Source of the DNA: Pseudomonas kribbensis
Lineage (GTDB): Bacteria; Pseudomonadota; Gammaproteobacteria; Pseudomonadales; Pseudomonadaceae
Assembly: GCF_003352185.1 (NCBI RefSeq)
Contig: NZ_CP029608.1
Span: 868,001 to 932,000 of the forward strand
Reading direction: 5' to 3'
Length of the DNA stretch: 64,000 nucleotides
Position 1 is the stretch's first letter, and each line of letters begins with the position of its first letter. Under the pieces are notes generated by a model that did no database searches, was not told the origin of the DNA, and saw only the letters and a program-made list of their open reading frames with translations. A program made the translations under genes and the position numbers. Below are positions 1 through 64,000 of this stretch, piece after piece.

Positions 1-2102
1 TTCAGTCGTCGATCGACGAGGTGAGCTACACCCTGCTCGAAGCGCTGGTGATCGTGGTGCTGGTGATTTACCTGTGCCTGGGTACGTTCCGCACCGTGCT
101 GATTCCGCTGGTGACCATTCCGCTGTCGATGCTCGGCGCGGCGATGCTGATGCAGATGTTCGGTTTCAGCCTCAACCTGCTGACCTTGCTTGCCATGGTG
201 CTGGCCATCGGGCTGGTGGTGGACGACGCCATCGTCGTGGTGGAAAACGTCCACCGTCACATCGAAGAGGGCAAGAGCCCGTTCGAAGCAGCGCTGATCG
301 GTGCCCGTGAAGTGGCCGGGCCGGTGGTGGCGATGACCTTCACCCTGGCGGCGGTGTACGCGCCAATCGGTCTGATGGGCGGCCTCACCGGCACGCTGTT
401 CAAGGAGTTCGCACTGACCCTGGCCGGTGCTGTGGTGATTTCCGGCATCGTCGCCCTGACTCTGTCGCCGATCATGAGTACCCGTCTGCTGGACGCGAAA
501 ACCAGCGAAGGCTTCATGGCGGTCAAGGCGGATCGTTTCTTCCAGTACCTGTCCCGTCGTTATGGCGCGCTGTTGGGCGGCTCGCTGGCACGGCGCTGGA
601 TCAGCCTGAGCGTGGCGCTGGTGATTTTCTTCAGCCTGCCGTTCCTCTATCGCTCGGCGCAGACCGAACTGGCGCCGCTGGAAGACCAGAACATCCTGCT
701 GACCGCGATCAAGGCACCGCAACACGCCAACTTGAACTACCTCGAAGCCTACGCTCACGAGCTGTACAAGACCTTCAACGAAATCCCCGAGGGCTACAGC
801 AACTGGGTGGCGAACGGTTCCGACGGTCTGTCCAACAGCGTCGGCGGGATCAACCTGGTGGATTGGGAAAAGCGCGGTCGCGATGCCAACACCATCCAGC
901 CTGACTTGCAGGCGCGGGTGAACCAGATCGAAGGCACGAGCATTTTCGTGTTCCAGATGCCGCCGCTGCCGGGCTCTACCGGTGGTCTGCCGGTGCAGAT
1001 GGTAATCCGCAGCGATCAGGATTATCTGGCGCTGTACAACGTGATGGATCAGCTCAAGCAAGCCGCGCAGGCCAGTGGTCTGTTCGCGGTGGTCGACAGC
1101 GATCTGGACTTCAACAACCCGGTTGTGGAAATCCAGGTTGACCGGGCCAAGGCCAACGCCCTGGGCATCCGCATGCAGGACATCGGCGAGACGCTCAACA
1201 GCCTGATTGGCGAGAAGTACGTCAACCGGTTCTCGTTCCATGGCCGTTCCTATGACGTGATCCCGCAGTCGGTGTCGGCGGACCGCCTGACCCCGGAAAC
1301 CCTGAAGCTGTATTACGTGAAGGATCAGAAGGGCAACCCGGTGCCGCTGTCGACACTGGCCACCCTCAGCGTCAAGGTCGAGCCGAATCGCCTGACCCAG
1401 TTCAACCAGCAGAACTCCGCCACGTTCCAGGCCATTCCGGCACCGGGCGTGACCCTGGGTGATGCGGTGGGCTTCCTGCAAAAACAATCGGAAGGTTTCC
1501 CGGCCGGCTTCAGTTTCGACTGGCAGTCCGACGCCCGCCAATACGTGCAGGAAGGCAACAGCCTGGCGTTCACTTTCGGCCTGGCTCTGGTGATCATCTA
1601 CCTGGTGCTGAGCGTGCAATACGAGAGCTTCCGCGACCCGTTCATCATTCTGATCAGCGTGCCGCTGTCGATCTGCGGGGCCCTGGTGCCGCTGGCGCTG
1701 GGCATGACTTCGATGAACATCTACACCCAGATCGGCCTGATCACGCTGATCGGTCTGATCAGTAAACACGGGATCCTGATGGTCGCGTTCGCCAACGAGT
1801 TGCAGCGCCAGCAAGGCATGGACCGCGTGCAAGCGATCCAGCACGCCGCGCAGGTGCGTCTGCGACCGATCCTGATGACCACTGCGGCGATGGTGGTCGG
1901 CCTCGCGCCGCTGTTGTTCGCCAGCGGTGCCGGCGCCAACAGCCGCTTCGGCCTGGGCCTGGTGATTGTGGTGGGGATGCTGATCGGCACCTTGTTCACC
2001 CTGTTCATTCTGCCGTCGGTGTACACGCTGCTCAGTTCGATCAAGCAACCGAGCCACGCACCCGAAGCCGAACCGGCCGGTGTGCCGCAACCCATCCTGT
2101 GA
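1..2102 (+). CDS. RND multidrug efflux permease, C-terminal part (5' end outside window)
   Basis: Inner-membrane proton-driven pump that exports drugs or other amphiphiles through a periplasmic adaptor and an outer-membrane channel. The reading frame is open from base 3, so the gene starts upstream. The visible ~700 residues begin near TM2-TM3 of the first half. The TM4 motif GLVVDDAIVVVEN carries the paired aspartates of the proton relay. A second porter domain and the last TM helices follow to a natural stop. About one third of a usual ~1030-residue RND pump is missing to the left. The outer-membrane partner begins 9 bp after the stop, so they share an operon; any adaptor would lie upstream. 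The substrate cannot be told from the sequence. Confidence 0.93.
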   Translation, partial: QSSIDEVSYTLLEALVIVVLVIYLCLGTFRTVLIPLVTIPLSMLGAAMLMQMFGFSLNLLTLLAMVLAIGLVVDDAIVVVENVHRHIEEGKSPFEAALIGAREVAGPVVAMTFTLAAVYAPIGLMGGLTGTLFKEFALTLAGAVVISGIVALTLSPIMSTRLLDAKTSEGFMAVKADRFFQYLSRRYGALLGGSLARRWISLSVALVIFFSLPFLYRSAQTELAPLEDQNILLTAIKAPQHANLNYLEAYAHELYKTFNEIPEGYSNWVANGSDGLSNSVGGINLVDWEKRGRDANTIQPDLQARVNQIEGTSIFVFQMPPLPGSTGGLPVQMVIRSDQDYLALYNVMDQLKQAAQASGLFAVVDSDLDFNNPVVEIQVDRAKANALGIRMQDIGETLNSLIGEKYVNRFSFHGRSYDVIPQSVSADRLTPETLKLYYVKDQKGNPVPLSTLATLSVKVEPNRLTQFNQQNSATFQAIPAPGVTLGDAVGFLQKQSEGFPAGFSFDWQSDARQYVQEGNSLAFTFGLALVIIYLVLSVQYESFRDPFIILISVPLSICGALVPLALGMTSMNIYTQIGLITLIGLISKHGILMVAFANELQRQQGMDRVQAIQHAAQVRLRPILMTTAAMVVGLAPLLFASGAGANSRFGLGLVIVVGMLIGTLFTLFILPSVYTLLSSIKQPSHAPEAEPAGVPQPIL

Positions 2103-2111
2103 GGACGTGAC

Positions 2112-3563
2112 ATGTATTCGATTACACGTTTGATGCTGGCGCCCCTGGCGGCGGCCATCCTGTTGGCGGCGGGTTGTGTGAACTACGCCGGGATCGATCA
2201 TCAGGGCAAACTGCTGGCGGTCGGCGATGCGCCGTCCGACAGCCTGAAAGACAAGTTGCCGCCGGCCCAATGGCCGCGTGCGGATTGGTGGACATCGCTG
2301 GGCGATCCACGTCTCGGCGCGTTGATCGAAGAGGCGTATGCCAGCAACCCGGACTTGCAGGAAGTCGCTGCCCGGGTCGCCAAGGCCAACGCATTTCTCG
2401 ATCTGCGCGATGCCGAGCGCTACCCGGAAATGGACGCGTCGGCGGGTGTCACTCGCGGCCGGCTGTCGCGCTTCGAGGACTACAGCGGCGAAGGTGAGAA
2501 GTACTTCACCGCACGCAATCTGGCAGTGAACTTCAGCTACACCTTCGACCTCTGGGGCGGCCAGCGTGCCGCCTGGGAATCGGCACTCAACAGTGCACGA
2601 GCGGCGGAAGTCGACCTGCAATCGTCGCGGCTGATTCTGGCGGTCAACGTGGCCAAGGCCTACAACCAGCTGGCGTACGCATGGCAGGTGTCGGAGCTGA
2701 ATCAGCGCGATCTGGAACGCTTGAGCAAACTGGTGGAACTGACGGATTCGCGCTACGGCTCGGGGCTCGACAACCTGTCGCAACTCAAGCAGGTGCAGAG
2801 CCTCAAGGCACGTTCGGAATCGACCCTGATCGGCGCCAACGAAGACATCGAAATCGCCCGGCTGCAATTGTCGGCGCTGATCGGCAAGGGCGTCGATCGT
2901 GCACACACGCTTGAGCGGCCATCGACTCTGCAGGCCAGTGTGGTGGCATTGCCGGCGCAGTTGCCGGCCCAGTTGCTCGGTCGTCGTCCGGACATCGTCG
3001 CTGCGCGTTGGCGGGTGGAGGCCGAGACCAAAAACGTCGAGGCGGTGAAGACCACGTTCTACCCGAACATCAATCTGGCGGCGGCGGCGGGTTCACATGC
3101 CTTGACCGGTGATGCGATGTTCGCCGGGGTCAGCAAATTCTGGAATGTGGCACCGACGGTGTCGCTGCCGATCTTCGATGCCGGACGCCTGCGCTCGGAT
3201 CTGAAGGCCGGCAACGCCGAACTCGACAGCTCCATCGCGCAGTACAACCGGGTGTTGAATTCGGCCCTGCACGAGGTGGCGATTTCGGTGACGCAGTTGC
3301 GTTCTTTCGAGCAGCAAATTGTTGTGCAGCGCGATGCCTGTTCGATTGCGCAGTCGTCTTACGATCTGTCGCAGTCGCGCTACAAGGCCGGGGAGGACAC
3401 GTTCCTCGACGCGCTGAATATCGAGCAACAATTGATTCAGGACGAAATGCGCCTGGCCTTCCTCAACAGCAAGCACATCGACAGTTCGGTTTCGTTGATG
3501 GCAGCGCTGGGCGGCGGGTTCCAGGCACCCGCGCTGGAGACGGCACAGAGCAGTGCTCTGTAG
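2112..3563 (+). CDS. Outer-membrane efflux lipoprotein (OprM/NodT family)
   Basis: 483-residue TolC-like channel that completes the tripartite efflux pump with the RND permease just upstream. It has a lipoprotein signal (hydrophobic run, then LLAAGC with the lipidation Cys at about residue 22). Two repeated OEP helical/strand units follow. The second contains the typical GRRPDIVAARWRVEAE segment and a PIFDAGRLRSDL turn. Full length for the family. The ATG follows a GAGGACGTGAC ribosome site 9 bp after the permease stop. Which OprM paralogue it is cannot be decided. Confidence 0.93.
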   Translation: MYSITRLMLAPLAAAILLAAGCVNYAGIDHQGKLLAVGDAPSDSLKDKLPPAQWPRADWWTSLGDPRLGALIEEAYASNPDLQEVAARVAKANAFLDLRDAERYPEMDASAGVTRGRLSRFEDYSGEGEKYFTARNLAVNFSYTFDLWGGQRAAWESALNSARAAEVDLQSSRLILAVNVAKAYNQLAYAWQVSELNQRDLERLSKLVELTDSRYGSGLDNLSQLKQVQSLKARSESTLIGANEDIEIARLQLSALIGKGVDRAHTLERPSTLQASVVALPAQLPAQLLGRRPDIVAARWRVEAETKNVEAVKTTFYPNINLAAAAGSHALTGDAMFAGVSKFWNVAPTVSLPIFDAGRLRSDLKAGNAELDSSIAQYNRVLNSALHEVAISVTQLRSFEQQIVVQRDACSIAQSSYDLSQSRYKAGEDTFLDALNIEQQLIQDEMRLAFLNSKHIDSSVSLMAALGGGFQAPALETAQSSAL

Positions 3564-3632
3564 TGTTTTCCGGGACGCCGCCTTCGGGGCGGCTGTCGCG
3601 GGAAAAAAACATCTTGTGTATAGTCTTACTGT

Positions 3633-3654
3633 TCTCGTATAGACGAATACAAGA
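3633..3654. promoter_or_regulatory. Imperfect inverted repeat upstream of the arsR-type gene, possible operator
   Basis: TCTCGTAT-N6-ATACAAGA has 7 of 8 positions paired between the arms and ends about 39 bp before the ATG at 3693, in a local AT-rich patch. ArsR-family repressors commonly bind AT-rich dyads over their own promoters, so autoregulation is a reasonable inference. A second half-site, CTTGTGTAT, lies about 20 bp further left. Confidence 0.4.
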
Positions 3655-3692
3655 CGGATTTTTCCCGCCTATATCATCAAGGGTACCTACCT

Positions 3693-4058
3693 ATGAACGT
3701 CCCGAATCATCCCAATCAGGATCAGATCCTTCTGGAAAATGTGCTGAACGCATTGGGAAGCCCGCTACGCCTGACCGTGTTGAAAGTGTTGTCCGATGGC
3801 CAGGAACATCCATGCGGCCGGATCCTCAAGGGCGCATCGAAGTCGACCATGACCCACCACTGGCGGGTCCTGCGCGACAGCGGTCTGATTTGGCAACGCC
3901 CCTACGGTCGGGAAAACCTGCTGTCCTTGCGTCGTGAAGACATGGACGTGCGTTTCCCTGGCCTGCTCGATTCGCTGTTGTCGGCGGTCAAGACCGATGA
4001 ACAGACCATCAGCGTCATCAGCAAACACGAAGTGACCGAAGAAAACGGAACCGAGTGA
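3693..4058 (+). CDS. ArsR-family winged-helix transcriptional regulator
   Basis: 121-residue DNA-binding repressor. Residues ~15-85 form the winged helix: LENVLNALGSPLRLTVLKVL, then the recognition region KGASKSTMTHHWRVLRDSGL and the wing RENLLSLRREDMD. It lacks the CxC metal motif of classic ArsR/SmtB sensors, so a metal ligand is not indicated. It resembles the group that senses redox or small molecules. It is followed 75 bp later by a chorismate-lyase-like gene on the same strand, which it may control. An inverted repeat in its own promoter suggests autoregulation. Confidence 0.85.
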   Translation: MNVPNHPNQDQILLENVLNALGSPLRLTVLKVLSDGQEHPCGRILKGASKSTMTHHWRVLRDSGLIWQRPYGRENLLSLRREDMDVRFPGLLDSLLSAVKTDEQTISVISKHEVTEENGTE

Positions 4059-4133
4059 CAGACACCGCCGGTGAAGGGTTGGCCTTCCACGGCAACCAAT
4101 CAATTCACCATCACCAGGAAGGTGTGTGCGGGT

Positions 4134-4691
4134 ATGGATACAAGTCATTACTGGTCGTCGCGACCCCTGTCGGATTTGACCGGCTCCGAGCATCACTGGC
4201 TGTTTTTGCCCGGGGCCTTGACCCCGCGTCTGAAAGCCATGGGCGACTATTCAATCGAAGTGGTCGAGCAGTCCCATGGCCCGCTCAATCCAGAAGAAGC
4301 GCAAGCGCTGAACGTGCCGCCGATGACCATCGGCTGGGTGCGCGAGGTGGTCATGAAACTGGATGGCGAGGCCTGCGTCACCGCGCGCAGCCTGACCAGC
4401 ATGCCGGCGCTGAACGGCGACTGGGCGGATCTGAACGGCTACGGTCGTCGACCGCTGGCCGAGATTCTCTACACGTCGGAGCAGACGCTACGCGAGCCCT
4501 TCCAGTGCGCCTTGCTGCCCCCCGGCGCACCGTTGGCGGCGCTGTCCCAGCGCTACGCGCCGCAGGCCAGACGTCTGCTGGCCCGGCGTTCGCGCTTCAC
4601 CCGCAATGGCTCGGCGCTGCTGGTCAGCGAGTGCTTCCTGCCGGCGTTCTGGGCCCGGGTCGAGTACGCTCAGGCGCGCAAATCGGCCTGA
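4134..4691 (+). CDS. Chorismate lyase-like protein (UbiC fold)
   Basis: 185 residues from ATG 4134, chosen over an upstream in-frame start because AGGAAGG lies about 10 bp before it and UbiC proteins start close to this point. UbiC converts chorismate to 4-hydroxybenzoate plus pyruvate in the cytoplasm. Positions equivalent to E. coli UbiC R76, L114 and E155 are kept: WVREV (R70), RPLAEIL (L108) and LLVSECFLP (E166). RRSRF before the last strand is also family-typical. This copy is not beside ubiA but behind an ArsR-type regulator. It may be a conditional or secondary chorismate lyase rather than the housekeeping one. It ends at a strong bidirectional terminator. Confidence 0.75.
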   Translation: MDTSHYWSSRPLSDLTGSEHHWLFLPGALTPRLKAMGDYSIEVVEQSHGPLNPEEAQALNVPPMTIGWVREVVMKLDGEACVTARSLTSMPALNGDWADLNGYGRRPLAEILYTSEQTLREPFQCALLPPGAPLAALSQRYAPQARRLLARRSRFTRNGSALLVSECFLPAFWARVEYAQARKSA

Positions 4692-4692
4692 C

Positions 4693-4732
4693 AAAAAAAA
4701 CCTGCGGGAGCGAACCCCCGCAGGTTTTTTTT
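4693..4732. terminator. Bidirectional intrinsic terminator
   Basis: A run of eight A, the stem CCTGCGGG/CCCGCAGG, then eight T. It sits between the convergent chorismate-lyase-like gene and the short LysR-type gene and would stop transcription from both sides. Confidence 0.9.
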
Positions 4733-4742
4733 CGCCGGTTTT

Positions 4743-5018
4743 TCAGAGCCGGATCACCGCTTCGATCTGCTTGATTGCCGGCGTCAGGGCCTGCGCCAGT
4801 TCCTCGGCTTTCGAGGTCGGGCGCATGGTTCGGGATGAACGCAGAAACAGCGGATCATCGAACCGCTTGCGCAGCCGTGCCAGCGATCCGCTGATGGCGG
4901 GTTGTTTGACGTGCAGGCGCTCGGCCGTGCGTGACACGCTGCGTTCGCGGAACAGCACCAGAAAAATGATGATCAGGTTCAGGTCGATATCCGCGAAGTT
5001 GTCTTCATTGAATAGCAT
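4743..5018 (-). CDS. Stand-alone LysR-type DNA-binding domain protein (91 aa)
   Basis: Only the N-terminal winged helix and linker helix of a LysR regulator are present. They comprise DLNLIIIFLVLFRERSVSRT, the recognition helix VKQPAISGSLARLRKRF, DPLFLRSSRTMRPT, and a linker helix ending QIEAVIRL before the stop. The ~200-residue effector-binding domain is absent. A terminator follows 11 bp after the stop, so the gene appears to end there rather than to be interrupted. It lies 59 bp downstream of a flavin reductase gene on the same strand. It could be a relic or a functional mini-regulator that competes for a LysR box. Confidence 0.75.
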   Translation of the reverse strand: MLFNEDNFADIDLNLIIIFLVLFRERSVSRTAERLHVKQPAISGSLARLRKRFDDPLFLRSSRTMRPTSKAEELAQALTPAIKQIEAVIRL

Positions 5019-5077
5019 GGTTACATCCCTGTCATGACCCGCCGGCTGGCGTCAGCCGAGGCCGGCGGGTGTCTGGA

Positions 5078-5587
5078 TCACTGCTCGGGTGCCAGGCGCA
5101 GTTCGTCGTTCAGACGGTAGTAACTGCGGTTGAAATAGACCAGGCCTTCCGTGGCCTCGCTGTGTTGCTGCAGTTCGAGGATTTCACAGTAGAAGATGCT
5201 GTGGGTGCCGACCTCGTCGACCTTGCTGACCCGGCAATCGAGACTGACCAGCGCTTCTTCGATCACTGGCGAACCGGTCTTCAATGTCTGGCAGTTCACG
5301 CTGGAAAAACGCTCCTGCATGCTCAACTGCCGATTGGCGAATGCCCCGGAGGTCGACTGGTGATCGCCGGTCAGGACGTTCACGCACAGCACGCCATTGG
5401 TCTTGAAATGCTCGTGATTGGACGACGAGCGATTGACGCACACCAGCAGCGTAGGCGGTGAATCCGTCACGCTGCACACCGCCGACGCGGTAAAGCCGAA
5501 ACGCCCCGCAGGGCCATCGGTCGTGACGATGGTGACGGCACTCCCCAGCATCGCCATTGCATTACGAAACTCCGTTGAATCAACCAT
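5078..5587 (-). CDS. NAD(P)H:flavin oxidoreductase (HpaC/RutF-type)
   Basis: 169-residue flavin reductase that supplies reduced FMN/FAD to a two-component monooxygenase. The family features are an N-terminal FRNAMAMLGSAVTIVTT strand, the flavin-binding GFTASAVCSVTDSPPTLLVC, a CVNVL segment, and a late VGTHSIFYCEI core with the conserved H. No oxygenase partner lies next to it; its only operon neighbour is the short LysR-type gene. A perfect 18-bp palindrome lies in its promoter region at 5695-5712. Confidence 0.85.
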   Translation of the reverse strand: MVDSTEFRNAMAMLGSAVTIVTTDGPAGRFGFTASAVCSVTDSPPTLLVCVNRSSSNHEHFKTNGVLCVNVLTGDHQSTSGAFANRQLSMQERFSSVNCQTLKTGSPVIEEALVSLDCRVSKVDEVGTHSIFYCEILELQQHSEATEGLVYFNRSYYRLNDELRLAPEQ

Positions 5588-5694
5588 CGCGTCACCTCAT
5601 TCCATGTAGGTTTAATGGAGCCGATCCGTTCTTCCTTGTCCGTTGTCGTTGTGCGAAAACGGGTATCGGGCAACACGTTCGCTCTGGCGATATA

Positions 5695-5712
5695 GTACGT
5701 ATGTATACGTAC
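5695..5712. promoter_or_regulatory. Perfect palindromic operator in the flavin reductase promoter
   Basis: GTACGTATGTATACGTAC has 8-bp arms that pair perfectly around GT. On the minus strand it lies between a possible -35 TTGCAA and a possible -10 near CTATAT, about 110 bp before the flavin reductase start. A protein bound here would block RNA polymerase. Its regulator is not identified. The shape suits a TetR- or GntR-type dimer better than a LysR box. Confidence 0.55.
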
Positions 5713-5753
5713 CTTGCAAGCTATTCCTTGTGCTTATTTTGCGGATGAAAAGA

Positions 5754-6641
5754 TCAATCCTCGGGGAGTGCCAAAGCTCGCAACAAGGCTGTGGCATAGG
5801 GTGGCAACGTGGAGAAGTCCCGGGCACACAGCAACAGTTTGCGCGTGGCCCACGTTTCACTCATAGGCACAGTCTTGAGGGTTCGCGGCGCGGCACGCTG
5901 GACCGCCGCCAGCGGCACTATGCCCAGACCAGCACCTCGGGCCACCATGCGCATCACACCGTCGAAGCCATCAGCGCGGATGCGGATCTGCATTCGTGAG
6001 CCGCTGTGCAGCGCTTGTTCTTCCAGATACACCGCCAATGCGCTGTCGGCATGCAGACCGACGAAGTCATGGCGCAGGGCGTCGCTGAAGCTGATTTCAG
6101 TCGCGTCAGACAGCGGATGTTCCAGCGGCAGAATCAGCACCAGTGGATCATCGCGAAAGGCTCGGGTCTGCAAGTCGGTGGTGTCGATCGCGTCGGACAC
6201 AATGCCCAGATCCGCCGCCCCCTGGCGCAAGGCATGGGTGATGCGGGAGCTGGGCAACTCCTGCAGATCGATGTCGAGATTGGGATGCCCACGCAGGAAA
6301 TCCGCCAGCACTTCCGGCAGGTATTCGCTGAGTGCCGTGGTGTTGCACAGCAGACGCACCTGACCTTTGACGCCCCGGGCGTATTCGGCCAGATCCTGTT
6401 TCAGACGTTCGGCCTGTTGCAGCAACACCCGCGCATGTTGCGCCAAAGCTTTGCCGGCCGGTGTCGGCGTAACGCCACGGCGCCCGCGTTCAAGAAACTC
6501 GGTGCCCAGTGAAGCTTCCATCGCCCGGATCCGCGCACTGGCCGCCGCCAGCGAAAGATGACTGCGTGCAGCGCCGGCGGTGATGTTGCCGCTGTCGATA
6601 ATGTGCAGGTACAGGCGCAGGTCGGTGAGGTCGAAGTGCAT
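5754..6641 (-). CDS. LysR-family transcriptional regulator
   Basis: 295 residues from the ATG at 6641, which gives the standard MHFDLTDLRLYLHIIDSG start; an upstream in-frame start would add 28 atypical residues. N-terminal winged helix (residues ~1-60, HLSLAAASARIRAMEASLG) plus a periplasmic-binding-like effector domain. It is divergent from the TauE/SafE gene, with 82 bp between the starts. By the usual LysR arrangement it probably controls that transporter. Ligand unknown. Confidence 0.88.
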   Translation of the reverse strand: MHFDLTDLRLYLHIIDSGNITAGAARSHLSLAAASARIRAMEASLGTEFLERGRRGVTPTPAGKALAQHARVLLQQAERLKQDLAEYARGVKGQVRLLCNTTALSEYLPEVLADFLRGHPNLDIDLQELPSSRITHALRQGAADLGIVSDAIDTTDLQTRAFRDDPLVLILPLEHPLSDATEISFSDALRHDFVGLHADSALAVYLEEQALHSGSRMQIRIRADGFDGVMRMVARGAGLGIVPLAAVQRAAPRTLKTVPMSETWATRKLLLCARDFSTLPPYATALLRALALPED

Positions 6642-6723
6642 GGCGGGTGACTCTTGCTGAAAGAGAGGCTGCCTCAGTGTATGACAGATTTTCAGTTCAT
6701 CCGCGCAAGCGCACAGTATCGCC

Positions 6724-7488
6724 ATGAACGCACTCGCAGATTTTTATCAAAACCTCGGTCTGGCCCTGTCTTTGCTGGTGCTGATGACTTTCGTCCTCGC
6801 CGGTCTGGTGAAAGGCGTGATCGGCCTCGGTCTGCCCACCGTCGCCATGGGCCTGCTAGGTCTGGCTATGGTGCCGTCGCAGGCTGCGGCGTTGCTGATC
6901 ATTCCGGCAACCTTGACCAACCTCTGGCAACTGGCGTTCGGCGGGCATTTGCGCGGGCTGGTAAAACGCTTGTGGCCGATGCTGCTGGCGATCTTTTTCG
7001 GCACGGCCATCGGCACGTTGTGGATCGGCATGGCGGGCGGGCATTGGGTGGTGCGCGGGCTCGGCGCGGCGTTGTTGCTTTATGCGTTGAGCGGATTGTT
7101 TCTGCCGACGCTGAGTGTCAGTCGCCGCCATGAACCATGGCTGGGGCCGCTGTGTGGGGTGATCACCGGCGTCATCACTTCGACCACTGGCGTGTTCGTG
7201 ATTCCCGCCGTCCCGTACATGCAGGCCTTGGGTTTGAGCCGCGATGAACTGGTGCAGGCGCTGGGCCTGTCCTTCACCGTGTCGACCCTGGCGCTGGCCG
7301 GTGGATTGCTCTGGCGCGGCTCACTGGGCGGCGCGGAACTGAGTGCTTCGCTGCTGGCGCTGATCCCGGCGATGCTCGGCATGCTGCTCGGGCAATGGCT
7401 GCGCCAGCGCATCAGCGCCGTGCTGTTCAAGCGGGTGTTCTTCATCGGTCTGGGCGCGCTCGGCGCCCATCTGTTGATCAGCGGCTAG
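6724..7488 (+). CDS. TauE/SafE-family membrane transporter
   Basis: 254-residue inner-membrane protein with about eight hydrophobic segments in two repeats, including FVLAGLVKGVIGLGLPTVAM and the matching second-half GVITGVITSTTGVFVIPAVPY. This family exports sulfite, sulfonates or other organic anions. It is divergent from a LysR gene. Its last 11 bp overlap the end of the convergent monooxygenase gene. The substrate is not deducible. Confidence 0.88.
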   Translation: MNALADFYQNLGLALSLLVLMTFVLAGLVKGVIGLGLPTVAMGLLGLAMVPSQAAALLIIPATLTNLWQLAFGGHLRGLVKRLWPMLLAIFFGTAIGTLWIGMAGGHWVVRGLGAALLLYALSGLFLPTLSVSRRHEPWLGPLCGVITGVITSTTGVFVIPAVPYMQALGLSRDELVQALGLSFTVSTLALAGGLLWRGSLGGAELSASLLALIPAMLGMLLGQWLRQRISAVLFKRVFFIGLGALGAHLLISG

Positions 7489-7792
7489 CGGACGAATCGC
7501 TGAGCATTTCAATCGGGCGGATGTCGAAATCCCGCTCCAGATACTCCATGCGCTGGGCCAGGAATTGCTGCATGTGCGGCAGGTTCGAGTGCACGTCCAG
7601 ATGCGCCTGGCTTTCCCAGATCTCGTAGAAGATGAACAGGGTCGGGTCTTCCTTGTCCCGCAGCATGTGGTACTCGATGCAGCCGGGTTCGGCGCGGCTC
7701 GGCTCGACGTAGGCGCGGAAAAACGCTTCGAAGGCCTCGGCTTTTTCCGGGCGGGTCTTGGCGTGCAGGATGAAGCCCTGGCGTTCGCTCAT
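7478..7792 (-). CDS. Antibiotic-biosynthesis-monooxygenase (ABM) domain protein, putative quinol monooxygenase
   Basis: 104-residue ferredoxin-like alpha/beta-barrel dimer of the YgiN type. The motifs GFILHAKTRPEKAEAFEAF, EPGCIEYHMLRDKEDPTLFI and YEIWESQAHLDVH are typical. It is divergent from mdaB (201 bp between starts). In E. coli ygiN and mdaB are neighbours that act on quinols and quinones, so a joint quinone-redox role is plausible. Confidence 0.85.
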   Translation of the reverse strand: MSERQGFILHAKTRPEKAEAFEAFFRAYVEPSRAEPGCIEYHMLRDKEDPTLFIFYEIWESQAHLDVHSNLPHMQQFLAQRMEYLERDFDIRPIEMLSDSSASR

Positions 7793-7993
7793 CGCAAAAA
7801 ACTCCTCAGATTCAGATGGCGGCCAATCCTACGGCAACAATCGGCAATCGATTCGTGCGTTTTACTCAAATGAATTTTGCGCAACCGATGCTTATTCCGC
7901 GCGAGGCGCATCGTTAATCTGCCGCCATCCAATTTCTCCCCTTGTCCATCCGGCGCTCTGCGCTGTGCATCGGCATCCGATCGAGGCTGTCCC

Positions 7994-8584
7994 ATGAAAA
8001 AAGTGCTGTTGCTCAACGGCGGTAAAAAATTCGCCCACTCCGACGGTCGCTACAACACCACCCTGCACGAAGCGGCGCTGAGCGTGCTGGATCGCGGCGG
8101 TGTCGACGTCAAGACCACCTTCATTGACGAGGGTTACGACATTGCCGAAGAAGTCGCCAAATTCCTCTGGGCCGACGTGATCATTTATCAGATGCCGGGC
8201 TGGTGGATGGGCGCGCCGTGGACCGTGAAAAAGTACATCGACGAAGTCTTCACCGAAGGCCACGGCAGTCTGTACGCCAGCGACGGTCGCACCCGTTCCG
8301 ACTCGTCGCAGAAGTACGGCAGCGGCGGCCTGATCCAGGGCAAGCAATACATGCTGTCGCTGACCTGGAACGCGCCGCAACAGGCGTTCGATGATCCGAC
8401 CGACTTCTTCGAAGCCAAAGGCGTGGACGCCGTGTACTTCCCGTTCCACAAGGCCAACGAGTTCCTCGGCATGACCGGCCTGCCGACGTTCCTCTGTGTG
8501 GACGTGATGAAACGCCCGAACATCGAGGCGGATGTGTCGCGTTACGAGCAGCATCTGACCGAGGTGTTTGGCCTCAAGGCCTGA
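7994..8584 (+). CDS. mdaB: NAD(P)H dehydrogenase (quinone) MdaB
   Basis: 196-residue cytosolic flavodoxin-like FAD protein that reduces quinones by two electrons. ATG 7994 gives MKKVLLLNGGKKFAHSDGRY, the usual MdaB N-terminus; upstream in-frame codons are non-family. Family motifs include YQMPGWWMGAPWTVKKYIDE and the active-site stretch YMLSLTWNAP. It is followed by a LysR gene on the same strand 60 bp later, and the ABM quinol monooxygenase gene is divergent upstream. Confidence 0.9.
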   Translation: MKKVLLLNGGKKFAHSDGRYNTTLHEAALSVLDRGGVDVKTTFIDEGYDIAEEVAKFLWADVIIYQMPGWWMGAPWTVKKYIDEVFTEGHGSLYASDGRTRSDSSQKYGSGGLIQGKQYMLSLTWNAPQQAFDDPTDFFEAKGVDAVYFPFHKANEFLGMTGLPTFLCVDVMKRPNIEADVSRYEQHLTEVFGLKA

Positions 8585-8644
8585 CGCTCGGCTACTATCG
8601 AAGGCCTGAGCCTGTGCAGCAGGCCTTTCGATTCGAGGACCCCC

Positions 8645-9556
8645 GTGAAAGCCAGATCCGATGAGTTGCAGATTTTCGTCTGCGTGATCGAATGCGGTTC
8701 GATTTCCGCCGCCGCCGAGCAGGTCGGACAGACGCCGTCGGCGGTCAGCCGCACGCTGTCGCGGCTGGAAGCCAAGCTCGACACCACGCTGATCAACCGC
8801 ACCACACGGCGCATGGACCTGACCGAAGAAGGCAAGTATTTCTTCGAACAGGCCAAGCTGATCCTCGACCAGATGGATCAACTTGAAGAACGCCTGTCTT
8901 CACGTCAACAGACGCCATCGGGGCGACTGCGCATCAACGCCGCCTCGCCGTTCATGCTCCACGCCATCGTGCCGTACATCGACGAATTTCGGCGGCTGTA
9001 CCCGGACATCCAGCTCGAACTCAACAGCAATGACCTGATCATTGACCTGCTGGAACAAAGCACCGACGTCGCCATCCGCATCGGCACCCTAGCCGATTCA
9101 ACGTTGCATGCCCGGTCGCTCGGCTGCAGTCCGCTGCTGATCGTCGCCAGTCCTGCGTATCTGGAAAAACACGGTGCGCCGCTCCAGGTCGCCGATCTGA
9201 GCGAACACACCTTGCTCGGCTTCACCCAGAACGAAGGCCTCAACCAATGGCCGCTGCGCTATGTGCACGGTGACCGCTGGCCGATCACCCCGGCGATCAG
9301 CGCCTCCAGCGGCGAAACGGTTCGCCATCTGGCGCTGGAAGGCCAGGGCATTGCTTGCCTCTCGCATTTCATGACCATCGACGACATTCGCGCCGGGCGC
9401 CTCAAGGTGCTGCTGGCGGAATTCAACAGCGGTTATCGCCAGCCGATCAACGCGGTGTACTACCGCAACTCGCAGCTGGCGCTGCGCATCCAGTGCTTCC
9501 TGGATTTCATCCAGAGCAAACTGGCGGCTTACGCCAGCGCCGATTTCAAAGGCTGA
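8645..9556 (+). CDS. LysR-family transcriptional regulator
   Basis: 303-residue regulator with a GTG start preceded by GAGGA. Winged helix at residues 1-60 (SISAAAEQVGQTPSAVSRTL) and effector domain to the end. It belongs to the DsdC/CrgA-like group with NRTTRRMDLTEEG after the helix. It lies between mdaB and an epimerase gene on the same strand, with 103 bp before the latter. It may control either, but target and inducer are unknown. Confidence 0.88.
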   Translation: MKARSDELQIFVCVIECGSISAAAEQVGQTPSAVSRTLSRLEAKLDTTLINRTTRRMDLTEEGKYFFEQAKLILDQMDQLEERLSSRQQTPSGRLRINAASPFMLHAIVPYIDEFRRLYPDIQLELNSNDLIIDLLEQSTDVAIRIGTLADSTLHARSLGCSPLLIVASPAYLEKHGAPLQVADLSEHTLLGFTQNEGLNQWPLRYVHGDRWPITPAISASSGETVRHLALEGQGIACLSHFMTIDDIRAGRLKVLLAEFNSGYRQPINAVYYRNSQLALRIQCFLDFIQSKLAAYASADFKG

Positions 9557-9659
9557 TTCGTGACCCCTGCGCAACAGTGATTTGGTTGTGGGCGGGTTTT
9601 TCCACCGGGCCCGGCGGTCGATACTCGCTCCATCACTTATTCACGCAGGGAGTTTCTCC

Positions 9660-10553
9660 ATGAACGTATTCGTCACCGGCGCTGCCGGTTTTATCGGCGG
9701 CTCCATCGCCACCGGTCTGGTCCAGGCCGGCCACACCGTCACCGGTCTGGTGCGCAGCACCGAACAGGCCAATGAGCTGAAAGCACTGGGCATCACCCCG
9801 GTGATCGGCACCCTCGACGACAAGGCACTGCTGGCCGAACAGGCCCGCGCCGCCGACGCCGTGATCAACGCCGCCAGCAGCGACCATCGCGGCGCCGTCG
9901 AAGCCTTGCTCGATGCCCTGCGCGGCTCGAACAAAGTGTTCCTGCACACCAGCGGTTCGAGCATCGTCGGCGATGCCTCGGGCGGCAAATCCAGCGACGT
10001 CATCTACTTCGAAGACAACCTGCCGGAGCCGACCGTCGACAAGGCTGCACGAGTGGCCATCGACAATCTGATCCTCGCCGCAGCGAAGGACGGCGTGAAC
10101 TCGGCCGTCATCTGCAACACTCTGATCTACGGCCACAGCCTGGGCGTTAACCGTGACAGCGTGCAACTGCCGCGCCTGCTGAAACAGGCGCGCAAAAACG
10201 GCGTGGTGCGTCACGTCGGCACCGGTCAGAACATCTGGTCCAACGTGCACATCGAAGACGTGGTGTCGCTGTACCTGCTGGCCCTGACCAAAAACGTACC
10301 GGGCACCTTCTACTTCGTCGAAAGCGGCGAAGCGTCGTTCATCGACATGACCACCGCCATGGCCGCAGCCCTGAATCTGGGCGAGCCGCAAGACTGGCCG
10401 CTGAAAGACGCCGAAGCCGAGTGGGGCTACGAAATGGCCAACTACGGCCTGGGCTCCAACAGCCGGGTACGCGGCAAACACGCCCGCGAATTGCTGGGCT
10501 GGGCGCCGAAGCGTACTTCGGTGGTTGAATGGATTCGTAACGAAATGGTGTGA
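9660..10553 (+). CDS. NAD(P)-dependent epimerase/dehydratase-like short-chain reductase
   Basis: 297-residue Rossmann-fold extended SDR. The N-terminal dinucleotide motif is GAAGFIGG (residues 7-14). The tyrosine position is replaced by a VAIDNLIL stretch, so it is an atypical SDR of the NmrA/epimerase-like type. ATG 9660 follows CAGGGAG. A strong terminator follows. Substrate unknown. Confidence 0.8.
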   Translation: MNVFVTGAAGFIGGSIATGLVQAGHTVTGLVRSTEQANELKALGITPVIGTLDDKALLAEQARAADAVINAASSDHRGAVEALLDALRGSNKVFLHTSGSSIVGDASGGKSSDVIYFEDNLPEPTVDKAARVAIDNLILAAAKDGVNSAVICNTLIYGHSLGVNRDSVQLPRLLKQARKNGVVRHVGTGQNIWSNVHIEDVVSLYLLALTKNVPGTFYFVESGEASFIDMTTAMAAALNLGEPQDWPLKDAEAEWGYEMANYGLGSNSRVRGKHARELLGWAPKRTSVVEWIRNEMV

Positions 10554-10571
10554 GTCCACACACCGCACTTG

Positions 10572-10608
10572 AACCTGTGGGAGCCAACCGGCTCCCACAG
10601 GTTTTTTT
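10572..10608 (+). terminator. Intrinsic terminator after the epimerase gene
   Basis: Stem AACCTGTGGGAGCC / GGCTCCCACAGGTT with an AACC loop, followed by a T run. The stem resembles the GTGGGAGC-type repeats common in fluorescent pseudomonads. Confidence 0.9.
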
Positions 10609-10972
10609 ATGCCCCGGAAAAGAAGGACAGGGCATCGAGGCTCATCGAAACGTTCAGACATTTCCTACTAGTCTGATCCCCGCACAGACATGGCCAAGGC
10701 AGCTGGCCGGTTTGTAGGATAGCGGGCACCCACTGGTTGTCTGGCCATGAGGCCAGGTCGGTGGGTAACGCCCGTGGAATTTTTCTGCAAAAAGGAATTT
10801 GCGATGGCAATACGCACCTCTGCTGCCTGCTCGTAAAGGCATATCCCGGGCGAACCAGACGATTTCGCCTCCTCACGGTTCATGACACGGCGCCAAGCGC
10901 CCTGGCCGGAGCATTGCGCTCTTCGGTCACGGGCAAACTCATCCGCGAAATTGGCAAGAACAAGGAGTAGTT
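10609..10972 (+). other. Long leader/intergenic region upstream of the carbamoyltransferase operon
   Basis: 364 bp without a securely coding gene. It holds the hairpin at 10722-10775. A possible 10-codon leader peptide spans 10804-10836 (ATG after AAGGAATTTGCG). A further open frame ends with TAG at 10970, two bases before the carbamoyltransferase ATG. The length and structure suggest a regulated 5' leader. Confidence 0.5.
10722..10775 (+). ncRNA. Structured RNA element candidate in the leader of the carbamoyltransferase operon
   Basis: Three coaxial helices fold by eye. GCGGGC pairs with GCCCGT (one G-U), with a three-base AAC bulge on the 3' side. ACCCAC pairs with GTGGGT. An asymmetric internal loop (TGGTTGT opposite GTCG) leads to CTGGCC/GGCCAG capped by ATGA. 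No T run follows, so it is not an intrinsic terminator. It matches no riboswitch consensus that I remember. It could be a cis-regulatory RNA or an operator dyad. Confidence 0.45.
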
Positions 10973-12694
10973 ATGGTCATTTTGGGCATTACCAATAACG
11001 ATTTGTCGGGCGCTTGCCTGGTACGCGATGGTCAGATTCTCTCGGCAGTCAGCGAAGAGCGTTTCACCCGCATCAAGGACCACAAGATCTGGCCCGCCAA
11101 ATCCATCGAGTTTGTGTTGAGCCAGGCTGGCGTGTCGCTGGAAGATGTCGACTACGTGGCTTACGGATGGAATGCCGGTTTCAACGCCGATAAACACCTG
11201 GAGCTGTATTTCGACCGGATCGTCGAAGAGGTCCGGAACAACCCCGAAGGCCTGACGCAGTTCCGCCAGCGTGTCACCGATGAAGTCCGCAACGACAAAG
11301 AGAAGCGCGCCGAATTCGACCAGTACATCGCTGCCAATGGCTTGCTCGGCAAGGCTTACTACATCGATCACCACGAGTGCCATGCCCTTGGTGCCTATGT
11401 CTGCTCGCCGTTCGATGAAGCCTTGACCCTGACCTGTGACGGACGCGGCGACTTCCAGTCCCTGACTGTGACCTGGTACAGCCCGACCGAAACCACGGTG
11501 CTGCAGCGCGAAACCAGCATCGACAGCCTGGGTTACTTCTACGGCCGGATCACCCACTTGCTGGGCTACAAACCCAACCGGCATGAAGGCAAGGTCACGG
11601 GCTTGGCCGCGTTCGGCGACCCGCAGAAGTTGCTGGGGGTGATGCAGCAGATGATCCGTTTCGAAGACGGGCGCATCAAGGCGAGTTGCGGCGACCTGTT
11701 CGTGCCGTCCTACAACAACTACAGCGAATCACTGGAAACCCTGTTCTCCCGGGAAACCCCCGAGGACATCGCCGCCGCCGTGCAGCGCCACTCCGAAGAC
11801 TTGCTGGTGGCGGTCGTCAAACATCATCTGGAACAACGCGGCAGCACCAACCTGTGCCTGGCCGGCGGTGTGTTTGGCAACGTGAAACTCAACCAGCGCC
11901 TGCGCGAGATTCCCGGGGTGAAAAACGTCTACGTGCTGCCGTGCATGGGCGATGGCGGGCTGGCGCTGGCGGCGGCCGTCGGGGCGGCGTACCTGGAGAA
12001 TGGCACCCGCTTCAAGAACCCGGTAATGACCCTCGGCCCGGACTCGCGCAGCGTTTCGCAGAACATCAACCTGATCCATCGCGACTATCCCGAGCTCGGT
12101 TACCACACCCCGTCGAACATCATCGATGTGCTGACCGACGCACTGATGGAAAACCAGGTGCTGGGCATGTTCAAGGGCAAGATGGAGTTCGGCCCGCGTT
12201 CACTGTGCAACCGCAGCATCGTCTATCACGCGCAGGATGGCGAAGTGAACGACTGGCTGAACAAACGCATGCACCGCACCGAGTTCATGCCGTTCGGCCC
12301 GGTCACCGCCATCGAACAGGCCGCGGCCTGCTACGTCGGCTGGGATGAGGATCAAGTGGCGGCAGACACCATGACCATGACCTACGATTGTCATCCGCAG
12401 TTCAGCGAAGCCAGTCCGGCAGTCGTGCACATTGATGGTACGGCGCGGCCGCAGATCATTCGCCCTGAGCGTGATGCGTTCATGCATCGTCTGTTGAATG
12501 CCTGGCATGAGCGGACCGGTCAGGCGGCGTTGATCAACACCTCGTTCAATCGCCATGAAGAGCCGATCGTGTGTTCGCCTCAGGATGCGCTGGATGCGTT
12601 GAAAGAAGGGATGGTCGATCTGGTGGTGATGAGTGAGTCGCTGATTGTCTGGCGCAAAGGCAAAAACAGCTTCACCCAGCAACGCTTCGAATAA
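10973..12694 (+). CDS. NodU/CmcH-family O-carbamoyltransferase
   Basis: 573-residue enzyme expected to transfer a carbamoyl group from carbamoyl phosphate, via carbamoyl-AMP, to a hydroxyl of a small molecule or sugar. The N-terminal Kae1-like domain has VSEERFTRIKDHKIWP and the metal-binding H133-H134-x-x-H137 in DHHECHALGAYVCSPF. The nucleotide segment LCLAGGVFGNVKLNQRL follows. The C-terminal domain has KMEFGPRSLCNRSI and ALINTSFNRHEEPIVCSP. It is full length, with ATG after AAGGAG. It heads an operon with MFS, HAD, YdcF-like and D-aminoacylase genes. No polyketide or aminoglycoside genes are near, so the acceptor is unknown. Confidence 0.88.
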   Translation: MVILGITNNDLSGACLVRDGQILSAVSEERFTRIKDHKIWPAKSIEFVLSQAGVSLEDVDYVAYGWNAGFNADKHLELYFDRIVEEVRNNPEGLTQFRQRVTDEVRNDKEKRAEFDQYIAANGLLGKAYYIDHHECHALGAYVCSPFDEALTLTCDGRGDFQSLTVTWYSPTETTVLQRETSIDSLGYFYGRITHLLGYKPNRHEGKVTGLAAFGDPQKLLGVMQQMIRFEDGRIKASCGDLFVPSYNNYSESLETLFSRETPEDIAAAVQRHSEDLLVAVVKHHLEQRGSTNLCLAGGVFGNVKLNQRLREIPGVKNVYVLPCMGDGGLALAAAVGAAYLENGTRFKNPVMTLGPDSRSVSQNINLIHRDYPELGYHTPSNIIDVLTDALMENQVLGMFKGKMEFGPRSLCNRSIVYHAQDGEVNDWLNKRMHRTEFMPFGPVTAIEQAAACYVGWDEDQVAADTMTMTYDCHPQFSEASPAVVHIDGTARPQIIRPERDAFMHRLLNAWHERTGQAALINTSFNRHEEPIVCSPQDALDALKEGMVDLVVMSESLIVWRKGKNSFTQQRFE

Positions 12695-12758
12695 CGCAAG
12701 GATGGTTACAGGGCTCCGCTGGAGCCCTGCTCAGGAGTATCGAGCGTATGGTTGATTC

Positions 12759-13934
12759 ATGTATCTGATCTTTTTCGGGTTCTTTGCGGCAGAAGGGATC
12801 ATCTATCCGTTCTGGCCGACCTGGCTGAATTCGCTGGGTTTCAGCGCCAGCCAGATTGGTCTGCTGATCGCGGCGGTCTATTGGCCCCAGGTGGTGACCG
12901 GAGTGTTGATCACCTACGTGGCCGACTGGCGCGTGGACCAACTGCGGCTCGCGGCTTTTCTCGGTTTCTCGGCAGCGTTGTGTACGTTGCTGTTCTATTT
13001 CATGCCGGTGCACCTGTGGGGATTCGTGTGCCTGAGCATTCTGTTTGGCGGGCTGTGGATGGTGGTGTTGCCGCTGTCCGAGTCCTATCTGCTCAAGCGT
13101 GACAAGCAAGCCCTGCAGAACTATGGCTGGGTTCGCGCGGTGGGCTCTTCGGCCTTTATCCTGACATCGACCCTCGGCGGCCTGTTGTTTGCGCAGTACA
13201 GCCAGTCGTGGGTGCCGGTGGTGATTGCCGCGTGCATGTTGCTCACCGCGCTGGCGTGCTTGTGGCTGAAGCGTCAGGTCACGCTGGCGCCTCTGCAACC
13301 ACCCGAGCGTGCGACGAAGCGCCCCGACTGGAAGGCGCTGTTCGCCCAAAAGGGCCTGCTGATCGCGATTGCCGCCGCCAGTTTCATTCAACTGAGTCAC
13401 ACCCTGTACTTTTCCACGGCGTCGATCGGCTGGGGCGTGAAGGGCTACTCTTCAACCGCCATCGGGGTGTTCTGGTCAGTGGCCGTGATCGCGGAAATCA
13501 CCTATTTCGCGTTCTCCAACAAAGTCCTGTCGTTCTGTTCGCCGTTGTCCATCGTGATGTTTTCCAGTGTCTGCGCAGCGGCGCGCTGGGCGCTGTTTTC
13601 CGACAGCGATGCGGTGCCGGTGATCCTGTTGGGGCAATGCCTGCACGCCTTGAGTTTCGCGGCGTACCACTCGGCGATCATGCGCTGCATTCGCGACCAT
13701 GCCCCGCCAGACATCCAGGTGTTTACCCAGGGCGTCTATTACTCGCTGGCGGTTGCCTTGCCCATGGGTTTGGCCACACCCTTTGCCGGGTATCTGTACG
13801 AGACGCAGCCACAATGGTCCTGGTATGTCATGGCGCTGTTTGCCCTGATGGGGACCGTGCTGGCATTCATTGCTCACCAGAAAATGCGAAGTACAACCGA
13901 TGACACAACGAACGTTTACAGCCGTCTGCTTTGA
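12759..13934 (+). CDS. MFS transporter (HcaT/MFS_1-like)
   Basis: 391-residue integral membrane protein with about 12 hydrophobic segments. The start IFFGFFAAEGIIYPFWPTWL resembles the HcaT/nucleoside-symporter-like MFS group. The ATG at 12759 is the first usable start, since an ATG 11 bp upstream is in another frame and stops quickly. It lies 64 bp after the carbamoyltransferase and overlaps the start of the HAD gene by 35 bp. It probably moves the operon's substrate or product. Confidence 0.85.
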   Translation: MYLIFFGFFAAEGIIYPFWPTWLNSLGFSASQIGLLIAAVYWPQVVTGVLITYVADWRVDQLRLAAFLGFSAALCTLLFYFMPVHLWGFVCLSILFGGLWMVVLPLSESYLLKRDKQALQNYGWVRAVGSSAFILTSTLGGLLFAQYSQSWVPVVIAACMLLTALACLWLKRQVTLAPLQPPERATKRPDWKALFAQKGLLIAIAAASFIQLSHTLYFSTASIGWGVKGYSSTAIGVFWSVAVIAEITYFAFSNKVLSFCSPLSIVMFSSVCAAARWALFSDSDAVPVILLGQCLHALSFAAYHSAIMRCIRDHAPPDIQVFTQGVYYSLAVALPMGLATPFAGYLYETQPQWSWYVMALFALMGTVLAFIAHQKMRSTTDDTTNVYSRLL

Positions 13935-14607
13935 TATGGATGGCGTGCTGATCCAGTCGCGCCAGGTCATCGAACTAGCCTGGACCACGGTGGCGCGCAA
14001 GTACGGTGTGACGGTCGATCAGGCCTTCATCGACGATCACATTCACGGCCGCCCGGGTGGTTACACCCTGCAGGCCCTGTTTGGTCAGTTTGACGAGCAG
14101 CAGCGCGTGACCATCAAGCAGGAAGTCGATGCCATCGAAGAGGTTTCGATCTGCGCGCTGGTGCCGGGTGTCGCTGCGTTCATCGCCGGATTGACCGGGC
14201 GCGTGCCGCTGGCGCTGGTGACCAGCAGCTGGCGAGCGCGCGTCGACCACGTCCTGCAGCAACACGACCTGACGTCGGTTTTCGACTGCATCATCTGCCG
14301 CGATGATGTGCGCAGTGGCAAACCGGCTCCTGATCCCTATCGTCTGGCCGCCGCGCGACTGGAGCGTCAGAGCGATGAATGCCTGGTCTTCGAAGACTCG
14401 GTCAGCGGTGTGCAGTCGGCGGTCAGTAGCGGCGCGCTATGCATCGGTATCGGCGACGATCCGACGCTGAGCGCTCACGGGGCACTGCGGACGTACGCAG
14501 ATTTCACGGCGCTCCCGATCTCCCAGGGCGGGGTAGATACACACCTCTATGCTGACGGTGGATTGTTTATCAGCGGGCAGGTTGCCCAGAGGTTCGCACG
14601 CTCATGA
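13900..14607 (+). CDS. HAD-superfamily hydrolase (beta-phosphoglucomutase/phosphatase-like)
   Basis: 235 residues from ATG 13900, inside the end of the MFS gene. Motif I is CFDMDGVLIQS (nucleophile and general-acid aspartates), motif II is LVTSSW, motif III is the K in SGKPAPDPY, and motif IV is VFEDSVSG. The cap is the helical C1 type, as in phosphoglycolate or sugar-phosphate phosphatases. Its 3' end overlaps the next gene by ATGA, so the two are translationally coupled. The substrate is unknown, perhaps a phosphorylated intermediate of the carbamoyltransferase pathway. Confidence 0.85.
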   Translation: MTQRTFTAVCFDMDGVLIQSRQVIELAWTTVARKYGVTVDQAFIDDHIHGRPGGYTLQALFGQFDEQQRVTIKQEVDAIEEVSICALVPGVAAFIAGLTGRVPLALVTSSWRARVDHVLQQHDLTSVFDCIICRDDVRSGKPAPDPYRLAAARLERQSDECLVFEDSVSGVQSAVSSGALCIGIGDDPTLSAHGALRTYADFTALPISQGGVDTHLYADGGLFISGQVAQRFARS

Positions 14608-15242
14608 CGCCGACCTTGCGACACGCGACCGTCCTGTGGAATTTCCTCGGAGCAGGGCGCCAACACAACGATTGTGAGCTGATCGTGGTGTGCGGCTCCT
14701 ACGACCTGCGGGTCTGTGATTACGCCTGTCAGTTGCTGAAAAAAGGCGTCGCCCCACATCTGTTGTTCACCGGCAACACCGGCAACTGGACGAAGCATTT
14801 GTGGGAGCGCACCGAAGCCGATATTTTTGCGCAACGGGCCATGATTCAAGGTGTTTCGCCGGATCAATTCACCCTCGAATCCCGTGCCACCAACTTCGCC
14901 GAGAACATCGCGTTTGCCAGGGAGTTGTTCCCGGACGTGCGCCGGGCGACTTTCCTGACCAAGCCGAATTCGATCCGGCGCGTGGCGTTGACCTTGCCCG
15001 TCCAATGGCCAGGGCTTGAGGCCTGGGTGGATGCGCCGTCGTTCGGTTTTCCGGGGGAGGTCAGCAATCTGATCGGGGTCCTGGGGCTGATCGACGAAAT
15101 GGTCGGGGATATCCACCGGATCATGGTTTACCCTTCGCTGGGCTTTCAGGCCGAGCAGGTGATTCCCGAGGAAGTCGAGGCAGCCTGGTGCTACCTGATC
15201 GAACAGGGATTCGATCACCATTTGATCAAAGGCAGACACTGA
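14604..15242 (+). CDS. YdcF/SanA/ElyC-like (DUF218) protein
   Basis: 212-residue cytosolic Rossmann-like DUF218 protein. It carries ELIVVCGSYDLRVCDYA, then HLLFTGNTG and the conserved ESRATNFAENIAFARELF, which matches the family E-x(4)-N-x(2)-EN signature. E. coli YdcF was reported to bind S-adenosylmethionine; membrane members act in envelope metabolism. This one has no membrane segment. Start overlaps the HAD stop by ATGA and the D-aminoacylase begins 23 bp after its stop. Confidence 0.8.
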   Translation: MTPTLRHATVLWNFLGAGRQHNDCELIVVCGSYDLRVCDYACQLLKKGVAPHLLFTGNTGNWTKHLWERTEADIFAQRAMIQGVSPDQFTLESRATNFAENIAFARELFPDVRRATFLTKPNSIRRVALTLPVQWPGLEAWVDAPSFGFPGEVSNLIGVLGLIDEMVGDIHRIMVYPSLGFQAEQVIPEEVEAAWCYLIEQGFDHHLIKGRH

Positions 15243-15265
15243 CGCCGCTGCCGCCGGAGACTGAC

Positions 15266-16723
15266 ATGCTGTACGACACACTGATTCGCAACGCCCTGGT
15301 CATCGACGGCAGCAACACTCCCGGTTACGCCGCTGACGTGGCAATCCTCGATGGTCGCATCGCGCGCATCGGCGATCTGGGCGATGCCCGTGCCACCGAA
15401 GAGATCGACGCCGCCGGCCGCGTGCTGGCGCCGGGCTTCATCGACGTACACACCCACGACGACACCGTGGTGATCCGCCAGCCGCAGATGCTGCCCAAGC
15501 TCAGCCAGGGCGTGACCACGGTGATCGTCGGCAACTGCGGGATCAGTGCAGCCCCGGTCAGTCTCAAGGGTGATCCACCGGATCCGATGAACCTGCTCGG
15601 CACGGCGGCGGCGTTCGTTTATCCGCGTTTCAGCGATTACCGCGCGGCGGTCGAAGCGGCCAACACCACGCTGAACGTCGCGGCACTGGTGGGGCACACG
15701 GCGCTGCGCAGCAATCACCTCGATGACCTGTTTCGCACGGCGACCGACGATGAAATCGCCGCGATGCGCGAGCAGTTGCGTGAAAGCCTGGAGGCGGGCG
15801 CCCTTGGTTTATCCACAGGTCTGGCGTATGCGAGCGCGTTCTCGGCGTCCACCGATGAAGTCATGCAGCTGACTGAAGAATTGAACGCGTTCGGCGCCGT
15901 GTACACCACCCATCTGCGCAGTGAATTCGAACCGGTACTGGAGGCCATGGACGAAGCCTTTCGCATCGGCCGCCACGCCCGTTCGCCGGTGATCGTTTCC
16001 CACCTCAAGTGTGCCGGCGTGGGCAACTGGGGACGCAGCCCGCAGTTGCTCGCGTCGCTGGAGGAAGCGGCGAAAACCCACCCGGTCGGCTGTGATTGCT
16101 ACCCCTACGCGGCGAGTTCTTCGACGCTGGATCTGAAGCAGGTCACCGACGCCCACCGCATCACCATCACTTGGTCGACGCCGCACCCGGAAGTCAGCGG
16201 TCGCGACCTGACTGCCATCGCGGCCGAATGGACGATGCCACTGCTCGATGCCGCCAGACGCCTGCAACCGGCGGGTGCGGTGTATTACGGTATGGACGAG
16301 AAAGACGTGCGCCGGATCCTCGCCCATCCGCTGACGATGGTTGGCTCCGACGGCTTGCCGGAAGACCCGTTCCCCCATCCGCGCCTGTGGGGCGCTTTCC
16401 CACGGGTGCTCGGCCATTTCAGTCGCGACGTCGGCCTGTTTCCGCTGCACACCGCCGTGCACAAGATGACCGGTCTGTCGGCGGCGCGTTTCGGCTTGAA
16501 GGAGCGCGGCGAGATTCGCGAAGGACACTGGGCGGATCTGGTGTTGTTCGACCCGGCAACCGTGCATGACGTGGCGGACTTCAGCGACCCGCAACGGGCC
16601 GCGCAAGGTATCGATGGCGTGTGGATCAACGGCGTGCTGAGTTATCGCGAGGGGCAGGCCAACGGGCAAAGGGCAGGGCGGTTTCTGGCGCGTGAAGGTG
16701 ATCTGCGTGACAACTTTCACTGA
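15266..16723 (+). CDS. N-acyl-D-amino-acid deacylase (D-aminoacylase family amidohydrolase)
   Basis: 485-residue zinc amidohydrolase of the D-aminoacylase/dihydroorotase-like group, which hydrolyses N-acyl-D-amino acids. Motifs are FIDVHTHDD (HxH), IVGNCGIS (the metal-bridging Cys), THLRSE, VIVSHLKCAG and the catalytic Asp in MVGSDGLP. ATG 15266 follows GGAGACTGAC. It lies 23 bp behind the YdcF-like gene, so it probably ends the carbamoyltransferase operon. It might act on an N-carbamoyl or N-acyl product rather than simple acetyl-D-amino acids. Confidence 0.88.
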   Translation: MLYDTLIRNALVIDGSNTPGYAADVAILDGRIARIGDLGDARATEEIDAAGRVLAPGFIDVHTHDDTVVIRQPQMLPKLSQGVTTVIVGNCGISAAPVSLKGDPPDPMNLLGTAAAFVYPRFSDYRAAVEAANTTLNVAALVGHTALRSNHLDDLFRTATDDEIAAMREQLRESLEAGALGLSTGLAYASAFSASTDEVMQLTEELNAFGAVYTTHLRSEFEPVLEAMDEAFRIGRHARSPVIVSHLKCAGVGNWGRSPQLLASLEEAAKTHPVGCDCYPYAASSSTLDLKQVTDAHRITITWSTPHPEVSGRDLTAIAAEWTMPLLDAARRLQPAGAVYYGMDEKDVRRILAHPLTMVGSDGLPEDPFPHPRLWGAFPRVLGHFSRDVGLFPLHTAVHKMTGLSAARFGLKERGEIREGHWADLVLFDPATVHDVADFSDPQRAAQGIDGVWINGVLSYREGQANGQRAGRFLAREGDLRDNFH

Positions 16724-16840
16724 GTTTCGCGGATTGCGTCACAGTGATGGCACATTGCGATTAAAGAAAGCCATCACCGAGCCGAATTGCTGACATCTAC
16801 CCCGGCTACACTGCGGGGCCAATCAGTCAGGGAGCACCCC

Positions 16841-17209
16841 ATGAGCTTCGGCAAAACCACCCCGATCCTGCGGATTTTCGATGAAGCCAAGGCCTTGGAG
16901 TTCTATGTCGACTTCCTCGGTTTCAAGATCGATTGGCAGCATCGTTTCGAACCCGGTTTCCCGTTGTATCTGCAAGTCTCCCGGGGTGAATGTGTGCTGC
17001 ACCTGTCCGAGCATCATGGCGATGCAACACCGGGTTCGGCCCTGCGGATCGAGACCGATGAGCTGGAGGCCTTCCAGCAGCAGTTGATCGCCAAGAACTA
17101 CAAGTTCTCGCACCCGGGCATTCAGGCAATGCCGTGGGGCAGCCAGGACATGACCATCGCCGACCCGTTCGGCAATCGCCTGGTATTCACCAACGCGATC
17201 AGCCTCTAA
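16841..17209 (+). CDS. Glyoxalase/bleomycin-resistance superfamily protein
   Basis: 122-residue vicinal-oxygen-chelate fold protein of one beta-alpha-beta pair per half: TTPILRIFDEAKALEFYVDF, LYLQVSRGECVLHLSEHHGD and DMTIADPFGNRLVF. ATG 16841 is preceded by AGGGAGCACCCC. Its last bases overlap the end of the convergent araC-type gene. Function (lyase, dioxygenase or drug-binding) is not resolved. Confidence 0.85.
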   Translation: MSFGKTTPILRIFDEAKALEFYVDFLGFKIDWQHRFEPGFPLYLQVSRGECVLHLSEHHGDATPGSALRIETDELEAFQQQLIAKNYKFSHPGIQAMPWGSQDMTIADPFGNRLVFTNAISL

Positions 17210-18234
17210 CTGTCGTTCGATACCCGGTGAGTCTGCCGAAACTCACCGGGCGGCATGCCGCGCCGGCTCTTGAACGTGCGGTGAAACGAGCGCGGTTCGG
17301 TGAAGCCCAGATACTGCGCAATGTCCTGAATCGGCAAGGTGCTGTTGAGCAGGTAATGCTCGGCCAGCTCCTGGCGCAAGTCATCGAGAATCTGTTGATA
17401 CGAGGTGCCGGCCTGATGCAACTGGCGTTGCAGCGTGCGCACGGACACCGCGAGATGCTCGGCCACTTGTTCCTTGCGCGGCAGACCTTCCTTGAGCAAC
17501 TGGCGCAGGATGCTTTTGACCCGCTGCTCCAGCGACGCATCCTCCAGCGTCGCCATCAGGCTCTGCGCGTGCTCTTCCAGCGTGCGCAGCAAATGCGCAT
17601 CGGCCTGACGCAGCGGTAACTGCAAATACGGTAACGGCACGATCAGCGCGGAATACGGCTGATCGAACAGCACCGGGCATTCGAAAAACTGTTCGTACTG
17701 TTCCAGCGTCGTGTCCGCCGGGCGTGAGTGCTCCAGCCACACGGCGGCCGGCGACAATTGGGTGTCGGCGATCCAGCGTGCGTATTGCAGCCAGGAGCCG
17801 AGCACGTTTTCCACCAGATGCCGGCGAATCCGCGGGCGTTCGAAGCGGCAGCTCCAGATCAGGTGCACGTGGCTGTCGTGCATCTCGGCGCGGCTGACGC
17901 CCATGTCGCCCACCAGTTTCTCGAACGGCATGATGCGGCTCATGGCGTCGCCCAGTGTTGCGCAGTTCATGGTGATGTAGCCCAGCACGCTCCAGGAATT
18001 GGGCAGCACGAAATTCGCCGCGTTGAGACCGAACAGCGGGTCGCCCGAGTGTTCGCAAAAGTAGTCGAGCAACCGTTCATGGGTTTCCCCCGGCAGGCGC
18101 AGGCTGTTGTCGCTCAACTGCTGCGCCTGCAACCCCGCCGCCGCCAACGCAGGCTCGATGGCCAGTCCCAGATGTTCGGCATGACGCAGGTACTTGAGCA
18201 GTGGCGGAACGGAGGTGAAGCCGAGCGATTGCAT
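17206..18234 (-). CDS. AraC-family transcriptional regulator
   Basis: 342 residues from ATG 18234 (good AAGGGA site on the minus strand). An N-terminal ligand domain of the Arabinose_bd/OruR-like type (residues ~20-205) is followed by a C-terminal double helix-turn-helix (HLAVSVRTLQRQLHQAGTSY and QDIAQYLGFTEPRSFHRTFK). It is divergent from the alkylglycerone-phosphate-synthase-like gene, with 211 bp between starts. It is therefore the likely activator of that cluster, with a lipid or glycerol derivative as possible inducer. Confidence 0.88.
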   Translation of the reverse strand: MQSLGFTSVPPLLKYLRHAEHLGLAIEPALAAAGLQAQQLSDNSLRLPGETHERLLDYFCEHSGDPLFGLNAANFVLPNSWSVLGYITMNCATLGDAMSRIMPFEKLVGDMGVSRAEMHDSHVHLIWSCRFERPRIRRHLVENVLGSWLQYARWIADTQLSPAAVWLEHSRPADTTLEQYEQFFECPVLFDQPYSALIVPLPYLQLPLRQADAHLLRTLEEHAQSLMATLEDASLEQRVKSILRQLLKEGLPRKEQVAEHLAVSVRTLQRQLHQAGTSYQQILDDLRQELAEHYLLNSTLPIQDIAQYLGFTEPRSFHRTFKSRRGMPPGEFRQTHRVSNDS

Positions 18235-18445
18235 GACCGTATTCCCTTGATCGAGGCCGCCACGGGCGGATGAGCGCCCTGAAAGGTAATTTGAATCCAC
18301 GACTAAAGTAAATGGCTGACGCTTGCGCGACGTTTGACTCAATTGGCTACTCGAACTGGCCGGATGCGACCGTGACACTTTCGGCCGGCTGACTAGTATG
18401 AGGGCCTGAAATCTCACTGATCAGACTGCACAGAAGGACACACGC

Positions 18446-20041
18446 ATGCGACGCTGGAACGGCTGGGGAGATGCAACCACGGTGGTCGAACTGCCGGCCC
18501 GGGGCGCAAGTTTTCTCCATGAGCGACTGGGGGAGGGACGCGCGCTGCCCGACGCGACGCTTGAAGCAGCGTTGGCCCGGGTGCCGGTCTCTCGGCTGGC
18601 GGAACACGCCTTGTACAGCATCGATGCCCATGACCGTCTGCTGCATGCCCGGGGCCAGAGCCTGCCGGACTGGCTGGCGTTGCGTGAAGGCGCGCTGGGT
18701 AACTATCCCGACGCCGTGGCATTCCCGGAAACCGCCGAACACATTCGCCAGTTGCTGGCGCTCGCCCAGGCGCAGGATCTGTGCCTGATTCCCTACGGCG
18801 GCGGCACGTCGGTGGCCGGGCACATCAACCCGCCGGACTCTGCGCGGCCGGTGGTGACGGTGTCCCTGGCGCGGATGAATCGTCTGCTCGACCTCGACGA
18901 ACAAAGCCTGCTGGCGACTTTCGGCCCCGGTGCCAGTGGTCCGCAGGTGGAAAGCCAATTGCGCGCCCGAGGCTACACGCTGGGGCACTTCCCACAGTCG
19001 TGGGAGCTGTCGACGCTGGGCGGTTGGGTGGCCAGCCGTTCCAGCGGCCAGCAGTCGTTGCGTTATGGGCGGATCGAGCAACTGTTCGCCGGCGGAACCC
19101 TGGAAACCTTTGCCGGGCCGCTACAGATTCCAACCTTCCCGGCCTCGGCGGCGGGTCCTGACTTGCGCGAAGTGGTACTGGGTTGCGAGGGGCGTTTCGG
19201 GATCATTTCCGAGGTCAAGGTGCGGGTCAGTGCGTTGCCGGCCGATGAGCGTTTCTACGGCGTGTTTCTGCCCAGCTGGAGCAAGGCGCTGCAAGCCATT
19301 CAGCAACTGGCCCAGGCGCGGGTGCCGCTGTCGATGCTGCGCTTGTCCAACGCGGTGGAAACCGAAACCCAACTTGCACTGGCCGGCCATCCGCAACAAA
19401 TCGCCTGGCTGGAAAAATACCTGAGCCTGCGCGGCGCCGGGCAAGGCAAATGCCTGCTGACTTTCGGCGTGACCGGCAATCGTAAGCAGAATGCGTTGTC
19501 CCTGAGCCAGGCCCGTCAGCATCTGAAGGCCTTCGGCGGGGTGTTCACCGGCACGCTGCTCGGCAAAAAGTGGGCGCAAAACCGCTTTCGCTTTCCGTAT
19601 CTGCGGGAGAACCTGTGGAACGCCGGTTATATGGTCGACACCCTGGAAACCGCCACCGACTGGAGCAACGTCGACAACCTGCTCAATCTCATCGAAAACA
19701 GCCTACGGGATGCCTTGGCGGCGGAAGGAGAGCGCGTGCACGTGTTCACCCATCTGTCCCACGTCTACGGCGAAGGTTCGAGCATCTACACCACTTACGT
19801 GTTTCGCCCGGCGGCGGACTATCCCGCGACGCTGACCCGCTGGAAGGCCCTCAAACACGCGGCCAGCCAGACCATCGTCGACAACCACGGCACCATCAGC
19901 CACCAGCACGGCGTGGGCAAGGATCACGCGCCGTACCTGCCGCGCGAAAAGGGCGCGCTGGCGATGGACACCCTGCAGGCGCTGAGCCGGCACTTCGACC
20001 CGGCCGGGCGCCTGAACCCCGGCACGCTGTTGCAGGAGTGA
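18446..20041 (+). CDS. FAD-binding oxidase of the alkylglycerone-phosphate synthase (AGPS) type
   Basis: 531-residue vanillyl-alcohol-oxidase-family flavoprotein. In eukaryotic AGPS this fold exchanges the acyl group of acyl-DHAP for a fatty alcohol to make the ether bond. PCMH FAD domain: IPYGGGTSVAGH (~residues 114-125), GYTLGHFPQSWELSTLGGW, ASRSSGQQSLRYGRIEQL and EVVLGCEGRFGIISE. The C-terminal cap has YGEGSSIYTTYVF and ISHQHGVGKDHAPYL. H486-Q487-H488 replaces the catalytic HHH of animal AGPS. A GlpD-like gene follows 5 bp later. D-lactate-dehydrogenase-like oxidases share the fold, but the central motifs fit AGPS better. Confidence 0.82.
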   Translation: MRRWNGWGDATTVVELPARGASFLHERLGEGRALPDATLEAALARVPVSRLAEHALYSIDAHDRLLHARGQSLPDWLALREGALGNYPDAVAFPETAEHIRQLLALAQAQDLCLIPYGGGTSVAGHINPPDSARPVVTVSLARMNRLLDLDEQSLLATFGPGASGPQVESQLRARGYTLGHFPQSWELSTLGGWVASRSSGQQSLRYGRIEQLFAGGTLETFAGPLQIPTFPASAAGPDLREVVLGCEGRFGIISEVKVRVSALPADERFYGVFLPSWSKALQAIQQLAQARVPLSMLRLSNAVETETQLALAGHPQQIAWLEKYLSLRGAGQGKCLLTFGVTGNRKQNALSLSQARQHLKAFGGVFTGTLLGKKWAQNRFRFPYLRENLWNAGYMVDTLETATDWSNVDNLLNLIENSLRDALAAEGERVHVFTHLSHVYGEGSSIYTTYVFRPAADYPATLTRWKALKHAASQTIVDNHGTISHQHGVGKDHAPYLPREKGALAMDTLQALSRHFDPAGRLNPGTLLQE

Positions 20042-20046
20042 CCGCC

Positions 20047-21642
20047 ATGAGCGCGGACTGGAACGCCGAATGGCGCGAGCAAGTCCTGCCGACGTTGGCG
20101 GGTGAAACCTGGGATCTGATCGTCATCGGCGGCGGTATCAGCGGCGCCGGCATCCTGCGCGAAGCCGCACGCCGTGGCTGGCGTTGCCTGTTGCTGGAGC
20201 AGCGTGATTTTGCCTGGGGCACGTCCAGTCGATCCTCGAAAATGGTCCATGGCGGTTTGCGCTATATCGCCAAGGGCCAGTGGCGGCTGACCCGGGATTC
20301 GGTGCGCGAACGCCAGCGCCTGCTCGACGAAGCGCCGGGGCTGGTGGAGCCGATGAGTTTCATGATGCCGCACTATCGCGGCGGCTTCCCCGGGCCTCGG
20401 GTGCTGGGTGGTTTGTTGTCGGTCTATGACGCATTGGCCGGGCGCCGGGATCATCGTTTCCATGATGCGCAGCAACTGCGTTATCTGGCGCCGGGCGTGA
20501 AAGAAAACGACCTGCTGGGCGGCACCTGTTTTGTCGATGCGCTGACCGATGACGCACGGCTGGTGATGCGCGTGTTGAGCGAAGCGCGGGCTGATGGCGC
20601 GGTGGTGCTCAACGGCATGCGCGTCGAACATCTGTTGCGGGAAAACGGGCGGGTAAGCGGAGTTCAGGTCGAGGATTGCGAGGCCGGTGCATCGCTGCAA
20701 CTGCGTTGTGGTGTGCTGGCGGTGGCTACCGGGGCCTGGGCCGAACGCTTGCGTCCACCCGAGGCGCCGCGCCAGTTGCGTCCGTTGCGCGGCAGTCATT
20801 TGCTGCTGCCGGGCTGGCGCTTGCCAGTGGCGCAGGCCTTTACGTTCATGCACGAGCAGGACCGGCGGCCGGTGTTCGTTTTCCCGTGGGAAGGCGCCAC
20901 GGTGGTGGGCACCACAGACCTCGATCATCGCGAGAATCTGGACCAGAGCGCGAGCATCAGCGGTGAAGAACTGGACTATCTGCTGGCCGCCTGCCGACAG
21001 CAGTTTCCCGGCGCTGAAGTGACAGCCGCCGACGTACTTTCGACCTGGTCCGGCGTGCGCCCGGTGGTGGGCAGTGCGGCGGGTGAGCATCAGGACAAAC
21101 CGTCGAACGAAACCCGTGAACATGTGCTGTGGCAGGAGCCGGGTTGCGTCACGTTGGCCGGCGGCAAACTCACGACGTTCCGTCCGCAAGCCATCGAGGT
21201 GCTCAAGGCCTGCGCCGACATGCTCGGCCGTTCTTTTGATGACGATGCCGCGCCGGTATTTGCCACCGTGCCGCCACTGACAATTCCGAGCCTTAGTCCT
21301 GGCCAGTGGCGGCGTCTGGCCGGACGGCATGGCCGGGACCTGCCGAGGCTGGCGCAATTGCTCGCCGAACTGGGCCATGAAACGGTCGGCGCCACCGACA
21401 CCTTGTGGGCCGAACTGGCCTTTGCCTGCGAAGCGGAAATGGTCCTGCACCTGGATGACCTGCTGCTGCGCCGCACCCGTCTCGGCCTGTTGCTGCCCCA
21501 TGGCGGCGCGGATTATTTCCCGGCCATTCGCCGACTCTGCCAGCCACGACTTGGCTGGGACGACGAACACTGGCAACAGGAACAGCAACGCTATCAGGCG
21601 TTATGGCAACGCCATCACGGCCTGCCGGAAATCGCGCAGTGA
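20047..21642 (+). CDS. GlpD-like FAD-dependent glycerol-3-phosphate dehydrogenase
   Basis: 531 residues from ATG 20047; a longer open frame extending left inside the preceding gene is a read-through. N-terminal FAD motif [15 protein letters not shown] (residues 26-40), [16 protein letters not shown] as in Glp[16 protein letters not shown], and late [14 protein letters not shown]. The usual reaction is oxidation of glycerol-3-phosphate to DHAP with transfer of electrons to quinone at the membrane. Location between AGPS-like and FGGY kinase genes suggests a substituted glycerol-3-phosphate, for example 1-alkyl-G3P, as substrate. Confidence 0.85.
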
Positions 21643-21662
21643 TGCCCCTCGAAGAGAGCTCC

Positions 21663-23231
21663 ATGGACAACCACCCGAACAAGCGTTACCTGCTGGCCAT
21701 CGACAATGGCACCCAGAGCGTGCGCGCGCTGCTCTTCGATTTGCAGGGCAATCTGCTCGGCAAGGGCAAGGTTGAATTGCAGGCCTATTACTCGACGCAA
21801 CCGGGCTGGGCCGAACAGGATCCGGAATATTACTGGGCGAAACTGGGCGAGGCCTGCCAGCAGGTGTGGGCGCAAACCGGTATCGATCGTTCGCAGATTG
21901 CCGGGGTTTCTCTCACGACCCAGCGCGGCACGGTGATCAATGTCGATGCTCAGGGCAAGCCGTTGCGCCCGGCGATTCTCTGGCTCGATCAGCGCCAGAG
22001 CCAAGTCGAAGGCGGGATCAAGGGGCCGTGGGGCTGGCTGTTCAAACTGGCCGGCGCGCAGGCCACGGTGGATTACTTTCGCGCCCAGGCCGAGGCCAAC
22101 TGGATCGCTCGCCATCAGCCTGATGTGTGGGCGGCGACCGACAAATTTCTGCTGCTCTCCGGGTTTCTCACGCATCGCCTGTGCGGGCGCTTCGTCGACT
22201 CTGTGGGCTGTTGCGTCGGATATCTGCCGTTCGACTTCAAACGTCTGCGCTGGGCCGCAACCCGTGACTGGAAATGGCAGGCGCTGGCGGTGCGTCCCGA
22301 GCAACTGCCGACCTTGCACAAACCCGGTGAAACCCTCGGCCACATAACCGCCGAAGCGAGTCTTCACACCGGCATTCCCGAAGGCGTGCCATTGATCGCG
22401 GCGGGGGCGGACAAGGCCTGTGAAGTGCTCGGTTCCGGTGTCGTCGATTCGGGTACGGTGTGCCTGTCTTACGGCACCACCGCGACCATCACCAGCACCC
22501 GTTCGCGCTATCTGGAAATCGTCCCGCTGATTCCGCCGTACCCGTCGGCGGTGCCGGATCAGTACAACTGCGAGGTGATGATTTATCGCGGCTACTGGAT
22601 GGTCAGCTGGTTCAAGAACGAGTTCGGCCTGCGGGAAATGCAGCAGGCCAAAGAGCAGGGCATCGAGCCCGAGCAACTGTTCGATGCGCTGGTCGAGGCG
22701 GTGCCGCCGGGCTCGATGGGATTGATGCTGCAGCCGTACTGGTCACCGGGCATTCGCGAACCGGGTGTCGAAGCCAAAGGCGCGATGATCGGCTTCGGCG
22801 ACGTGCACACCCGCGCGCATATCTACCGGGCAATCCTCGAAGGCCTGGCGTATGCCTTGCGCCAGGGCATGGAGAAAATCGAGAAGCGCTCGAAGATCTC
22901 CGTCACCCGTTTACGAGTGGCTGGCGGTGGCTCGCAAAGTGATGCGGCGATGCAACTGACGGCGAACATTTTCGGCCTGCCGGCGGAGCGTCCGCACGTC
23001 TATGAAGCGTCCGGTCTGGGGGCGGCGATTTGTTGTGCGGTGGGGCTGGGGTTGCACGCGGATTTCCCTTCGGCGATAGCGGCGATGACCCGGGTCGGCG
23101 CGGTGTTCCTGCCGCAACCCGAGGCGCAAAAGATCTATGAGCGCCTGTACAGGGACGTCTATCTGCGCATGTACCGACAGCTCAAGCCGTTGTACCAGAG
23201 CATTCGCAAGATCACTGGTTACCCGGCCTGA
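21663..23231 (+). CDS. FGGY-family carbohydrate/polyol kinase
   Basis: 522 residues from ATG 21663 (site GAAGAGAG); an alternative ATG overlapping the previous stop at 21642 would add seven residues. The N-terminal ATPase lobe has [18 protein letters not shown] and the FGGY signature region follows in [20 protein letters not shown]. The phosphate loop SYGTTATI and the C-terminal adenosine motif [14 protein letters not shown] are present. It would phosphorylate a polyol, possibly glycerol or an alkylglycerol given its partners. It ends the AGPS-GlpD-kinase operon, with 116 bp to the next gene. Confidence 0.85.
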
Positions 23232-23347
23232 GGGAACAGCGCACGTGGCGCTATCGGAGAACTTTTCTGGTGAGATCGGACAGTGTCAGGGGCGGGGTCG
23301 GTTGTTAGGCTCGATCCCCACGGCACACATAACAAGAACCAGAAGCA

Positions 23348-24634
23348 ATGAAGCTGATCTCCCTCCTGCTGCTTTGCGCAATGGCCCCCACGGCGTGGGG
23401 CTGGTCGAACCATACGGTGGGCAGCTACCTGGCGTTGCAGGATCTGCCGGCGTTGCGCGATGCGTCGCCCGTTGAAGTCGAACCGCTGGAACAGTTTCTC
23501 TCACAACAATACCCGGCCATCGTCGCGTTGCTCGATGAGCAGGAACGCTTCGCCCGTGAACACTTCAAGCAATACCCGCCGCGCCCTGACAACCTCAGGT
23601 TGCCCGCCGCGCCGAGCGACAATCTGCGCCACGACTTCCTCACTGCACTGCGGATCAATCCGCTGATCCATCTGGCGATGGTCATCCAGCCGTTGCCGGG
23701 CAAGGACCTGCCCGAGCGCGAGCATCTGCAAGCCGATCAGGTGATGGTCGAACAGACGCTTTCGCCGTGGAATCGCCAGCGGTTCATTCGCGTGGCCGAT
23801 CACGAAAAAGTCGCGCCCCTGGCCGTGTTGGCCAGCGCCGCCGATGAGCCGGACTACGGTCATGACATCAATCTGTTCAGCGACAACCCCGGTGAAGTCG
23901 CCGCGTTGTACGGCTTCGGTCCGCAGCCGTTTGGCGATGCACGCTTCCAGTACAGCTCCCAGGCACCGTTTCACATGGGCTTCTTCCATGAGAGCCCGGT
24001 GGTGTATGCGGCTGCCGGATTTCTCGAACGCAGCTGGCCGGACTGGCGCGCGTATCAATACATGGGGCTGGCGCGACTGGCGTTTGCCACGGGGCATTCC
24101 TACTGGGGTTATCGCTTTCTCGGCTGGGGCCTGCACCACGTTCAGGACCTGACCCAGCCGTATCACGCCAAGCCGTTGCCCGGCGTCGAACTGCCGAGCC
24201 TTCTGCTGCTGGAGGGCAAGGCGCTGGCCGGTTTTGCGGAAGACAAACAGGCGTCCATCGAACGGGTCGCGACCCGCCACATGGAAGTCGAGAAATACCA
24301 GTCGACCTGGCTGCGGCGCGTGCTGCGCGCCGGTCAGCCGCATCCGATGCTCGATGCTTACGCCAATCCCGCCGGGGACGCGCATTACCCGCCGTACTCC
24401 GTGGACTATTTGCGCGAAGTGGTGAGTGCCGAGTCGGTCGATGACTCCGCCGCCTTCGACGAAGCCATCGGCCAGTGGCTGGAAACGGCGCCGGTCACTA
24501 GCGACTTCAGTGCCGGCAATCAGTTGCAGCAAGAGAATTTCGACCATCCGGAGCTCAACCGGCAACTGCTCAAACTGCTCGGCCATTTCGGCGCCCATAG
24601 CCGGATTTATGTCAGCGCGGGACTGGCGCCTTGA
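23348..24634 (+). CDS. Secreted zinc-dependent phospholipase C / S1-P1 nuclease-like protein
   Basis: 428 residues with a signal peptide (residues 1-18, cleavage AWG|WS) that would leave Trp19 as mature N-terminus, the hallmark of the zinc phospholipase C and S1/P1 families, whose Trp1 binds zinc. The core motif LHHVQDLTQPYHA gives H263-x3-D267-x5-H273. This is the same spacing as H118/D122/H128 of Bacillus PLC and H116/D120/H126 of S1/P1. H250 in GHSYWGYRF may be a further ligand. It probably cleaves a phosphodiester, plausibly of a phospholipid, in the periplasm or outside. Followed by DUF1302 and DUF1329 genes. Confidence 0.7.
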   Translation: MKLISLLLLCAMAPTAWGWSNHTVGSYLALQDLPALRDASPVEVEPLEQFLSQQYPAIVALLDEQERFAREHFKQYPPRPDNLRLPAAPSDNLRHDFLTALRINPLIHLAMVIQPLPGKDLPEREHLQADQVMVEQTLSPWNRQRFIRVADHEKVAPLAVLASAADEPDYGHDINLFSDNPGEVAALYGFGPQPFGDARFQYSSQAPFHMGFFHESPVVYAAAGFLERSWPDWRAYQYMGLARLAFATGHSYWGYRFLGWGLHHVQDLTQPYHAKPLPGVELPSLLLLEGKALAGFAEDKQASIERVATRHMEVEKYQSTWLRRVLRAGQPHPMLDAYANPAGDAHYPPYSVDYLREVVSAESVDDSAAFDEAIGQWLETAPVTSDFSAGNQLQQENFDHPELNRQLLKLLGHFGAHSRIYVSAGLAP

Positions 24635-24679
24635 GCATCGCGGCAACACACAACAATAAGAACAGGGAAGGAGGAACAG

Positions 24680-26638
24680 ATGATCAACACTCGATTGCGC
24701 CTGTCTGGCGTAGCGCTCCCCGGTGTCGGTTTGGCAGGGCTGCTGCAACTCTGCGCAGTCGATGCGGTGCAGGCCGCCGAGTTCAGCGTGCTGGACAATC
24801 AGGTCACCGGCTCACTCGACACGACTCTGTCCTATGGCCGCTTGTGGCGGGTTCAGGGCCGGGACAAGAACAACGATGACGTCAACACCAACGACGGCAA
24901 TCGCAATTTCGACACCGGGCTGGTTTCCGAGGTGTACAAGATCACTTCGGAGCTGGAGGCCAACTACCAGAACTACGGGATGTTCCTGCGCGGCACGGCG
25001 TTCTACGACACCCAGTTGATGGACAAGCGCAACGACTACTACCACAACAACAGCCCGTCGCAGCCGAGCCAGAGTTATCCCCAGGACGACCGTTTCACCA
25101 GCCAGACCCGCGACATCGCCGGCAGCCGGATCGAGATGCTTGACGCCTACGTTCACGGCAGTTGGGACGTTGCGCAAATGCCGGTGACGGCGCGGGTAGG
25201 GCGTCAGGTGTTCAACTGGGGCGAGGGGATTTTCTATCGCGGCGGGATCAACACCACCAACCCGGTGGACGCCGCCAAGTACCGCTTGCCCGGTGCCGAG
25301 GTCAAGGAAGTGCTGATGCCGGTGGAGGCGGTCAGCTTCAACATCGGCCTGACCGACAGCCTGACGATGGAGAGCTTCTACCAGACCAACTGGAAGGAAA
25401 CCCGCATCGACCCGGTCGGCACCTTCTACTCGCAGACCGATCTGTTCGCCGACGGCGGCAACACCGCTTACAACAACTTCAGCGGCACTGCCCTCGATAC
25501 ACCGGTGCCGGGGTTCGGCAATGTCATCGGCCTGTACAGCGCACTGGGCAACAACCCGATGCTGGGCCCGGCGTTGAAATCCACCGGCCTCTACGCCAAC
25601 GGCGTGACCCCGGCCTACGGCAACACCCTGAAAGTGGCGTCCATCGGCAAGGACTACAACGCACGCAACGACGGCCAGTTCGGCTTTGCCTTTCGCTACA
25701 TCGCCGAAGAACTCAACAGCACCGAGTTCGGCCTGTACATGGTCAACTACCACGCCAAGGAACCGACCATTGCCGCCGACCTCGGTGGCTACAAGGGCAT
25801 CGACATGAATGCCCTGACCAACATGCTTTCCAGTGTCGCCGGCAGTCAGGCCGGGGCCCTGGCCAACGGGCTGGCGACTGCCGATGTGATGGGCAACATC
25901 CAGGCTCATCGGCGGTATGCCGAAGACATCCGCATGTACGGTTTCAGCTTCAACACCACGCTGGGCAATGCCTCGGTATTCGGTGAGCTGGCCTATCGAC
26001 CGAACCTGCCCATCGGCATCGCGGCCACCAACGATTTGATCGGCGATCTGGCCAACGGCGCTGCGGCGGCGGTGTCCGGCAAGGCCATCAACGTCGGCGG
26101 GCAAATGGTCACCCTCGACAGCCAGATCAACAACGCCGAGCGCGTCGAAGCGTTCAACACGTCGTTGGGCAGCATCTACAACTTCGGCCCGACGCTGTCG
26201 TTCGACTCGATGTTCGGCATCTTCGAACTGGCCTCCGAGCACCTGCGCGGCAGCAGCCTGCAATACACCGCCTACGACGGCAGCACCCGTTACTACGCCG
26301 GCACCGGCAACACTTCGTACGTGTCCGGCGGCGATCGCGACGATCAGGTCAACCGCAATTCCTACAGCTACACGGTGATGTTCAACGGCACCTGGAACGA
26401 TGTCTACGCCGGGATCAACGTCTCGCCTTACGTCGTCTACAAGGACGACTTCAAGGGCAACAGCTACCAGGCCGGCAACGCCATCGACGGGCGCAAGGCG
26501 TACACGCTGGGGGTCAAGGCCAACTACCAGAACAAGCTCGAAGCCGAACTGCAGTACACCGAGTTCTGGGGCGGCGGGCAGAACAACGGCATTCGCGACC
26601 GCGACAACGTCGGGTTCAACCTCAAGTATTTCTTGTGA
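24680..26638 (+). CDS. DUF1302 outer-membrane-type protein
   Basis: 652 residues with a signal peptide (cleavage near VQAAEF). Aromatic, Gly/Asn-rich amphipathic strands follow, including GRQVFNWGEGIFYRGGINT and a terminal GVKANYQNKLEAELQYTEFW ending in phenylalanine-leucine, as in beta-barrels. DUF1302 genes usually sit with DUF1329 genes in clusters for uptake or breakdown of hydrophobic compounds. The ATG follows a strong GGGAAGGAGG site, 45 bp after the PLC-like gene. Inferred role: passage of a hydrophobic substrate across the outer membrane. Confidence 0.85.
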   Translation: MINTRLRLSGVALPGVGLAGLLQLCAVDAVQAAEFSVLDNQVTGSLDTTLSYGRLWRVQGRDKNNDDVNTNDGNRNFDTGLVSEVYKITSELEANYQNYGMFLRGTAFYDTQLMDKRNDYYHNNSPSQPSQSYPQDDRFTSQTRDIAGSRIEMLDAYVHGSWDVAQMPVTARVGRQVFNWGEGIFYRGGINTTNPVDAAKYRLPGAEVKEVLMPVEAVSFNIGLTDSLTMESFYQTNWKETRIDPVGTFYSQTDLFADGGNTAYNNFSGTALDTPVPGFGNVIGLYSALGNNPMLGPALKSTGLYANGVTPAYGNTLKVASIGKDYNARNDGQFGFAFRYIAEELNSTEFGLYMVNYHAKEPTIAADLGGYKGIDMNALTNMLSSVAGSQAGALANGLATADVMGNIQAHRRYAEDIRMYGFSFNTTLGNASVFGELAYRPNLPIGIAATNDLIGDLANGAAAAVSGKAINVGGQMVTLDSQINNAERVEAFNTSLGSIYNFGPTLSFDSMFGIFELASEHLRGSSLQYTAYDGSTRYYAGTGNTSYVSGGDRDDQVNRNSYSYTVMFNGTWNDVYAGINVSPYVVYKDDFKGNSYQAGNAIDGRKAYTLGVKANYQNKLEAELQYTEFWGGGQNNGIRDRDNVGFNLKYFL

Positions 26639-26670
26639 GTCCACAGGTTTTTTGAATTCGGAGAACGAAC

Positions 26671-28044
26671 ATGTTTCCTGCATCACGACTGACCAAGACC
26701 ACACTGGCGTTGCTCTTGAGCCTAACCGCCGCAAGCGCACTGGCGGCCATCTCGCCCCAGCAGGCCGAACAACTGAAGACCTCGCTGACCCCCATGGGCG
26801 CCGAGCGCGCTGGCAACGCTGCCGGCACCATCCCGGCCTGGACCGGCGGCATCACCCAGGCGCCGACCGGCTACAAACCTGGCCAGCATCACCCCGATCC
26901 GTACGCGGCGGACAAACCGCTGTTCACCATCACCAAGGCCAATCTCGACCAGTACAAGGCTCATCTCAGCCCCGGTCAGATCGCCCTGTTCAGCAGCTAC
27001 CCCGACACCTTCCAGATGCTGGTCTATCCCTCGCGCCGGTCCGGCTCGGCGCCGCAATGGCTGTATGACAACACTCTGAAAAATGCGACCTCGGCCAAAC
27101 TGCTGGAGGGCGGCAGCGGGTTCGCCGATGCCTATGGCGGCGTGCCGTTTCCGGTGCCCAAGGATGGCGTCGAAGTGTTGTGGAACCACATCACCCGCTA
27201 TCGCGGCATCTACGTGGTCCGTCGCGCTTCCGAAGCGCCGGTGCAGCGCAACGGCAGCTTCGCGCTGGTGACCTCGCAGCAGGAAGGCTTCTTCAACTAC
27301 TACCGCCCGGGCGGCCAGTTCGCCGACCTGAAAAACATCCTGTTCTACTACCTCGCCTTCGTGAAAAGCCCGGCGCGTCTGGCCGGTGGTGCCGCACTGG
27401 TTCACGAAACGCTGGACCAGCTCAAGGACCCGCGCCAGGCCTGGATCTATGACGCCGGCCAACGCCGCGTCCGCCGTGCGCCGAACCTCGCCTACGACAC
27501 GCCGATCGCTTCCTCCGATGGCCTGCGCACCGCCGACGACACCGACCTGTTCAACGGCTCGCCCGACCGCTTCGACTGGAAGCTCAAGGGCAAGCAGGAA
27601 ATCTACATCCCCTACAACAACTACAAAGTCGGCAGCCCCGACGTGAAATACGCCCAACTGCTCACCCCCGGCCACCTCAACCCGCAATACACCCGCTACG
27701 AGCTGCACCGCGTCTGGGTGGTGGAAGGCACACTCAAGCCGGGCGCGCGGCATGTCTATTCCAAGCGAGTGCTGTTCCTCGACGAAGACAGCTGGGGTGC
27801 CGCACTGGTGGACCAGTACGACGGGCGAGGGGAGTTGTGGCGCGTGTCGATGGCCTACCTGAAAAACTTCTACGACCTGCCGACCACCTGGAGCGCACTC
27901 GACGTCTTCCACGACTTGCAGGCCCGGCGGTACTACGTGCAGAACCTGGATAACGAAGAGGCCTCCACCGTCGACTTCTCGCAACCGGTGCCGGAGGATT
28001 CGTATTTCATGCCGTCGGCGTTGCGGCAGCGGGGGACTCGGTAA
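26671..28044 (+). CDS. DUF1329 periplasmic lipid-binding-like protein
   Basis: 457 residues with a signal peptide (cleavage at ASALA|AI). The family start AISPQQAEQLKTSLTPMGAE, the AWTGGI segment and PFPVPKDGVEVLWNH are typical. DUF1329 proteins adopt a LolB/OMP-assembly-like fold and accompany DUF1302 barrels. It lies 32 bp after the DUF1302 gene in the same operon. Probable periplasmic carrier for the hydrophobic substrate; no catalytic residues recognised. Confidence 0.85.
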   Translation: MFPASRLTKTTLALLLSLTAASALAAISPQQAEQLKTSLTPMGAERAGNAAGTIPAWTGGITQAPTGYKPGQHHPDPYAADKPLFTITKANLDQYKAHLSPGQIALFSSYPDTFQMLVYPSRRSGSAPQWLYDNTLKNATSAKLLEGGSGFADAYGGVPFPVPKDGVEVLWNHITRYRGIYVVRRASEAPVQRNGSFALVTSQQEGFFNYYRPGGQFADLKNILFYYLAFVKSPARLAGGAALVHETLDQLKDPRQAWIYDAGQRRVRRAPNLAYDTPIASSDGLRTADDTDLFNGSPDRFDWKLKGKQEIYIPYNNYKVGSPDVKYAQLLTPGHLNPQYTRYELHRVWVVEGTLKPGARHVYSKRVLFLDEDSWGAALVDQYDGRGELWRVSMAYLKNFYDLPTTWSALDVFHDLQARRYYVQNLDNEEASTVDFSQPVPEDSYFMPSALRQRGTR

Positions 28045-28066
28045 ACGACGGGAATCAGCTCCCTTT

Positions 28067-28103
28067 CTCCCTCACCCTTTCGAGAGTGGGCGGGGTGAGG
28101 GAG
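28067..28103. repeat. Inverted repeat downstream of the DUF1329 gene
   Basis: Perfect 11-bp arms, CTCCCTCACCC and GGGTGAGGGAG, around a 15-base loop, 22 bp after the stop. No T run follows. It is probably a REP-like or mRNA-stabilising hairpin and may act as a weak terminator. Confidence 0.6.
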
Positions 28104-28238
28104 TAGCTCTTGGGGGAACCAGCGCATCGATGATTCAGTCATCAATTCACTGCGCAATAAAGTGTGACGAAGTAGCTGCTGAACCCAGAACAGCATCCGA
28201 GATAGATTTCGCCCTCGAACAAGATTGAAGGCGAAAGC

Positions 28239-28727
28239 ATGCAGCGCAATATGTCCGATTCAACGGAACCCAATGCCTCCAGAGCTGATATCGCACAGAT
28301 GGTTGGTGAGCTCGGCGATCAGGTAACAGATTTTCAAAAACTGTTATCTGCCTGTCATGACTCGATAAAGAGCGATGCTGACTTGCAAGGGCGAATGGCG
28401 CTGATTGATGAGCTCTACTCGCATGCTGACAGTGAAGATCACGCAGCGGCACGATTTGCGGAGTTGGTGGCTGATCGTGTGTATGAGTACGAAGCTGAAA
28501 CCGTTTTGATTCCTTATCCCCTTCCGTCGGAGATGACAGAGCAACTACGTATCGCTGCCGCCCAAAACGGCCATTCCATGGAAGATGAAGCGCGGCAGAT
28601 TCTGGAGAACGCGTTGGCTACGGTTGACCGAGCTGGCGGGTTAGGTACTCGGATACGCAATCGATTCGGCGCCATGGGTGGCGTCGAGCTCGATCTGCCA
28701 TCACGTTCAGAAAATCTCAGCGGCTGA
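28239..28727 (+). CDS. Antitoxin-like chimera: HigA-like N-terminal segment joined to a FitA-like ribbon-helix-helix
   Basis: 162 residues. Residues ~45-95 (MALIDELYSHADSEDHAAAR, then VADRVYEYEAE) resemble the region before the helix-turn-helix of HigA-type antitoxins. Residues ~96-162 resemble FitA/VapB antitoxins, with LPSEMTEQLRIAAAQNGHSM, DEARQILENAL, and a C-terminal tail GLGTRIRNRFGAMGGVELDL of the toxin-binding type. No VapC/PIN or HigB toxin gene adjoins it; a terminator follows 11 bp after the stop. Base composition is less GC-rich than in neighbouring genes, consistent with transfer. It may be an orphan antitoxin or regulator. Confidence 0.65.
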   Translation: MQRNMSDSTEPNASRADIAQMVGELGDQVTDFQKLLSACHDSIKSDADLQGRMALIDELYSHADSEDHAAARFAELVADRVYEYEAETVLIPYPLPSEMTEQLRIAAAQNGHSMEDEARQILENALATVDRAGGLGTRIRNRFGAMGGVELDLPSRSENLSG

Positions 28728-28738
28728 TAAACGTTCAC

Positions 28739-28784
28739 AAAAAGCCCGCCGCCACACTAAAACCAGTGTGGCGGCGGGCTTTTT
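28739..28784 (+). terminator. Strong intrinsic terminator
   Basis: AAAAAGCCCGCCGCCACACT pairs with AGTGTGGCGGCGGGCTTTTT around AAAACC. Flanking A and T runs make it work in both directions, between the antitoxin-like gene and the convergent DUF6124 gene. Confidence 0.92.
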
Positions 28785-28831
28785 ACAGGGTGTAAAAAAT
28801 GGCGAGTGCACCGCACTCGCCACATCACGTA

Positions 28832-29215
28832 TCAATCAGTCGGCACCACTTTGTCCAGCGCACGGTTAACGGCCATTTCGGCGATCATCACGATCTGGGC
28901 GATGCCTTGCAGAGTCTTGCGGTGGCTGCCCTCGACCAGTGCCACATGATTGTTGAGCATGACGGTGGCGGAGCCGAGGGATTCGCTGGCGTCCACCAGC
29001 AGGGATTCGGTGTCGGCTTCGGGGTGAGCCTGATAGAGGGTGTTGGGTTTGTAGGGCGCGGCCATGATGTGGGCGCTGAGTGGGCCCAGGTGATAATCGA
29101 GGGCGCGTTCGGCGGCTTCGTTGAAGCGTTTCGAGCCGGGGCATTCGTAGGGGGATGTTGGATCCGGGAGGGTTGTGGGTTCGGTGAGCGGTGGGTTTGG
29201 CGTTACCTTGAACAT
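28832..29215 (-). CDS. DUF6124-family protein
   Basis: 127-residue small protein of a Pseudomonas family. The N-terminus MFKVTPNPPLTEPTTLPDP is Pro-rich. The helical body has SKRFNEAAERALDYHL, ADTESLLVDASESLGSA and a terminal AEMAVNRALDKV helix. No catalytic motif or membrane segment is seen and the function is unknown. A related DUF3077-like gene lies at 35740-36105, so this strain carries several such accessory proteins. Confidence 0.75.
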   Translation of the reverse strand: MFKVTPNPPLTEPTTLPDPTSPYECPGSKRFNEAAERALDYHLGPLSAHIMAAPYKPNTLYQAHPEADTESLLVDASESLGSATVMLNNHVALVEGSHRKTLQGIAQIVMIAEMAVNRALDKVVPTD

Positions 29216-29621
29216 AGATGCTTACCTCTGATGAGGCTGCGCCCATTTCGCCGCTGAGCAAAAGGGAGGCAGCTGTGCGCAAGTTAGCGGCCCGGTAAGC
29301 ATCACAACCCGGCGCATCCGAAGATGCCATGCGCACAGCCACCATCAAGTGCAGGCGAATGCCTGACTGGATCGGACGTGTACAACCGTGAACGCATGCC
29401 GAACCGCTAAGTTCGATCACTGGAAATCAGTGACGCAATCAAATTACGCAGCCAGCCCAAGGCGCACAAGCCGGCGGATTCTGGCGTAGCCGTAGGCAAC
29501 GGCGCAAGGTTTTGTGGGCTTTGGGACGTATCACGGCGTGTCCTTAAACATCGCTGACCAACCGTGTGTAATAGCGATTCAGAACCCGTCATCCAATTCC
29601 TGAAGATGGCCATTTCAGGAC
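29216..29621. other. Intergenic region without a supported gene
   Basis: 406 bp between the DUF6124 start and the chemoreceptor terminator. A 68-codon frame (29407-29613, minus) has no ribosome site or recognisable product. Short dyads such as GCGCAT...ATGCGC occur. It must contain the DUF6124 promoter; nothing else can be supported. Confidence 0.4.
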
Positions 29622-29656
29622 AAAAAAGAAGGGCAGCTTTTCAGCTGCCCTTCTTT
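29622..29656 (-). terminator. Intrinsic terminator of the chemoreceptor gene
   Basis: On the minus strand AAAGAAGGGCAGCT pairs with AGCTGCCCTTCTTT, followed by a T run, 25 bp after the chemoreceptor stop. Confidence 0.9.
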
Positions 29657-29681
29657 GTACATCGGCTTTCGTGTGCAGTTC

Positions 29682-31601
29682 TTACACGCGGAAATGACTC
29701 ACCATCTGCTGCAACTGACCACCCAACCGAGCCAGTTCAACACTCGACTTGGCCGTCTCATCACTCGCCGCTGCCGTCTGCTCCGACACGTCGCGGACGT
29801 TGATGATGCTGCGGCTGATTTCTTCGGCCACGGCGCTTTGCTGTTCGGCGGCTGCGGCGATCTGCTGGTTCATCGACTGGATGTTCGACACCGTGCGGGT
29901 GATGTTTTCCAGGGAGTCACCGGCCTTGCGGGTCAGGGCGACGCTGCTGTCGGTCAGGGCGCGGCTGTTGTTCATCACGGCGGACACCTGTTGCGTGCCG
30001 TTTTGCAGACCGGCCACCAGGCCTTCGATTTCTTCGGTGGATTTCTGCGTGCGCTGGGCCAGGCCACGGACTTCGTCGGCGACCACGGCAAAACCGCGAC
30101 CGGCTTCACCGGCACGGGCGGCTTCGATGGCGGCGTTGAGGGCCAGCAGGTTGGTCTGTTCGGCCACGGCCTTGATCACGTCCATGACGCTGCCGATCTT
30201 GTCGCTTTCCTGTTGCAGCACGCTCATGGCTTCGGTGGATCGCACCACTTCGCTGGCCAGACGCTCGATCTGGGCGATGGCTTCGTTCACCACTTTGTCG
30301 CCTTCGCGGGCTTCGCCATCAGCGGCGGCCGCGGCTTGCGAGGCTTCTTCGGCGTTGCGCGCGACTTCCTGCACGGTGGCAGTCATCTCGTGCATGGCGG
30401 TGGCCACCTGATCGGTCTCGACCTTCTGGCTGTTCACGCCGGCGCTGGTCTGTTCGGTGACAGCCGACAACTCTTCAGCGGCGCTGGCGATCTGGGTCAC
30501 GCCGTCGCGGATGCCGCTGATCAGGTCGCGCAGGGTCACGCCCATGCGCGCGATGCCTTGTTGCAGCACACCGAGTTCGTCGCGGCGGGTGACGATCACG
30601 TTGTGGCTCAGGTCGCCGCTGGCGATCCGCTCGACCACGGCCATGGTTTCCTGCAACGGACGGGTGATCTGGCGGGTGATGATGAACGCCGCGATGACGC
30701 CCACCAGCAACGCCAGCAGAGTGCTGATCAGTTGCAGGGTGCGGGCTTGAGCGCTTTCCATGTCACGACGATCGAGCTGGATCTGATACATCTGCTCGCT
30801 CAGGGTCACGATGGTGGCGCCCTGATCGGTCATTTCCTTGCGTGCCTGCACCGCTTCGCTGTTGGCGTTCTTGAACGCCTGCAAGGCACTGCGGTAGTTG
30901 GTCAGCGCTGTTTCCAGCTGACGCAGGGTGTCTTGCTGGGTGCTGGAGAAATGCACGCTCAGCTGTTTCAGGCTGGCGATGGCCACATCCAGTTGACCGA
31001 CGGCTTTCTGCTCGGTGTCGGCATTGGCGGTGGCGGTGTAGCCGCGCACTTCATAGCGCGCCAGGATGAACGCTTCCTTGGCTTCGGTGATGGCCTGGAA
31101 CTGTTCGAAACGTGTATCGCTCAGCGGCATTTGCTGCACGCGGTTGCTGATCGACTCGATCAGGTTGTACGCGGTCTCGGCATTGGCGGCCATGGTGTCG
31201 CGCGCGGTGTTGCCGGTGCGGTAGGCGTTGCGCATCTTGTTCAGGGACGTCTGGTACTCGGCGATGGTCGCCGCCTGCTCCTTGAGCAGCTTGACGTTCT
31301 CCGGGCTCTTGAACTTGCCGATCAGCGCTTGTTGCTGTGCAGCGAAACCGTCGAGGGTGGTCTGCACGTTCTGCGCGGCGGTTTCATCGCCGTTGGTCAG
31401 CATGTATTGCAGGCGCACCACGCGCAGCTTGGTCAGGCCGGCGTTCAGCTGGGTGATGTCGCTCATCCAGTTGCTGCGGTCAATCAGGCCGCCGAGGCTG
31501 GTCCAGCCGGTCAGGGCAAGGATGCAGGTCAGGGCCAGGACGAGACCGAAACCCAGCCCCAGTTTGAGGTTCACGCTGATGTTGCCGAACCAGCTATTCA
31601 T
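29682..31601 (-). CDS. Methyl-accepting chemotaxis protein with helical bimodular sensor (McpS-like)
   Basis: 639 residues from ATG 31601 (GGAGG 7 bp before it); a GTG one codon earlier is less well spaced. TM1 is at ~12-32 ([20 protein letters not shown]) and a ~250-residue all-helical periplasmic sensor extends to TM2 near 285-305. HAMP ([17 protein letters not shown]) and the signalling hairpin [20 protein letters not shown] follow. The length and N-terminus closely recall P. putida McpS, an HBM-type receptor for TCA-cycle acids. Ligand of this copy is inferred, not shown. No C-terminal CheR-binding pentapeptide is seen. Confidence 0.88.
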
Positions 31602-31855
31602 CACAATTCCTCCAGAAAACGTTGTGCGTCTTGATCGTCGGTCAGGCTGGAAGATTGTTGTTTTTTTGAGCCAGCAAGGGTGTTAGCAGGACTGTATCGG
31701 CCGCAAATCCGAGAGCTGAAAGGATTTTGTCCGACGGAATTTGTAACAAGGGATCCCAAGACTTTTTTCACATGACTTTCACTGGCTGCCCACGGGGGCC
31801 TCTGTACCTTCGCCGGATCAAATGACAGTGCTGCGAACTGGCGAGGCGGATTTTT

Positions 31856-32527
31856 GTGGAATTGAGACTGAGTCTGTTCGGCGTCAAACGCTCGATCGAC
31901 CTGAGCGGTTTGGCCCGTTTTCGGAACACCGGGGTTGTTCTGGCAACCTTGGCGCTGGTGGTGCCATTGACCCTGTGGCTGCTGGCCCCGGCGGCGGTGC
32001 CTGATCTGGCCCACGGCAATGTGGCCGGTGCACAGGCGTTGGCGGCCGGTTGGGCCAAGGGCGACATGATCGTGCTGGTGCGTCATGTCGAGCGCTGCGA
32101 TCACTCCCCGGCGCCGTGCCTGAGCGGCAATGACGGCATCACCGACCGTTCGCGCAGTGTCGCGGTCGCCGTCGGCGCACAGTTCGAACACCTGGGCCTG
32201 AACCATGCCGACATCTACAACAGCCCGATGACCCGCACCGTGCAGACCGCCGGTTACATGTTCAACCACGCGACGACCGGCGAAGACTGGCTGATCAGCT
32301 GCAAGGGTCGCATGTTGCAGGATGCGCTCGCGCACAAGGTCCCGGGGCGCAACCTGATCCTGGTCACCCACAGCGAATGCATGGCGCAGCTGGAAAAAGA
32401 CCTCAAGGTACCTAACTCGACCCTTGGTTATGGTTCCTCACTGTTCGTTTCCGCGGCCAACCCGGCGGCTCCGAAAATGCTCGGTTTCATCGAGGCCTCC
32501 GACTGGCGCACGGTGTCCACCCGATGA
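31856..32527 (+). CDS. Histidine phosphatase, Ais/PmrG-like (LPS core phosphate phosphatase candidate)
   Basis: 223 residues from GTG 31856. One N-terminal membrane anchor (VVLATLALVVPLTLWLLAP) puts the catalytic domain in the periplasm. The phosphatase signature is VLVRHVERCDHS (phospho-accepting His and Arg), with SPMTRTVQTA and VTHSECMAQ supplying the other active-site residues. Ais/PmrG enzymes remove heptose phosphate from the LPS core. The next gene, a PAP2 phosphatase, overlaps by ATGA, and an ArnT-like gene is convergent, all pointing to envelope modification. Confidence 0.78.
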   Translation: MELRLSLFGVKRSIDLSGLARFRNTGVVLATLALVVPLTLWLLAPAAVPDLAHGNVAGAQALAAGWAKGDMIVLVRHVERCDHSPAPCLSGNDGITDRSRSVAVAVGAQFEHLGLNHADIYNSPMTRTVQTAGYMFNHATTGEDWLISCKGRMLQDALAHKVPGRNLILVTHSECMAQLEKDLKVPNSTLGYGSSLFVSAANPAAPKMLGFIEASDWRTVSTR

Positions 32528-33345
32528 GTGCTCGCTTTTACGCTTACAACTTCGGTATCCCGCTGTTTTGTGCTGCTGTGGTGTTTCTGATGTTCGACAT
32601 GACGAACATCGACATCGCCTTCAGTAATCTGCTGTTCGATCCCCTGACCAATACCTTCCCCCTCGACAAGATTCACTTCTTTGAAACGCTGACCCACAAG
32701 TGGGCGCGGATCATTCCGAACTGGACTGCTGAAATTGCCTTGGTCGGTGCGATGCTGTCGGTGGTCTGGCCGTTGGTCAATCCGCAGAAGCGCCCGGGCC
32801 TCGCCGGGTTTCTCGAGCGCTGCAAAGTGGCGCCTGTGCTGCGCTTTGCCGCTGACCATCGCCGGGATTTTCTGTTTGTGGTGGTGGCGTTCGCGGTGTG
32901 CACCGGGGTGATTCACTTCCTCAAGGCCCACACCAGCGTTTACTGCCCGATCGAGACGACGCTGTACGGCGGCAAGATGGCGCACATCGAGTGGTACAAC
33001 AATTTTCAGCTGTTCCATGAAGCCGGTGACGGCCGTTGCTGGCCGGGCGGACACGCCTCCGGCGGGTTCACCATGCTGGCGCTGTATTTTGCCGCGCGGC
33101 GTTATCAGTGGCGCTTCTCCAGCGCCTTGTTGTGGGGCTCGCTGCTGCTCGGTTTCGTCTACGGCACCACACGCGTCCTGCAGGGCTGGCACTACATGTC
33201 CCACACGTTCTGGGCCGGTATCTTCGTCTGGCTGGCGTGTTTGCTGACGGCGCTGGCGTTTTATGGACGGGCGCGTCTGGAGTTGCCGGTGTTGAGCAAG
33301 CGTGAGCGACAGGTGTTCAGTGCACAGCCTGAGGCAACTCTCTGA
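32524..33345 (+). CDS. PAP2-family membrane phosphatase
   Basis: 273-residue inner-membrane protein with about six membrane segments. The PAP2 motifs are HFLKAHTSVYCP (C1, with Cys-Pro for the usual Arg-Pro), DGRCWPGGHASGGF (C2) and TRVLQGWHYMSHTFW (C3 with catalytic His). This variant recalls the LpxE/LpxT-like group that removes or moves phosphate on lipid A or undecaprenyl carriers. Coupled to the Ais-like gene by an ATGA overlap. The precise substrate is unknown. Confidence 0.82.
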   Translation: MSARFYAYNFGIPLFCAAVVFLMFDMTNIDIAFSNLLFDPLTNTFPLDKIHFFETLTHKWARIIPNWTAEIALVGAMLSVVWPLVNPQKRPGLAGFLERCKVAPVLRFAADHRRDFLFVVVAFAVCTGVIHFLKAHTSVYCPIETTLYGGKMAHIEWYNNFQLFHEAGDGRCWPGGHASGGFTMLALYFAARRYQWRFSSALLWGSLLLGFVYGTTRVLQGWHYMSHTFWAGIFVWLACLLTALAFYGRARLELPVLSKRERQVFSAQPEATL

Positions 33346-33363
33346 AGCGTCGCGATTGAAATG

Positions 33364-33391
33364 AAAAACCCGCCATCACCGGCGGGTTTTT
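33364..33391. terminator. Bidirectional intrinsic terminator
   Basis: AAAAACCCGCC pairs with GGCGGGTTTTT between the convergent PAP2 and ArnT-like genes; A and T runs allow action in both directions. Confidence 0.9.
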
Positions 33392-33409
33392 CGTTTGTGC
33401 ATCGCTGTA

Positions 33410-34846
33410 TCAATAGCCTACGAAGTAGTACGCCTGGCGCCCGACCATCATGGTCTTGAGGACTTTCAACGGGGCGGCGGGCTCGCTGTCCCCCGACATC
33501 ACCGCGATGTTCGAAGGCGAGGCACTGAGGAAATCCTTCAGTTGCGCATCGGTATCCAGGCCCTTGAGGACGCTCTGGGTGTAGAACACGCTGGCGCCGC
33601 CGACCCGTTCGTTGGCCTGGAACAGCGCGACCTGATGTCCGCTGGCTTGCAGGCTCTGGATATGTTCGGTCAGTGGCAGGAACGACAATTCCTTGTCCGC
33701 CTTCGGCAGTGCCCATTGCGCGGCACCGAGGTAGCTGGCGATCACCACGGTCAGGATACCGGCCGCCAATGCCTGACGATGACGGGCGATCCATCCGACA
33801 AACCCGCTGTTACGGTCCTTCAACCTGTCGAACAGTACGCCTGCATATTCGGCCGCAATCACTGCCGCCGCTGGCGTCATCGACATCAGGTACACGGTGC
33901 GCTTGCTCGACGCCAGGGTCAGCATGACGAACTGCGCAACGATCCACAGGCTGAAAAACAGCAGGTAACGATTGGCCTTCAATTGTTTACGGAAATGCCA
34001 CAGCCCCAGGTACACCAGAATGTTCCAGGGCAGGAACGCTTCAGGCAGTTTGGCGATGTAGTAGTAGAACGGCTCATAGTGCCCGGCTTCGACGAAGGAA
34101 CCGCTGAAACGCCCGACGCTGTTGGTCAGCAAGACTTCTCTGACCGCCTGGGCGCCGCCGTGCTGATAGAGCACCGCGAGCCAGATCAGCAGCGGAATCA
34201 GCCCGAGCGCGGTCAACAAACCGGGCCGCAGCCACTCGGTCAGTTTGAAGCGCTTGTCCATCAGGTTGTCGGCCAGCAGGTAAGCGAAAATCACCACCCC
34301 CGGCATCGCCAGACCGAGCACGCCTTTGCTCAGGGTAGCGATGGCAATCCCGACGATAAACAGCAACGAATTACCCGGCGTCGAAGCGCGTTGCGCCTGG
34401 AAAAACGCCAGCAACGCCGTGGTCACGCCGAGTGCGAGCAACGCATCCTCGCCAACCCCGCGCACGTTGCTCCAGTAACTGGCCATGGTCGCCAGCAGAA
34501 TCCCCGCCGTCCACGCGATCGCTTTCGGCCGTCCGAAGCGCCGCAGCATGCCGTACAGAATCATCACACTGAGCAGACCGGCCACCGCCGACGCCAGCCG
34601 CACCGCCCACGGCGAAACACCGAACACGCGCATCGCGCCGGCGTCCAGCCACAGACTCAGCGGTGGTTTTTCCAGAAACGGTTCACCGAACAGACGTGGC
34701 GTCACCCAGTCATCGTCCAGATGCATCTCCATGGCGATGCCGGCGACACGGGCCTCGGTGGAGCCTTGCAATTGATGGTTACCCAACGCGAAGAAAAACA
34801 GCAGGGCGGCAAGCAGGAACAGGGAAGTGACGGCACGCGACGACAT
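33410..34846 (-). CDS. ArnT-like lipid-linked glycosyltransferase (GT39/GT83 type)
   Basis: 478-residue polytopic inner-membrane enzyme. The first periplasmic loop EARVAGIAMEMHLDDDW, then LFGEPFLEKPPLSLWL, matches the ArnT/PMT catalytic loop; ArnT has DETR where this has EAR. About 11-12 hydrophobic segments, with a C-terminal periplasmic domain shorter than that of ArnT (~550 residues). Such enzymes transfer a sugar from a polyprenyl phosphate to lipid A or other envelope acceptors. No arn biosynthesis genes are near, so the donor sugar is open. Confidence 0.8.
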   Translation of the reverse strand: MSSRAVTSLFLLAALLFFFALGNHQLQGSTEARVAGIAMEMHLDDDWVTPRLFGEPFLEKPPLSLWLDAGAMRVFGVSPWAVRLASAVAGLLSVMILYGMLRRFGRPKAIAWTAGILLATMASYWSNVRGVGEDALLALGVTTALLAFFQAQRASTPGNSLLFIVGIAIATLSKGVLGLAMPGVVIFAYLLADNLMDKRFKLTEWLRPGLLTALGLIPLLIWLAVLYQHGGAQAVREVLLTNSVGRFSGSFVEAGHYEPFYYYIAKLPEAFLPWNILVYLGLWHFRKQLKANRYLLFFSLWIVAQFVMLTLASSKRTVYLMSMTPAAAVIAAEYAGVLFDRLKDRNSGFVGWIARHRQALAAGILTVVIASYLGAAQWALPKADKELSFLPLTEHIQSLQASGHQVALFQANERVGGASVFYTQSVLKGLDTDAQLKDFLSASPSNIAVMSGDSEPAAPLKVLKTMMVGRQAYYFVGY

Positions 34847-34915
34847 AGGTTTCAGTTAACCGGAAGGGGCGAGAGGCGTGAGCATACTTCGTCAATGCTT
34901 AACAAATTGTGAAAC

Positions 34916-35503
34916 TCACGCGAGTCGTCGCGACCAGCGCTGATCCGGCGCTTCAAACCCCGGGTTGACCAGAGCCGTCAGCACATGATCCTGCCAACGC
35001 CCGGCAATGTTCAGATACGCCTTGGCGTAGCCTTCTTTCTCGAACCCAAGGCGCTCAAGCAACCGCGCACTGCGTTCATTGCCGGGAATGTAATTGGCCA
35101 TGATCCGGTGCAGATTCTGGGTCTCGAACATGTACGCGATGGCGGACTCCAGCGCCTCTTGCATCAAACCCTGACCCTGATGAGCTGCATCGATGTGATA
35201 ACCCAGATAACACGCCTGGAACGCGCCACGAATGATCCCGCTGAAATTGCAGGCGCCGATCATTTGCTGGCCGTCGGGAGTCAGCAGCGCCATATGCACC
35301 GCCAACCCGGCATCGAAAGCGCTGGCCTGGACTTCGAGGCGTCGGCGGATCTGTTCGGTGGAGAAATAATCGGTGGTGCGGATCGGTGACCACGGGGCGA
35401 GATGGCGTTGGTTGCGTTGGTAGAAATCGCTTTCCAGAGACGCTTGGTCCGGGGAGAGCACCGCGAGCGTCAGGCGTTGGCAGGGGAGGGTCAACAGCGG
35501 CAT
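34916..35503 (-). CDS. GNAT N-acetyltransferase, RimJ/RimL type
   Basis: 195 residues from ATG 35503. GNAT fold: N-terminal LTLPCQRLTLAVLSPDQASL, the acetyl-CoA loop YLGYHIDAAHQGQGLMQEAL, then HRIMANYIPGNERSARLLER and LGFEKEGYAKAYLNI. RimJ acetylates the N-terminus of ribosomal protein S5; paralogues act on other proteins or small molecules. It reads away from the terminator at 35584-35609. Confidence 0.82.
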   Translation of the reverse strand: MPLLTLPCQRLTLAVLSPDQASLESDFYQRNQRHLAPWSPIRTTDYFSTEQIRRRLEVQASAFDAGLAVHMALLTPDGQQMIGACNFSGIIRGAFQACYLGYHIDAAHQGQGLMQEALESAIAYMFETQNLHRIMANYIPGNERSARLLERLGFEKEGYAKAYLNIAGRWQDHVLTALVNPGFEAPDQRWSRRLA

Positions 35504-35583
35504 TGGGGGCTCCGGGGATCGGGGTTGATCGCCAGAATTGCGCGGTGGGCGGGAAAACACAAACGCGTGGCCAAAACCCGGGC

Positions 35584-35609
35584 AAAAAAAAGCCCGCAGG
35601 AGAGCGGGC
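35584..35609 (-). terminator. Intrinsic terminator (minus strand)
   Basis: On the minus strand GCCCGC pairs with GCGGGC around a six-base loop, followed by eight T. It separates the DUF3077-like gene from the acetyltransferase gene. Confidence 0.8.
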
Positions 35610-35739
35610 GAACCGTAGTTTCTTGAATGAGCGAGCGGACTTTACAGCTTTGGCGGAAGCGGAGCAGTGAAGAAAAATTCATCTCGCAGCACCTTCGTTC
35701 AAGACGCCAAGTCGCCTGATTTCGGCTCTTTCAAGAGGG

Positions 35740-36105
35740 TCAGTGGCAGATAACCGGCTTCGAATCGGCCGCCTGCTGCAGTGGGTCAAGTTTGCTCAGG
35801 GCGCTGCTGACCAGCATCTCCGCCAACCCCGCCAACTGATGCATCGCAACGATCCGCGCCCGTTGCACCTCATCCGGTCGATGGACGAGATCATGCGCCA
35901 TCATATTGAGCGCCGCGAGATTCTGGCTGGCGTGGGTCAACAGCGTGACCAGATCGACGTCGGGACGCACGCTGAAGATCTGATCGACCGGAAGGAGCCG
36001 GGAATTGCGCCTGCGGGCAACGGTAATTGGCCGTTCGGAAGTCGAGATCGTCCTGGACTCGGCAACCGGGGAATTTTCGGATGGATCGGGGGTGTCTTTT
36101 TTCAT
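35740..36105 (-). CDS. DUF3077-like small protein
   Basis: 121 residues. The body VDQIFSVRPDVDLVTLLTHASQ, then a helical LAALNMMAHDLVHRP and MHQLAGLAEMLVSSAL, fits the DUF3077 pattern of small Pseudomonas proteins. The N-terminal ~35 residues are polar and probably disordered. No function is known. It is the last gene before the duplicated segment at ssrA and a terminator follows it. Confidence 0.62.
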   Translation of the reverse strand: MKKDTPDPSENSPVAESRTISTSERPITVARRRNSRLLPVDQIFSVRPDVDLVTLLTHASQNLAALNMMAHDLVHRPDEVQRARIVAMHQLAGLAEMLVSSALSKLDPLQQAADSKPVICH

Positions 36106-36210
36106 GACCGGACTCCATGTGAGGGGTGATCCTTGCGCTTCGGCGGGGTAGTGCCGTTCACCTGTTTGTTGCGAGGGGTGGAGGGTAACCGGGTGGGGAA
36201 GGGGGGGGCT

Positions 36211-36623
36211 AGTTCATGGAAGTCGACGCGGGTTGAGGGAAATTTCCTAGGATGCTGGCAGTGAGGGTTGGAGCTCGCTCACCGTCAGCGCGTTCCCGAA
36301 GTGGTGCTCCCATAACTTCACGCCCAATTCACCCGAACGATCCACCCGAACGATCCAGCGAAGATCCCACGGTTAGATCGGTTAGCAACGTCGGCTGCAA
36401 CCCGGCGTATAACCGTATTTGATAAAGATGTGGTCTGCGACGAACAGGCTGTCATCGTCCGACGCGGGGTCCCAGCCAAGCTGACGCTGCAGGGGGGCTT
36501 TCATCGTGACGTTCTACCTTGGCGACGCTTGGAAGCGCTCCGATAAGCGACCGAATGCCCTCAACCAGCCAGGGTGGCGGAGAAGCAGGGTTGTACGTCG
36601 ATGATCAACAGCGCCAGGTGCAT
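36211..36623 (-). pseudogene. Decayed isochorismatase-family gene
   Basis: Reads MHLALLIIDVQPCFS like the intact gene at 40057-40572, then loses one base and stops at about codon 21. Further on it lacks roughly 120 bp, including the segment with the catalytic Cys. It is clearly non-functional and is the left copy of the duplication. Confidence 0.8.
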
Positions 36624-36652
36624 GAGCTCTCTGGATATGAATCCCCAGATGC

Positions 36653-36681
36653 GACAAGGCCCGCACTTGGCGGGCCTTGTC
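36653..36681. terminator. Duplicate copy of the ssrA-downstream hairpin
   Basis: GACAAGGCCCGC / GCGGGCCTTGTC with an ACTTG loop, identical to the hairpin at 40602-40630. Here it has no full ssrA gene behind it. Confidence 0.6.
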
Positions 36682-36697
36682 GTTGAGAGTTGGTGGG

Positions 36698-37151
36698 CCG
36701 GGGTAAGTTGAATTCCTCCAGCAACGCACTAAGTAAAAAAGTTATATTGGCTAATATTCTATTTGGGGTGCCAAATGGAATGATGCATCCATATTCTTAC
36801 TCCTGTGATCGGGTTTGCGGTGAGTTGCTCCGTATTCGACGCCAGGCTTGCCCCATCGCCGTAGGAGCCATCCAGCTAGAGTGTATCGACGGGTTTGCGG
36901 TCATAGCTCTCTCGTCGGAGCTCATCCCAAGAATTGGCACGACGGCGAGAGCTAAAATCTCCCATCTTGGAATAGGAGATTGAAGTTCCTTGGAGTGTCT
37001 ACGACACTGCAGCTAGAACTGAGTGGTTCACATAAAAATCATAAAATTCACAGGTTTTAACAGGCTGCGAAAATATAATTAGTATGGGTCAGTTAGTTGT
37101 TGATGACGGTCGATTTGGTTCGATTTTCATCGGCTGTTAAATTTGACGAGC
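36698..37151. other. AT-rich non-coding stretch at the left edge of the island
   Basis: About 450 bp clearly richer in A+T than the chromosome, between the ssrA remnant and the restriction gene stop. Short open frames exist but none has a ribosome site or recognisable product. The change in composition marks the start of foreign DNA. Confidence 0.55.
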
Positions 37152-38150
37152 TTAAATATATCCGACTGATTCTAGGAATTTGTTGACTCTTTCAATTAGT
37201 CCGGAATTTTGTTCTTTGTGAACTACTACCCATTGAAATGCATTCAGCGCTGCGCGCTGCTTCAGTGGGTCCCATAGTGAAACAATGTGAAGGAGATCTG
37301 TTCGAGATAGTGCATGAATACCGAGAGCAGCTATCGACTCTCTAGCCCCTGAAACATAATTTTCAGAAACAATCATCCCTAAAGCGGCGCGCTCTGATAC
37401 TGAGGATGAGAAATGGGCGAATGATCCAATGTCTTTTTCTGATACAACAAAATGTTTTACTTCGGCCGAGATAACTAGCTTATCGCCCTCCCAAGCGTCA
37501 ATGTCTCCAATTCCTTGTGTGCGAGCCGAACCTGCTCTAGCTTTGCGTGCCTCAACCTGCAAGTGCGGAGCGTCTGCTCGAATATATCCAAACACCATCG
37601 CTTGAAATGCAGCACCTGTAGGTTCGCCCTTCGCCCGGGCAGAAAAATCGAAGCTTTCAAGGAGCCACTTAAAAATAGGGGGCTCAACTTTAACTGTGCT
37701 TGGGTCAAAGCTCTGATCTTTAAGCTCGTTGAGTACAAAGGCAACTGTCGCGGCGATGATCCATTTAAGATCTTCTTTAGACATACCAACTAAAGCGTCG
37801 AGCCATTGCCGGTAGTCGCCCCATTTTCCCGTTGCATAAGGTTGGGAGCGTGGGTAGTCGAGTCGGTGATGGTCGACAATATAGAGGTGGTGGTACCGCT
37901 CATAGGCGGGTCGAATGGTTTTCTGCCCACCACCAGGCAGCGCCACGGTTAAAGTGGAAACACCATCCGTAATCTGTGGGTAATCGACAAATAGCTTGGA
38001 GAGGGAGGAGTAGCGTTTTTTGTAGGTCTCCAGCTCAATCAAAAAATCACAGAAGGCAGGGAGGAGGCCGCCAATGTATTTCCTCGGTTTACCAGCACCC
38101 TCGCCACGGAAGTCGCGAATCATTGCGTCAAGTACTTGCTGCCTATCCAT
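37152..38150 (-). CDS. Type II restriction endonuclease with PD-(D/E)XK motif
   Basis: 332 residues from ATG 38150; a TTG 24 bp upstream is an alternative. The catalytic core GIGDIDAWEGDKLVISAEVK gives D218-x11-E230-x-K232, the PD-(D/E)XK arrangement of nucleases. The rest has no similarity I can name, which is normal for restriction enzymes. It starts 42 bp after the methyltransferase stop on the same strand, so methylase is made first. AT-rich and foreign to the chromosome. Recognition site unknown. Confidence 0.75.
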   Translation of the reverse strand: MDRQQVLDAMIRDFRGEGAGKPRKYIGGLLPAFCDFLIELETYKKRYSSLSKLFVDYPQITDGVSTLTVALPGGGQKTIRPAYERYHHLYIVDHHRLDYPRSQPYATGKWGDYRQWLDALVGMSKEDLKWIIAATVAFVLNELKDQSFDPSTVKVEPPIFKWLLESFDFSARAKGEPTGAAFQAMVFGYIRADAPHLQVEARKARAGSARTQGIGDIDAWEGDKLVISAEVKHFVVSEKDIGSFAHFSSSVSERAALGMIVSENYVSGARESIAALGIHALSRTDLLHIVSLWDPLKQRAALNAFQWVVVHKEQNSGLIERVNKFLESVGYI

Positions 38151-38192
38151 TGCTTCGCCGTCCAAGCAAAGCAATGGAGAATGCTCACTGAT

Positions 38193-39317
38193 TCAAACTG
38201 TGTCAATATCCTTGATTTTTAGTTTACTGAGCTGAGGTATCGCTTCTGTGGCGAGCCGGAAATAGTCCCCATCTCGCTCGGTGCCGATGCTTTGATATCC
38301 AACGGCATTCGCAGCTGCCAGGGTAGATCCTGATCCTGCAAATGGGTCGTAAACAATCCCCTCACTCAAAGGTAATGAGGCTCGGACCAGTTGTCTCAAA
38401 AAACCTTGAGGCTTTAATGAGGGGTGGGGTGCAATACGCTTTTCGCTTGCGGGAGTCGGGTGAGACCGGATGACATCGCCAAAAGGTCTATCTTCAGAAA
38501 TACGCCTGAATCCACCAGTGCCCCATTTTCTCAGGTTGTCCTGCACTCGACCTTCTAGTGGGGCGCGTAGGACTACCCAAGGCTCATGCATGGAGCGGGG
38601 CATAACGCTGACACCTGAGAATTCTTCATGGGCGTTTTTTGGTCTATCGCCACCCCGCATTGTCATCACCAGACGACTAATGTAGCCCCTTAACTCTAAG
38701 CCACCCTCACTCATCGCAGATGCGACAATATGAGCAAGCAAAGGGTTGGATGCAACAACGATATTCGCTCCTGGGACTGCCACCCTAGCGATGTGCCGGG
38801 CTAAATCTAAGAAGAAAACATGCATCGCGTCTCGATCACCATCCGTTAAGGTGGTGAACCTAGGCAGAGGCGCTCGTTGATGACCGTCGAACGCTGGAGG
38901 TATGCGCCATACCCCACCTTTACCCGCTCGCAGCTTAGCTTGCTCAGCGTTTGTATACTCAACCAACCCATAGGGCGGATCAGTCACAATCGCATGGACT
39001 GATTTCGAAGGCTGTTCACGGAGCCAATCGAAGCAATCAGATGAAACAAGGCTGGATTTATCAAAGTTGAAGGTAGGTTGTTCTTTTAAAAGTTCGATCT
39101 GAGGGGAGGTACGTCCAGCTAACTTATATCTTCCTCTTTCGACTCTTTCAAAAACCTCAGGCTCATTTAAGTTTAAATATGAGCGAACCGAAGACTGAGC
39201 TACGGTGCCTAATCGGGTTTCAACAGCTTTATGTATCTCTTTGATTGGTGCTGAATCAGTAGTCGATAAAAAATCAAAGATTGAATCCCTAATGCAACCT
39301 GGTGCTATTCGCGTCAT
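38193..39317 (-). CDS. DNA methyltransferase (beta-class N6-adenine/N4-cytosine)
   Basis: 374 residues from ATG 39317, chosen because GGAGGAAGGT lies directly before it; an upstream start has no such site. Residues ~5-70 form a winged-helix-like domain (IRDSIFDFLSTTDSAPIKEI, then GRYKLAGR). Catalytic motif IV TDPPYG lies at ~112-117 and SAM motif I DPFAGSGST at ~324-332. The order IV before I defines the beta class. It protects DNA from the endonuclease encoded just downstream. DPPY is compatible with adenine-N6 or cytosine-N4 methylation. Confidence 0.87.
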   Translation of the reverse strand: MTRIAPGCIRDSIFDFLSTTDSAPIKEIHKAVETRLGTVAQSSVRSYLNLNEPEVFERVERGRYKLAGRTSPQIELLKEQPTFNFDKSSLVSSDCFDWLREQPSKSVHAIVTDPPYGLVEYTNAEQAKLRAGKGGVWRIPPAFDGHQRAPLPRFTTLTDGDRDAMHVFFLDLARHIARVAVPGANIVVASNPLLAHIVASAMSEGGLELRGYISRLVMTMRGGDRPKNAHEEFSGVSVMPRSMHEPWVVLRAPLEGRVQDNLRKWGTGGFRRISEDRPFGDVIRSHPTPASEKRIAPHPSLKPQGFLRQLVRASLPLSEGIVYDPFAGSGSTLAAANAVGYQSIGTERDGDYFRLATEAIPQLSKLKIKDIDTV

Positions 39318-39421
39318 ACCTTCCTCCAATAGAGGATGATTCTGACGCAAAGACGTCTTGACGTCAATTTTCAAAGATCGGCGGCTGCAGGTGTTGGCCG
39401 AAATGCTCCCCTAAGACTGCG

Positions 39422-39832
39422 TTTCGATCCTTGTAGCTGATGCGGGTTTTCGCCGCCCGTGGATCAAAGCTGTCGAGGCAAAAGGCTGGTATTACGTGGG
39501 GCGAGTGCGTAACCGAGACCTCTATCGTAGCGACGCACACACTTGGCTGCCGGTTATAAACCTTTACACCCTGGCATCGGCGTCACCGAAATCACTGGGG
39601 CGGATCGAGATGACCCAAAGTGCTCCGCACTTCATCCATTTGTACTGTGTCAGGCATTCAGCGAAGGGTCGCAAACACCAGCTTGTCACGGGCTCAATCG
39701 CCAAAAACAAACTCAGCAGGCAGTCAGCCATCCGTGAACGCGAGCCCTGGTTTTTGGCCAGTAACCTGCCGAAAGATCAATGGAACCCATCGAAAGTCGT
39801 GGCCATCTACAAGCAGCGCATGCAGATAGAAG
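39422..39832 (+). pseudogene. IS4-family transposase fragment
   Basis: Reads VADAGFRRPWIKAVEA, then after a one-base loss near 39481 VGRVRNRDLYRS, EMTQSAPH, AKGRKHQLVTG and NKLSRQ. It ends at YKQRMQIEE, the IS4 Y-(2)-R-(3)-E signature with the catalytic Glu. Both ends are missing and the frame is broken. It is a remnant that shows past transposition in the island. Confidence 0.82.
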
Positions 39833-39835
39833 AAG

Positions 39836-39925
39836 ACGGAAAAGGGGGCGACGGAAAAGGGGACAGATTTATAAGCGGAAAAGGGGACAGATTTATTATG
39901 AATGAAATCAATCTCTCCCCTTTTT
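39836..39925. repeat. Short GGAAAAGGGGACAGATTTA repeats with an inverted partner
   Basis: Two exact 20-bp units at 39852-39871 and 39876-39895 (24-bp period), a partial unit at 39836-39847, and the inverted TCTCCCCTTTTT at about 39910-39922. The same word often accompanies transposase remnants in proteobacteria; here it follows the IS4 fragment directly. Confidence 0.7.
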
Positions 39926-40056
39926 CAATTGGCTTCGCGTGTCTTTTTCATGACTGAGCTCTATGGTTTCATGCTCCCGGCGAACTCCTTTGGCAAACCA
40001 TCTGCCGGCTCGCAGCGGAGCGCGAAGACTAGCGCTCGGAAGCACCTTGAACCAGT

Positions 40057-40572
40057 TCATGAAAGTCGACGCGTGCTGCAGGACACTTCCTGGGACGCCT
40101 GCAGGCAGGAGCGAAGTTCACTCGACGACAGTGTGTGCTTGAAGTGATGTTCCCACAGCCGCACACCCAGCCCACCCGAACGATCCAGCGACGAACCCAC
40201 CGTCAGATCCATCAGCAACGTCGGCTGCAACCCAGCATCAAACAGCGCAAATCCAGCAGCGAGGCAGCAAGTCTCGGTCTGCAGGCCACAAACCAGCACG
40301 CGATCCAGATTAAGACTTTTCAGGTACTCGATCGTGTCCGGCGACGGCGCATAACCGTACTTGATGAAAATACGATCCGCAGGGATCAGGCTGTCATCGT
40401 CCGGCGCGGGGTGCCAGCCGATCTGTCGCTGGAAAGGGGTGCGGCTTTCGTCGTGACGTTCGACCGTGGCGACGCTCGGCAGTTTGCCGATCAGCGATTG
40501 AATGCCGTCGACCAGCCATTGCGGCGGGGAAAAGCAGGGTTGTACGTCGATGATCAACAGTGCCTGGCGCAT
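40057..40572 (-). CDS. Isochorismatase-family cysteine hydrolase
   Basis: 171 residues. Catalytic triad by alignment to the family: D9 in LIIDVQPCF, K71 in FIKYGY, and C102 in VCGLQTETCCLAAGF. This superfamily includes nicotinamidase, isochorismatase and N-carbamoylsarcosine amidase; the substrate here is not evident. It lies directly downstream of ssrA. Its homology with the decayed left copy runs past its own stop, so the C-terminus may be original. It probably represents the native chromosomal copy. Confidence 0.85.
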   Translation of the reverse strand: MRQALLIIDVQPCFSPPQWLVDGIQSLIGKLPSVATVERHDESRTPFQRQIGWHPAPDDDSLIPADRIFIKYGYAPSPDTIEYLKSLNLDRVLVCGLQTETCCLAAGFALFDAGLQPTLLMDLTVGSSLDRSGGLGVRLWEHHFKHTLSSSELRSCLQASQEVSCSTRRLS

Positions 40573-40601
40573 GAGCTCTCCGGATAAAAATCCCCAGATG
40601 C

Positions 40602-40630
40602 GACAAGGCCCGCACTTGGCGGGCCTTGTC
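40602..40630 (-). terminator. Hairpin downstream of ssrA
   Basis: Perfect 12-bp stem GACAAGGCCCGC / GCGGGCCTTGTC, 9 bp after the tmRNA CCA end. It is terminator-like although the T run is weak. Confidence 0.65.
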
Positions 40631-40639
40631 GTTGAGAGT

Positions 40640-41029
40640 TGGTGGAGCCGGGGGGATTTGAACCCCCGTCCGCCAGTACTCCGCTGTCGGTACTACATGC
40701 GTAGCCGTGTCTATTAAGTTAACCCTCAGCGACCCGACGGGCAGGGTGCTTTGGGCGAGTTGTGTAAGTTTTAGCCGCTTCGTCCACAACGTACTGCACG
40801 GCGATTCTGTTCTATATGACAATCATTTCGGGTTTACAGACATCCCCTGATGATTGCTGGGCCCGAAGGCACCAGGAGTGCATGTCAGCTGCAATTAAGC
40901 AGCGAGAGCAGCACCGTATTGGTCGTCATTGGCAACTATAAGAAGTTGCAACAGTGGATTTACGACTTCTGTTACCAAGTCGGCATGCACCTAGAGTTTC
41001 GCAACCGGCGTCGAATCCTAAACGGCCCC
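40640..41029 (-). ncRNA. ssrA: tmRNA (transfer-messenger RNA)
   Basis: 390 nt. The 5' end GGGGCCGTTTAGGATTCGAC and the 3' end with T-arm GGGGGTTCAAATCCCCC and GGCTCCACCA are the universal tmRNA termini. The tag frame at 40895-40933 starts at a GCC resume codon and encodes ANDDQYGAALAA followed by TAA, a tag of the Pseudomonas type. tmRNA rescues stalled ribosomes with SmpB, which is encoded at 50234-50716. Its 3' end is the integration point of the island to the left. Confidence 0.97.
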
Positions 41030-41095
41030 GAACTCATTGCCCGGTACATCTGTTCGAGCAACAAGCACGCGCAGTGTACGCCAAACGGCTCGCAA

Positions 41096-41115
41096 GGCCA
41101 ACCCGAAGGTTGGCC
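41096..41115 (-). terminator. Hairpin after the small periplasmic protein gene
   Basis: GGCCAACC-CGAA-GGTTGGCC, a UUCG-type tetraloop on the minus strand, 9 bp after the stop of the gene at 41125. The T run is short. Confidence 0.45.
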
Positions 41116-41124
41116 GGGCCTGGA

Positions 41125-41403
41125 TCAATTGTTGGTGCCGGTGGATTTGCGCAGTTCCAGAATGGTTTGCGAGGTTTCCGCAACACAGTCATCGATCTTG
41201 CCCTGGGCCTTGAGCGCCTGGGCCTTTTGCACGCTGGTTTCAGCACGCTGGCTCAGTTCGGGCGACGAAGACAGCTGCCCCTTGGCATTGTTGATGGTCT
41301 GGATGTTGGCATCGCACAGGTCGGCAGGCTTGTCTGCAGCAAAGGACGTGGAAGCCATCATCGAGGCAGTAACGAACAGACCTAACAGTACAGAACGTTT
41401 CAT
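41125..41403 (-). CDS. Small secreted hypothetical protein
   Basis: 92 residues from ATG 41403 (site AAGGAGATTCAT). Signal peptide MKRSVLLGLFVTASMMASTS with cleavage after AFA-like SFA. The mature ~68 residues are helical and polar with two cysteines (DLCDAN and IDDCVAE) that could form a disulfide. No domain is recognised. It sits between the lactate operon and ssrA. Confidence 0.72.
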   Translation of the reverse strand: MKRSVLLGLFVTASMMASTSFAADKPADLCDANIQTINNAKGQLSSSPELSQRAETSVQKAQALKAQGKIDDCVAETSQTILELRKSTGTNN

Positions 41404-41533
41404 ATGAATCTCCTTGAACTGAGGGATCCCGACTTCGCTGGCCGTCAGGACGGGCAACCGAATGGAGGAAAAGCCCCGATTGTTCGGGGCCTGTTCTGTG
41501 GACTGCGGTCGTTCGCAGGGGTTCTATTTTTCT

Positions 41534-44352
<2,819 letters not shown>

Positions 44353-44356
<4 letters not shown>

Positions 44357-45024
44357 TGGTCCTCCAGGATCAACACCACCAGGTCTTTCGGGCCGTGGGC
44401 GCCGTAGGCCAGCACTTGTTCGATGTCGGCGGTTTTCGACGGGCCGGACACCAGCAGCGCGTTGGTTGGCATGCCTTGGGCCCACTCGAATTCCTGTTGG
44501 ACCTGATAGAAGTTGTCGCGGATCTGACTGGCTTTAAGCAGGGCGAAATGCACCGGCGGTACCAGGCTCATCAGCCGTGGTTCTTCGCGGGTCGGCCAGA
44601 GAATCAGGCTGCCGGTGGCGGCAATGGCGCCGAGGGTGCCGGTGAGGCTGGCCGGGGTGTCGTTGAACAGCTCGGCTTTCCAGTCTTCCATCGGCCGGTC
44701 GTAGGATTTCAGTGCCGGCAGATCAGGATTGTTCGCCCAGTGCTGTGTGATGCGTTGCCCGTGAGGCGTTGTCGGCGCGATCAGCAGGCTCGGCAACTGA
44801 CGGTCACGCAGCAATTGAGCGAGCAGCGCCGGCCACGCTTCAGCAGACGTCAGGTGGATTTCGGTGTGCACCGCTTCCATCAGTTTGCGCAGTTGCGGGA
44901 TACGTTGTTCGGCGCTGTAGGTGTAAGGCCGGGTCACCAGATCGACATCGAAGTTGTCGGCAATCGGTGTGGTACCCGTCAGACTTTTACGCAACTTGCC
45001 GAGGATTTTTTGCTTGGCGCTCAT
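44353..45024 (-). CDS. lutC: Lactate utilisation protein LutC
   Basis: 223-residue LUD-domain protein, third subunit of the L-lactate dehydrogenase complex LutABC. Motifs include SLTGTLGAIAATGSLILWPT and SGPSKTADIEQVLAYGAHGP, the conserved LutC C-terminus. ATG 45024 overlaps the lutB stop by one base (TGATG) and its own stop overlaps dld by ATGA, so translation is coupled. Confidence 0.93.
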
Positions 45025-46478
45025 CAACGGTCTCCTTGTTTGGCCAGGTGCTCGCGAGCCATGTCATGCAGCGAGCGGGCGGCGGGTTTGGGAGCGCTGT
45101 GGTTCTGCGTCCACGGGCCGACGTTGTTCGGCGCCAGGGCGCGCAGGCGCGTGGCGAAAAACGCAAACAGTCGATACAAAGTCGGCGAGCTGTTGAGCTT
45201 TGCCCAGGCGTTCCAGATAAAGCGTTCCTTGCGCGAATACTTGCTGCCCTGGCCGCGCATCACTTGATGAGGGCTGTCGGGAGCTTTGACGTTCTCCTCG
45301 CGCAGGCGGCGCAGCAACGCGGGGATAGGAATTTTTACCGGACACACTTCACCGCAGGCGCCGCACAACGAAGAGGCGCTCGGGTGATCCGGGACTTTCG
45401 CCAGGCCGACCATGTGCGGGGTGATGATTTTGCCGATCGGGCCGGGGTAAACCTCGCCGTAGGTGTGGCCGCCGACGCGGGTGTAGACCGGGCAATGATT
45501 CATGCACGCGCCGCAGCGGATGCAGTTCAACGTCTGGCGCAGTTCGCTGTCGGCAAACGCCTGGCTGCGACCGTTGTCGAGCAATACCAGATGCACTTCC
45601 TGCGGGCCGTCGAGTTCGTGTTCCTTGCGCGGACCGGAGATCATGTTGACGTAGGTGGTGATCGGGATGCCCAGCGCCGAGCGGGTCAGCAATGACAGAA
45701 GCGGCACCACGTCGCGCAGGTTCTCGACGACTTTTTCGATGCCGGTGACGGCGATGTGCACCGGCGGCACCGTGGTGGTCATGCGGCCGTTGCCTTCGTT
45801 TTCCACCAGCAGCAGGGTGCCGGTTTCGGCCACGGCGAAGTTGACGCCGGAGACGCCGATGTCCGCTTCGAAGAATTTCTGCCGCAGGACCCTGCGACCG
45901 ATCTGAATGAGTTGGTCAACGTCCTTGGTGTATTCCACGCCAAGTTTGTCGTGGAACAAGGACGCGACCTGACCGGCATTCTTGTGGATTGCCGGCATGA
46001 TTATGTGAGAAGGCTTCTCGTGGTCGAGCTGGACGATGTACTCCCCCATGTCGGACTCCAGACATTCAATGTCCCGAGCCTCGAGGAAATGGTTCATCTC
46101 CATCTCTTCGCTGACCATCGATTTGCCCTTGATCACTTGCCGCGCCTCGTGAGCGCGGATGATCGAAAGGACGATGCCATTGGCCTCGTCCACCGTTTCC
46201 GCCCAGTGCACTGTCACACCGTTGCGGGTCAGGTTCTGTTCCAGTTGCTCGAGCAGGTCGGGCAACTTGGAGAGCGCGCGGGCACGGATCGCATTGCCCA
46301 GTTCACGCAGGTGTTCTCTTTCGTGGGCATCGCTGAAAGCCGCTGCCCGCTTGGTCATCAGTGAATCCATCGCGGTGCGGAAGTTGTTCCGCAACTGCGA
46401 ATCGCCCAGGGCGTTGTGCGCCCGGGTGCGGAAATCTTCTTCTACGGCAACCGTAGGAATAATCGTGGAAGTGCTCAT
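45024..46478 (-). CDS. lutB: Lactate utilisation iron-sulfur protein LutB
   Basis: 484 residues from ATG 46478. An LUD domain (GVNFAVAETGTLLLVENEGN) is followed by two 4Fe-4S motifs, CIRCGACMNHCPVY and CGACGEVCPVKIP, and a DUF3390-like tail. It transfers electrons from L-lactate with LutA and LutC. The start overlaps the lutA stop by ATGA. Longer upstream frame residues are the read-through of lutA sequence. Confidence 0.94.
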   Translation of the reverse strand: MSTSTIIPTVAVEEDFRTRAHNALGDSQLRNNFRTAMDSLMTKRAAAFSDAHEREHLRELGNAIRARALSKLPDLLEQLEQNLTRNGVTVHWAETVDEANGIVLSIIRAHEARQVIKGKSMVSEEMEMNHFLEARDIECLESDMGEYIVQLDHEKPSHIIMPAIHKNAGQVASLFHDKLGVEYTKDVDQLIQIGRRVLRQKFFEADIGVSGVNFAVAETGTLLLVENEGNGRMTTTVPPVHIAVTGIEKVVENLRDVVPLLSLLTRSALGIPITTYVNMISGPRKEHELDGPQEVHLVLLDNGRSQAFADSELRQTLNCIRCGACMNHCPVYTRVGGHTYGEVYPGPIGKIITPHMVGLAKVPDHPSASSLCGACGEVCPVKIPIPALLRRLREENVKAPDSPHQVMRGQGSKYSRKERFIWNAWAKLNSSPTLYRLFAFFATRLRALAPNNVGPWTQNHSAPKPAARSLHDMAREHLAKQGDR

Positions 46479-47299
46479 CGGGCACCTCCGGTTCGTTGCC
46501 ACAGGAAGCTCGCCAAATGTTGCCCGCGCAGCGCTTCCTTCTGTTTTTCCAGCGAGCCGTTGATGTTCATCAAGCAGCCGCAATCGGCACTGAGCACCTG
46601 ATGCGCGCCGGATTCCTTCAACGCCCGGGTCTTGTCGGCCACCATCGCGCCGGAAATGTCTGGCATACGGACGCTGAATGTCCCACCGAAGCCACAGCAT
46701 TCGCTTTCATGGTCATGGTTGACCCGTTCCACGTTGCTCAACTGCGCCAACAACTCGCGGCCGTGCAGGTGGGTGTTCATTTCCCGTCGTGCCGAACACG
46801 AGGTGTGCAGCGCCACTTTCACCGGCTCGCCGCTGTCCTTGAGCTGCACCTTGCAGACGAACAGCAGGAACTCGGCCAGCTCATAGGTGCGAGCCGCGAG
46901 GGCCTGAACCTGTTTCAACGTTTCCGGCTCGTCCTTGAACAAGTCGGCGTAATGCTCACGAATCATTCCCGCGCAGGAACCCGACGGCACCACCACCGGA
47001 TAATCCCCGGCAAACAGCGCCAGTTGCGAGCGCGCCACCGTCCGCGCCTGCTCGGTGTAACCCGAGGTGTAAGCCGGTTGTCCGCAGCAGCTCTGCCCTT
47101 GCGGGTACTCGACCCGAATCCCATCGCGCTCCAGCAAGTGGATCGCATCCATTCCGGCTTCGGGATAAAACAGGTCGACCACGCAGGTGCCGAACAGGTA
47201 GACCCGCGAGGGCTTCTCGCTCGGGTATTGCCGGGGTTCTGGCAGTGGCGGTGCGACGCGAGTGGCGTTGGGCACCGCGTTGTAAAAAAGCTCGCTCAT
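46475..47299 (-). CDS. lutA: Lactate utilisation protein LutA (CCG-domain Fe-S oxidoreductase)
   Basis: 274 residues with two CCG cysteine-rich motifs, QSCCGQPAYTSG and ESECCGFGGTFSV, each binding a non-cubane Fe-S cluster as in heterodisulfide reductase and GlpC. It is slightly longer than typical LutA (~240) through a Pro-rich N-terminus. First lut gene; 161 bp lie between it and the upstream lldP gene. Confidence 0.93.
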   Translation of the reverse strand: MSELFYNAVPNATRVAPPLPEPRQYPSEKPSRVYLFGTCVVDLFYPEAGMDAIHLLERDGIRVEYPQGQSCCGQPAYTSGYTEQARTVARSQLALFAGDYPVVVPSGSCAGMIREHYADLFKDEPETLKQVQALAARTYELAEFLLFVCKVQLKDSGEPVKVALHTSCSARREMNTHLHGRELLAQLSNVERVNHDHESECCGFGGTFSVRMPDISGAMVADKTRALKESGAHQVLSADCGCLMNINGSLEKQKEALRGQHLASFLWQRTGGAR

Positions 47300-47398
47300 C
47301 AGGCGTGTCTCCGGGTGGGCCCGGTTATCCGTCTGTGAGGCTGCCGAATATAGAGCGTGTTGCTTTCAGCAGCCTTACAGACCGGGTCGTGAATTGCT

Positions 47399-47423
47399 GA
47401 CGCCGGAATCACGAACCGGCGTC
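47399..47423 (-). terminator. Hairpin between lldP and lutA
   Basis: GACGCCGG pairs perfectly with CCGGCGTC around nine bases, 37 bp after the lldP stop. No good T run follows, so it may only tune lldP versus lut expression or stabilise mRNA. Confidence 0.4.
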
Positions 47424-47460
47424 GGTTATTTCCATGCTTCTTGTAGTCTTCTTGTCGTTA

Positions 47461-49155
47461 TCAGTGCACCAGCATGCCGGTGAACCAGTAGGCCTGAGCC
47501 AAAGTGATCAGGCCGACAATCGTTGCAAAGAATAGGCTGTGCTTGAGGGTGAAGCGGAACAGATCGGATTCCTTGCCCACCAGCCCGGTCGCGGCGCAGG
47601 CCACGGCAATCGACTGCGGCGAAATCATTTTGCCGGTCACGCCGCCGCTGGTATTGGCCGCCACCAGCAAGGTGTCGTTGACGCCGATCTGGTGCGCGGT
47701 GGTCGCTTGCAGCGAACTGAACAGCGCGTTGGACGAGGTATCGGAACCGGTGAGGAACACGCCCAGCCAACCGAGGAACGGCGAGAAGAACGGGAACGCT
47801 GCGCCGGTCGCTGCCAGCACCAAAGCCATGGTCGAAGACATGCCGGAATAGTTGGTCACGAAGGCAAACGCCAGCACCATGCCGATCGACAGAATTGGCC
47901 AGCGCAGTTCGTAGAAGGTCTCTTTCAAAGTGGTCAGACCAGTTTTGAAATTGATCTTCAGGATGACCATCGAGATCAGCGCGGAGAAGAAAATCGCCGT
48001 GCCGGTGGCGGAAATCGGGTCGAGTTTGAACACCGCCGGGATGGCTGTCGGTGTGGCGACGATCGGCGCAGTCTTGATCACCAGTTGATCCAGGTGCGGG
48101 ATTGCGAAGTTGAACACCCAGGCGTACATCGAGCCGCCAGCGGCGAACATGGCCTTGAATGGTTTGAGGGTCCAGATGGTGACCAGTACGGTGAGGATCA
48201 GGAACGGCGACCAAGCCTTGAAGATTTCCCCGAGGCTGTAGGGGGAAGCGATGGTGGTGCGTTTCTGGCCGAAACCGCCGACGCTGGCAGTGACCGCCAC
48301 GTTCGAGGTGGCGCCAGCAATCTGTGCGCCCGCAGTGCGTTTTGGCTGCCAGACTTTCAGGAACAGGGTCAGCGCGATCAGGCTGGCCAGGGCCGAGGTG
48401 ATGTCCGGCAGTTCCGGGCCAATGAAGTTCGACGTGAAGTACTGGGTCACGGCGAAGCTCAGGCCGGCAACCAGCGCGGCTGGCCAGGTTTCACGCACGC
48501 CACGCAGGCCGTCCATCATGAACACCAGCCAGAACGGCACGAACAGCGACAGCAATGGCAGTTGGCGGCCGGTCATGGCGCCGATCTTGAACGCGTCGAT
48601 ACCGGTGACTTGCCCGGCGACGATGATCGGAATCCCCAAGGCACCGAACGCGACCGGCGCGGTGTTGGCAATCAGGCACAGGCCGGCGGCATACAGCGGG
48701 TTGAAGCCCAGTCCTACCAGCAGCGCGGCGGTAATCGCCACCGGCGCACCGAAACCGGCTGCACCTTCGAGGAAGGCTCCGAAGCAGAAGCCGATCAGCA
48801 GCACCTGCAAGCGCTGGTCATCGGTGATCGACAGCACCGAACTGCGGATGACTTCGAACTGACCGCTCTTGACCGTCAGTTTGTACAGGAACACCGCCGC
48901 GACAATGATCCAGGCAATCGGCCACAGACCATAGGCGAAACCATAACCGGCGGCGGCGAACGCCATGTCCACCGGCATCTGAAACGCAAATATCGCCACA
49001 AGAATCGCCAGAGCCAGCGTGATGCTGCCGGCGACATGGCCTTTGAGGCGGAACACCGCCAGGGCAAGGAAGAAGAAAACGATGGGGATGACGGCCGCGA
49101 GTGCGGACACGCCGAGACTGCCGAGCGGGCTGTAGAGCTGTTGCCAGGTTTGCAT
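47461..49155 (-). CDS. lldP: L-lactate permease LldP
   Basis: 564-residue inner-membrane lactate:proton symporter with about 13-14 membrane helices. Family segments [20 protein letters not shown] and a C-terminal [19 protein letters not shown] are present. First gene of the lactate operon; an LldR-type palindrome lies 51 bp upstream of its ATG, so lactate-responsive repression is very likely. Confidence 0.95.
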
Positions 49156-49205
49156 ATGGGGTGGCCCCTAATTGTTGTTGGTCAGGCACTGTGAGCGTTT
49201 TGGTT

Positions 49206-49222
49206 AATTGGTAAGACCAATT
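49206..49222. promoter_or_regulatory. LldR operator
   Basis: AATTGGTAAGACCAATT is a perfect 7-bp inverted repeat with a 3-bp spacer. It matches the ATTGGT-N3-ACCAAT-like sites of GntR/FadR-family lactate regulators such as LldR. It lies between the divergent lldP and lldR genes, 51 bp from the lldP start. Confidence 0.85.
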
Positions 49223-49415
49223 TACAATCGCTGTTGGCTAGGGTAAAAGCCTTGATGTCGGTGTGTCAATTTGCCGCCCTGAAACTTTCGTCGAATCACC
49301 GGTGCAGACTCGATCTGATCCGGTCCGGGGCGTTTCATCTGGCAGGTGTCGGCAAGGCGCCGATAGGCCAGAATAGAGAGCCCGGCGAGTGGTCGGGCTC
49401 GTGGAGAATTGAGTG

Positions 49416-50183
49416 ATGGGGTTTGATCAGATACGTCAGCGCCGTTTGTCTGACGATATTGTCGAGCGGCTCGAGGGGATGATCCTCGAGGGCACGCTGA
49501 AGTCTGGCGAGCGCCTGCCGGCGGAGCGCGCATTGGCGGAGCAGTTCGGTGTTTCCCGACCTTCGTTGCGCGAGGCGATCCAGAAGCTGGCGGCCAAGGG
49601 GTTGCTGGTCAGCAAGCAGGGTGGCGGCAATTACGTGGTGGAAAGCCTCGGTTCGACCTTCAGCGATCCGTTGCTGCAATTGCTGGAAAGCAATCCTGAA
49701 GCCCAGCGCGATCTGCTGGAATTTCGCCACACGCTGGAGGCATCGTGTGCTTATTACGCAGCATTGCGTGCCACGGATGTGGATCGCGAGCGGCTGACCG
49801 CAGCGTTTGAAGAATTACAGGACTGCTACTCGCGTCACGACGAGGTCAGTCGGGCGGAGGAGGGCGCGGCGGACGCGAAATTCCACCTGGCCATCGCTGA
49901 AGCCAGTCACAACGCCGTGTTGCTGCACACCATTCGCGGGCTGTTCGACCTGCTCAAGCGCAACGTGGTGACCAACATCGGCGGCATGTACAAGCAGCGC
50001 ACGGAAACCCGCGACATGCTGATCACGCAGCATCGGGAACTGTATCAGGCGATTATCGAAGGGCGTGCGGAACAGGCACGAGAGGTTTCCAGCCGACACA
50101 TTCTGTATGTGCAGGAAGTGCTGGAAGAAGTGCGTCAGGAAGTACAGCGCATGGCTCGGGCCGAGCGGCGCAAGGGAATGTAA
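49416..50183 (+). CDS. lldR: GntR/FadR-family lactate regulator LldR
   Basis: 255 residues from ATG 49416 (GGAG before it; a GTG one codon earlier is possible). Winged helix at ~5-75 with SGERLPAERALAEQFGVSRP and LREAIQKLAAKGLL. The all-helical FCD ligand domain (~90-235) carries metal-ligand histidines typical of the family. It represses the lldP-lut-dld operon until lactate is bound. The operator is at 49206-49222. Confidence 0.92.
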   Translation: MGFDQIRQRRLSDDIVERLEGMILEGTLKSGERLPAERALAEQFGVSRPSLREAIQKLAAKGLLVSKQGGGNYVVESLGSTFSDPLLQLLESNPEAQRDLLEFRHTLEASCAYYAALRATDVDRERLTAAFEELQDCYSRHDEVSRAEEGAADAKFHLAIAEASHNAVLLHTIRGLFDLLKRNVVTNIGGMYKQRTETRDMLITQHRELYQAIIEGRAEQAREVSSRHILYVQEVLEEVRQEVQRMARAERRKGM

Positions 50184-50185
50184 GC

Positions 50186-50220
50186 ATGACCGTTCCCGAG
50201 CCGCGCGCGGGAACGGTCAT
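50186..50220. terminator. Hairpin between convergent lldR and smpB
   Basis: ATGACCGTTCCCG pairs perfectly with CGGGAACGGTCAT. Strong GC stem without a clear T run; probably a shared terminator. Confidence 0.6.
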
Positions 50221-50233
50221 TCAGGCAGAAGAA

Positions 50234-50716
50234 TCAGTCTTCCTTGCCCTTGTTGCGCACCGCACGCTGCAACTCGCGACCAGCGTCGCGTTCGCGTTCG
50301 GTATCACGCTTGTCGTATTCCTTCTTGCCTTTGCCCAGAGCGATTTCGCACTTGACCATGTGCTTGCTCCAGTACCAGGACAGGCACACGCAGGCGTAAC
50401 CCTTCTGCTGTACGGCGGCGGCCAGCTTGTCCAGCTCACGGCGGTTGAGCAGCAGCTTGCGGGTGCGGACCGGGTCGGCGATGACGTGGGTGCTGGCAGT
50501 CATCAACGGCGTGATGTGACTGCCGAGCAGCCAGGCTTCGCCGTCCTTGAGCAGGACGTAACTGTCGACCAGTTGCAGCTTGCTTGCCCGCAGACTTTTT
50601 ACTTCCCAGCCGGCCAAGACCAGACCAGCCTCGAACTTGTGCTCGATGAAGTAATCGTGTCGCGCCTTTTTGTTCTGCGCGATGGTCCCTGTTGGGTGTT
50701 TCTTCTGTTTAGCCAT
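50234..50716 (-). CDS. smpB: SsrA-binding protein SmpB
   Basis: 160-residue cytosolic tmRNA partner for trans-translation. Signature [20 protein letters not shown], then [11 protein letters not shown] and the basic tail [20 protein letters not shown] that enters the decoding centre. Its RNA partner ssrA is in the same window at 40640-41029. Confidence 0.97.
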
Positions 50717-50835
50717 AGGGGCGGCATTATATGGAGATAAACGGCTGTCGGCTACGGTGATGCTGCGTGCTTGAGCAGGTTGAGTGAATCCCGGACAATG
50801 CGGCCTCTTTTTCTAACGCTTGGGCGTGATAAACG

Positions 50836-52239
50836 ATGTCGACAGACAAGGTTTCTGTCCACGGCAGTTGGGCTAGCCGCTGGGTTTTCATATTCGCCGC
50901 GACCGGTTCGGCCGTGGGATTGGGCAGCATCTGGAAATTCCCCTACATGGTCGGGGTCTACGGTGGCGGCGCCTTTGTGCTGATGTTTCTGGCGTGTATC
51001 GCGCTGATCGGCATCCCGGTGATGCTCGCGGAAACCCTGATCGGCCGCCGTGCCCGTCAGAGTCCGGCCAATGCCTTGAAGGTGCTGGCGCTCGAAGCCG
51101 GACACTCGGGCAAGTGGTCGTGGGGCGCGTTCGCCGGGATGATCACGGCGTTGCTGATCCTGTCTTTCTATAGTGTGGTCGGCGGTTGGTCTCTGGATTA
51201 CATCATTGATATGGGGCGTGGGGATTTCCAGGGGGCGACGGCCGATCAGGTGGGCGCCTACTTCGGTAATGTCATCGCCGACCCATGGCGCATCACGCTG
51301 TGGCACACGGTGTTCATGCTGCTGTCGGCGGTGGTGATCGCCAAAGGCGTGGTCGCCGGGCTTGAGCGCAGCCTGCGGATCATGATGCCGCTGTTGTTCG
51401 TGATGGTGCTGGTGCTGCTGGGTTACAGCATGACCACCGGGCACTTCATGGAAGGCGTGCATTTCATGTTCGACTTCCACCCGGAGAAAGTCCTTGATGG
51501 CTTGCTGCCGGCCATGGGCCATGCGTTCTTTTCCCTGAGCGTGGGCGTGGGCTCGATCATGATCTACGGCGCCTACATGACCAAGGAAGCCTCGCTTTCC
51601 GGCACCGTCGTGGGGGTGGCGCTGCTCGATACCTTCGTTTCGCTGGTCGCCGGTCTGGCCTTGTTTCCGATTGTGTTCGCTGGCGGTTTGAACCCGAGCG
51701 AAGGTCCAGGCTTGATGTTCGTCAGCCTGCCATTTGCGTTCGGTAACGTGCTGTTCGGCCAGTTGATGGGCGTGGTGTTCTTCGTTCTGGTGGCGATTGC
51801 TGCCTGGAGTTCGGCGATTTCCCTGCTGGAGCCGATGGTCGCCTATCTGGTCGAGCGGACTAAAATCAGTCGTGCGTGGGTGACATTCTGGTTGGCGTTC
51901 ACCTGCTGGTTTGTCGGTCTGGGCACGGTGTTTTCCTTCAATATCTGGAAGGAAGCGAAATTTTTCGTGAACGAAGGCGGGATGTTCCATCTCTACCAAT
52001 GGGGTGCCGCAGGCGGTCTGGACTTCTTTGGTGTGATCGACTTCTTCACCTCGCGGATCATGTTGCCGCTCGGCGGGCTGTGCTTTGTGCTGTTTGCCGG
52101 TTGGGTGATGGGGCGTGAAGCGGTGCGTGACGAATTGTCGATTCGCAGCCCGGCGCTGTTCGCCCTGTCTCTGTTCTTGATGCGCTATGTGGCGCCCATC
52201 GGCATTCTTGTAGTGTTTGCCACCCAGCTCTGGAAGTGA
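50836..52239 (+). CDS. Sodium-dependent transporter, NSS (SNF) family
   Basis: 467-residue inner-membrane Na+-coupled symporter with a LeuT-like fold of 11-12 helices. The first helix has the sodium/substrate site sequence AATGSAVGLGSIWKFPYMVG. The TM6 region FFSLSVGVGSIMIYGAYM is unwound in this family. It probably imports an amino acid or amine; the substrate is not shown. It reads away from smpB and precedes ratA by 7 bp, so it may share its promoter. Confidence 0.9.
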   Translation: MSTDKVSVHGSWASRWVFIFAATGSAVGLGSIWKFPYMVGVYGGGAFVLMFLACIALIGIPVMLAETLIGRRARQSPANALKVLALEAGHSGKWSWGAFAGMITALLILSFYSVVGGWSLDYIIDMGRGDFQGATADQVGAYFGNVIADPWRITLWHTVFMLLSAVVIAKGVVAGLERSLRIMMPLLFVMVLVLLGYSMTTGHFMEGVHFMFDFHPEKVLDGLLPAMGHAFFSLSVGVGSIMIYGAYMTKEASLSGTVVGVALLDTFVSLVAGLALFPIVFAGGLNPSEGPGLMFVSLPFAFGNVLFGQLMGVVFFVLVAIAAWSSAISLLEPMVAYLVERTKISRAWVTFWLAFTCWFVGLGTVFSFNIWKEAKFFVNEGGMFHLYQWGAAGGLDFFGVIDFFTSRIMLPLGGLCFVLFAGWVMGREAVRDELSIRSPALFALSLFLMRYVAPIGILVVFATQLWK

Positions 52240-52246
52240 CGCTTAC

Positions 52247-52681
52247 ATGACGACACATATTCAACGATCAGCGCTGCTGCCTTACCCGGCGCAATTTCTC
52301 TATGACCTGGTCAATGACGTGGCGCGTTATCCGGAGTTTCTGCCGTGGTGTTCGTCCGCGGAAGTCCTGGAAAGCTCGCCTGAACACATGCGGGCCAGTG
52401 TCGGTGTGGCCAAGGGCGGCCTCAGCCAGCACTTCGTGACACGCAATACGCTAGTGCCGGGGCAGTCGATCGAGATGAACCTTGAGGAAGGTCCGTTCAA
52501 TCAATTGCACGGGGTCTGGGTGTTCAAGGCGCTGAACGAGAAGGCCTGCAAGATCAGCCTCGATCTGTCCTTCGATTATGCCGGCCCGCTGGTACGAGCC
52601 ACACTCGGGCCGCTGTTCAATCAGGCTGCGAACACTCTGGTGGATGCATTCTGCCAGCGCGCCAAGCAGATGCATGGTTGA
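52247..52681 (+). CDS. ratA: RatA/Coq10-family START-domain protein
   Basis: 144-residue polyketide-cyclase/START fold, beginning IQRSALLPYPAQFLYDLVND with PEFLPWC soon after. E. coli RatA was described as a ribosome association toxin; mitochondrial homologues (Coq10) bind ubiquinone, and the latter role may be the general one. ATG 52247 is near the preceding transporter stop, and rnfH overlaps its 3' end by 8 bp. Confidence 0.9.
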   Translation: MTTHIQRSALLPYPAQFLYDLVNDVARYPEFLPWCSSAEVLESSPEHMRASVGVAKGGLSQHFVTRNTLVPGQSIEMNLEEGPFNQLHGVWVFKALNEKACKISLDLSFDYAGPLVRATLGPLFNQAANTLVDAFCQRAKQMHG

Positions 52682-52988
52682 GCCGGTGATCGAAATAGAA
52701 GTGGTGTACGCGGCGGTTGATCGTCAGGTGTTGCGCACGATCAGCGTGGCAGAAGGTTCGACGGTGCGCGCTGCGCTGTCGGCCTGCGGCATCGATGGCG
52801 ACTTTCCCGAGCTGGATCTGGCGGGTTGTCCGGTCGGGGTTTTCGGCAAAGTCATTGCCGATCCGGATGTGCGGGTTGTTCAGGCGGGGGATCGCCTCGA
52901 AATCTACCGACCGCTGCTGGCTGATCCGAAAGAGGTGCGCCGATTGCGGGCCGCCAAGGCTGCCGAGGCCAAAGCCGGAAAACAGTGA
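52674..52988 (+). CDS. rnfH: RnfH-family ubiquitin-like protein
   Basis: 104-residue beta-grasp protein: IEIEVVYAAVDRQVL, GSTVRAALSACGI, and YRPLLADPKEVRRLRA near the end. ATG 52674 overlaps the ratA stop by 8 bp; ratA-rnfH is a widely conserved pair (also called ratAB). Function is unclear. Confidence 0.9.
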   Translation: MVEPVIEIEVVYAAVDRQVLRTISVAEGSTVRAALSACGIDGDFPELDLAGCPVGVFGKVIADPDVRVVQAGDRLEIYRPLLADPKEVRRLRAAKAAEAKAGKQ

Positions 52989-53009
52989 TTGCGCCGATCG
53001 GCAGGCAAT

Positions 53010-53037
53010 AAAAAACCCGGAATTTCCGGGTTTTTTA
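53010..53037. terminator. Bidirectional intrinsic terminator
   Basis: AAAAAACCCGG-AATT-CCGGGTTTTTT between the convergent rnfH and bamE genes. Confidence 0.9.
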
Positions 53038-53049
53038 TTGCGTCGCAAA

Positions 53050-53577
53050 TTATTGCGGCGAAGTGTCCAGCGGCTCTGGTGTCGGAACCGGAACGGTTTC
53101 CACACCATCGACGTCCTTCTGGATCTGATCCAGCAAGGAACCTGGCTTGACCGGTTTTTCCGGTTTTGGCTTCTCGGCGTTTTCGGCAGGAGCGGTCACG
53201 CTGGTGCCACTGTCCTTGCCGAGAATGGCTTCGTCACGGCTCACACCCGGCATGAAGTCACCGGACAGGCTGACAAGGCGGTCGTTAGAGTCGAAAATGA
53301 CACTCATGCGTTCCTGCTGGCGTTCACCGCCACCAGGTTGCAGGCTGTACAGATAATCCCAGCGATCGGCATGGAACGTGTCGACAAGCAGAGGGTTGCC
53401 CATGATAAACCGTACTTGCGGCCGGGTCATTCCCGGGCGTAACTGGTCTATCATGTCCTGCGTGACGACATTGCCCTGCTGGATGTCGATTTTGTAAACC
53501 CCGGGGAATGAACAACCGGCGAGTGCGAGCAGTCCCACAAAGGTGAAACTGGTTAGCAAGAGCTTGGTGTTTTGCAT
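53050..53577 (-). CDS. bamE: Outer-membrane assembly lipoprotein BamE (OmlA)
   Basis: 175 residues. Lipobox LLALAGC with Cys at 22. The BamE core [20 protein letters not shown], then [12 protein letters not shown], takes residues ~35-115. A Lys/Pro/Glu-rich tail of ~50 residues follows. It stabilises the BAM complex that inserts beta-barrels in the outer membrane. Divergent from fur, as in other pseudomonads. Confidence 0.94.
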
Positions 53578-53674
53578 CGGTGGGCGACTTCCACTATCTT
53601 GGCTGGGACAACGTAAACGCCGATCATACCCGCATTAAGAGAAGCTGCGAAGCAGCATCGCGAGAAAGCTGACC

Positions 53675-54079
53675 ATGGTTGAAAATAGCGAACTACGCAA
53701 AGCCGGCCTCAAAGTGACCCTGCCACGGGTCAAGATCCTGCAAATGCTCGACTCTACCGAGCAGCGTCACATGAGTGCCGAGGACGTCTACAAGGCGTTG
53801 ATGGAAGCTGGCGAGGACGTCGGTCTGGCCACGGTTTACCGTGTTCTGACCCAGTTCGAAGCGGCTGGCCTCGTGGTCCGTCACAACTTCGACGGTGGCC
53901 ACGCGGTATTCGAATTGGCCGACGGTGGCCACCACGACCATATGGTCAACGTGGAAACCGGTGAGGTTGTCGAATTCGTCAGCATCGAAATCGAAAAGCT
54001 CCAGAAGGCAATTGCCGAAGAGCACGGTGTCGAGTTGGTGGATCACAACCTGGTGCTGTACGTACGCAAGAAAAAGTAA
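53675..54079 (+). CDS. fur: Ferric uptake regulator Fur
   Basis: 134-residue Fe(II)-dependent repressor of iron acquisition. The N-terminal winged helix has LKVTLPRVKILQMLDS and AEDVYKALMEAGEDVGLATVY. The C-terminal metal and dimer domain has DGGHHDHMVNVETGEVVEF. It lacks the CxxC zinc cysteines found in E. coli Fur, which is normal for Pseudomonas. Confidence 0.97.
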   Translation: MVENSELRKAGLKVTLPRVKILQMLDSTEQRHMSAEDVYKALMEAGEDVGLATVYRVLTQFEAAGLVVRHNFDGGHAVFELADGGHHDHMVNVETGEVVEFVSIEIEKLQKAIAEEHGVELVDHNLVLYVRKKK

Positions 54080-54112
54080 GCATGTCGCGCGAATTTCAGG
54101 TTCGCGAAACGA

Positions 54113-54140
54113 ACGAAGGCGACCCAAGGGTCGCCTTCGT
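54113..54140. terminator. Terminator between convergent fur and recN
   Basis: ACGAAGGCGACCC pairs with GGGTCGCCTTCGT; T-rich sequence follows on the plus strand. Confidence 0.85.
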
Positions 54141-54154
54141 GCTTTCTGTCGTGC

Positions 54155-55828
54155 TTAAACCTTAGCGGTAACGACCATCTTTTTGGCGTGCGCCAGAGAC
54201 TCTTTGGTCAGATCAATGCCACCGAGCATCCGTGCGACTTCTTCTATACGGTCATTCTTGCTCAGCTTCGAGACGGCAGTGTGGGTCGCCTGATCGCCCC
54301 GCACCTTGTGCACAAATAAATGCTGATGGCCCTGCGCGGCCACTTGCGGCAAGTGCGTAACGGTCAGGACCTGGCCGCGTTCGCCCAGGCGTCGCAGCAA
54401 CTGGCCGACAATCTCGGCGGTCGGGCCGCCGATGCCGACATCCACTTCGTCGAATACCAGCGTCGGCACGCGTGAGGTCTGGGCGGTGATGACCTGAATC
54501 GCCAGGCTGATCCGCGAAAGCTCACCGCCGGAGGCTACTTTGGCCAAGGCCTTTAATGGCTGGCCAGGGTTGGCGCTGACCAGCAGTTCGACCTGTTCAA
54601 GTCCGTTGGGCAGGAGTTCGCCGCTGGCGTTGGGCCGCAACTCGATGGTGAAGCGTCCTCCAGGCATGCCGAGGCGTTGAATCTCCTGTTCCACGGCGCT
54701 GGCCAGACTGCCCGCAGCCTGATGACGCAGATCGCTCAGCTCGCGAGCCTTTTCCTGATAATGACGGGCATATGAAGCAAGTTCTTCGCCCAGTCGTTCG
54801 ATGGATTCATCGTTGGCATTCAGGGTTTCGATTTCATCCAGCAGTTTTTGCTGCATCTCCGCGACTTCGGTCGGCTGGATCCGGTGCTTGCGCGCCAGGG
54901 TGTAAATGGCATCAAGACGTTCTTCCAGATATTGCAGGCGCGCCGGATCGGCGTCGAAGTTGTCGAGGAAACGATTGAGTTCGCCGACAGCCTCTTCGAC
55001 CTGGATCTGCGCACTGGTCAGCAAACTGCTGGCTTCGCCCAGGGCGCCGATCGAATTGTTCACGCTGGACAGGCGATTGAGGCTGGCGGTCAGCGCATTC
55101 AGCACATTGCCGGAATCGCTTTCGCTGCATTGCTCGACCACTTGCCGGCAGATGCCCAACAGGGTTTCGGCGTTGGTCAGGTTCTTGTGTTCCTGCTCAA
55201 GGTCTTCCAGTTCGTTCTCGCCGAGACCGAGGTTTTCCAGTTCTTCGAGCTGATAGCTGAGCAGTTGATGACGTGCGCGTTGCTCGTCGCCGGAGTTGGA
55301 CAGGCGCTCCAGCTCCTGGCGGGTCTGGCGCCAGCGCTGGGCGGCCAGTTGTACCTGTCGGGCCAGATCGGTGGCGCCCGCGTACTCGTCGAGCAGGCGA
55401 CGGTGGGTATCCGTCTTGAGCAGGGATTGGTGTTCGTGCTGGCTGTGGATGTCGATCAACAGCTCGCCGAGGGCCTTGAGGTCGCCGAGCGGGCAGGGCG
55501 TGCCGTTGATATAGCCACGGGAGCGGCCTTCCGAGGTGATGACCCGGCGCAGGATGCACGGGCCGTCGATTTCCAGGTCGCGCTCGGCCAGCCAGGCGCT
55601 GGCTTCGGGGATGTCAGCCAGGTCGAAGGTCGCCAGGATATCGGCCTTGTCGGCACCCGGGCGCACCACGCCGCTGTCGGCGCGGTCGCCAAGGGTCAGG
55701 CCGAGGGCGTCGAGCATGATCGACTTGCCGGCGCCGGTTTCCCCGGTAATCACGCTCATCCCGCGATCGAGTTCGAGATCGAGATGTTCAACGATGGCGT
55801 AGTTGTGTACGGACAGGTGCACCAGCAT
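54155..55828 (-). CDS. recN: DNA repair protein RecN
   Basis: 557-residue SMC-like ATPase for double-strand-break repair. Walker A GETGAGKS at residues 29-36, a central coiled coil (~150-370), then the ABC signature ASGGELSRISLAIQV and Walker B TLVFDEVDVGIGG. Full length. Divergent from grpE with 240 bp between starts. Confidence 0.96.
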   Translation of the reverse strand: MLVHLSVHNYAIVEHLDLELDRGMSVITGETGAGKSIMLDALGLTLGDRADSGVVRPGADKADILATFDLADIPEASAWLAERDLEIDGPCILRRVITSEGRSRGYINGTPCPLGDLKALGELLIDIHSQHEHQSLLKTDTHRRLLDEYAGATDLARQVQLAAQRWRQTRQELERLSNSGDEQRARHQLLSYQLEELENLGLGENELEDLEQEHKNLTNAETLLGICRQVVEQCSESDSGNVLNALTASLNRLSSVNNSIGALGEASSLLTSAQIQVEEAVGELNRFLDNFDADPARLQYLEERLDAIYTLARKHRIQPTEVAEMQQKLLDEIETLNANDESIERLGEELASYARHYQEKARELSDLRHQAAGSLASAVEQEIQRLGMPGGRFTIELRPNASGELLPNGLEQVELLVSANPGQPLKALAKVASGGELSRISLAIQVITAQTSRVPTLVFDEVDVGIGGPTAEIVGQLLRRLGERGQVLTVTHLPQVAAQGHQHLFVHKVRGDQATHTAVSKLSKNDRIEEVARMLGGIDLTKESLAHAKKMVVTAKV

Positions 55829-55985
55829 AAAGGCCGCTCCCAGGCTTTAGGTCTGGTTATTTATACAGTGTTTTGTTTCGGCCTGACAATGCCCTCGCTT
55901 AGCTCGATTGGCTTGATCCGATCAAATGCTTATCGCGCCCGGGAATGACAATGCAGCACTTTTTTGTAGGGTTAATCATTGTCAG

Positions 55986-56016
55986 CCCTTGAAGCCTGAT
56001 TTTGCGGCCCCATATA
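55986..56016 (+). promoter_or_regulatory. Sigma-32 heat-shock promoter of grpE-dnaK
   Basis: CCCTTGAA (-35) and CCCCATATA (-10) separated by 14 bp, nearly the full RpoH consensus, 53 bp before the grpE ATG. It explains heat induction of grpE and probably dnaK. Confidence 0.9.
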
Positions 56017-56068
56017 CCGGGGCAGAAGCGCGAATCGAACTCGCGGACGATATTGAAAGGAGAATTCT

Positions 56069-56638
56069 ATGGCTGACGAACAGACAGTAGATACGCAAAA
56101 TCCAGAAGCCAATCAGGCGCCCGAGGCTTCGGGTGATGACCTGGCGACCCGTGTACAAGTGCTCGAAGAGCAATTGGCCGCCGCGCAGGATCAATCTCTG
56201 CGCGTAGCTGCCGATCTGCAGAACGTCCGCCGCCGCGCCGAGCAGGACGTCGAAAAGGCTCACAAGTTTGCACTGGAAAAATTCGCCGGCGACCTGCTGC
56301 CGATCGTCGACAGCCTGGAGCGCGGCCTCGAGCTGTCGAGCCCGGACGACGAAAGCATCCGTCCGATGCGCGAAGGTATCGAGCTGACCCTGAAAATGTT
56401 CCAGGACACCCTCAAGCGCTATCAGCTTGTAGCCGTAAGTCCGCAGGAAGGCGAGCCGTTCAACGCCGTGGAACATCAGGCAATGGCCATGCAGGAAAGT
56501 GCTGACCTGGAACCGAACAGCGTTCTGAAAGTGTTCCAGAAGGGCTATCAGCTCAATGGCCGCCTGCTGCGTCCGGCGATGGTCGTGGTCAGCAAGGCGC
56601 CGGCGCCAGTTTCGCCTTCGATTGACGAGAAGGCTTGA
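56069..56638 (+). CDS. grpE: Nucleotide exchange factor GrpE
   Basis: 189-residue homodimeric co-chaperone that releases ADP from DnaK. An acidic N-terminus and long helix (~40-90) are followed by the family core [39 protein letters not shown] and [15 protein letters not shown]. First gene of the heat-shock cluster; 102 bp before dnaK. Confidence 0.97.
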
Positions 56639-56740
56639 AATTAGCCGCAAGGCCCCCATTTAGAAGTCAAGCGTTTAAGTATTACCGCAGTTAGCCACCA
56701 CTGCTGCGGCAACCAAATCCAAAGTTTCGGGAGAGTGAAC

Positions 56741-58657
56741 ATGGGCAAAATTATCGGTATCGACCTGGGGACTACCAACTCCTGCGTCTCCGTGCTGGAA
56801 AACGGCGTAGCCAAAGTTATTGAAAACGCCGAAGGCGCGCGTACCACGCCGTCGATCATCGCTTACGCCAACGATGGCGAAATCCTGGTCGGCCAGTCCG
56901 CCAAGCGTCAGGCTGTGACCAACCCGCACAACACACTGTTCGCGGTGAAGCGCCTGATCGGCCGCCGCTTCGACGAAGAAGTCGTGCAGAAAGACATCAA
57001 GCTGGTGCCTTACAAGATCGTCAAGGCCAACAATGGTGACGCTTGGGTCGAGGCCTCCGGCAAGCAGATGGCTCCGCCGCAAATCAGCGCCGAAGTCCTG
57101 AAGAAGATGAAGAAGACCGCCGAAGACTACCTCGGCGAAGCAGTGACCGAAGCGGTGATCACCGTTCCGGCCTACTTCAACGACAGCCAGCGTCAGGCGA
57201 CCAAAGACGCCGGTCGCATCGCCGGTCTGGACGTAAAACGTATCATCAACGAACCAACCGCAGCTGCTCTGGCTTACGGTATGGACAAGGCCAAGGGCGA
57301 TCACACCGTGATCGTTTACGACCTGGGTGGTGGTACCTTCGACGTTTCCGTGATCGAAATCGCTGAAGTTGACGGCGAGCACCAGTTCGAAGTACTGGCC
57401 ACCAACGGTGATACCTTCCTGGGTGGTGAAGACTTCGACATGCGTCTGATCGACTACCTCGTCGACGAGTTCAAGAAAGAGTCCGGCATGGACCTGAAGA
57501 ACGACCCACTGGCCCTGCAGCGTCTGAAAGAAGCCGCGGAGAAAGCCAAGATCGAGCTGTCTTCTTCGCAGTCGACCGACGTCAACCTGCCGTACATCAC
57601 AGCAGATGCGACCGGTCCTAAGCACCTGAACGTGAAGATCTCTCGTGCCAAGCTCGAGTCGCTGGTCGAAGATCTGGTGAACCGTACCATCGAGCCATGC
57701 CGCATCGCTCTGAAAGACGCCGGCATCGACGCCAGCAAAATTGACGACGTGATTCTGGTCGGTGGCCAGACTCGTATGCCTCTGGTGCAGAAGGCTGTTA
57801 CCGATTTCTTCGGTAAAGAAGCTCGTAAAGACGTGAACCCGGACGAAGCCGTTGCCATGGGTGCTGCGATCCAGGGCGCTGTTCTGGCCGGTGACGTGAA
57901 AGACGTTCTGCTGCTCGACGTCAGCCCGCTGACTCTGGGTATCGAAACCATGGGCGGCGTGATGACCGCGCTGATCGAGAAAAACACCACGATTCCTACC
58001 AAGAAATCGCAAGTGTTCTCGACTGCCGACGACAACCAGGGCGCCGTGACCATTCACGTCCTGCAAGGTGAGCGCAAGCAAGCCGCACAGAACAAGTCCT
58101 TGGGCAAGTTCGACCTGGCCGAGATTCCACCAGCGCCACGCGGTGTTCCACAGATCGAAGTGACCTTCGACATCGACGCCAACGGCATCCTGCACGTCGG
58201 CGCGAAAGACAAGGCGACCGGCAAAGAGCAGAAGATCACCATCAAGGCCAACTCCGGTCTGTCGGATGAAGAAATCCAGAAGATGGTGCGCGACGCCGAG
58301 CTGAACGCCGAGGAAGACCGCAAGTTCGAAGAGCTGGCCGCTGCCCGTAATCAGGGTGATGCACTGGTTCACTCGACTCGCAAGATGATCGCTGACGCTG
58401 GCGACAAAGTGACTGCAGAAGAGAAGACTGCAATCGAAGCGGCCGTGGTTGCCCTGGAAGCCGCCGTCAAAGGCGACGACAAGGCTGCCATCGACGCCAA
58501 GGTTGAAGAGCTGTCGAAAGTCTCTGCGCCGGTTGCCCAGAAGATGTACGCCGAACAGGCTCAGCCTGCCGAAGGCGCGGCACCGCACGCAGAGAAAGCT
58601 GAAAAGGCTGACGATGTTGTCGATGCCGAGTTCGAAGAAGTCAAAGACCACAAGTAA
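56741..58657 (+). CDS. dnaK: Molecular chaperone DnaK (Hsp70)
   Basis: 638 residues from ATG 56741 (GGGAGAGTG site; a GTG two codons earlier is less likely). ATPase domain with [31 protein letters not shown] and [13 protein letters not shown]. Then the [11 protein letters not shown] linker entry, a substrate domain and an acidic tail ending EEVKDHK. Works with GrpE and DnaJ encoded on either side. Confidence 0.98.
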
Positions 58658-58712
58658 GTTGTTGGTCGGCCGGTTGACTGCCTTTGGGCACTGACTGGTA
58701 GGATGTCGCCGC

Positions 58713-58730
58713 GCGGGAGCTTGCTCCCGC
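58713..58730. repeat. GCGGGAGC palindromic repeat
   Basis: GCGGGAGCTTGCTCCCGC, an 8-bp perfect dyad of the type scattered between genes in fluorescent pseudomonads. It lies in the 296-bp dnaK-dnaJ interval, which otherwise shows no gene. Confidence 0.65.
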
Positions 58731-58953
58731 GTTGGCGTATCTGGAATACGCGAATTTTTACAGCATGCGACAAGGCTCGAATGCTGGCGGTATGGCCGGG
58801 AATGCTCCTGCTTTTCGCGCCGAAAATACCGCATGAATCAAAGACCAGGATCGTTGAATTGACGTGAGTTGGGTCCGGGCCTGTATTGGGGCTCAACGAG
58901 TTTGGCGAAGCTCAGGAGGGGTTTGCCGGACGTCCTTAAGAGTGCAAAGACTT

Positions 58954-60078
58954 ATGGCAAAGCGTGACTATTACGAAGTGTTGGGTGTTGAGCGTGGCTC
59001 AAGCGAAGCGGACCTGAAAAAGGCCTATCGCCGTCTGGCGATGAAGCATCACCCGGACCGTAATCCCGATGACAAAGCGTCGGAAGAGCTGTTCAAAGAG
59101 GCCAACGAGGCCTACGAAGTATTGTCCGATTCCAGCAAGCGCGCGGCGTACGATCAGTACGGTCATGCCGGTGTCGACCCAAGCATGGGTGGCGGCGGTG
59201 CCGGTTTCGGCGGTCAGAACTTCTCCGATATTTTCGGTGATGTCTTCAGTGATTTCTTCGGCGGCGGTCGCGGCGGTTCCCGTGGCGGCGCCCAGCGTGG
59301 CAGCGACTTGCGCTACACCCTGGAGCTGAACCTGGAAGAAGCGGTGCGCGGTACGACCGTTAATATCCGCGTTCCGACACTGGTCAACTGCAAACCATGC
59401 GACGGTTCGGGCGCCAAGAAAGGTTCGTCGCCATCGACGTGCCCGACTTGCGGCGGCATCGGCCAGGTGCGCATGCAACAAGGCTTCTTCTCGGTGCAGC
59501 AGACCTGCCCGCGCTGCCATGGCCAGGGCAAGATCATTTCCGATCCGTGCGACTCCTGCCACGGTGACGGTCGCGTCGAAGAATACAAAACCCTCTCCGT
59601 CAAAGTGCCAGCCGGCGTTGATACCGGTGACCGCATTCGTCTGTCCGGCGAAGGCGAGGCGGGTACTCAAGGTGGCCCGACCGGCGACCTGTACGTTGTG
59701 ATCAATGTGCGCGAGCACGCGATCTTCCAGCGTGACGGCAAGCATCTGTTCTGCGAAGTGCCGATCAGCTTTGTCGATGCGGCGCTGGGCGGCGAGCTGG
59801 AAATCCCTACCCTCGACGGTCGCGTGAAGCTGAAAATTCCGGAAGGAACTCAGACCGGCAAGCAGTTCCGCGTGCGCGGCAAAGGCGTGGCGCCGGTGCG
59901 TGGCGGTGGTGCGGGCGACCTGATGTGCCGTGTGGCGGTCGAGACCCCGGTCAATCTGAACCGTCGTCAGCGTGAATTGCTCGAAGAATTCCGCAGCTCT
60001 CTGGCGGATGACAACAGCCACTCGCCGAAAACCACCGGTTGGTTCGATGGTGTGAAGCGCTTCTTCGGCGATCTGTAA
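58954..60078 (+). CDS. dnaJ: Co-chaperone DnaJ (Hsp40)
   Basis: 374 residues from ATG 58954 ([15 protein letters not shown]). J domain with HPD ([11 protein letters not shown]), a Gly/Phe region, and four zinc repeats [24 protein letters not shown] and CDSCHGDG. Two C-terminal substrate domains follow. Stimulates DnaK ATPase. dapB begins 9 bp after it. Confidence 0.98.
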
Positions 60079-60894
<816 letters not shown>

Positions 60895-61068
60895 GCCTTG
60901 TTTGAACCCGGCGCAAACGCCCTGTTTGTGCCGGTTTTGCTCCGCCTGGCGACGACCTGTCGCATTCTCCGGCCTTTCGGGCTCATTGGCGGTAGACCAA
61001 AAATCCCTTTTTCTGTAAGCTACAGCTTTAGTGTGTCCACTAAAAGCGCGCAGAATAATTCAGTGAAG

Positions 61069-61106
61069 AAGCGGGGTGACGTGTCCATACGTCACTCCGC
61101 TTTTTT
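61069..61106 (+). terminator. Intrinsic terminator / possible attenuator before carA
   Basis: AAGCGGGGTGACGT pairs with ACGTCACTCCGCTT (one bulge) and is followed by six T. It is 46 bp before carA. It may simply end dapB, but the T-run hairpin close to carA and the dyad before it (GCTTTAGTG...CACTAAAAGC) allow attenuation. Confidence 0.75.
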
Positions 61107-61151
61107 ACAACCTGCGATTGCCCTTTCATGCGTTATTTACGGGAGGTCTTC

Positions 61152-62288
61152 TTGACTAAGCCAGCCATACTCGCCCTTGCTGATGGCAGCATTTTTCGCG
61201 GCGAAGCCATTGGAGCCGACGGTCAGACCGTTGGTGAGGTGGTGTTCAACACCGCAATGACCGGCTATCAGGAAATCCTTACCGATCCTTCCTACGCCCA
61301 ACAGATCGTTACCCTGACTTACCCGCACATCGGCAACACCGGCACCACGCCGGAAGACGCCGAGTCCAATCGCGTCTGGTCCGCTGGCCTGGTCATCCGT
61401 GACCTGCCGCTGGTAGCGAGCAACTGGCGTAACACGATGTCCCTGTCCGACTACCTGAAAGCCAACAACGTTGTGGCAATCGCCGGTATCGACACCCGTC
61501 GCCTGACCCGCATCCTGCGTGAAAAAGGCGCACAGAACGGCTGCATCATGGCCGGCGACAACATCTCCGAAGAAGCGGCCATCGCCGCTGCGCAAGGCTT
61601 CCCGGGCCTGAAGGGCATGGACCTGGCGAAAGTCGTCAGCACCAAGACCCAATACGAATGGCGCTCCACTGTCTGGGATCTGAAGACCGACAGCCACGCG
61701 ACCATCGAAGCCTCCGAGCTGCCATACCACGTGGTTGCCTACGACTACGGCGTCAAGGTCAACATCCTGCGCATGCTGGTCGAGCGCGGTTGCCGCGTGA
61801 CCGTAGTGCCAGCGCAAACCCCGGCTGCCGACGTGCTGGCCCTGAATCCGGATGGCGTGTTCCTGTCCAACGGCCCTGGTGACCCGGAGCCTTGCGACTA
61901 CGCGATCAAGGCGATCAAGGAAGTGCTGGAAACCGAAATTCCGGTGTTCGGCATCTGCCTCGGTCACCAGCTGCTGGCTCTGGCCTCCGGCGCCAAGACC
62001 CTGAAAATGGGCCACGGTCACCACGGTGCCAACCACCCGGTTCAGGATCTGGACACTGGCGTCGTGATGATCACCAGCCAGAACCACGGTTTTGCGGTTG
62101 ACGAAGAAACCCTGCCAGCCAACGTCCGCGCGATCCACAAATCGCTGTTCGACGGCACCCTGCAAGGTATCGAGCGCACCGACAAGAGCGCGTTCAGCTT
62201 CCAGGGTCACCCTGAAGCGAGCCCGGGCCCGAACGATGTGGCCCCCCTGTTTGACCGCTTCATCAACGAGATGGCCAAGCGACGCTAA
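61152..62288 (+). CDS. carA: Carbamoyl-phosphate synthase small subunit CarA
   Basis: 378 residues from TTG 61152, chosen because GGGAGGTC precedes it and the product [20 protein letters not shown] matches other Pseudomonas CarA. Glutamine amidotransferase: N-terminal CPSase domain, then class I GATase with nucleophile Cys in [12 protein letters not shown] and His/Glu in [11 protein letters not shown]. Supplies ammonia to CarB for arginine and pyrimidine synthesis. Confidence 0.96.
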
Positions 62289-62312
62289 GCGCTCGCCTTG
62301 AGACTGTAGCGA

Positions 62313-62360
62313 GAAGCCCCTCGAGGGCGGCCCCGGAACCGGCGGCCCCCTCGGGACTTC
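62313..62360 (+). other. GC-rich imperfect hairpin between carA and carB
   Basis: GAAGCCCCTCGAGGG can fold on CCCTCGGGACTTC around a GGCCCCGGAACCGGCGGCC core. No T run. It could affect carB mRNA; 126 bp separate the two genes. Confidence 0.3.
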
Positions 62361-62414
62361 AGAAATCGATCAAGACGGCTTGCCGACTGACCTGCGGATT
62401 TGAGTGACAAACCC

Positions 62415-64000
<1,586 letters not shown>

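What the first reader, a model, noticed from the sequence alone, without database searches (positions are those of the whole stretch)
18234..28044. Candidate system for using (or making) alkyl/ether glycerolipids
Seen: an AraC regulator diverges from an AGPS-like flavoprotein, a GlpD-like dehydrogenase and an FGGY kinase packed within 5-20 bp. Next come a secreted zinc-PLC-like protein and a DUF1302/DUF1329 pair. Known: AGPS swaps acyl-DHAP for alkyl-DHAP, GlpD oxidises glycerol-3-phosphate, and FGGY enzymes phosphorylate polyols. Inference: a lipase/PLC step frees an alkylglycerol, the outer-membrane/periplasmic pair imports it, the kinase and GlpD-like enzyme make alkyl-DHAP, and the AGPS-like enzyme breaks the ether bond by reverse exchange. 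I recall a similar regulator-oxidase-GlpD-kinase order in P. aeruginosa near PA3024-PA3027, but do not know an assigned pathway.
Basis: partly seen in the sequence, partly recalled or inferred. Interest (0 to 1): 0.75.

Follow-up and report, generated by a model that had tools for sequence, protein, structure and literature searches.

The report
Operon likely breaking down ether lipids
A soil Pseudomonas carries a published but unexplained set of genes that looks like the cell's ether-lipid building pathway run backwards, so it may let the bacterium feed on ether lipids; this has not been tested.

Summary
Confirmed. The regulator and three-gene operon are known: GliR (PA3027) and PA3026-PA3024 of P. 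aeruginosa (PMC8151288), drawn there as a glycerol-to-alkyl-DHAP route, without phenotype. New here: (1) The next gene is the ortholog of PA3464, GliR's other main target, with the published motif before it, so the PLC/DUF1302/DUF1329 genes probably share the regulon. (2) The flavoprotein is an AGPS relative with catalytic residues kept; the kinase lacks the glycerol-site Glu and Phe; ordinary glp genes lie elsewhere. (3) Of 293 genomes of the order, 70 have both AGPS relative and kinase, one only the first, five only the kinase, four of these with a divergent AGPS beside it. (4) In three of four actinobacterial records an AGPS relative is linked to GlpD, in two also to a lipid kinase. (5) Three of seven scanned loci of other AGPS types have an acyltransferase or reductase instead. 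Kinase plus dehydrogenase is the reverse of synthesis, so I favour breakdown: alkylglycerol to alkyl-DHAP to fatty alcohol plus (acyl-)DHAP. Substrate and direction are inferred.

The parts
17206..18234 (-). gliR ortholog, AraC-family activator (342 aa from ATG at 18234; the longest ORF runs to 18417)
   Evidence: NCBIfam NF050186 GliR 594.3 bits, cut-off 570, matching from residue 62 of the long ORF; PF12625 + HTH_18
18363..18377 (+). putative GliR box (GATGCGACCGTGACA) in the operon promoter
   Evidence: one of two exact matches of GATSSGACMGTGWCA in the 6.32-Mb genome; within 3 mismatches before AGPS in 80 of 80 named Pseudomonas loci, 70 within 1. The pattern was written from this site, the plc site and the PA3026 site of PMC8151288, so this is not independent; at up to 1 mismatch the genome has 4 matches and the reversed-pattern control also 4
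18446..20041 (+). AGPS-like flavoprotein (PA3026 ortholog)
   Evidence: PDB 2uuu AGPS 248 bits, D-LDH 72; equivalents of Dictyostelium R352, R447, Y508 are R299, R387, Y448, kept in 128 of 128 close relatives
20047..21642 (+). GlpD-like FAD dehydrogenase (PA3025 ortholog)
   Evidence: DAO + DAO_C; GlpD model 270 bits, below cut-off 360; R341, R360, K377 kept in 123-124 of 125 (correspondence to E. coli GlpD R317/R332/K354 recalled)
21663..23231 (+). FGGY kinase (PA3024 ortholog)
   Evidence: FGGY_N/C; below the cut-off of each of the 12 NCBIfam models it matches; catalytic D250 kept, GlpK Glu and Phe of the glycerol site replaced
23246..23259 (+). GliR motif A (TGGCGCTATCGGAG) upstream of the PLC gene
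   Evidence: with the base before it, 14 of 15 bases of the PA3464-promoter motif A in Table A1 of PMC8151288; within 1 mismatch in 42 of 45 kinase-PLC gaps
23274..23288 (+). putative GliR box (GATCGGACAGTGTCA) upstream of the PLC gene
   Evidence: second of the two exact genome matches; within 2 mismatches in 44 of 45 kinase-PLC gaps
23348..24634 (+). secreted zinc-type phospholipase C, PA3464 (PlcB; name recalled) ortholog
   Evidence: 63% identical to the only match in P. aeruginosa PA7, whose upstream DNA carries the published PA3464 motifs and primer; H263/D267/H273 invariant in alignment A1
24680..26638 (+). DUF1302 predicted outer-membrane barrel
   Evidence: PF06980 501 bits; 45 bp after plc; present in 45 of 45 loci that have plc beside the operon
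26671..28044 (+). DUF1329 LolA-like periplasmic protein
   Evidence: PF07044 531 bits; 32 bp after DUF1302; same 45 of 45 loci

Best explanation
A GliR-controlled pathway for taking apart 1-O-alkyl (ether) glycerolipids, built by running the ether-lipid synthesis steps in reverse. The secreted phospholipase C removes the head group, and an ordinary lipase (not in the cluster) would remove any sn-2 acyl chain. The DUF1302/DUF1329 pair takes the lipid across the outer membrane. The FGGY kinase phosphorylates 1-O-alkylglycerol to 1-alkyl-sn-glycerol-3-phosphate; the GlpD-like enzyme oxidises it to 1-alkyl-DHAP, passing electrons to quinone; the AGPS-like flavoenzyme makes the flavin-DHAP adduct from alkyl-DHAP, expels the fatty alcohol, and releases DHAP (water as acceptor) or acyl-DHAP (fatty acid as acceptor). 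Shown here: gene content, conserved linkage, co-occurrence, GliR motifs, residue pattern. Inferred: substrate, direction, uptake, acceptor. Weakest step: that this AGPS clade cleaves rather than makes the ether.
For: AGPS relative with catalytic R/R/Y kept. Three-gene linkage in 35 of 37 loci outside Pseudomonas; in 293 genomes 70 have both AGPS relative and kinase, 1 the first only, 5 the kinase only, 65 of the 70 within 6 kb; 4 of the 5 kinase-only genomes have a divergent AGPS and GlpD next to the kinase. Kinase: R88 and D250 kept in 120 of 120 readable, GlpK Glu in none, GlpK Phe replaced by Thr in 120, the own GlpK having QRE and GTGCF. The genome has glpF-glpK-glpR-glpD elsewhere. In 3 of 4 actinobacterial records the AGPS relative is linked to GlpD, in 2 to a YegS/diacylglycerol-type lipid kinase; a lipid-kinase family also follows the operon in 4 of 47 loci, L173 being the one identified as YegS, as PA3023 does in P. 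aeruginosa. Other AGPS loci: L142 SDR-AGPS-acyltransferase, L143 AGPS-acyltransferase-reductase-like, L144 AGPS-SDR, expected partners of synthesis; reduction of alkyl-DHAP is the synthetic step (PMC7517302, abstract start). PA3464 is a GliR-bound and GliR-raised gene and its motif is here. DUF1302/DUF1329 proteins PP_0765/PP_0766 are needed for growth on Tween 20 (PMC10866462 passages).
Against: No biochemical or growth evidence. Deleting PA3026-PA3024 or gliR in P. aeruginosa gave no phenotype on the media and BIOLOG plates tried; the word 'ether' does not occur in that paper's main text. The cloned PA3464 promoter was bound but not activated by GliR in E. coli. No fatty-alcohol dehydrogenase or lipase was recognised among the 20 neighbours scanned, which are only part of the neighbours. 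Reverse or hydrolytic AGPS in a cell appeared in no listing I saw. Two loci (L136, L167) have a short-chain reductase next to this AGPS clade, as a synthetic locus would. PLC and DUF1302/1329 are absent from 32 of 77 judgeable Pseudomonas loci, and the PLC from three of four whole genomes checked, so they are accessories. Four of the seven scanned loci of other AGPS types had no synthetic partner. The Streptomyces AGPS relative keeps HHH, so the HQH change does not mark the whole module. One of 71 genomes (G774) has the AGPS without the kinase.
Confidence: 0.53

Rival explanations
1. Same chemistry, different R group: the module cleaves another O-substituted glycerol (for example a glycosylglycerol or the ether-linked head group of a betaine lipid) instead of long-chain alkylglycerol.
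For: The residue pattern only says that the glycerol site has been changed. A BCCT betaine-type transporter follows the kinase in L147.
Against: Lipid kinase beside the AGPS relative in two actinobacterial loci; PLC as a GliR target; AGPS has a long-chain tunnel in its solved relative (PMC3509576 passages); BCCT is one locus of 47.
Confidence: 0.18
2. Salvage synthesis: the kinase makes lysophosphatidate from monoacylglycerol, the GlpD-like enzyme makes acyl-DHAP from it, and AGPS swaps in a fatty alcohol to make alkyl-DHAP for ether lipids.
For: Uses all three enzymes with AGPS in its known direction; fits a lipid kinase; explains why no DHAP acyltransferase was seen beside it; a reductase lies upstream in L136 and L167.
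Against: No alkyl-DHAP reductase candidate in most loci, unlike L142 and L144. No fatty-acyl-reductase Sterile domain was found in this genome (but no control genome rang, so this shows nothing by itself). Ether lipids in Pseudomonas are not known to me (recalled). PLC and probably uptake genes are co-regulated.
Confidence: 0.12
3. Synthesis from glycerol, as drawn in PMC8151288: glycerol to G3P to DHAP to (another enzyme) acyl-DHAP to alkyl-DHAP.
For: Published suggestion from annotation; the authors report that the strains outside Pseudomonas in their set had no glpD or glpK homolog, so these genes might be the only ones there. I did not test that.
Against: Kinase and GlpD-like protein fail the GlpK and GlpD models (163 of 498; 270 of 360) while the genome's own glpK and glpD pass (880, 803); GlpK Glu and Phe are missing in all 120 kinases readable there; no acyltransferase among the neighbours scanned; mutants grew normally on glycerol.
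Confidence: 0.1
4. An ordinary 2-hydroxyacid or sugar catabolic operon; the oxidase is a lactate/glycolate-type enzyme and the AGPS resemblance is incidental.
For: GlcD matches over 207 residues.
Against: GlcD 105 bits against a cut-off of 568; AGPS 248 bits over most of the length; AGPS-type catalytic residues kept.
Confidence: 0.03

Closest known systems
GliR (PA3027) regulon of P. aeruginosa: PA3026-PA3024, PA3023, PA3464 (PMC8151288)
   Same: Orthologous regulator, same divergent operon, same PLC with the same motif upstream.
   Different: PA3464 stands apart in P. aeruginosa; here it is joined to the operon with DUF1302/DUF1329, and the YegS kinase gene is not in the cluster. That paper draws synthesis and leaves the role open; I argue for breakdown.
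Alkyl-DHAP synthase (AGPS/ADPS) and the eukaryotic ether-lipid synthesis pathway
   Same: AGPS relative; the same proposed intermediates, alkyl-G3P and alkyl-DHAP.
   Different: Partners are a kinase and a GlpD-type dehydrogenase in place of an acyltransferase and a reductase; His to Gln in the HHH motif in 124 of 128 close relatives.
Alkylglycerol monooxygenase (AGMO)
   Same: Same proposed end: cleaving the ether bond of alkylglycerols; described as the only enzyme known to do so (PMC3617469, PMC7911779; abstract starts).
   Different: AGMO is a tetrahydrobiopterin-dependent monooxygenase acting on alkylglycerol; the cleavage step proposed here would need neither oxygen nor that cofactor.
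GlpF-GlpK-GlpR-GlpD glycerol regulon
   Same: Kinase then FAD dehydrogenase on a glycerol unit.
   Different: Separate genes in the same genome; the window's kinase and dehydrogenase fail the GlpK/GlpD models.

Membership tests
GliR regulon | GliR-family regulator | tested here: met
   NF050186 594.3 bits, cut-off 570
GliR regulon | divergent AGPS-like/GlpD-like/FGGY operon with a GliR motif | tested here: met
GliR regulon | regulation by GliR in vivo in this organism | not testable with these tools
   only shown for P. aeruginosa (PMC8151288)
AGPS family | similarity above that to other VAO/PCMH enzymes | tested here: met
   248 bits against 72 for D-LDH
AGPS family | catalytic R352, R447, Y508 (Dictyostelium numbering) | tested here: met
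   R299, R387, Y448; 128 of 128 close relatives. In the 12 distant relatives R352 and Y508 are kept in 12, R447 in 8
AGPS family | HHH motif near the C-terminus | tested here: not met
   HQH here and in 124 of 128 close relatives; HHH in 12 of 12 distant ones. I do not know that HHH is required, and therefore call the protein an AGPS relative, not AGPS
AGPS family | alkyl-DHAP synthase activity | not testable with these tools
   -
Glycerol kinase GlpK | curated GlpK score | tested here: not met
   163.2 against 498 and 158.5 against 590
Glycerol kinase GlpK | glycerol-site Arg-Glu pair (R83/E84 of E. coli, recalled) | tested here: not met
   Arg kept, Glu replaced by G/A/Y/S/T in 120 of 120 readable
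Glycerol-3-phosphate dehydrogenase GlpD | curated GlpD score | tested here: not met
   270 against 360; ligand-site residues are kept
Glycolate oxidase GlcD | curated GlcD score | tested here: not met
   105 against 568
PA3464 phospholipase C | ortholog of PA3464 | tested here: met
   63% identity, only match in PA7, published promoter motifs and primer upstream of it
Zinc phospholipase C | zinc-PLC fold | tested here: inconclusive
   motif present; PDB match only E 0.5; structure prediction never ran
AGMO | AGMO homolog in the locus | tested here: not met
   no such domain in the seven proteins; the rest of the genome was not searched for it

The most novel reading that the evidence does not exclude
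Bacteria of at least two phyla degrade alkyl ether lipids with an enzyme set that is ether-lipid synthesis run backwards: a lipid-type kinase (FGGY in Proteobacteria, YegS-type in Actinobacteria), a GlpD relative that oxidises alkyl-G3P, and an AGPS relative acting as an alkyl-DHAP etherase. It would be an ether-cleaving route without a monooxygenase, unlike AGMO.
Probability: 0.43. Interest if true: 0.85.

Novelty: new variant of a known kind. Interest (0 to 1): 0.62.

Why it matters
[quoted passage not shown] A defined bacterial pathway would explain how alkyl ether lipids can be consumed, give a function to a published regulon that has none, and show that an AGPS relative can serve breakdown. 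It makes the question directly testable: three enzymes, one regulator, and known test compounds such as batyl and chimyl alcohol.

Tried and rejected
Rejected: lactate/glycolate oxidase or sugar operon. Rejected as main reading: glycerol catabolism, since glpF, glpK, glpR and glpD lie together elsewhere.

Led nowhere: no other gene recurs often next to the operon outside the fluorescens-type Pseudomonas. In the 47 loci tabulated, the most frequent neighbours after the four core families were a MOSC family (f4, 9 loci) and a CheW/response-regulator family (f5, 8 loci). The 20 representative neighbours scanned in Pfam otherwise gave mixed functions. A Sterile-domain (PF03015) search was empty, but no control genome rang either, so it shows nothing. 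The two one-mismatch GliR-box sites elsewhere in the genome lie near what read to me as a topA end and a LysR gene; with 4 matches at up to one mismatch against 4 in the control, they are not evidence of targets. Structure prediction of the PLC was tried twelve times and always answered 'busy', so no fold evidence is offered. Literature searches for bacterial alkylglycerol use, reverse AGPS or an assigned role of this operon listed nothing to the point beyond PMC8151288 (I saw the listed rows only). A search for PA3464 with PlcB returned no paper. The homologous-protein results listed only the best 120 relatives (82-100% identical for the PLC, 75-95% for the kinase); some rows went into alignments A1 and A2, and A2 was not used further.
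Full report
Observation. The regulator is 17206-18234 on the minus strand, diverging from 18446-20041 (AGPS-like), 20047-21642 (GlpD-like) and 21663-23231 (FGGY kinase), with gaps of 5 and 20 bp. After 116 bp come a secreted PLC-like gene (23348-24634), then DUF1302 (24680-26638) and DUF1329 (26671-28044). The genome is a single 6.32-Mb contig; the named genomes with the nearest AGPS proteins are Pseudomonas of the fluorescens/koreensis type.

Already known. The regulator passes the NCBIfam GliR model (594 bits, cut-off 570). GliR is PA3027 (PMC8151288; I saw the outline and abstract, the passages found, the first part of the Results, the tables and Appendix A). Overproduction raises PA3024, PA3025, PA3026, PA3464 and PA3023 by 173-, 163-, 135-, 130- and 47-fold; ChIP-seq peaks lie at the promoters of PA3026, PA3464 and PA3342 among 24. 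Purified GliR binds these promoters, but only the PA3026 promoter was activated in E. coli. The authors draw a glycerol-to-alkylglycerone-phosphate route, leave the role open, and found no phenotype for either deletion, including on glycerol. They found the cluster in few of 1748 genomes, and report no glpD or glpK homolog in the carriers outside Pseudomonas, which would favour the glycerol reading and which I did not test. A search with the four locus tags returned only this paper. My searches listed no paper that assigns the operon to ether-lipid breakdown.

The PLC gene is PA3464's ortholog. In P. aeruginosa PA7 the only match is 63% identical. Its upstream DNA contains the published motif A of the PA3464 peak (ATGGCGCTATCGGAG), motif B (GGACAGTGCCC) and the PA3464 primer sequence. 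In the window the kinase-PLC gap has GTGGCGCTATCGGAG, 14 of 15 bases of motif A, and 14 bases further on a second box. A box pattern that I wrote from the two window sites and the PA3026 site has exactly two perfect matches in the genome, before the operon and before the PLC gene. This is circular, and at up to one mismatch the count (4) equals that of the reversed-pattern control (4), so the count is no evidence; the position and the conservation are. Across 80 named Pseudomonas loci the box is within 3 mismatches before AGPS in 80, within 1 in 70 (180-bp stretches); in the 45 loci with an adjacent PLC it is within 2 mismatches in 44 and motif A within 1 in 42 (stretches up to 420 bp). Of 4000 random 180-bp stretches of the same loci, true sites not excluded, 52 reached 2 mismatches. 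Outside Pseudomonas the box was mostly not found. DUF1302 starts 45 bp after plc and DUF1329 32 bp after that, so they are probably in the same transcript (inference).

How common is the joined cluster? Three of the 35 without PLC end too soon to judge (L021, L047, L061). In one of the 5, a P. protegens-type genome (L055), GliR lies elsewhere (L214). The PLC is missing from three of four whole genomes searched. PLC/DUF genes are therefore accessories.

The core three form one unit. Outside Pseudomonas, 43 fetched loci carry this AGPS clade at under 70% identity; of the 37 with at least 5.2 kb downstream, 35 have both GlpD-like and kinase genes adjacent on the same strand. None of 12 loci of more distant AGPS types has either (three of them with under 5.2 kb downstream). 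The clade is one side of a branch with support 100/99 (long branches were flagged). In 293 genomes of the order, 70 have both this AGPS clade and the kinase, 1 only the AGPS, 5 only the kinase, 217 neither; in 65 of 70 they lie within 6 kb. I assigned the clade by score, counted one 167-residue fragment (G996), and take the two draws of 293 to be the same; genomes are related, so the Fisher p is not a fair probability. Pairwise distances of AGPS and kinase correlate at 0.85 over 36 loci (shared descent contributes). Of the five kinase-only genomes, four have a divergent 465-485-aa AGPS relative and a divergent GlpD (in L225 a piece at the contig end) directly before the kinase; the one searched, from L223, matches AGPS best in the PDB (187 bits against 114 for glycolate oxidase). 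The fifth (L224) has the kinase alone. In G876 and G989 GliR, GlpD-like and kinase are together and AGPS elsewhere. G774 has this AGPS without the kinase.

Actinobacteria. A protein search of plasmid records gave four hits, all actinobacterial, 35-40% identical. In Streptomyces fungicidicus and Tsukamurella tyrosinosolvens the annotated order is GlpD, TetR, AGPS relative, YegS/diacylglycerol-type lipid kinase; their GlpD proteins are 31% identical to the window's, and the Streptomyces flavoprotein matches AGPS best in the PDB (298 bits against 139 for D-LDH). Nonomuraea has GlpD and TetR but no detected lipid kinase; the fourth record, 35% identical, has none of these. So in two of four records a lipid kinase stands where the FGGY kinase does here. 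This is a small sample, but it argues that the phosphorylated molecule is a lipid.

Enzymes. The flavoprotein aligns to Dictyostelium AGPS (248 bits) and far less to D-LDH (72). Residues reported as important in that enzyme (R352, R447, Y508; PMC3509576 passages) correspond, by my counting along the alignment with a 3-residue offset, to R299, R387 and Y448, kept in 128 of 128 close relatives; R447 is kept in only 8 of the 12 distant ones. The HHH motif is HQH in 124 of 128 close relatives, HHH in 12 of 12 distant ones and in the Streptomyces protein. The kinase keeps the GlpK-type Arg and catalytic Asp (120 of 120 readable of 121) but not the Glu that pairs with Arg at glycerol (G 92, A 18, Y 8, S 1, T 1) nor the Phe (T 120); the genome's own GlpK has both. 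Residue numbers for E. coli GlpK and GlpD are recalled. The kinase fails the GlpK, XylB and AI-2-kinase cut-offs. The genome's own glpF, glpK, glpR and glpD lie together at 5.02 Mb; GlpK and GlpD score 880 and 803, GlpR 330.6 against a cut-off of 331.

Direction. I scanned ten neighbours from seven of the 12 distant AGPS loci. Three loci have partners expected for synthesis: L142 SDR, AGPS, acyltransferase (and an HMG-CoA reductase); L143 AGPS, acyltransferase, a reductase-like epimerase-family protein; L144 AGPS, SDR. The other four (L145, L187, L190, L192) gave no such partner. In synthesis alkyl-DHAP is reduced to alkyl-G3P (PMC7517302, abstract start). The module here has instead a GlpD-type dehydrogenase and a kinase, the enzymes for going from alkylglycerol to alkyl-DHAP. 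With an AGPS relative next, the products would be fatty alcohol and DHAP or acyl-DHAP. Against this: no alcohol-handling gene was recognised among the neighbours scanned, two loci of this clade have a reductase upstream (L136, L167), and reverse AGPS chemistry in a cell appeared in no listing I saw.

Uptake. A DUF1302/DUF1329 pair of P. putida (PP_0765/PP_0766) is needed for growth on Tween 20 and proposed as a transport system (PMC10866462 passages); a DUF1329 protein is needed for normal growth on monoterpenes (PMC6394551 passage). Import of an amphiphile is therefore a reasonable inference for this pair.

Verdict. Ordinary in that regulator and operon are published; new in the joined PLC-uptake genes with the conserved GliR motif, in the evidence that the kinase is not a glycerol kinase, and in the cross-phylum module that argues for breakdown. 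I put 0.53 on ether-glycerolipid breakdown, 0.18 on another glycerol ether, 0.22 on the two synthetic readings together. On checking I lowered the first by 0.02 and raised the glycerol reading by the same, because I had left out the authors' report of missing glpK/glpD outside Pseudomonas and the silent PA3464 promoter in E. coli; the novel case went from 0.45 to 0.43 for the same reason.

Noticed in passing
L221 5958-10498, L222 930-5493, L223 5887-10518, L225 2-3477: A second lineage of the module: divergent GlpD, a 465-485-aa AGPS relative, and the same kinase family, in that order, in genomes without the window-type AGPS.
   Followed up: partly
L136 7217-9142 and L167 11813-13619: A short-chain dehydrogenase and an OleD-like epimerase-family protein sit directly upstream of the operon (of AGPS in L136, of GliR in L167) in two different families; could be an acyl/alkyl-DHAP reductase.
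   Followed up: partly
L147 7587-9530: A BCCT betaine/choline transporter follows the kinase; possible hint at a polar glycerol ether.
   Followed up: no
L155 4702-6393, L166 6911-8611, L162 14398-15219: Acyl-CoA ligases of one family upstream of AGPS in two loci and a PhyH-family dioxygenase after the kinase in a third.
   Followed up: no
window 29682-31604 (-): Chemoreceptor with a helical bimodular (HBM) sensor domain close to the cluster.
   Followed up: no
window 29262-29349 (-): C4 antisense RNA (Rfam RF01695, 62.7 bits, gathering 45), a family recalled from P4-type phages.
   Followed up: no
window 14604-17206: DUF218, amidohydrolase and glyoxalase genes left of gliR; genes of similar size flank gliR in the P. 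protegens-type genome (L214) although the operon is elsewhere there.
   Followed up: partly
window 31856-34846: PmrG-like phosphatase, PAP2 protein and a PMT-type glycosyltransferase, perhaps a lipopolysaccharide-modification group.
   Followed up: no
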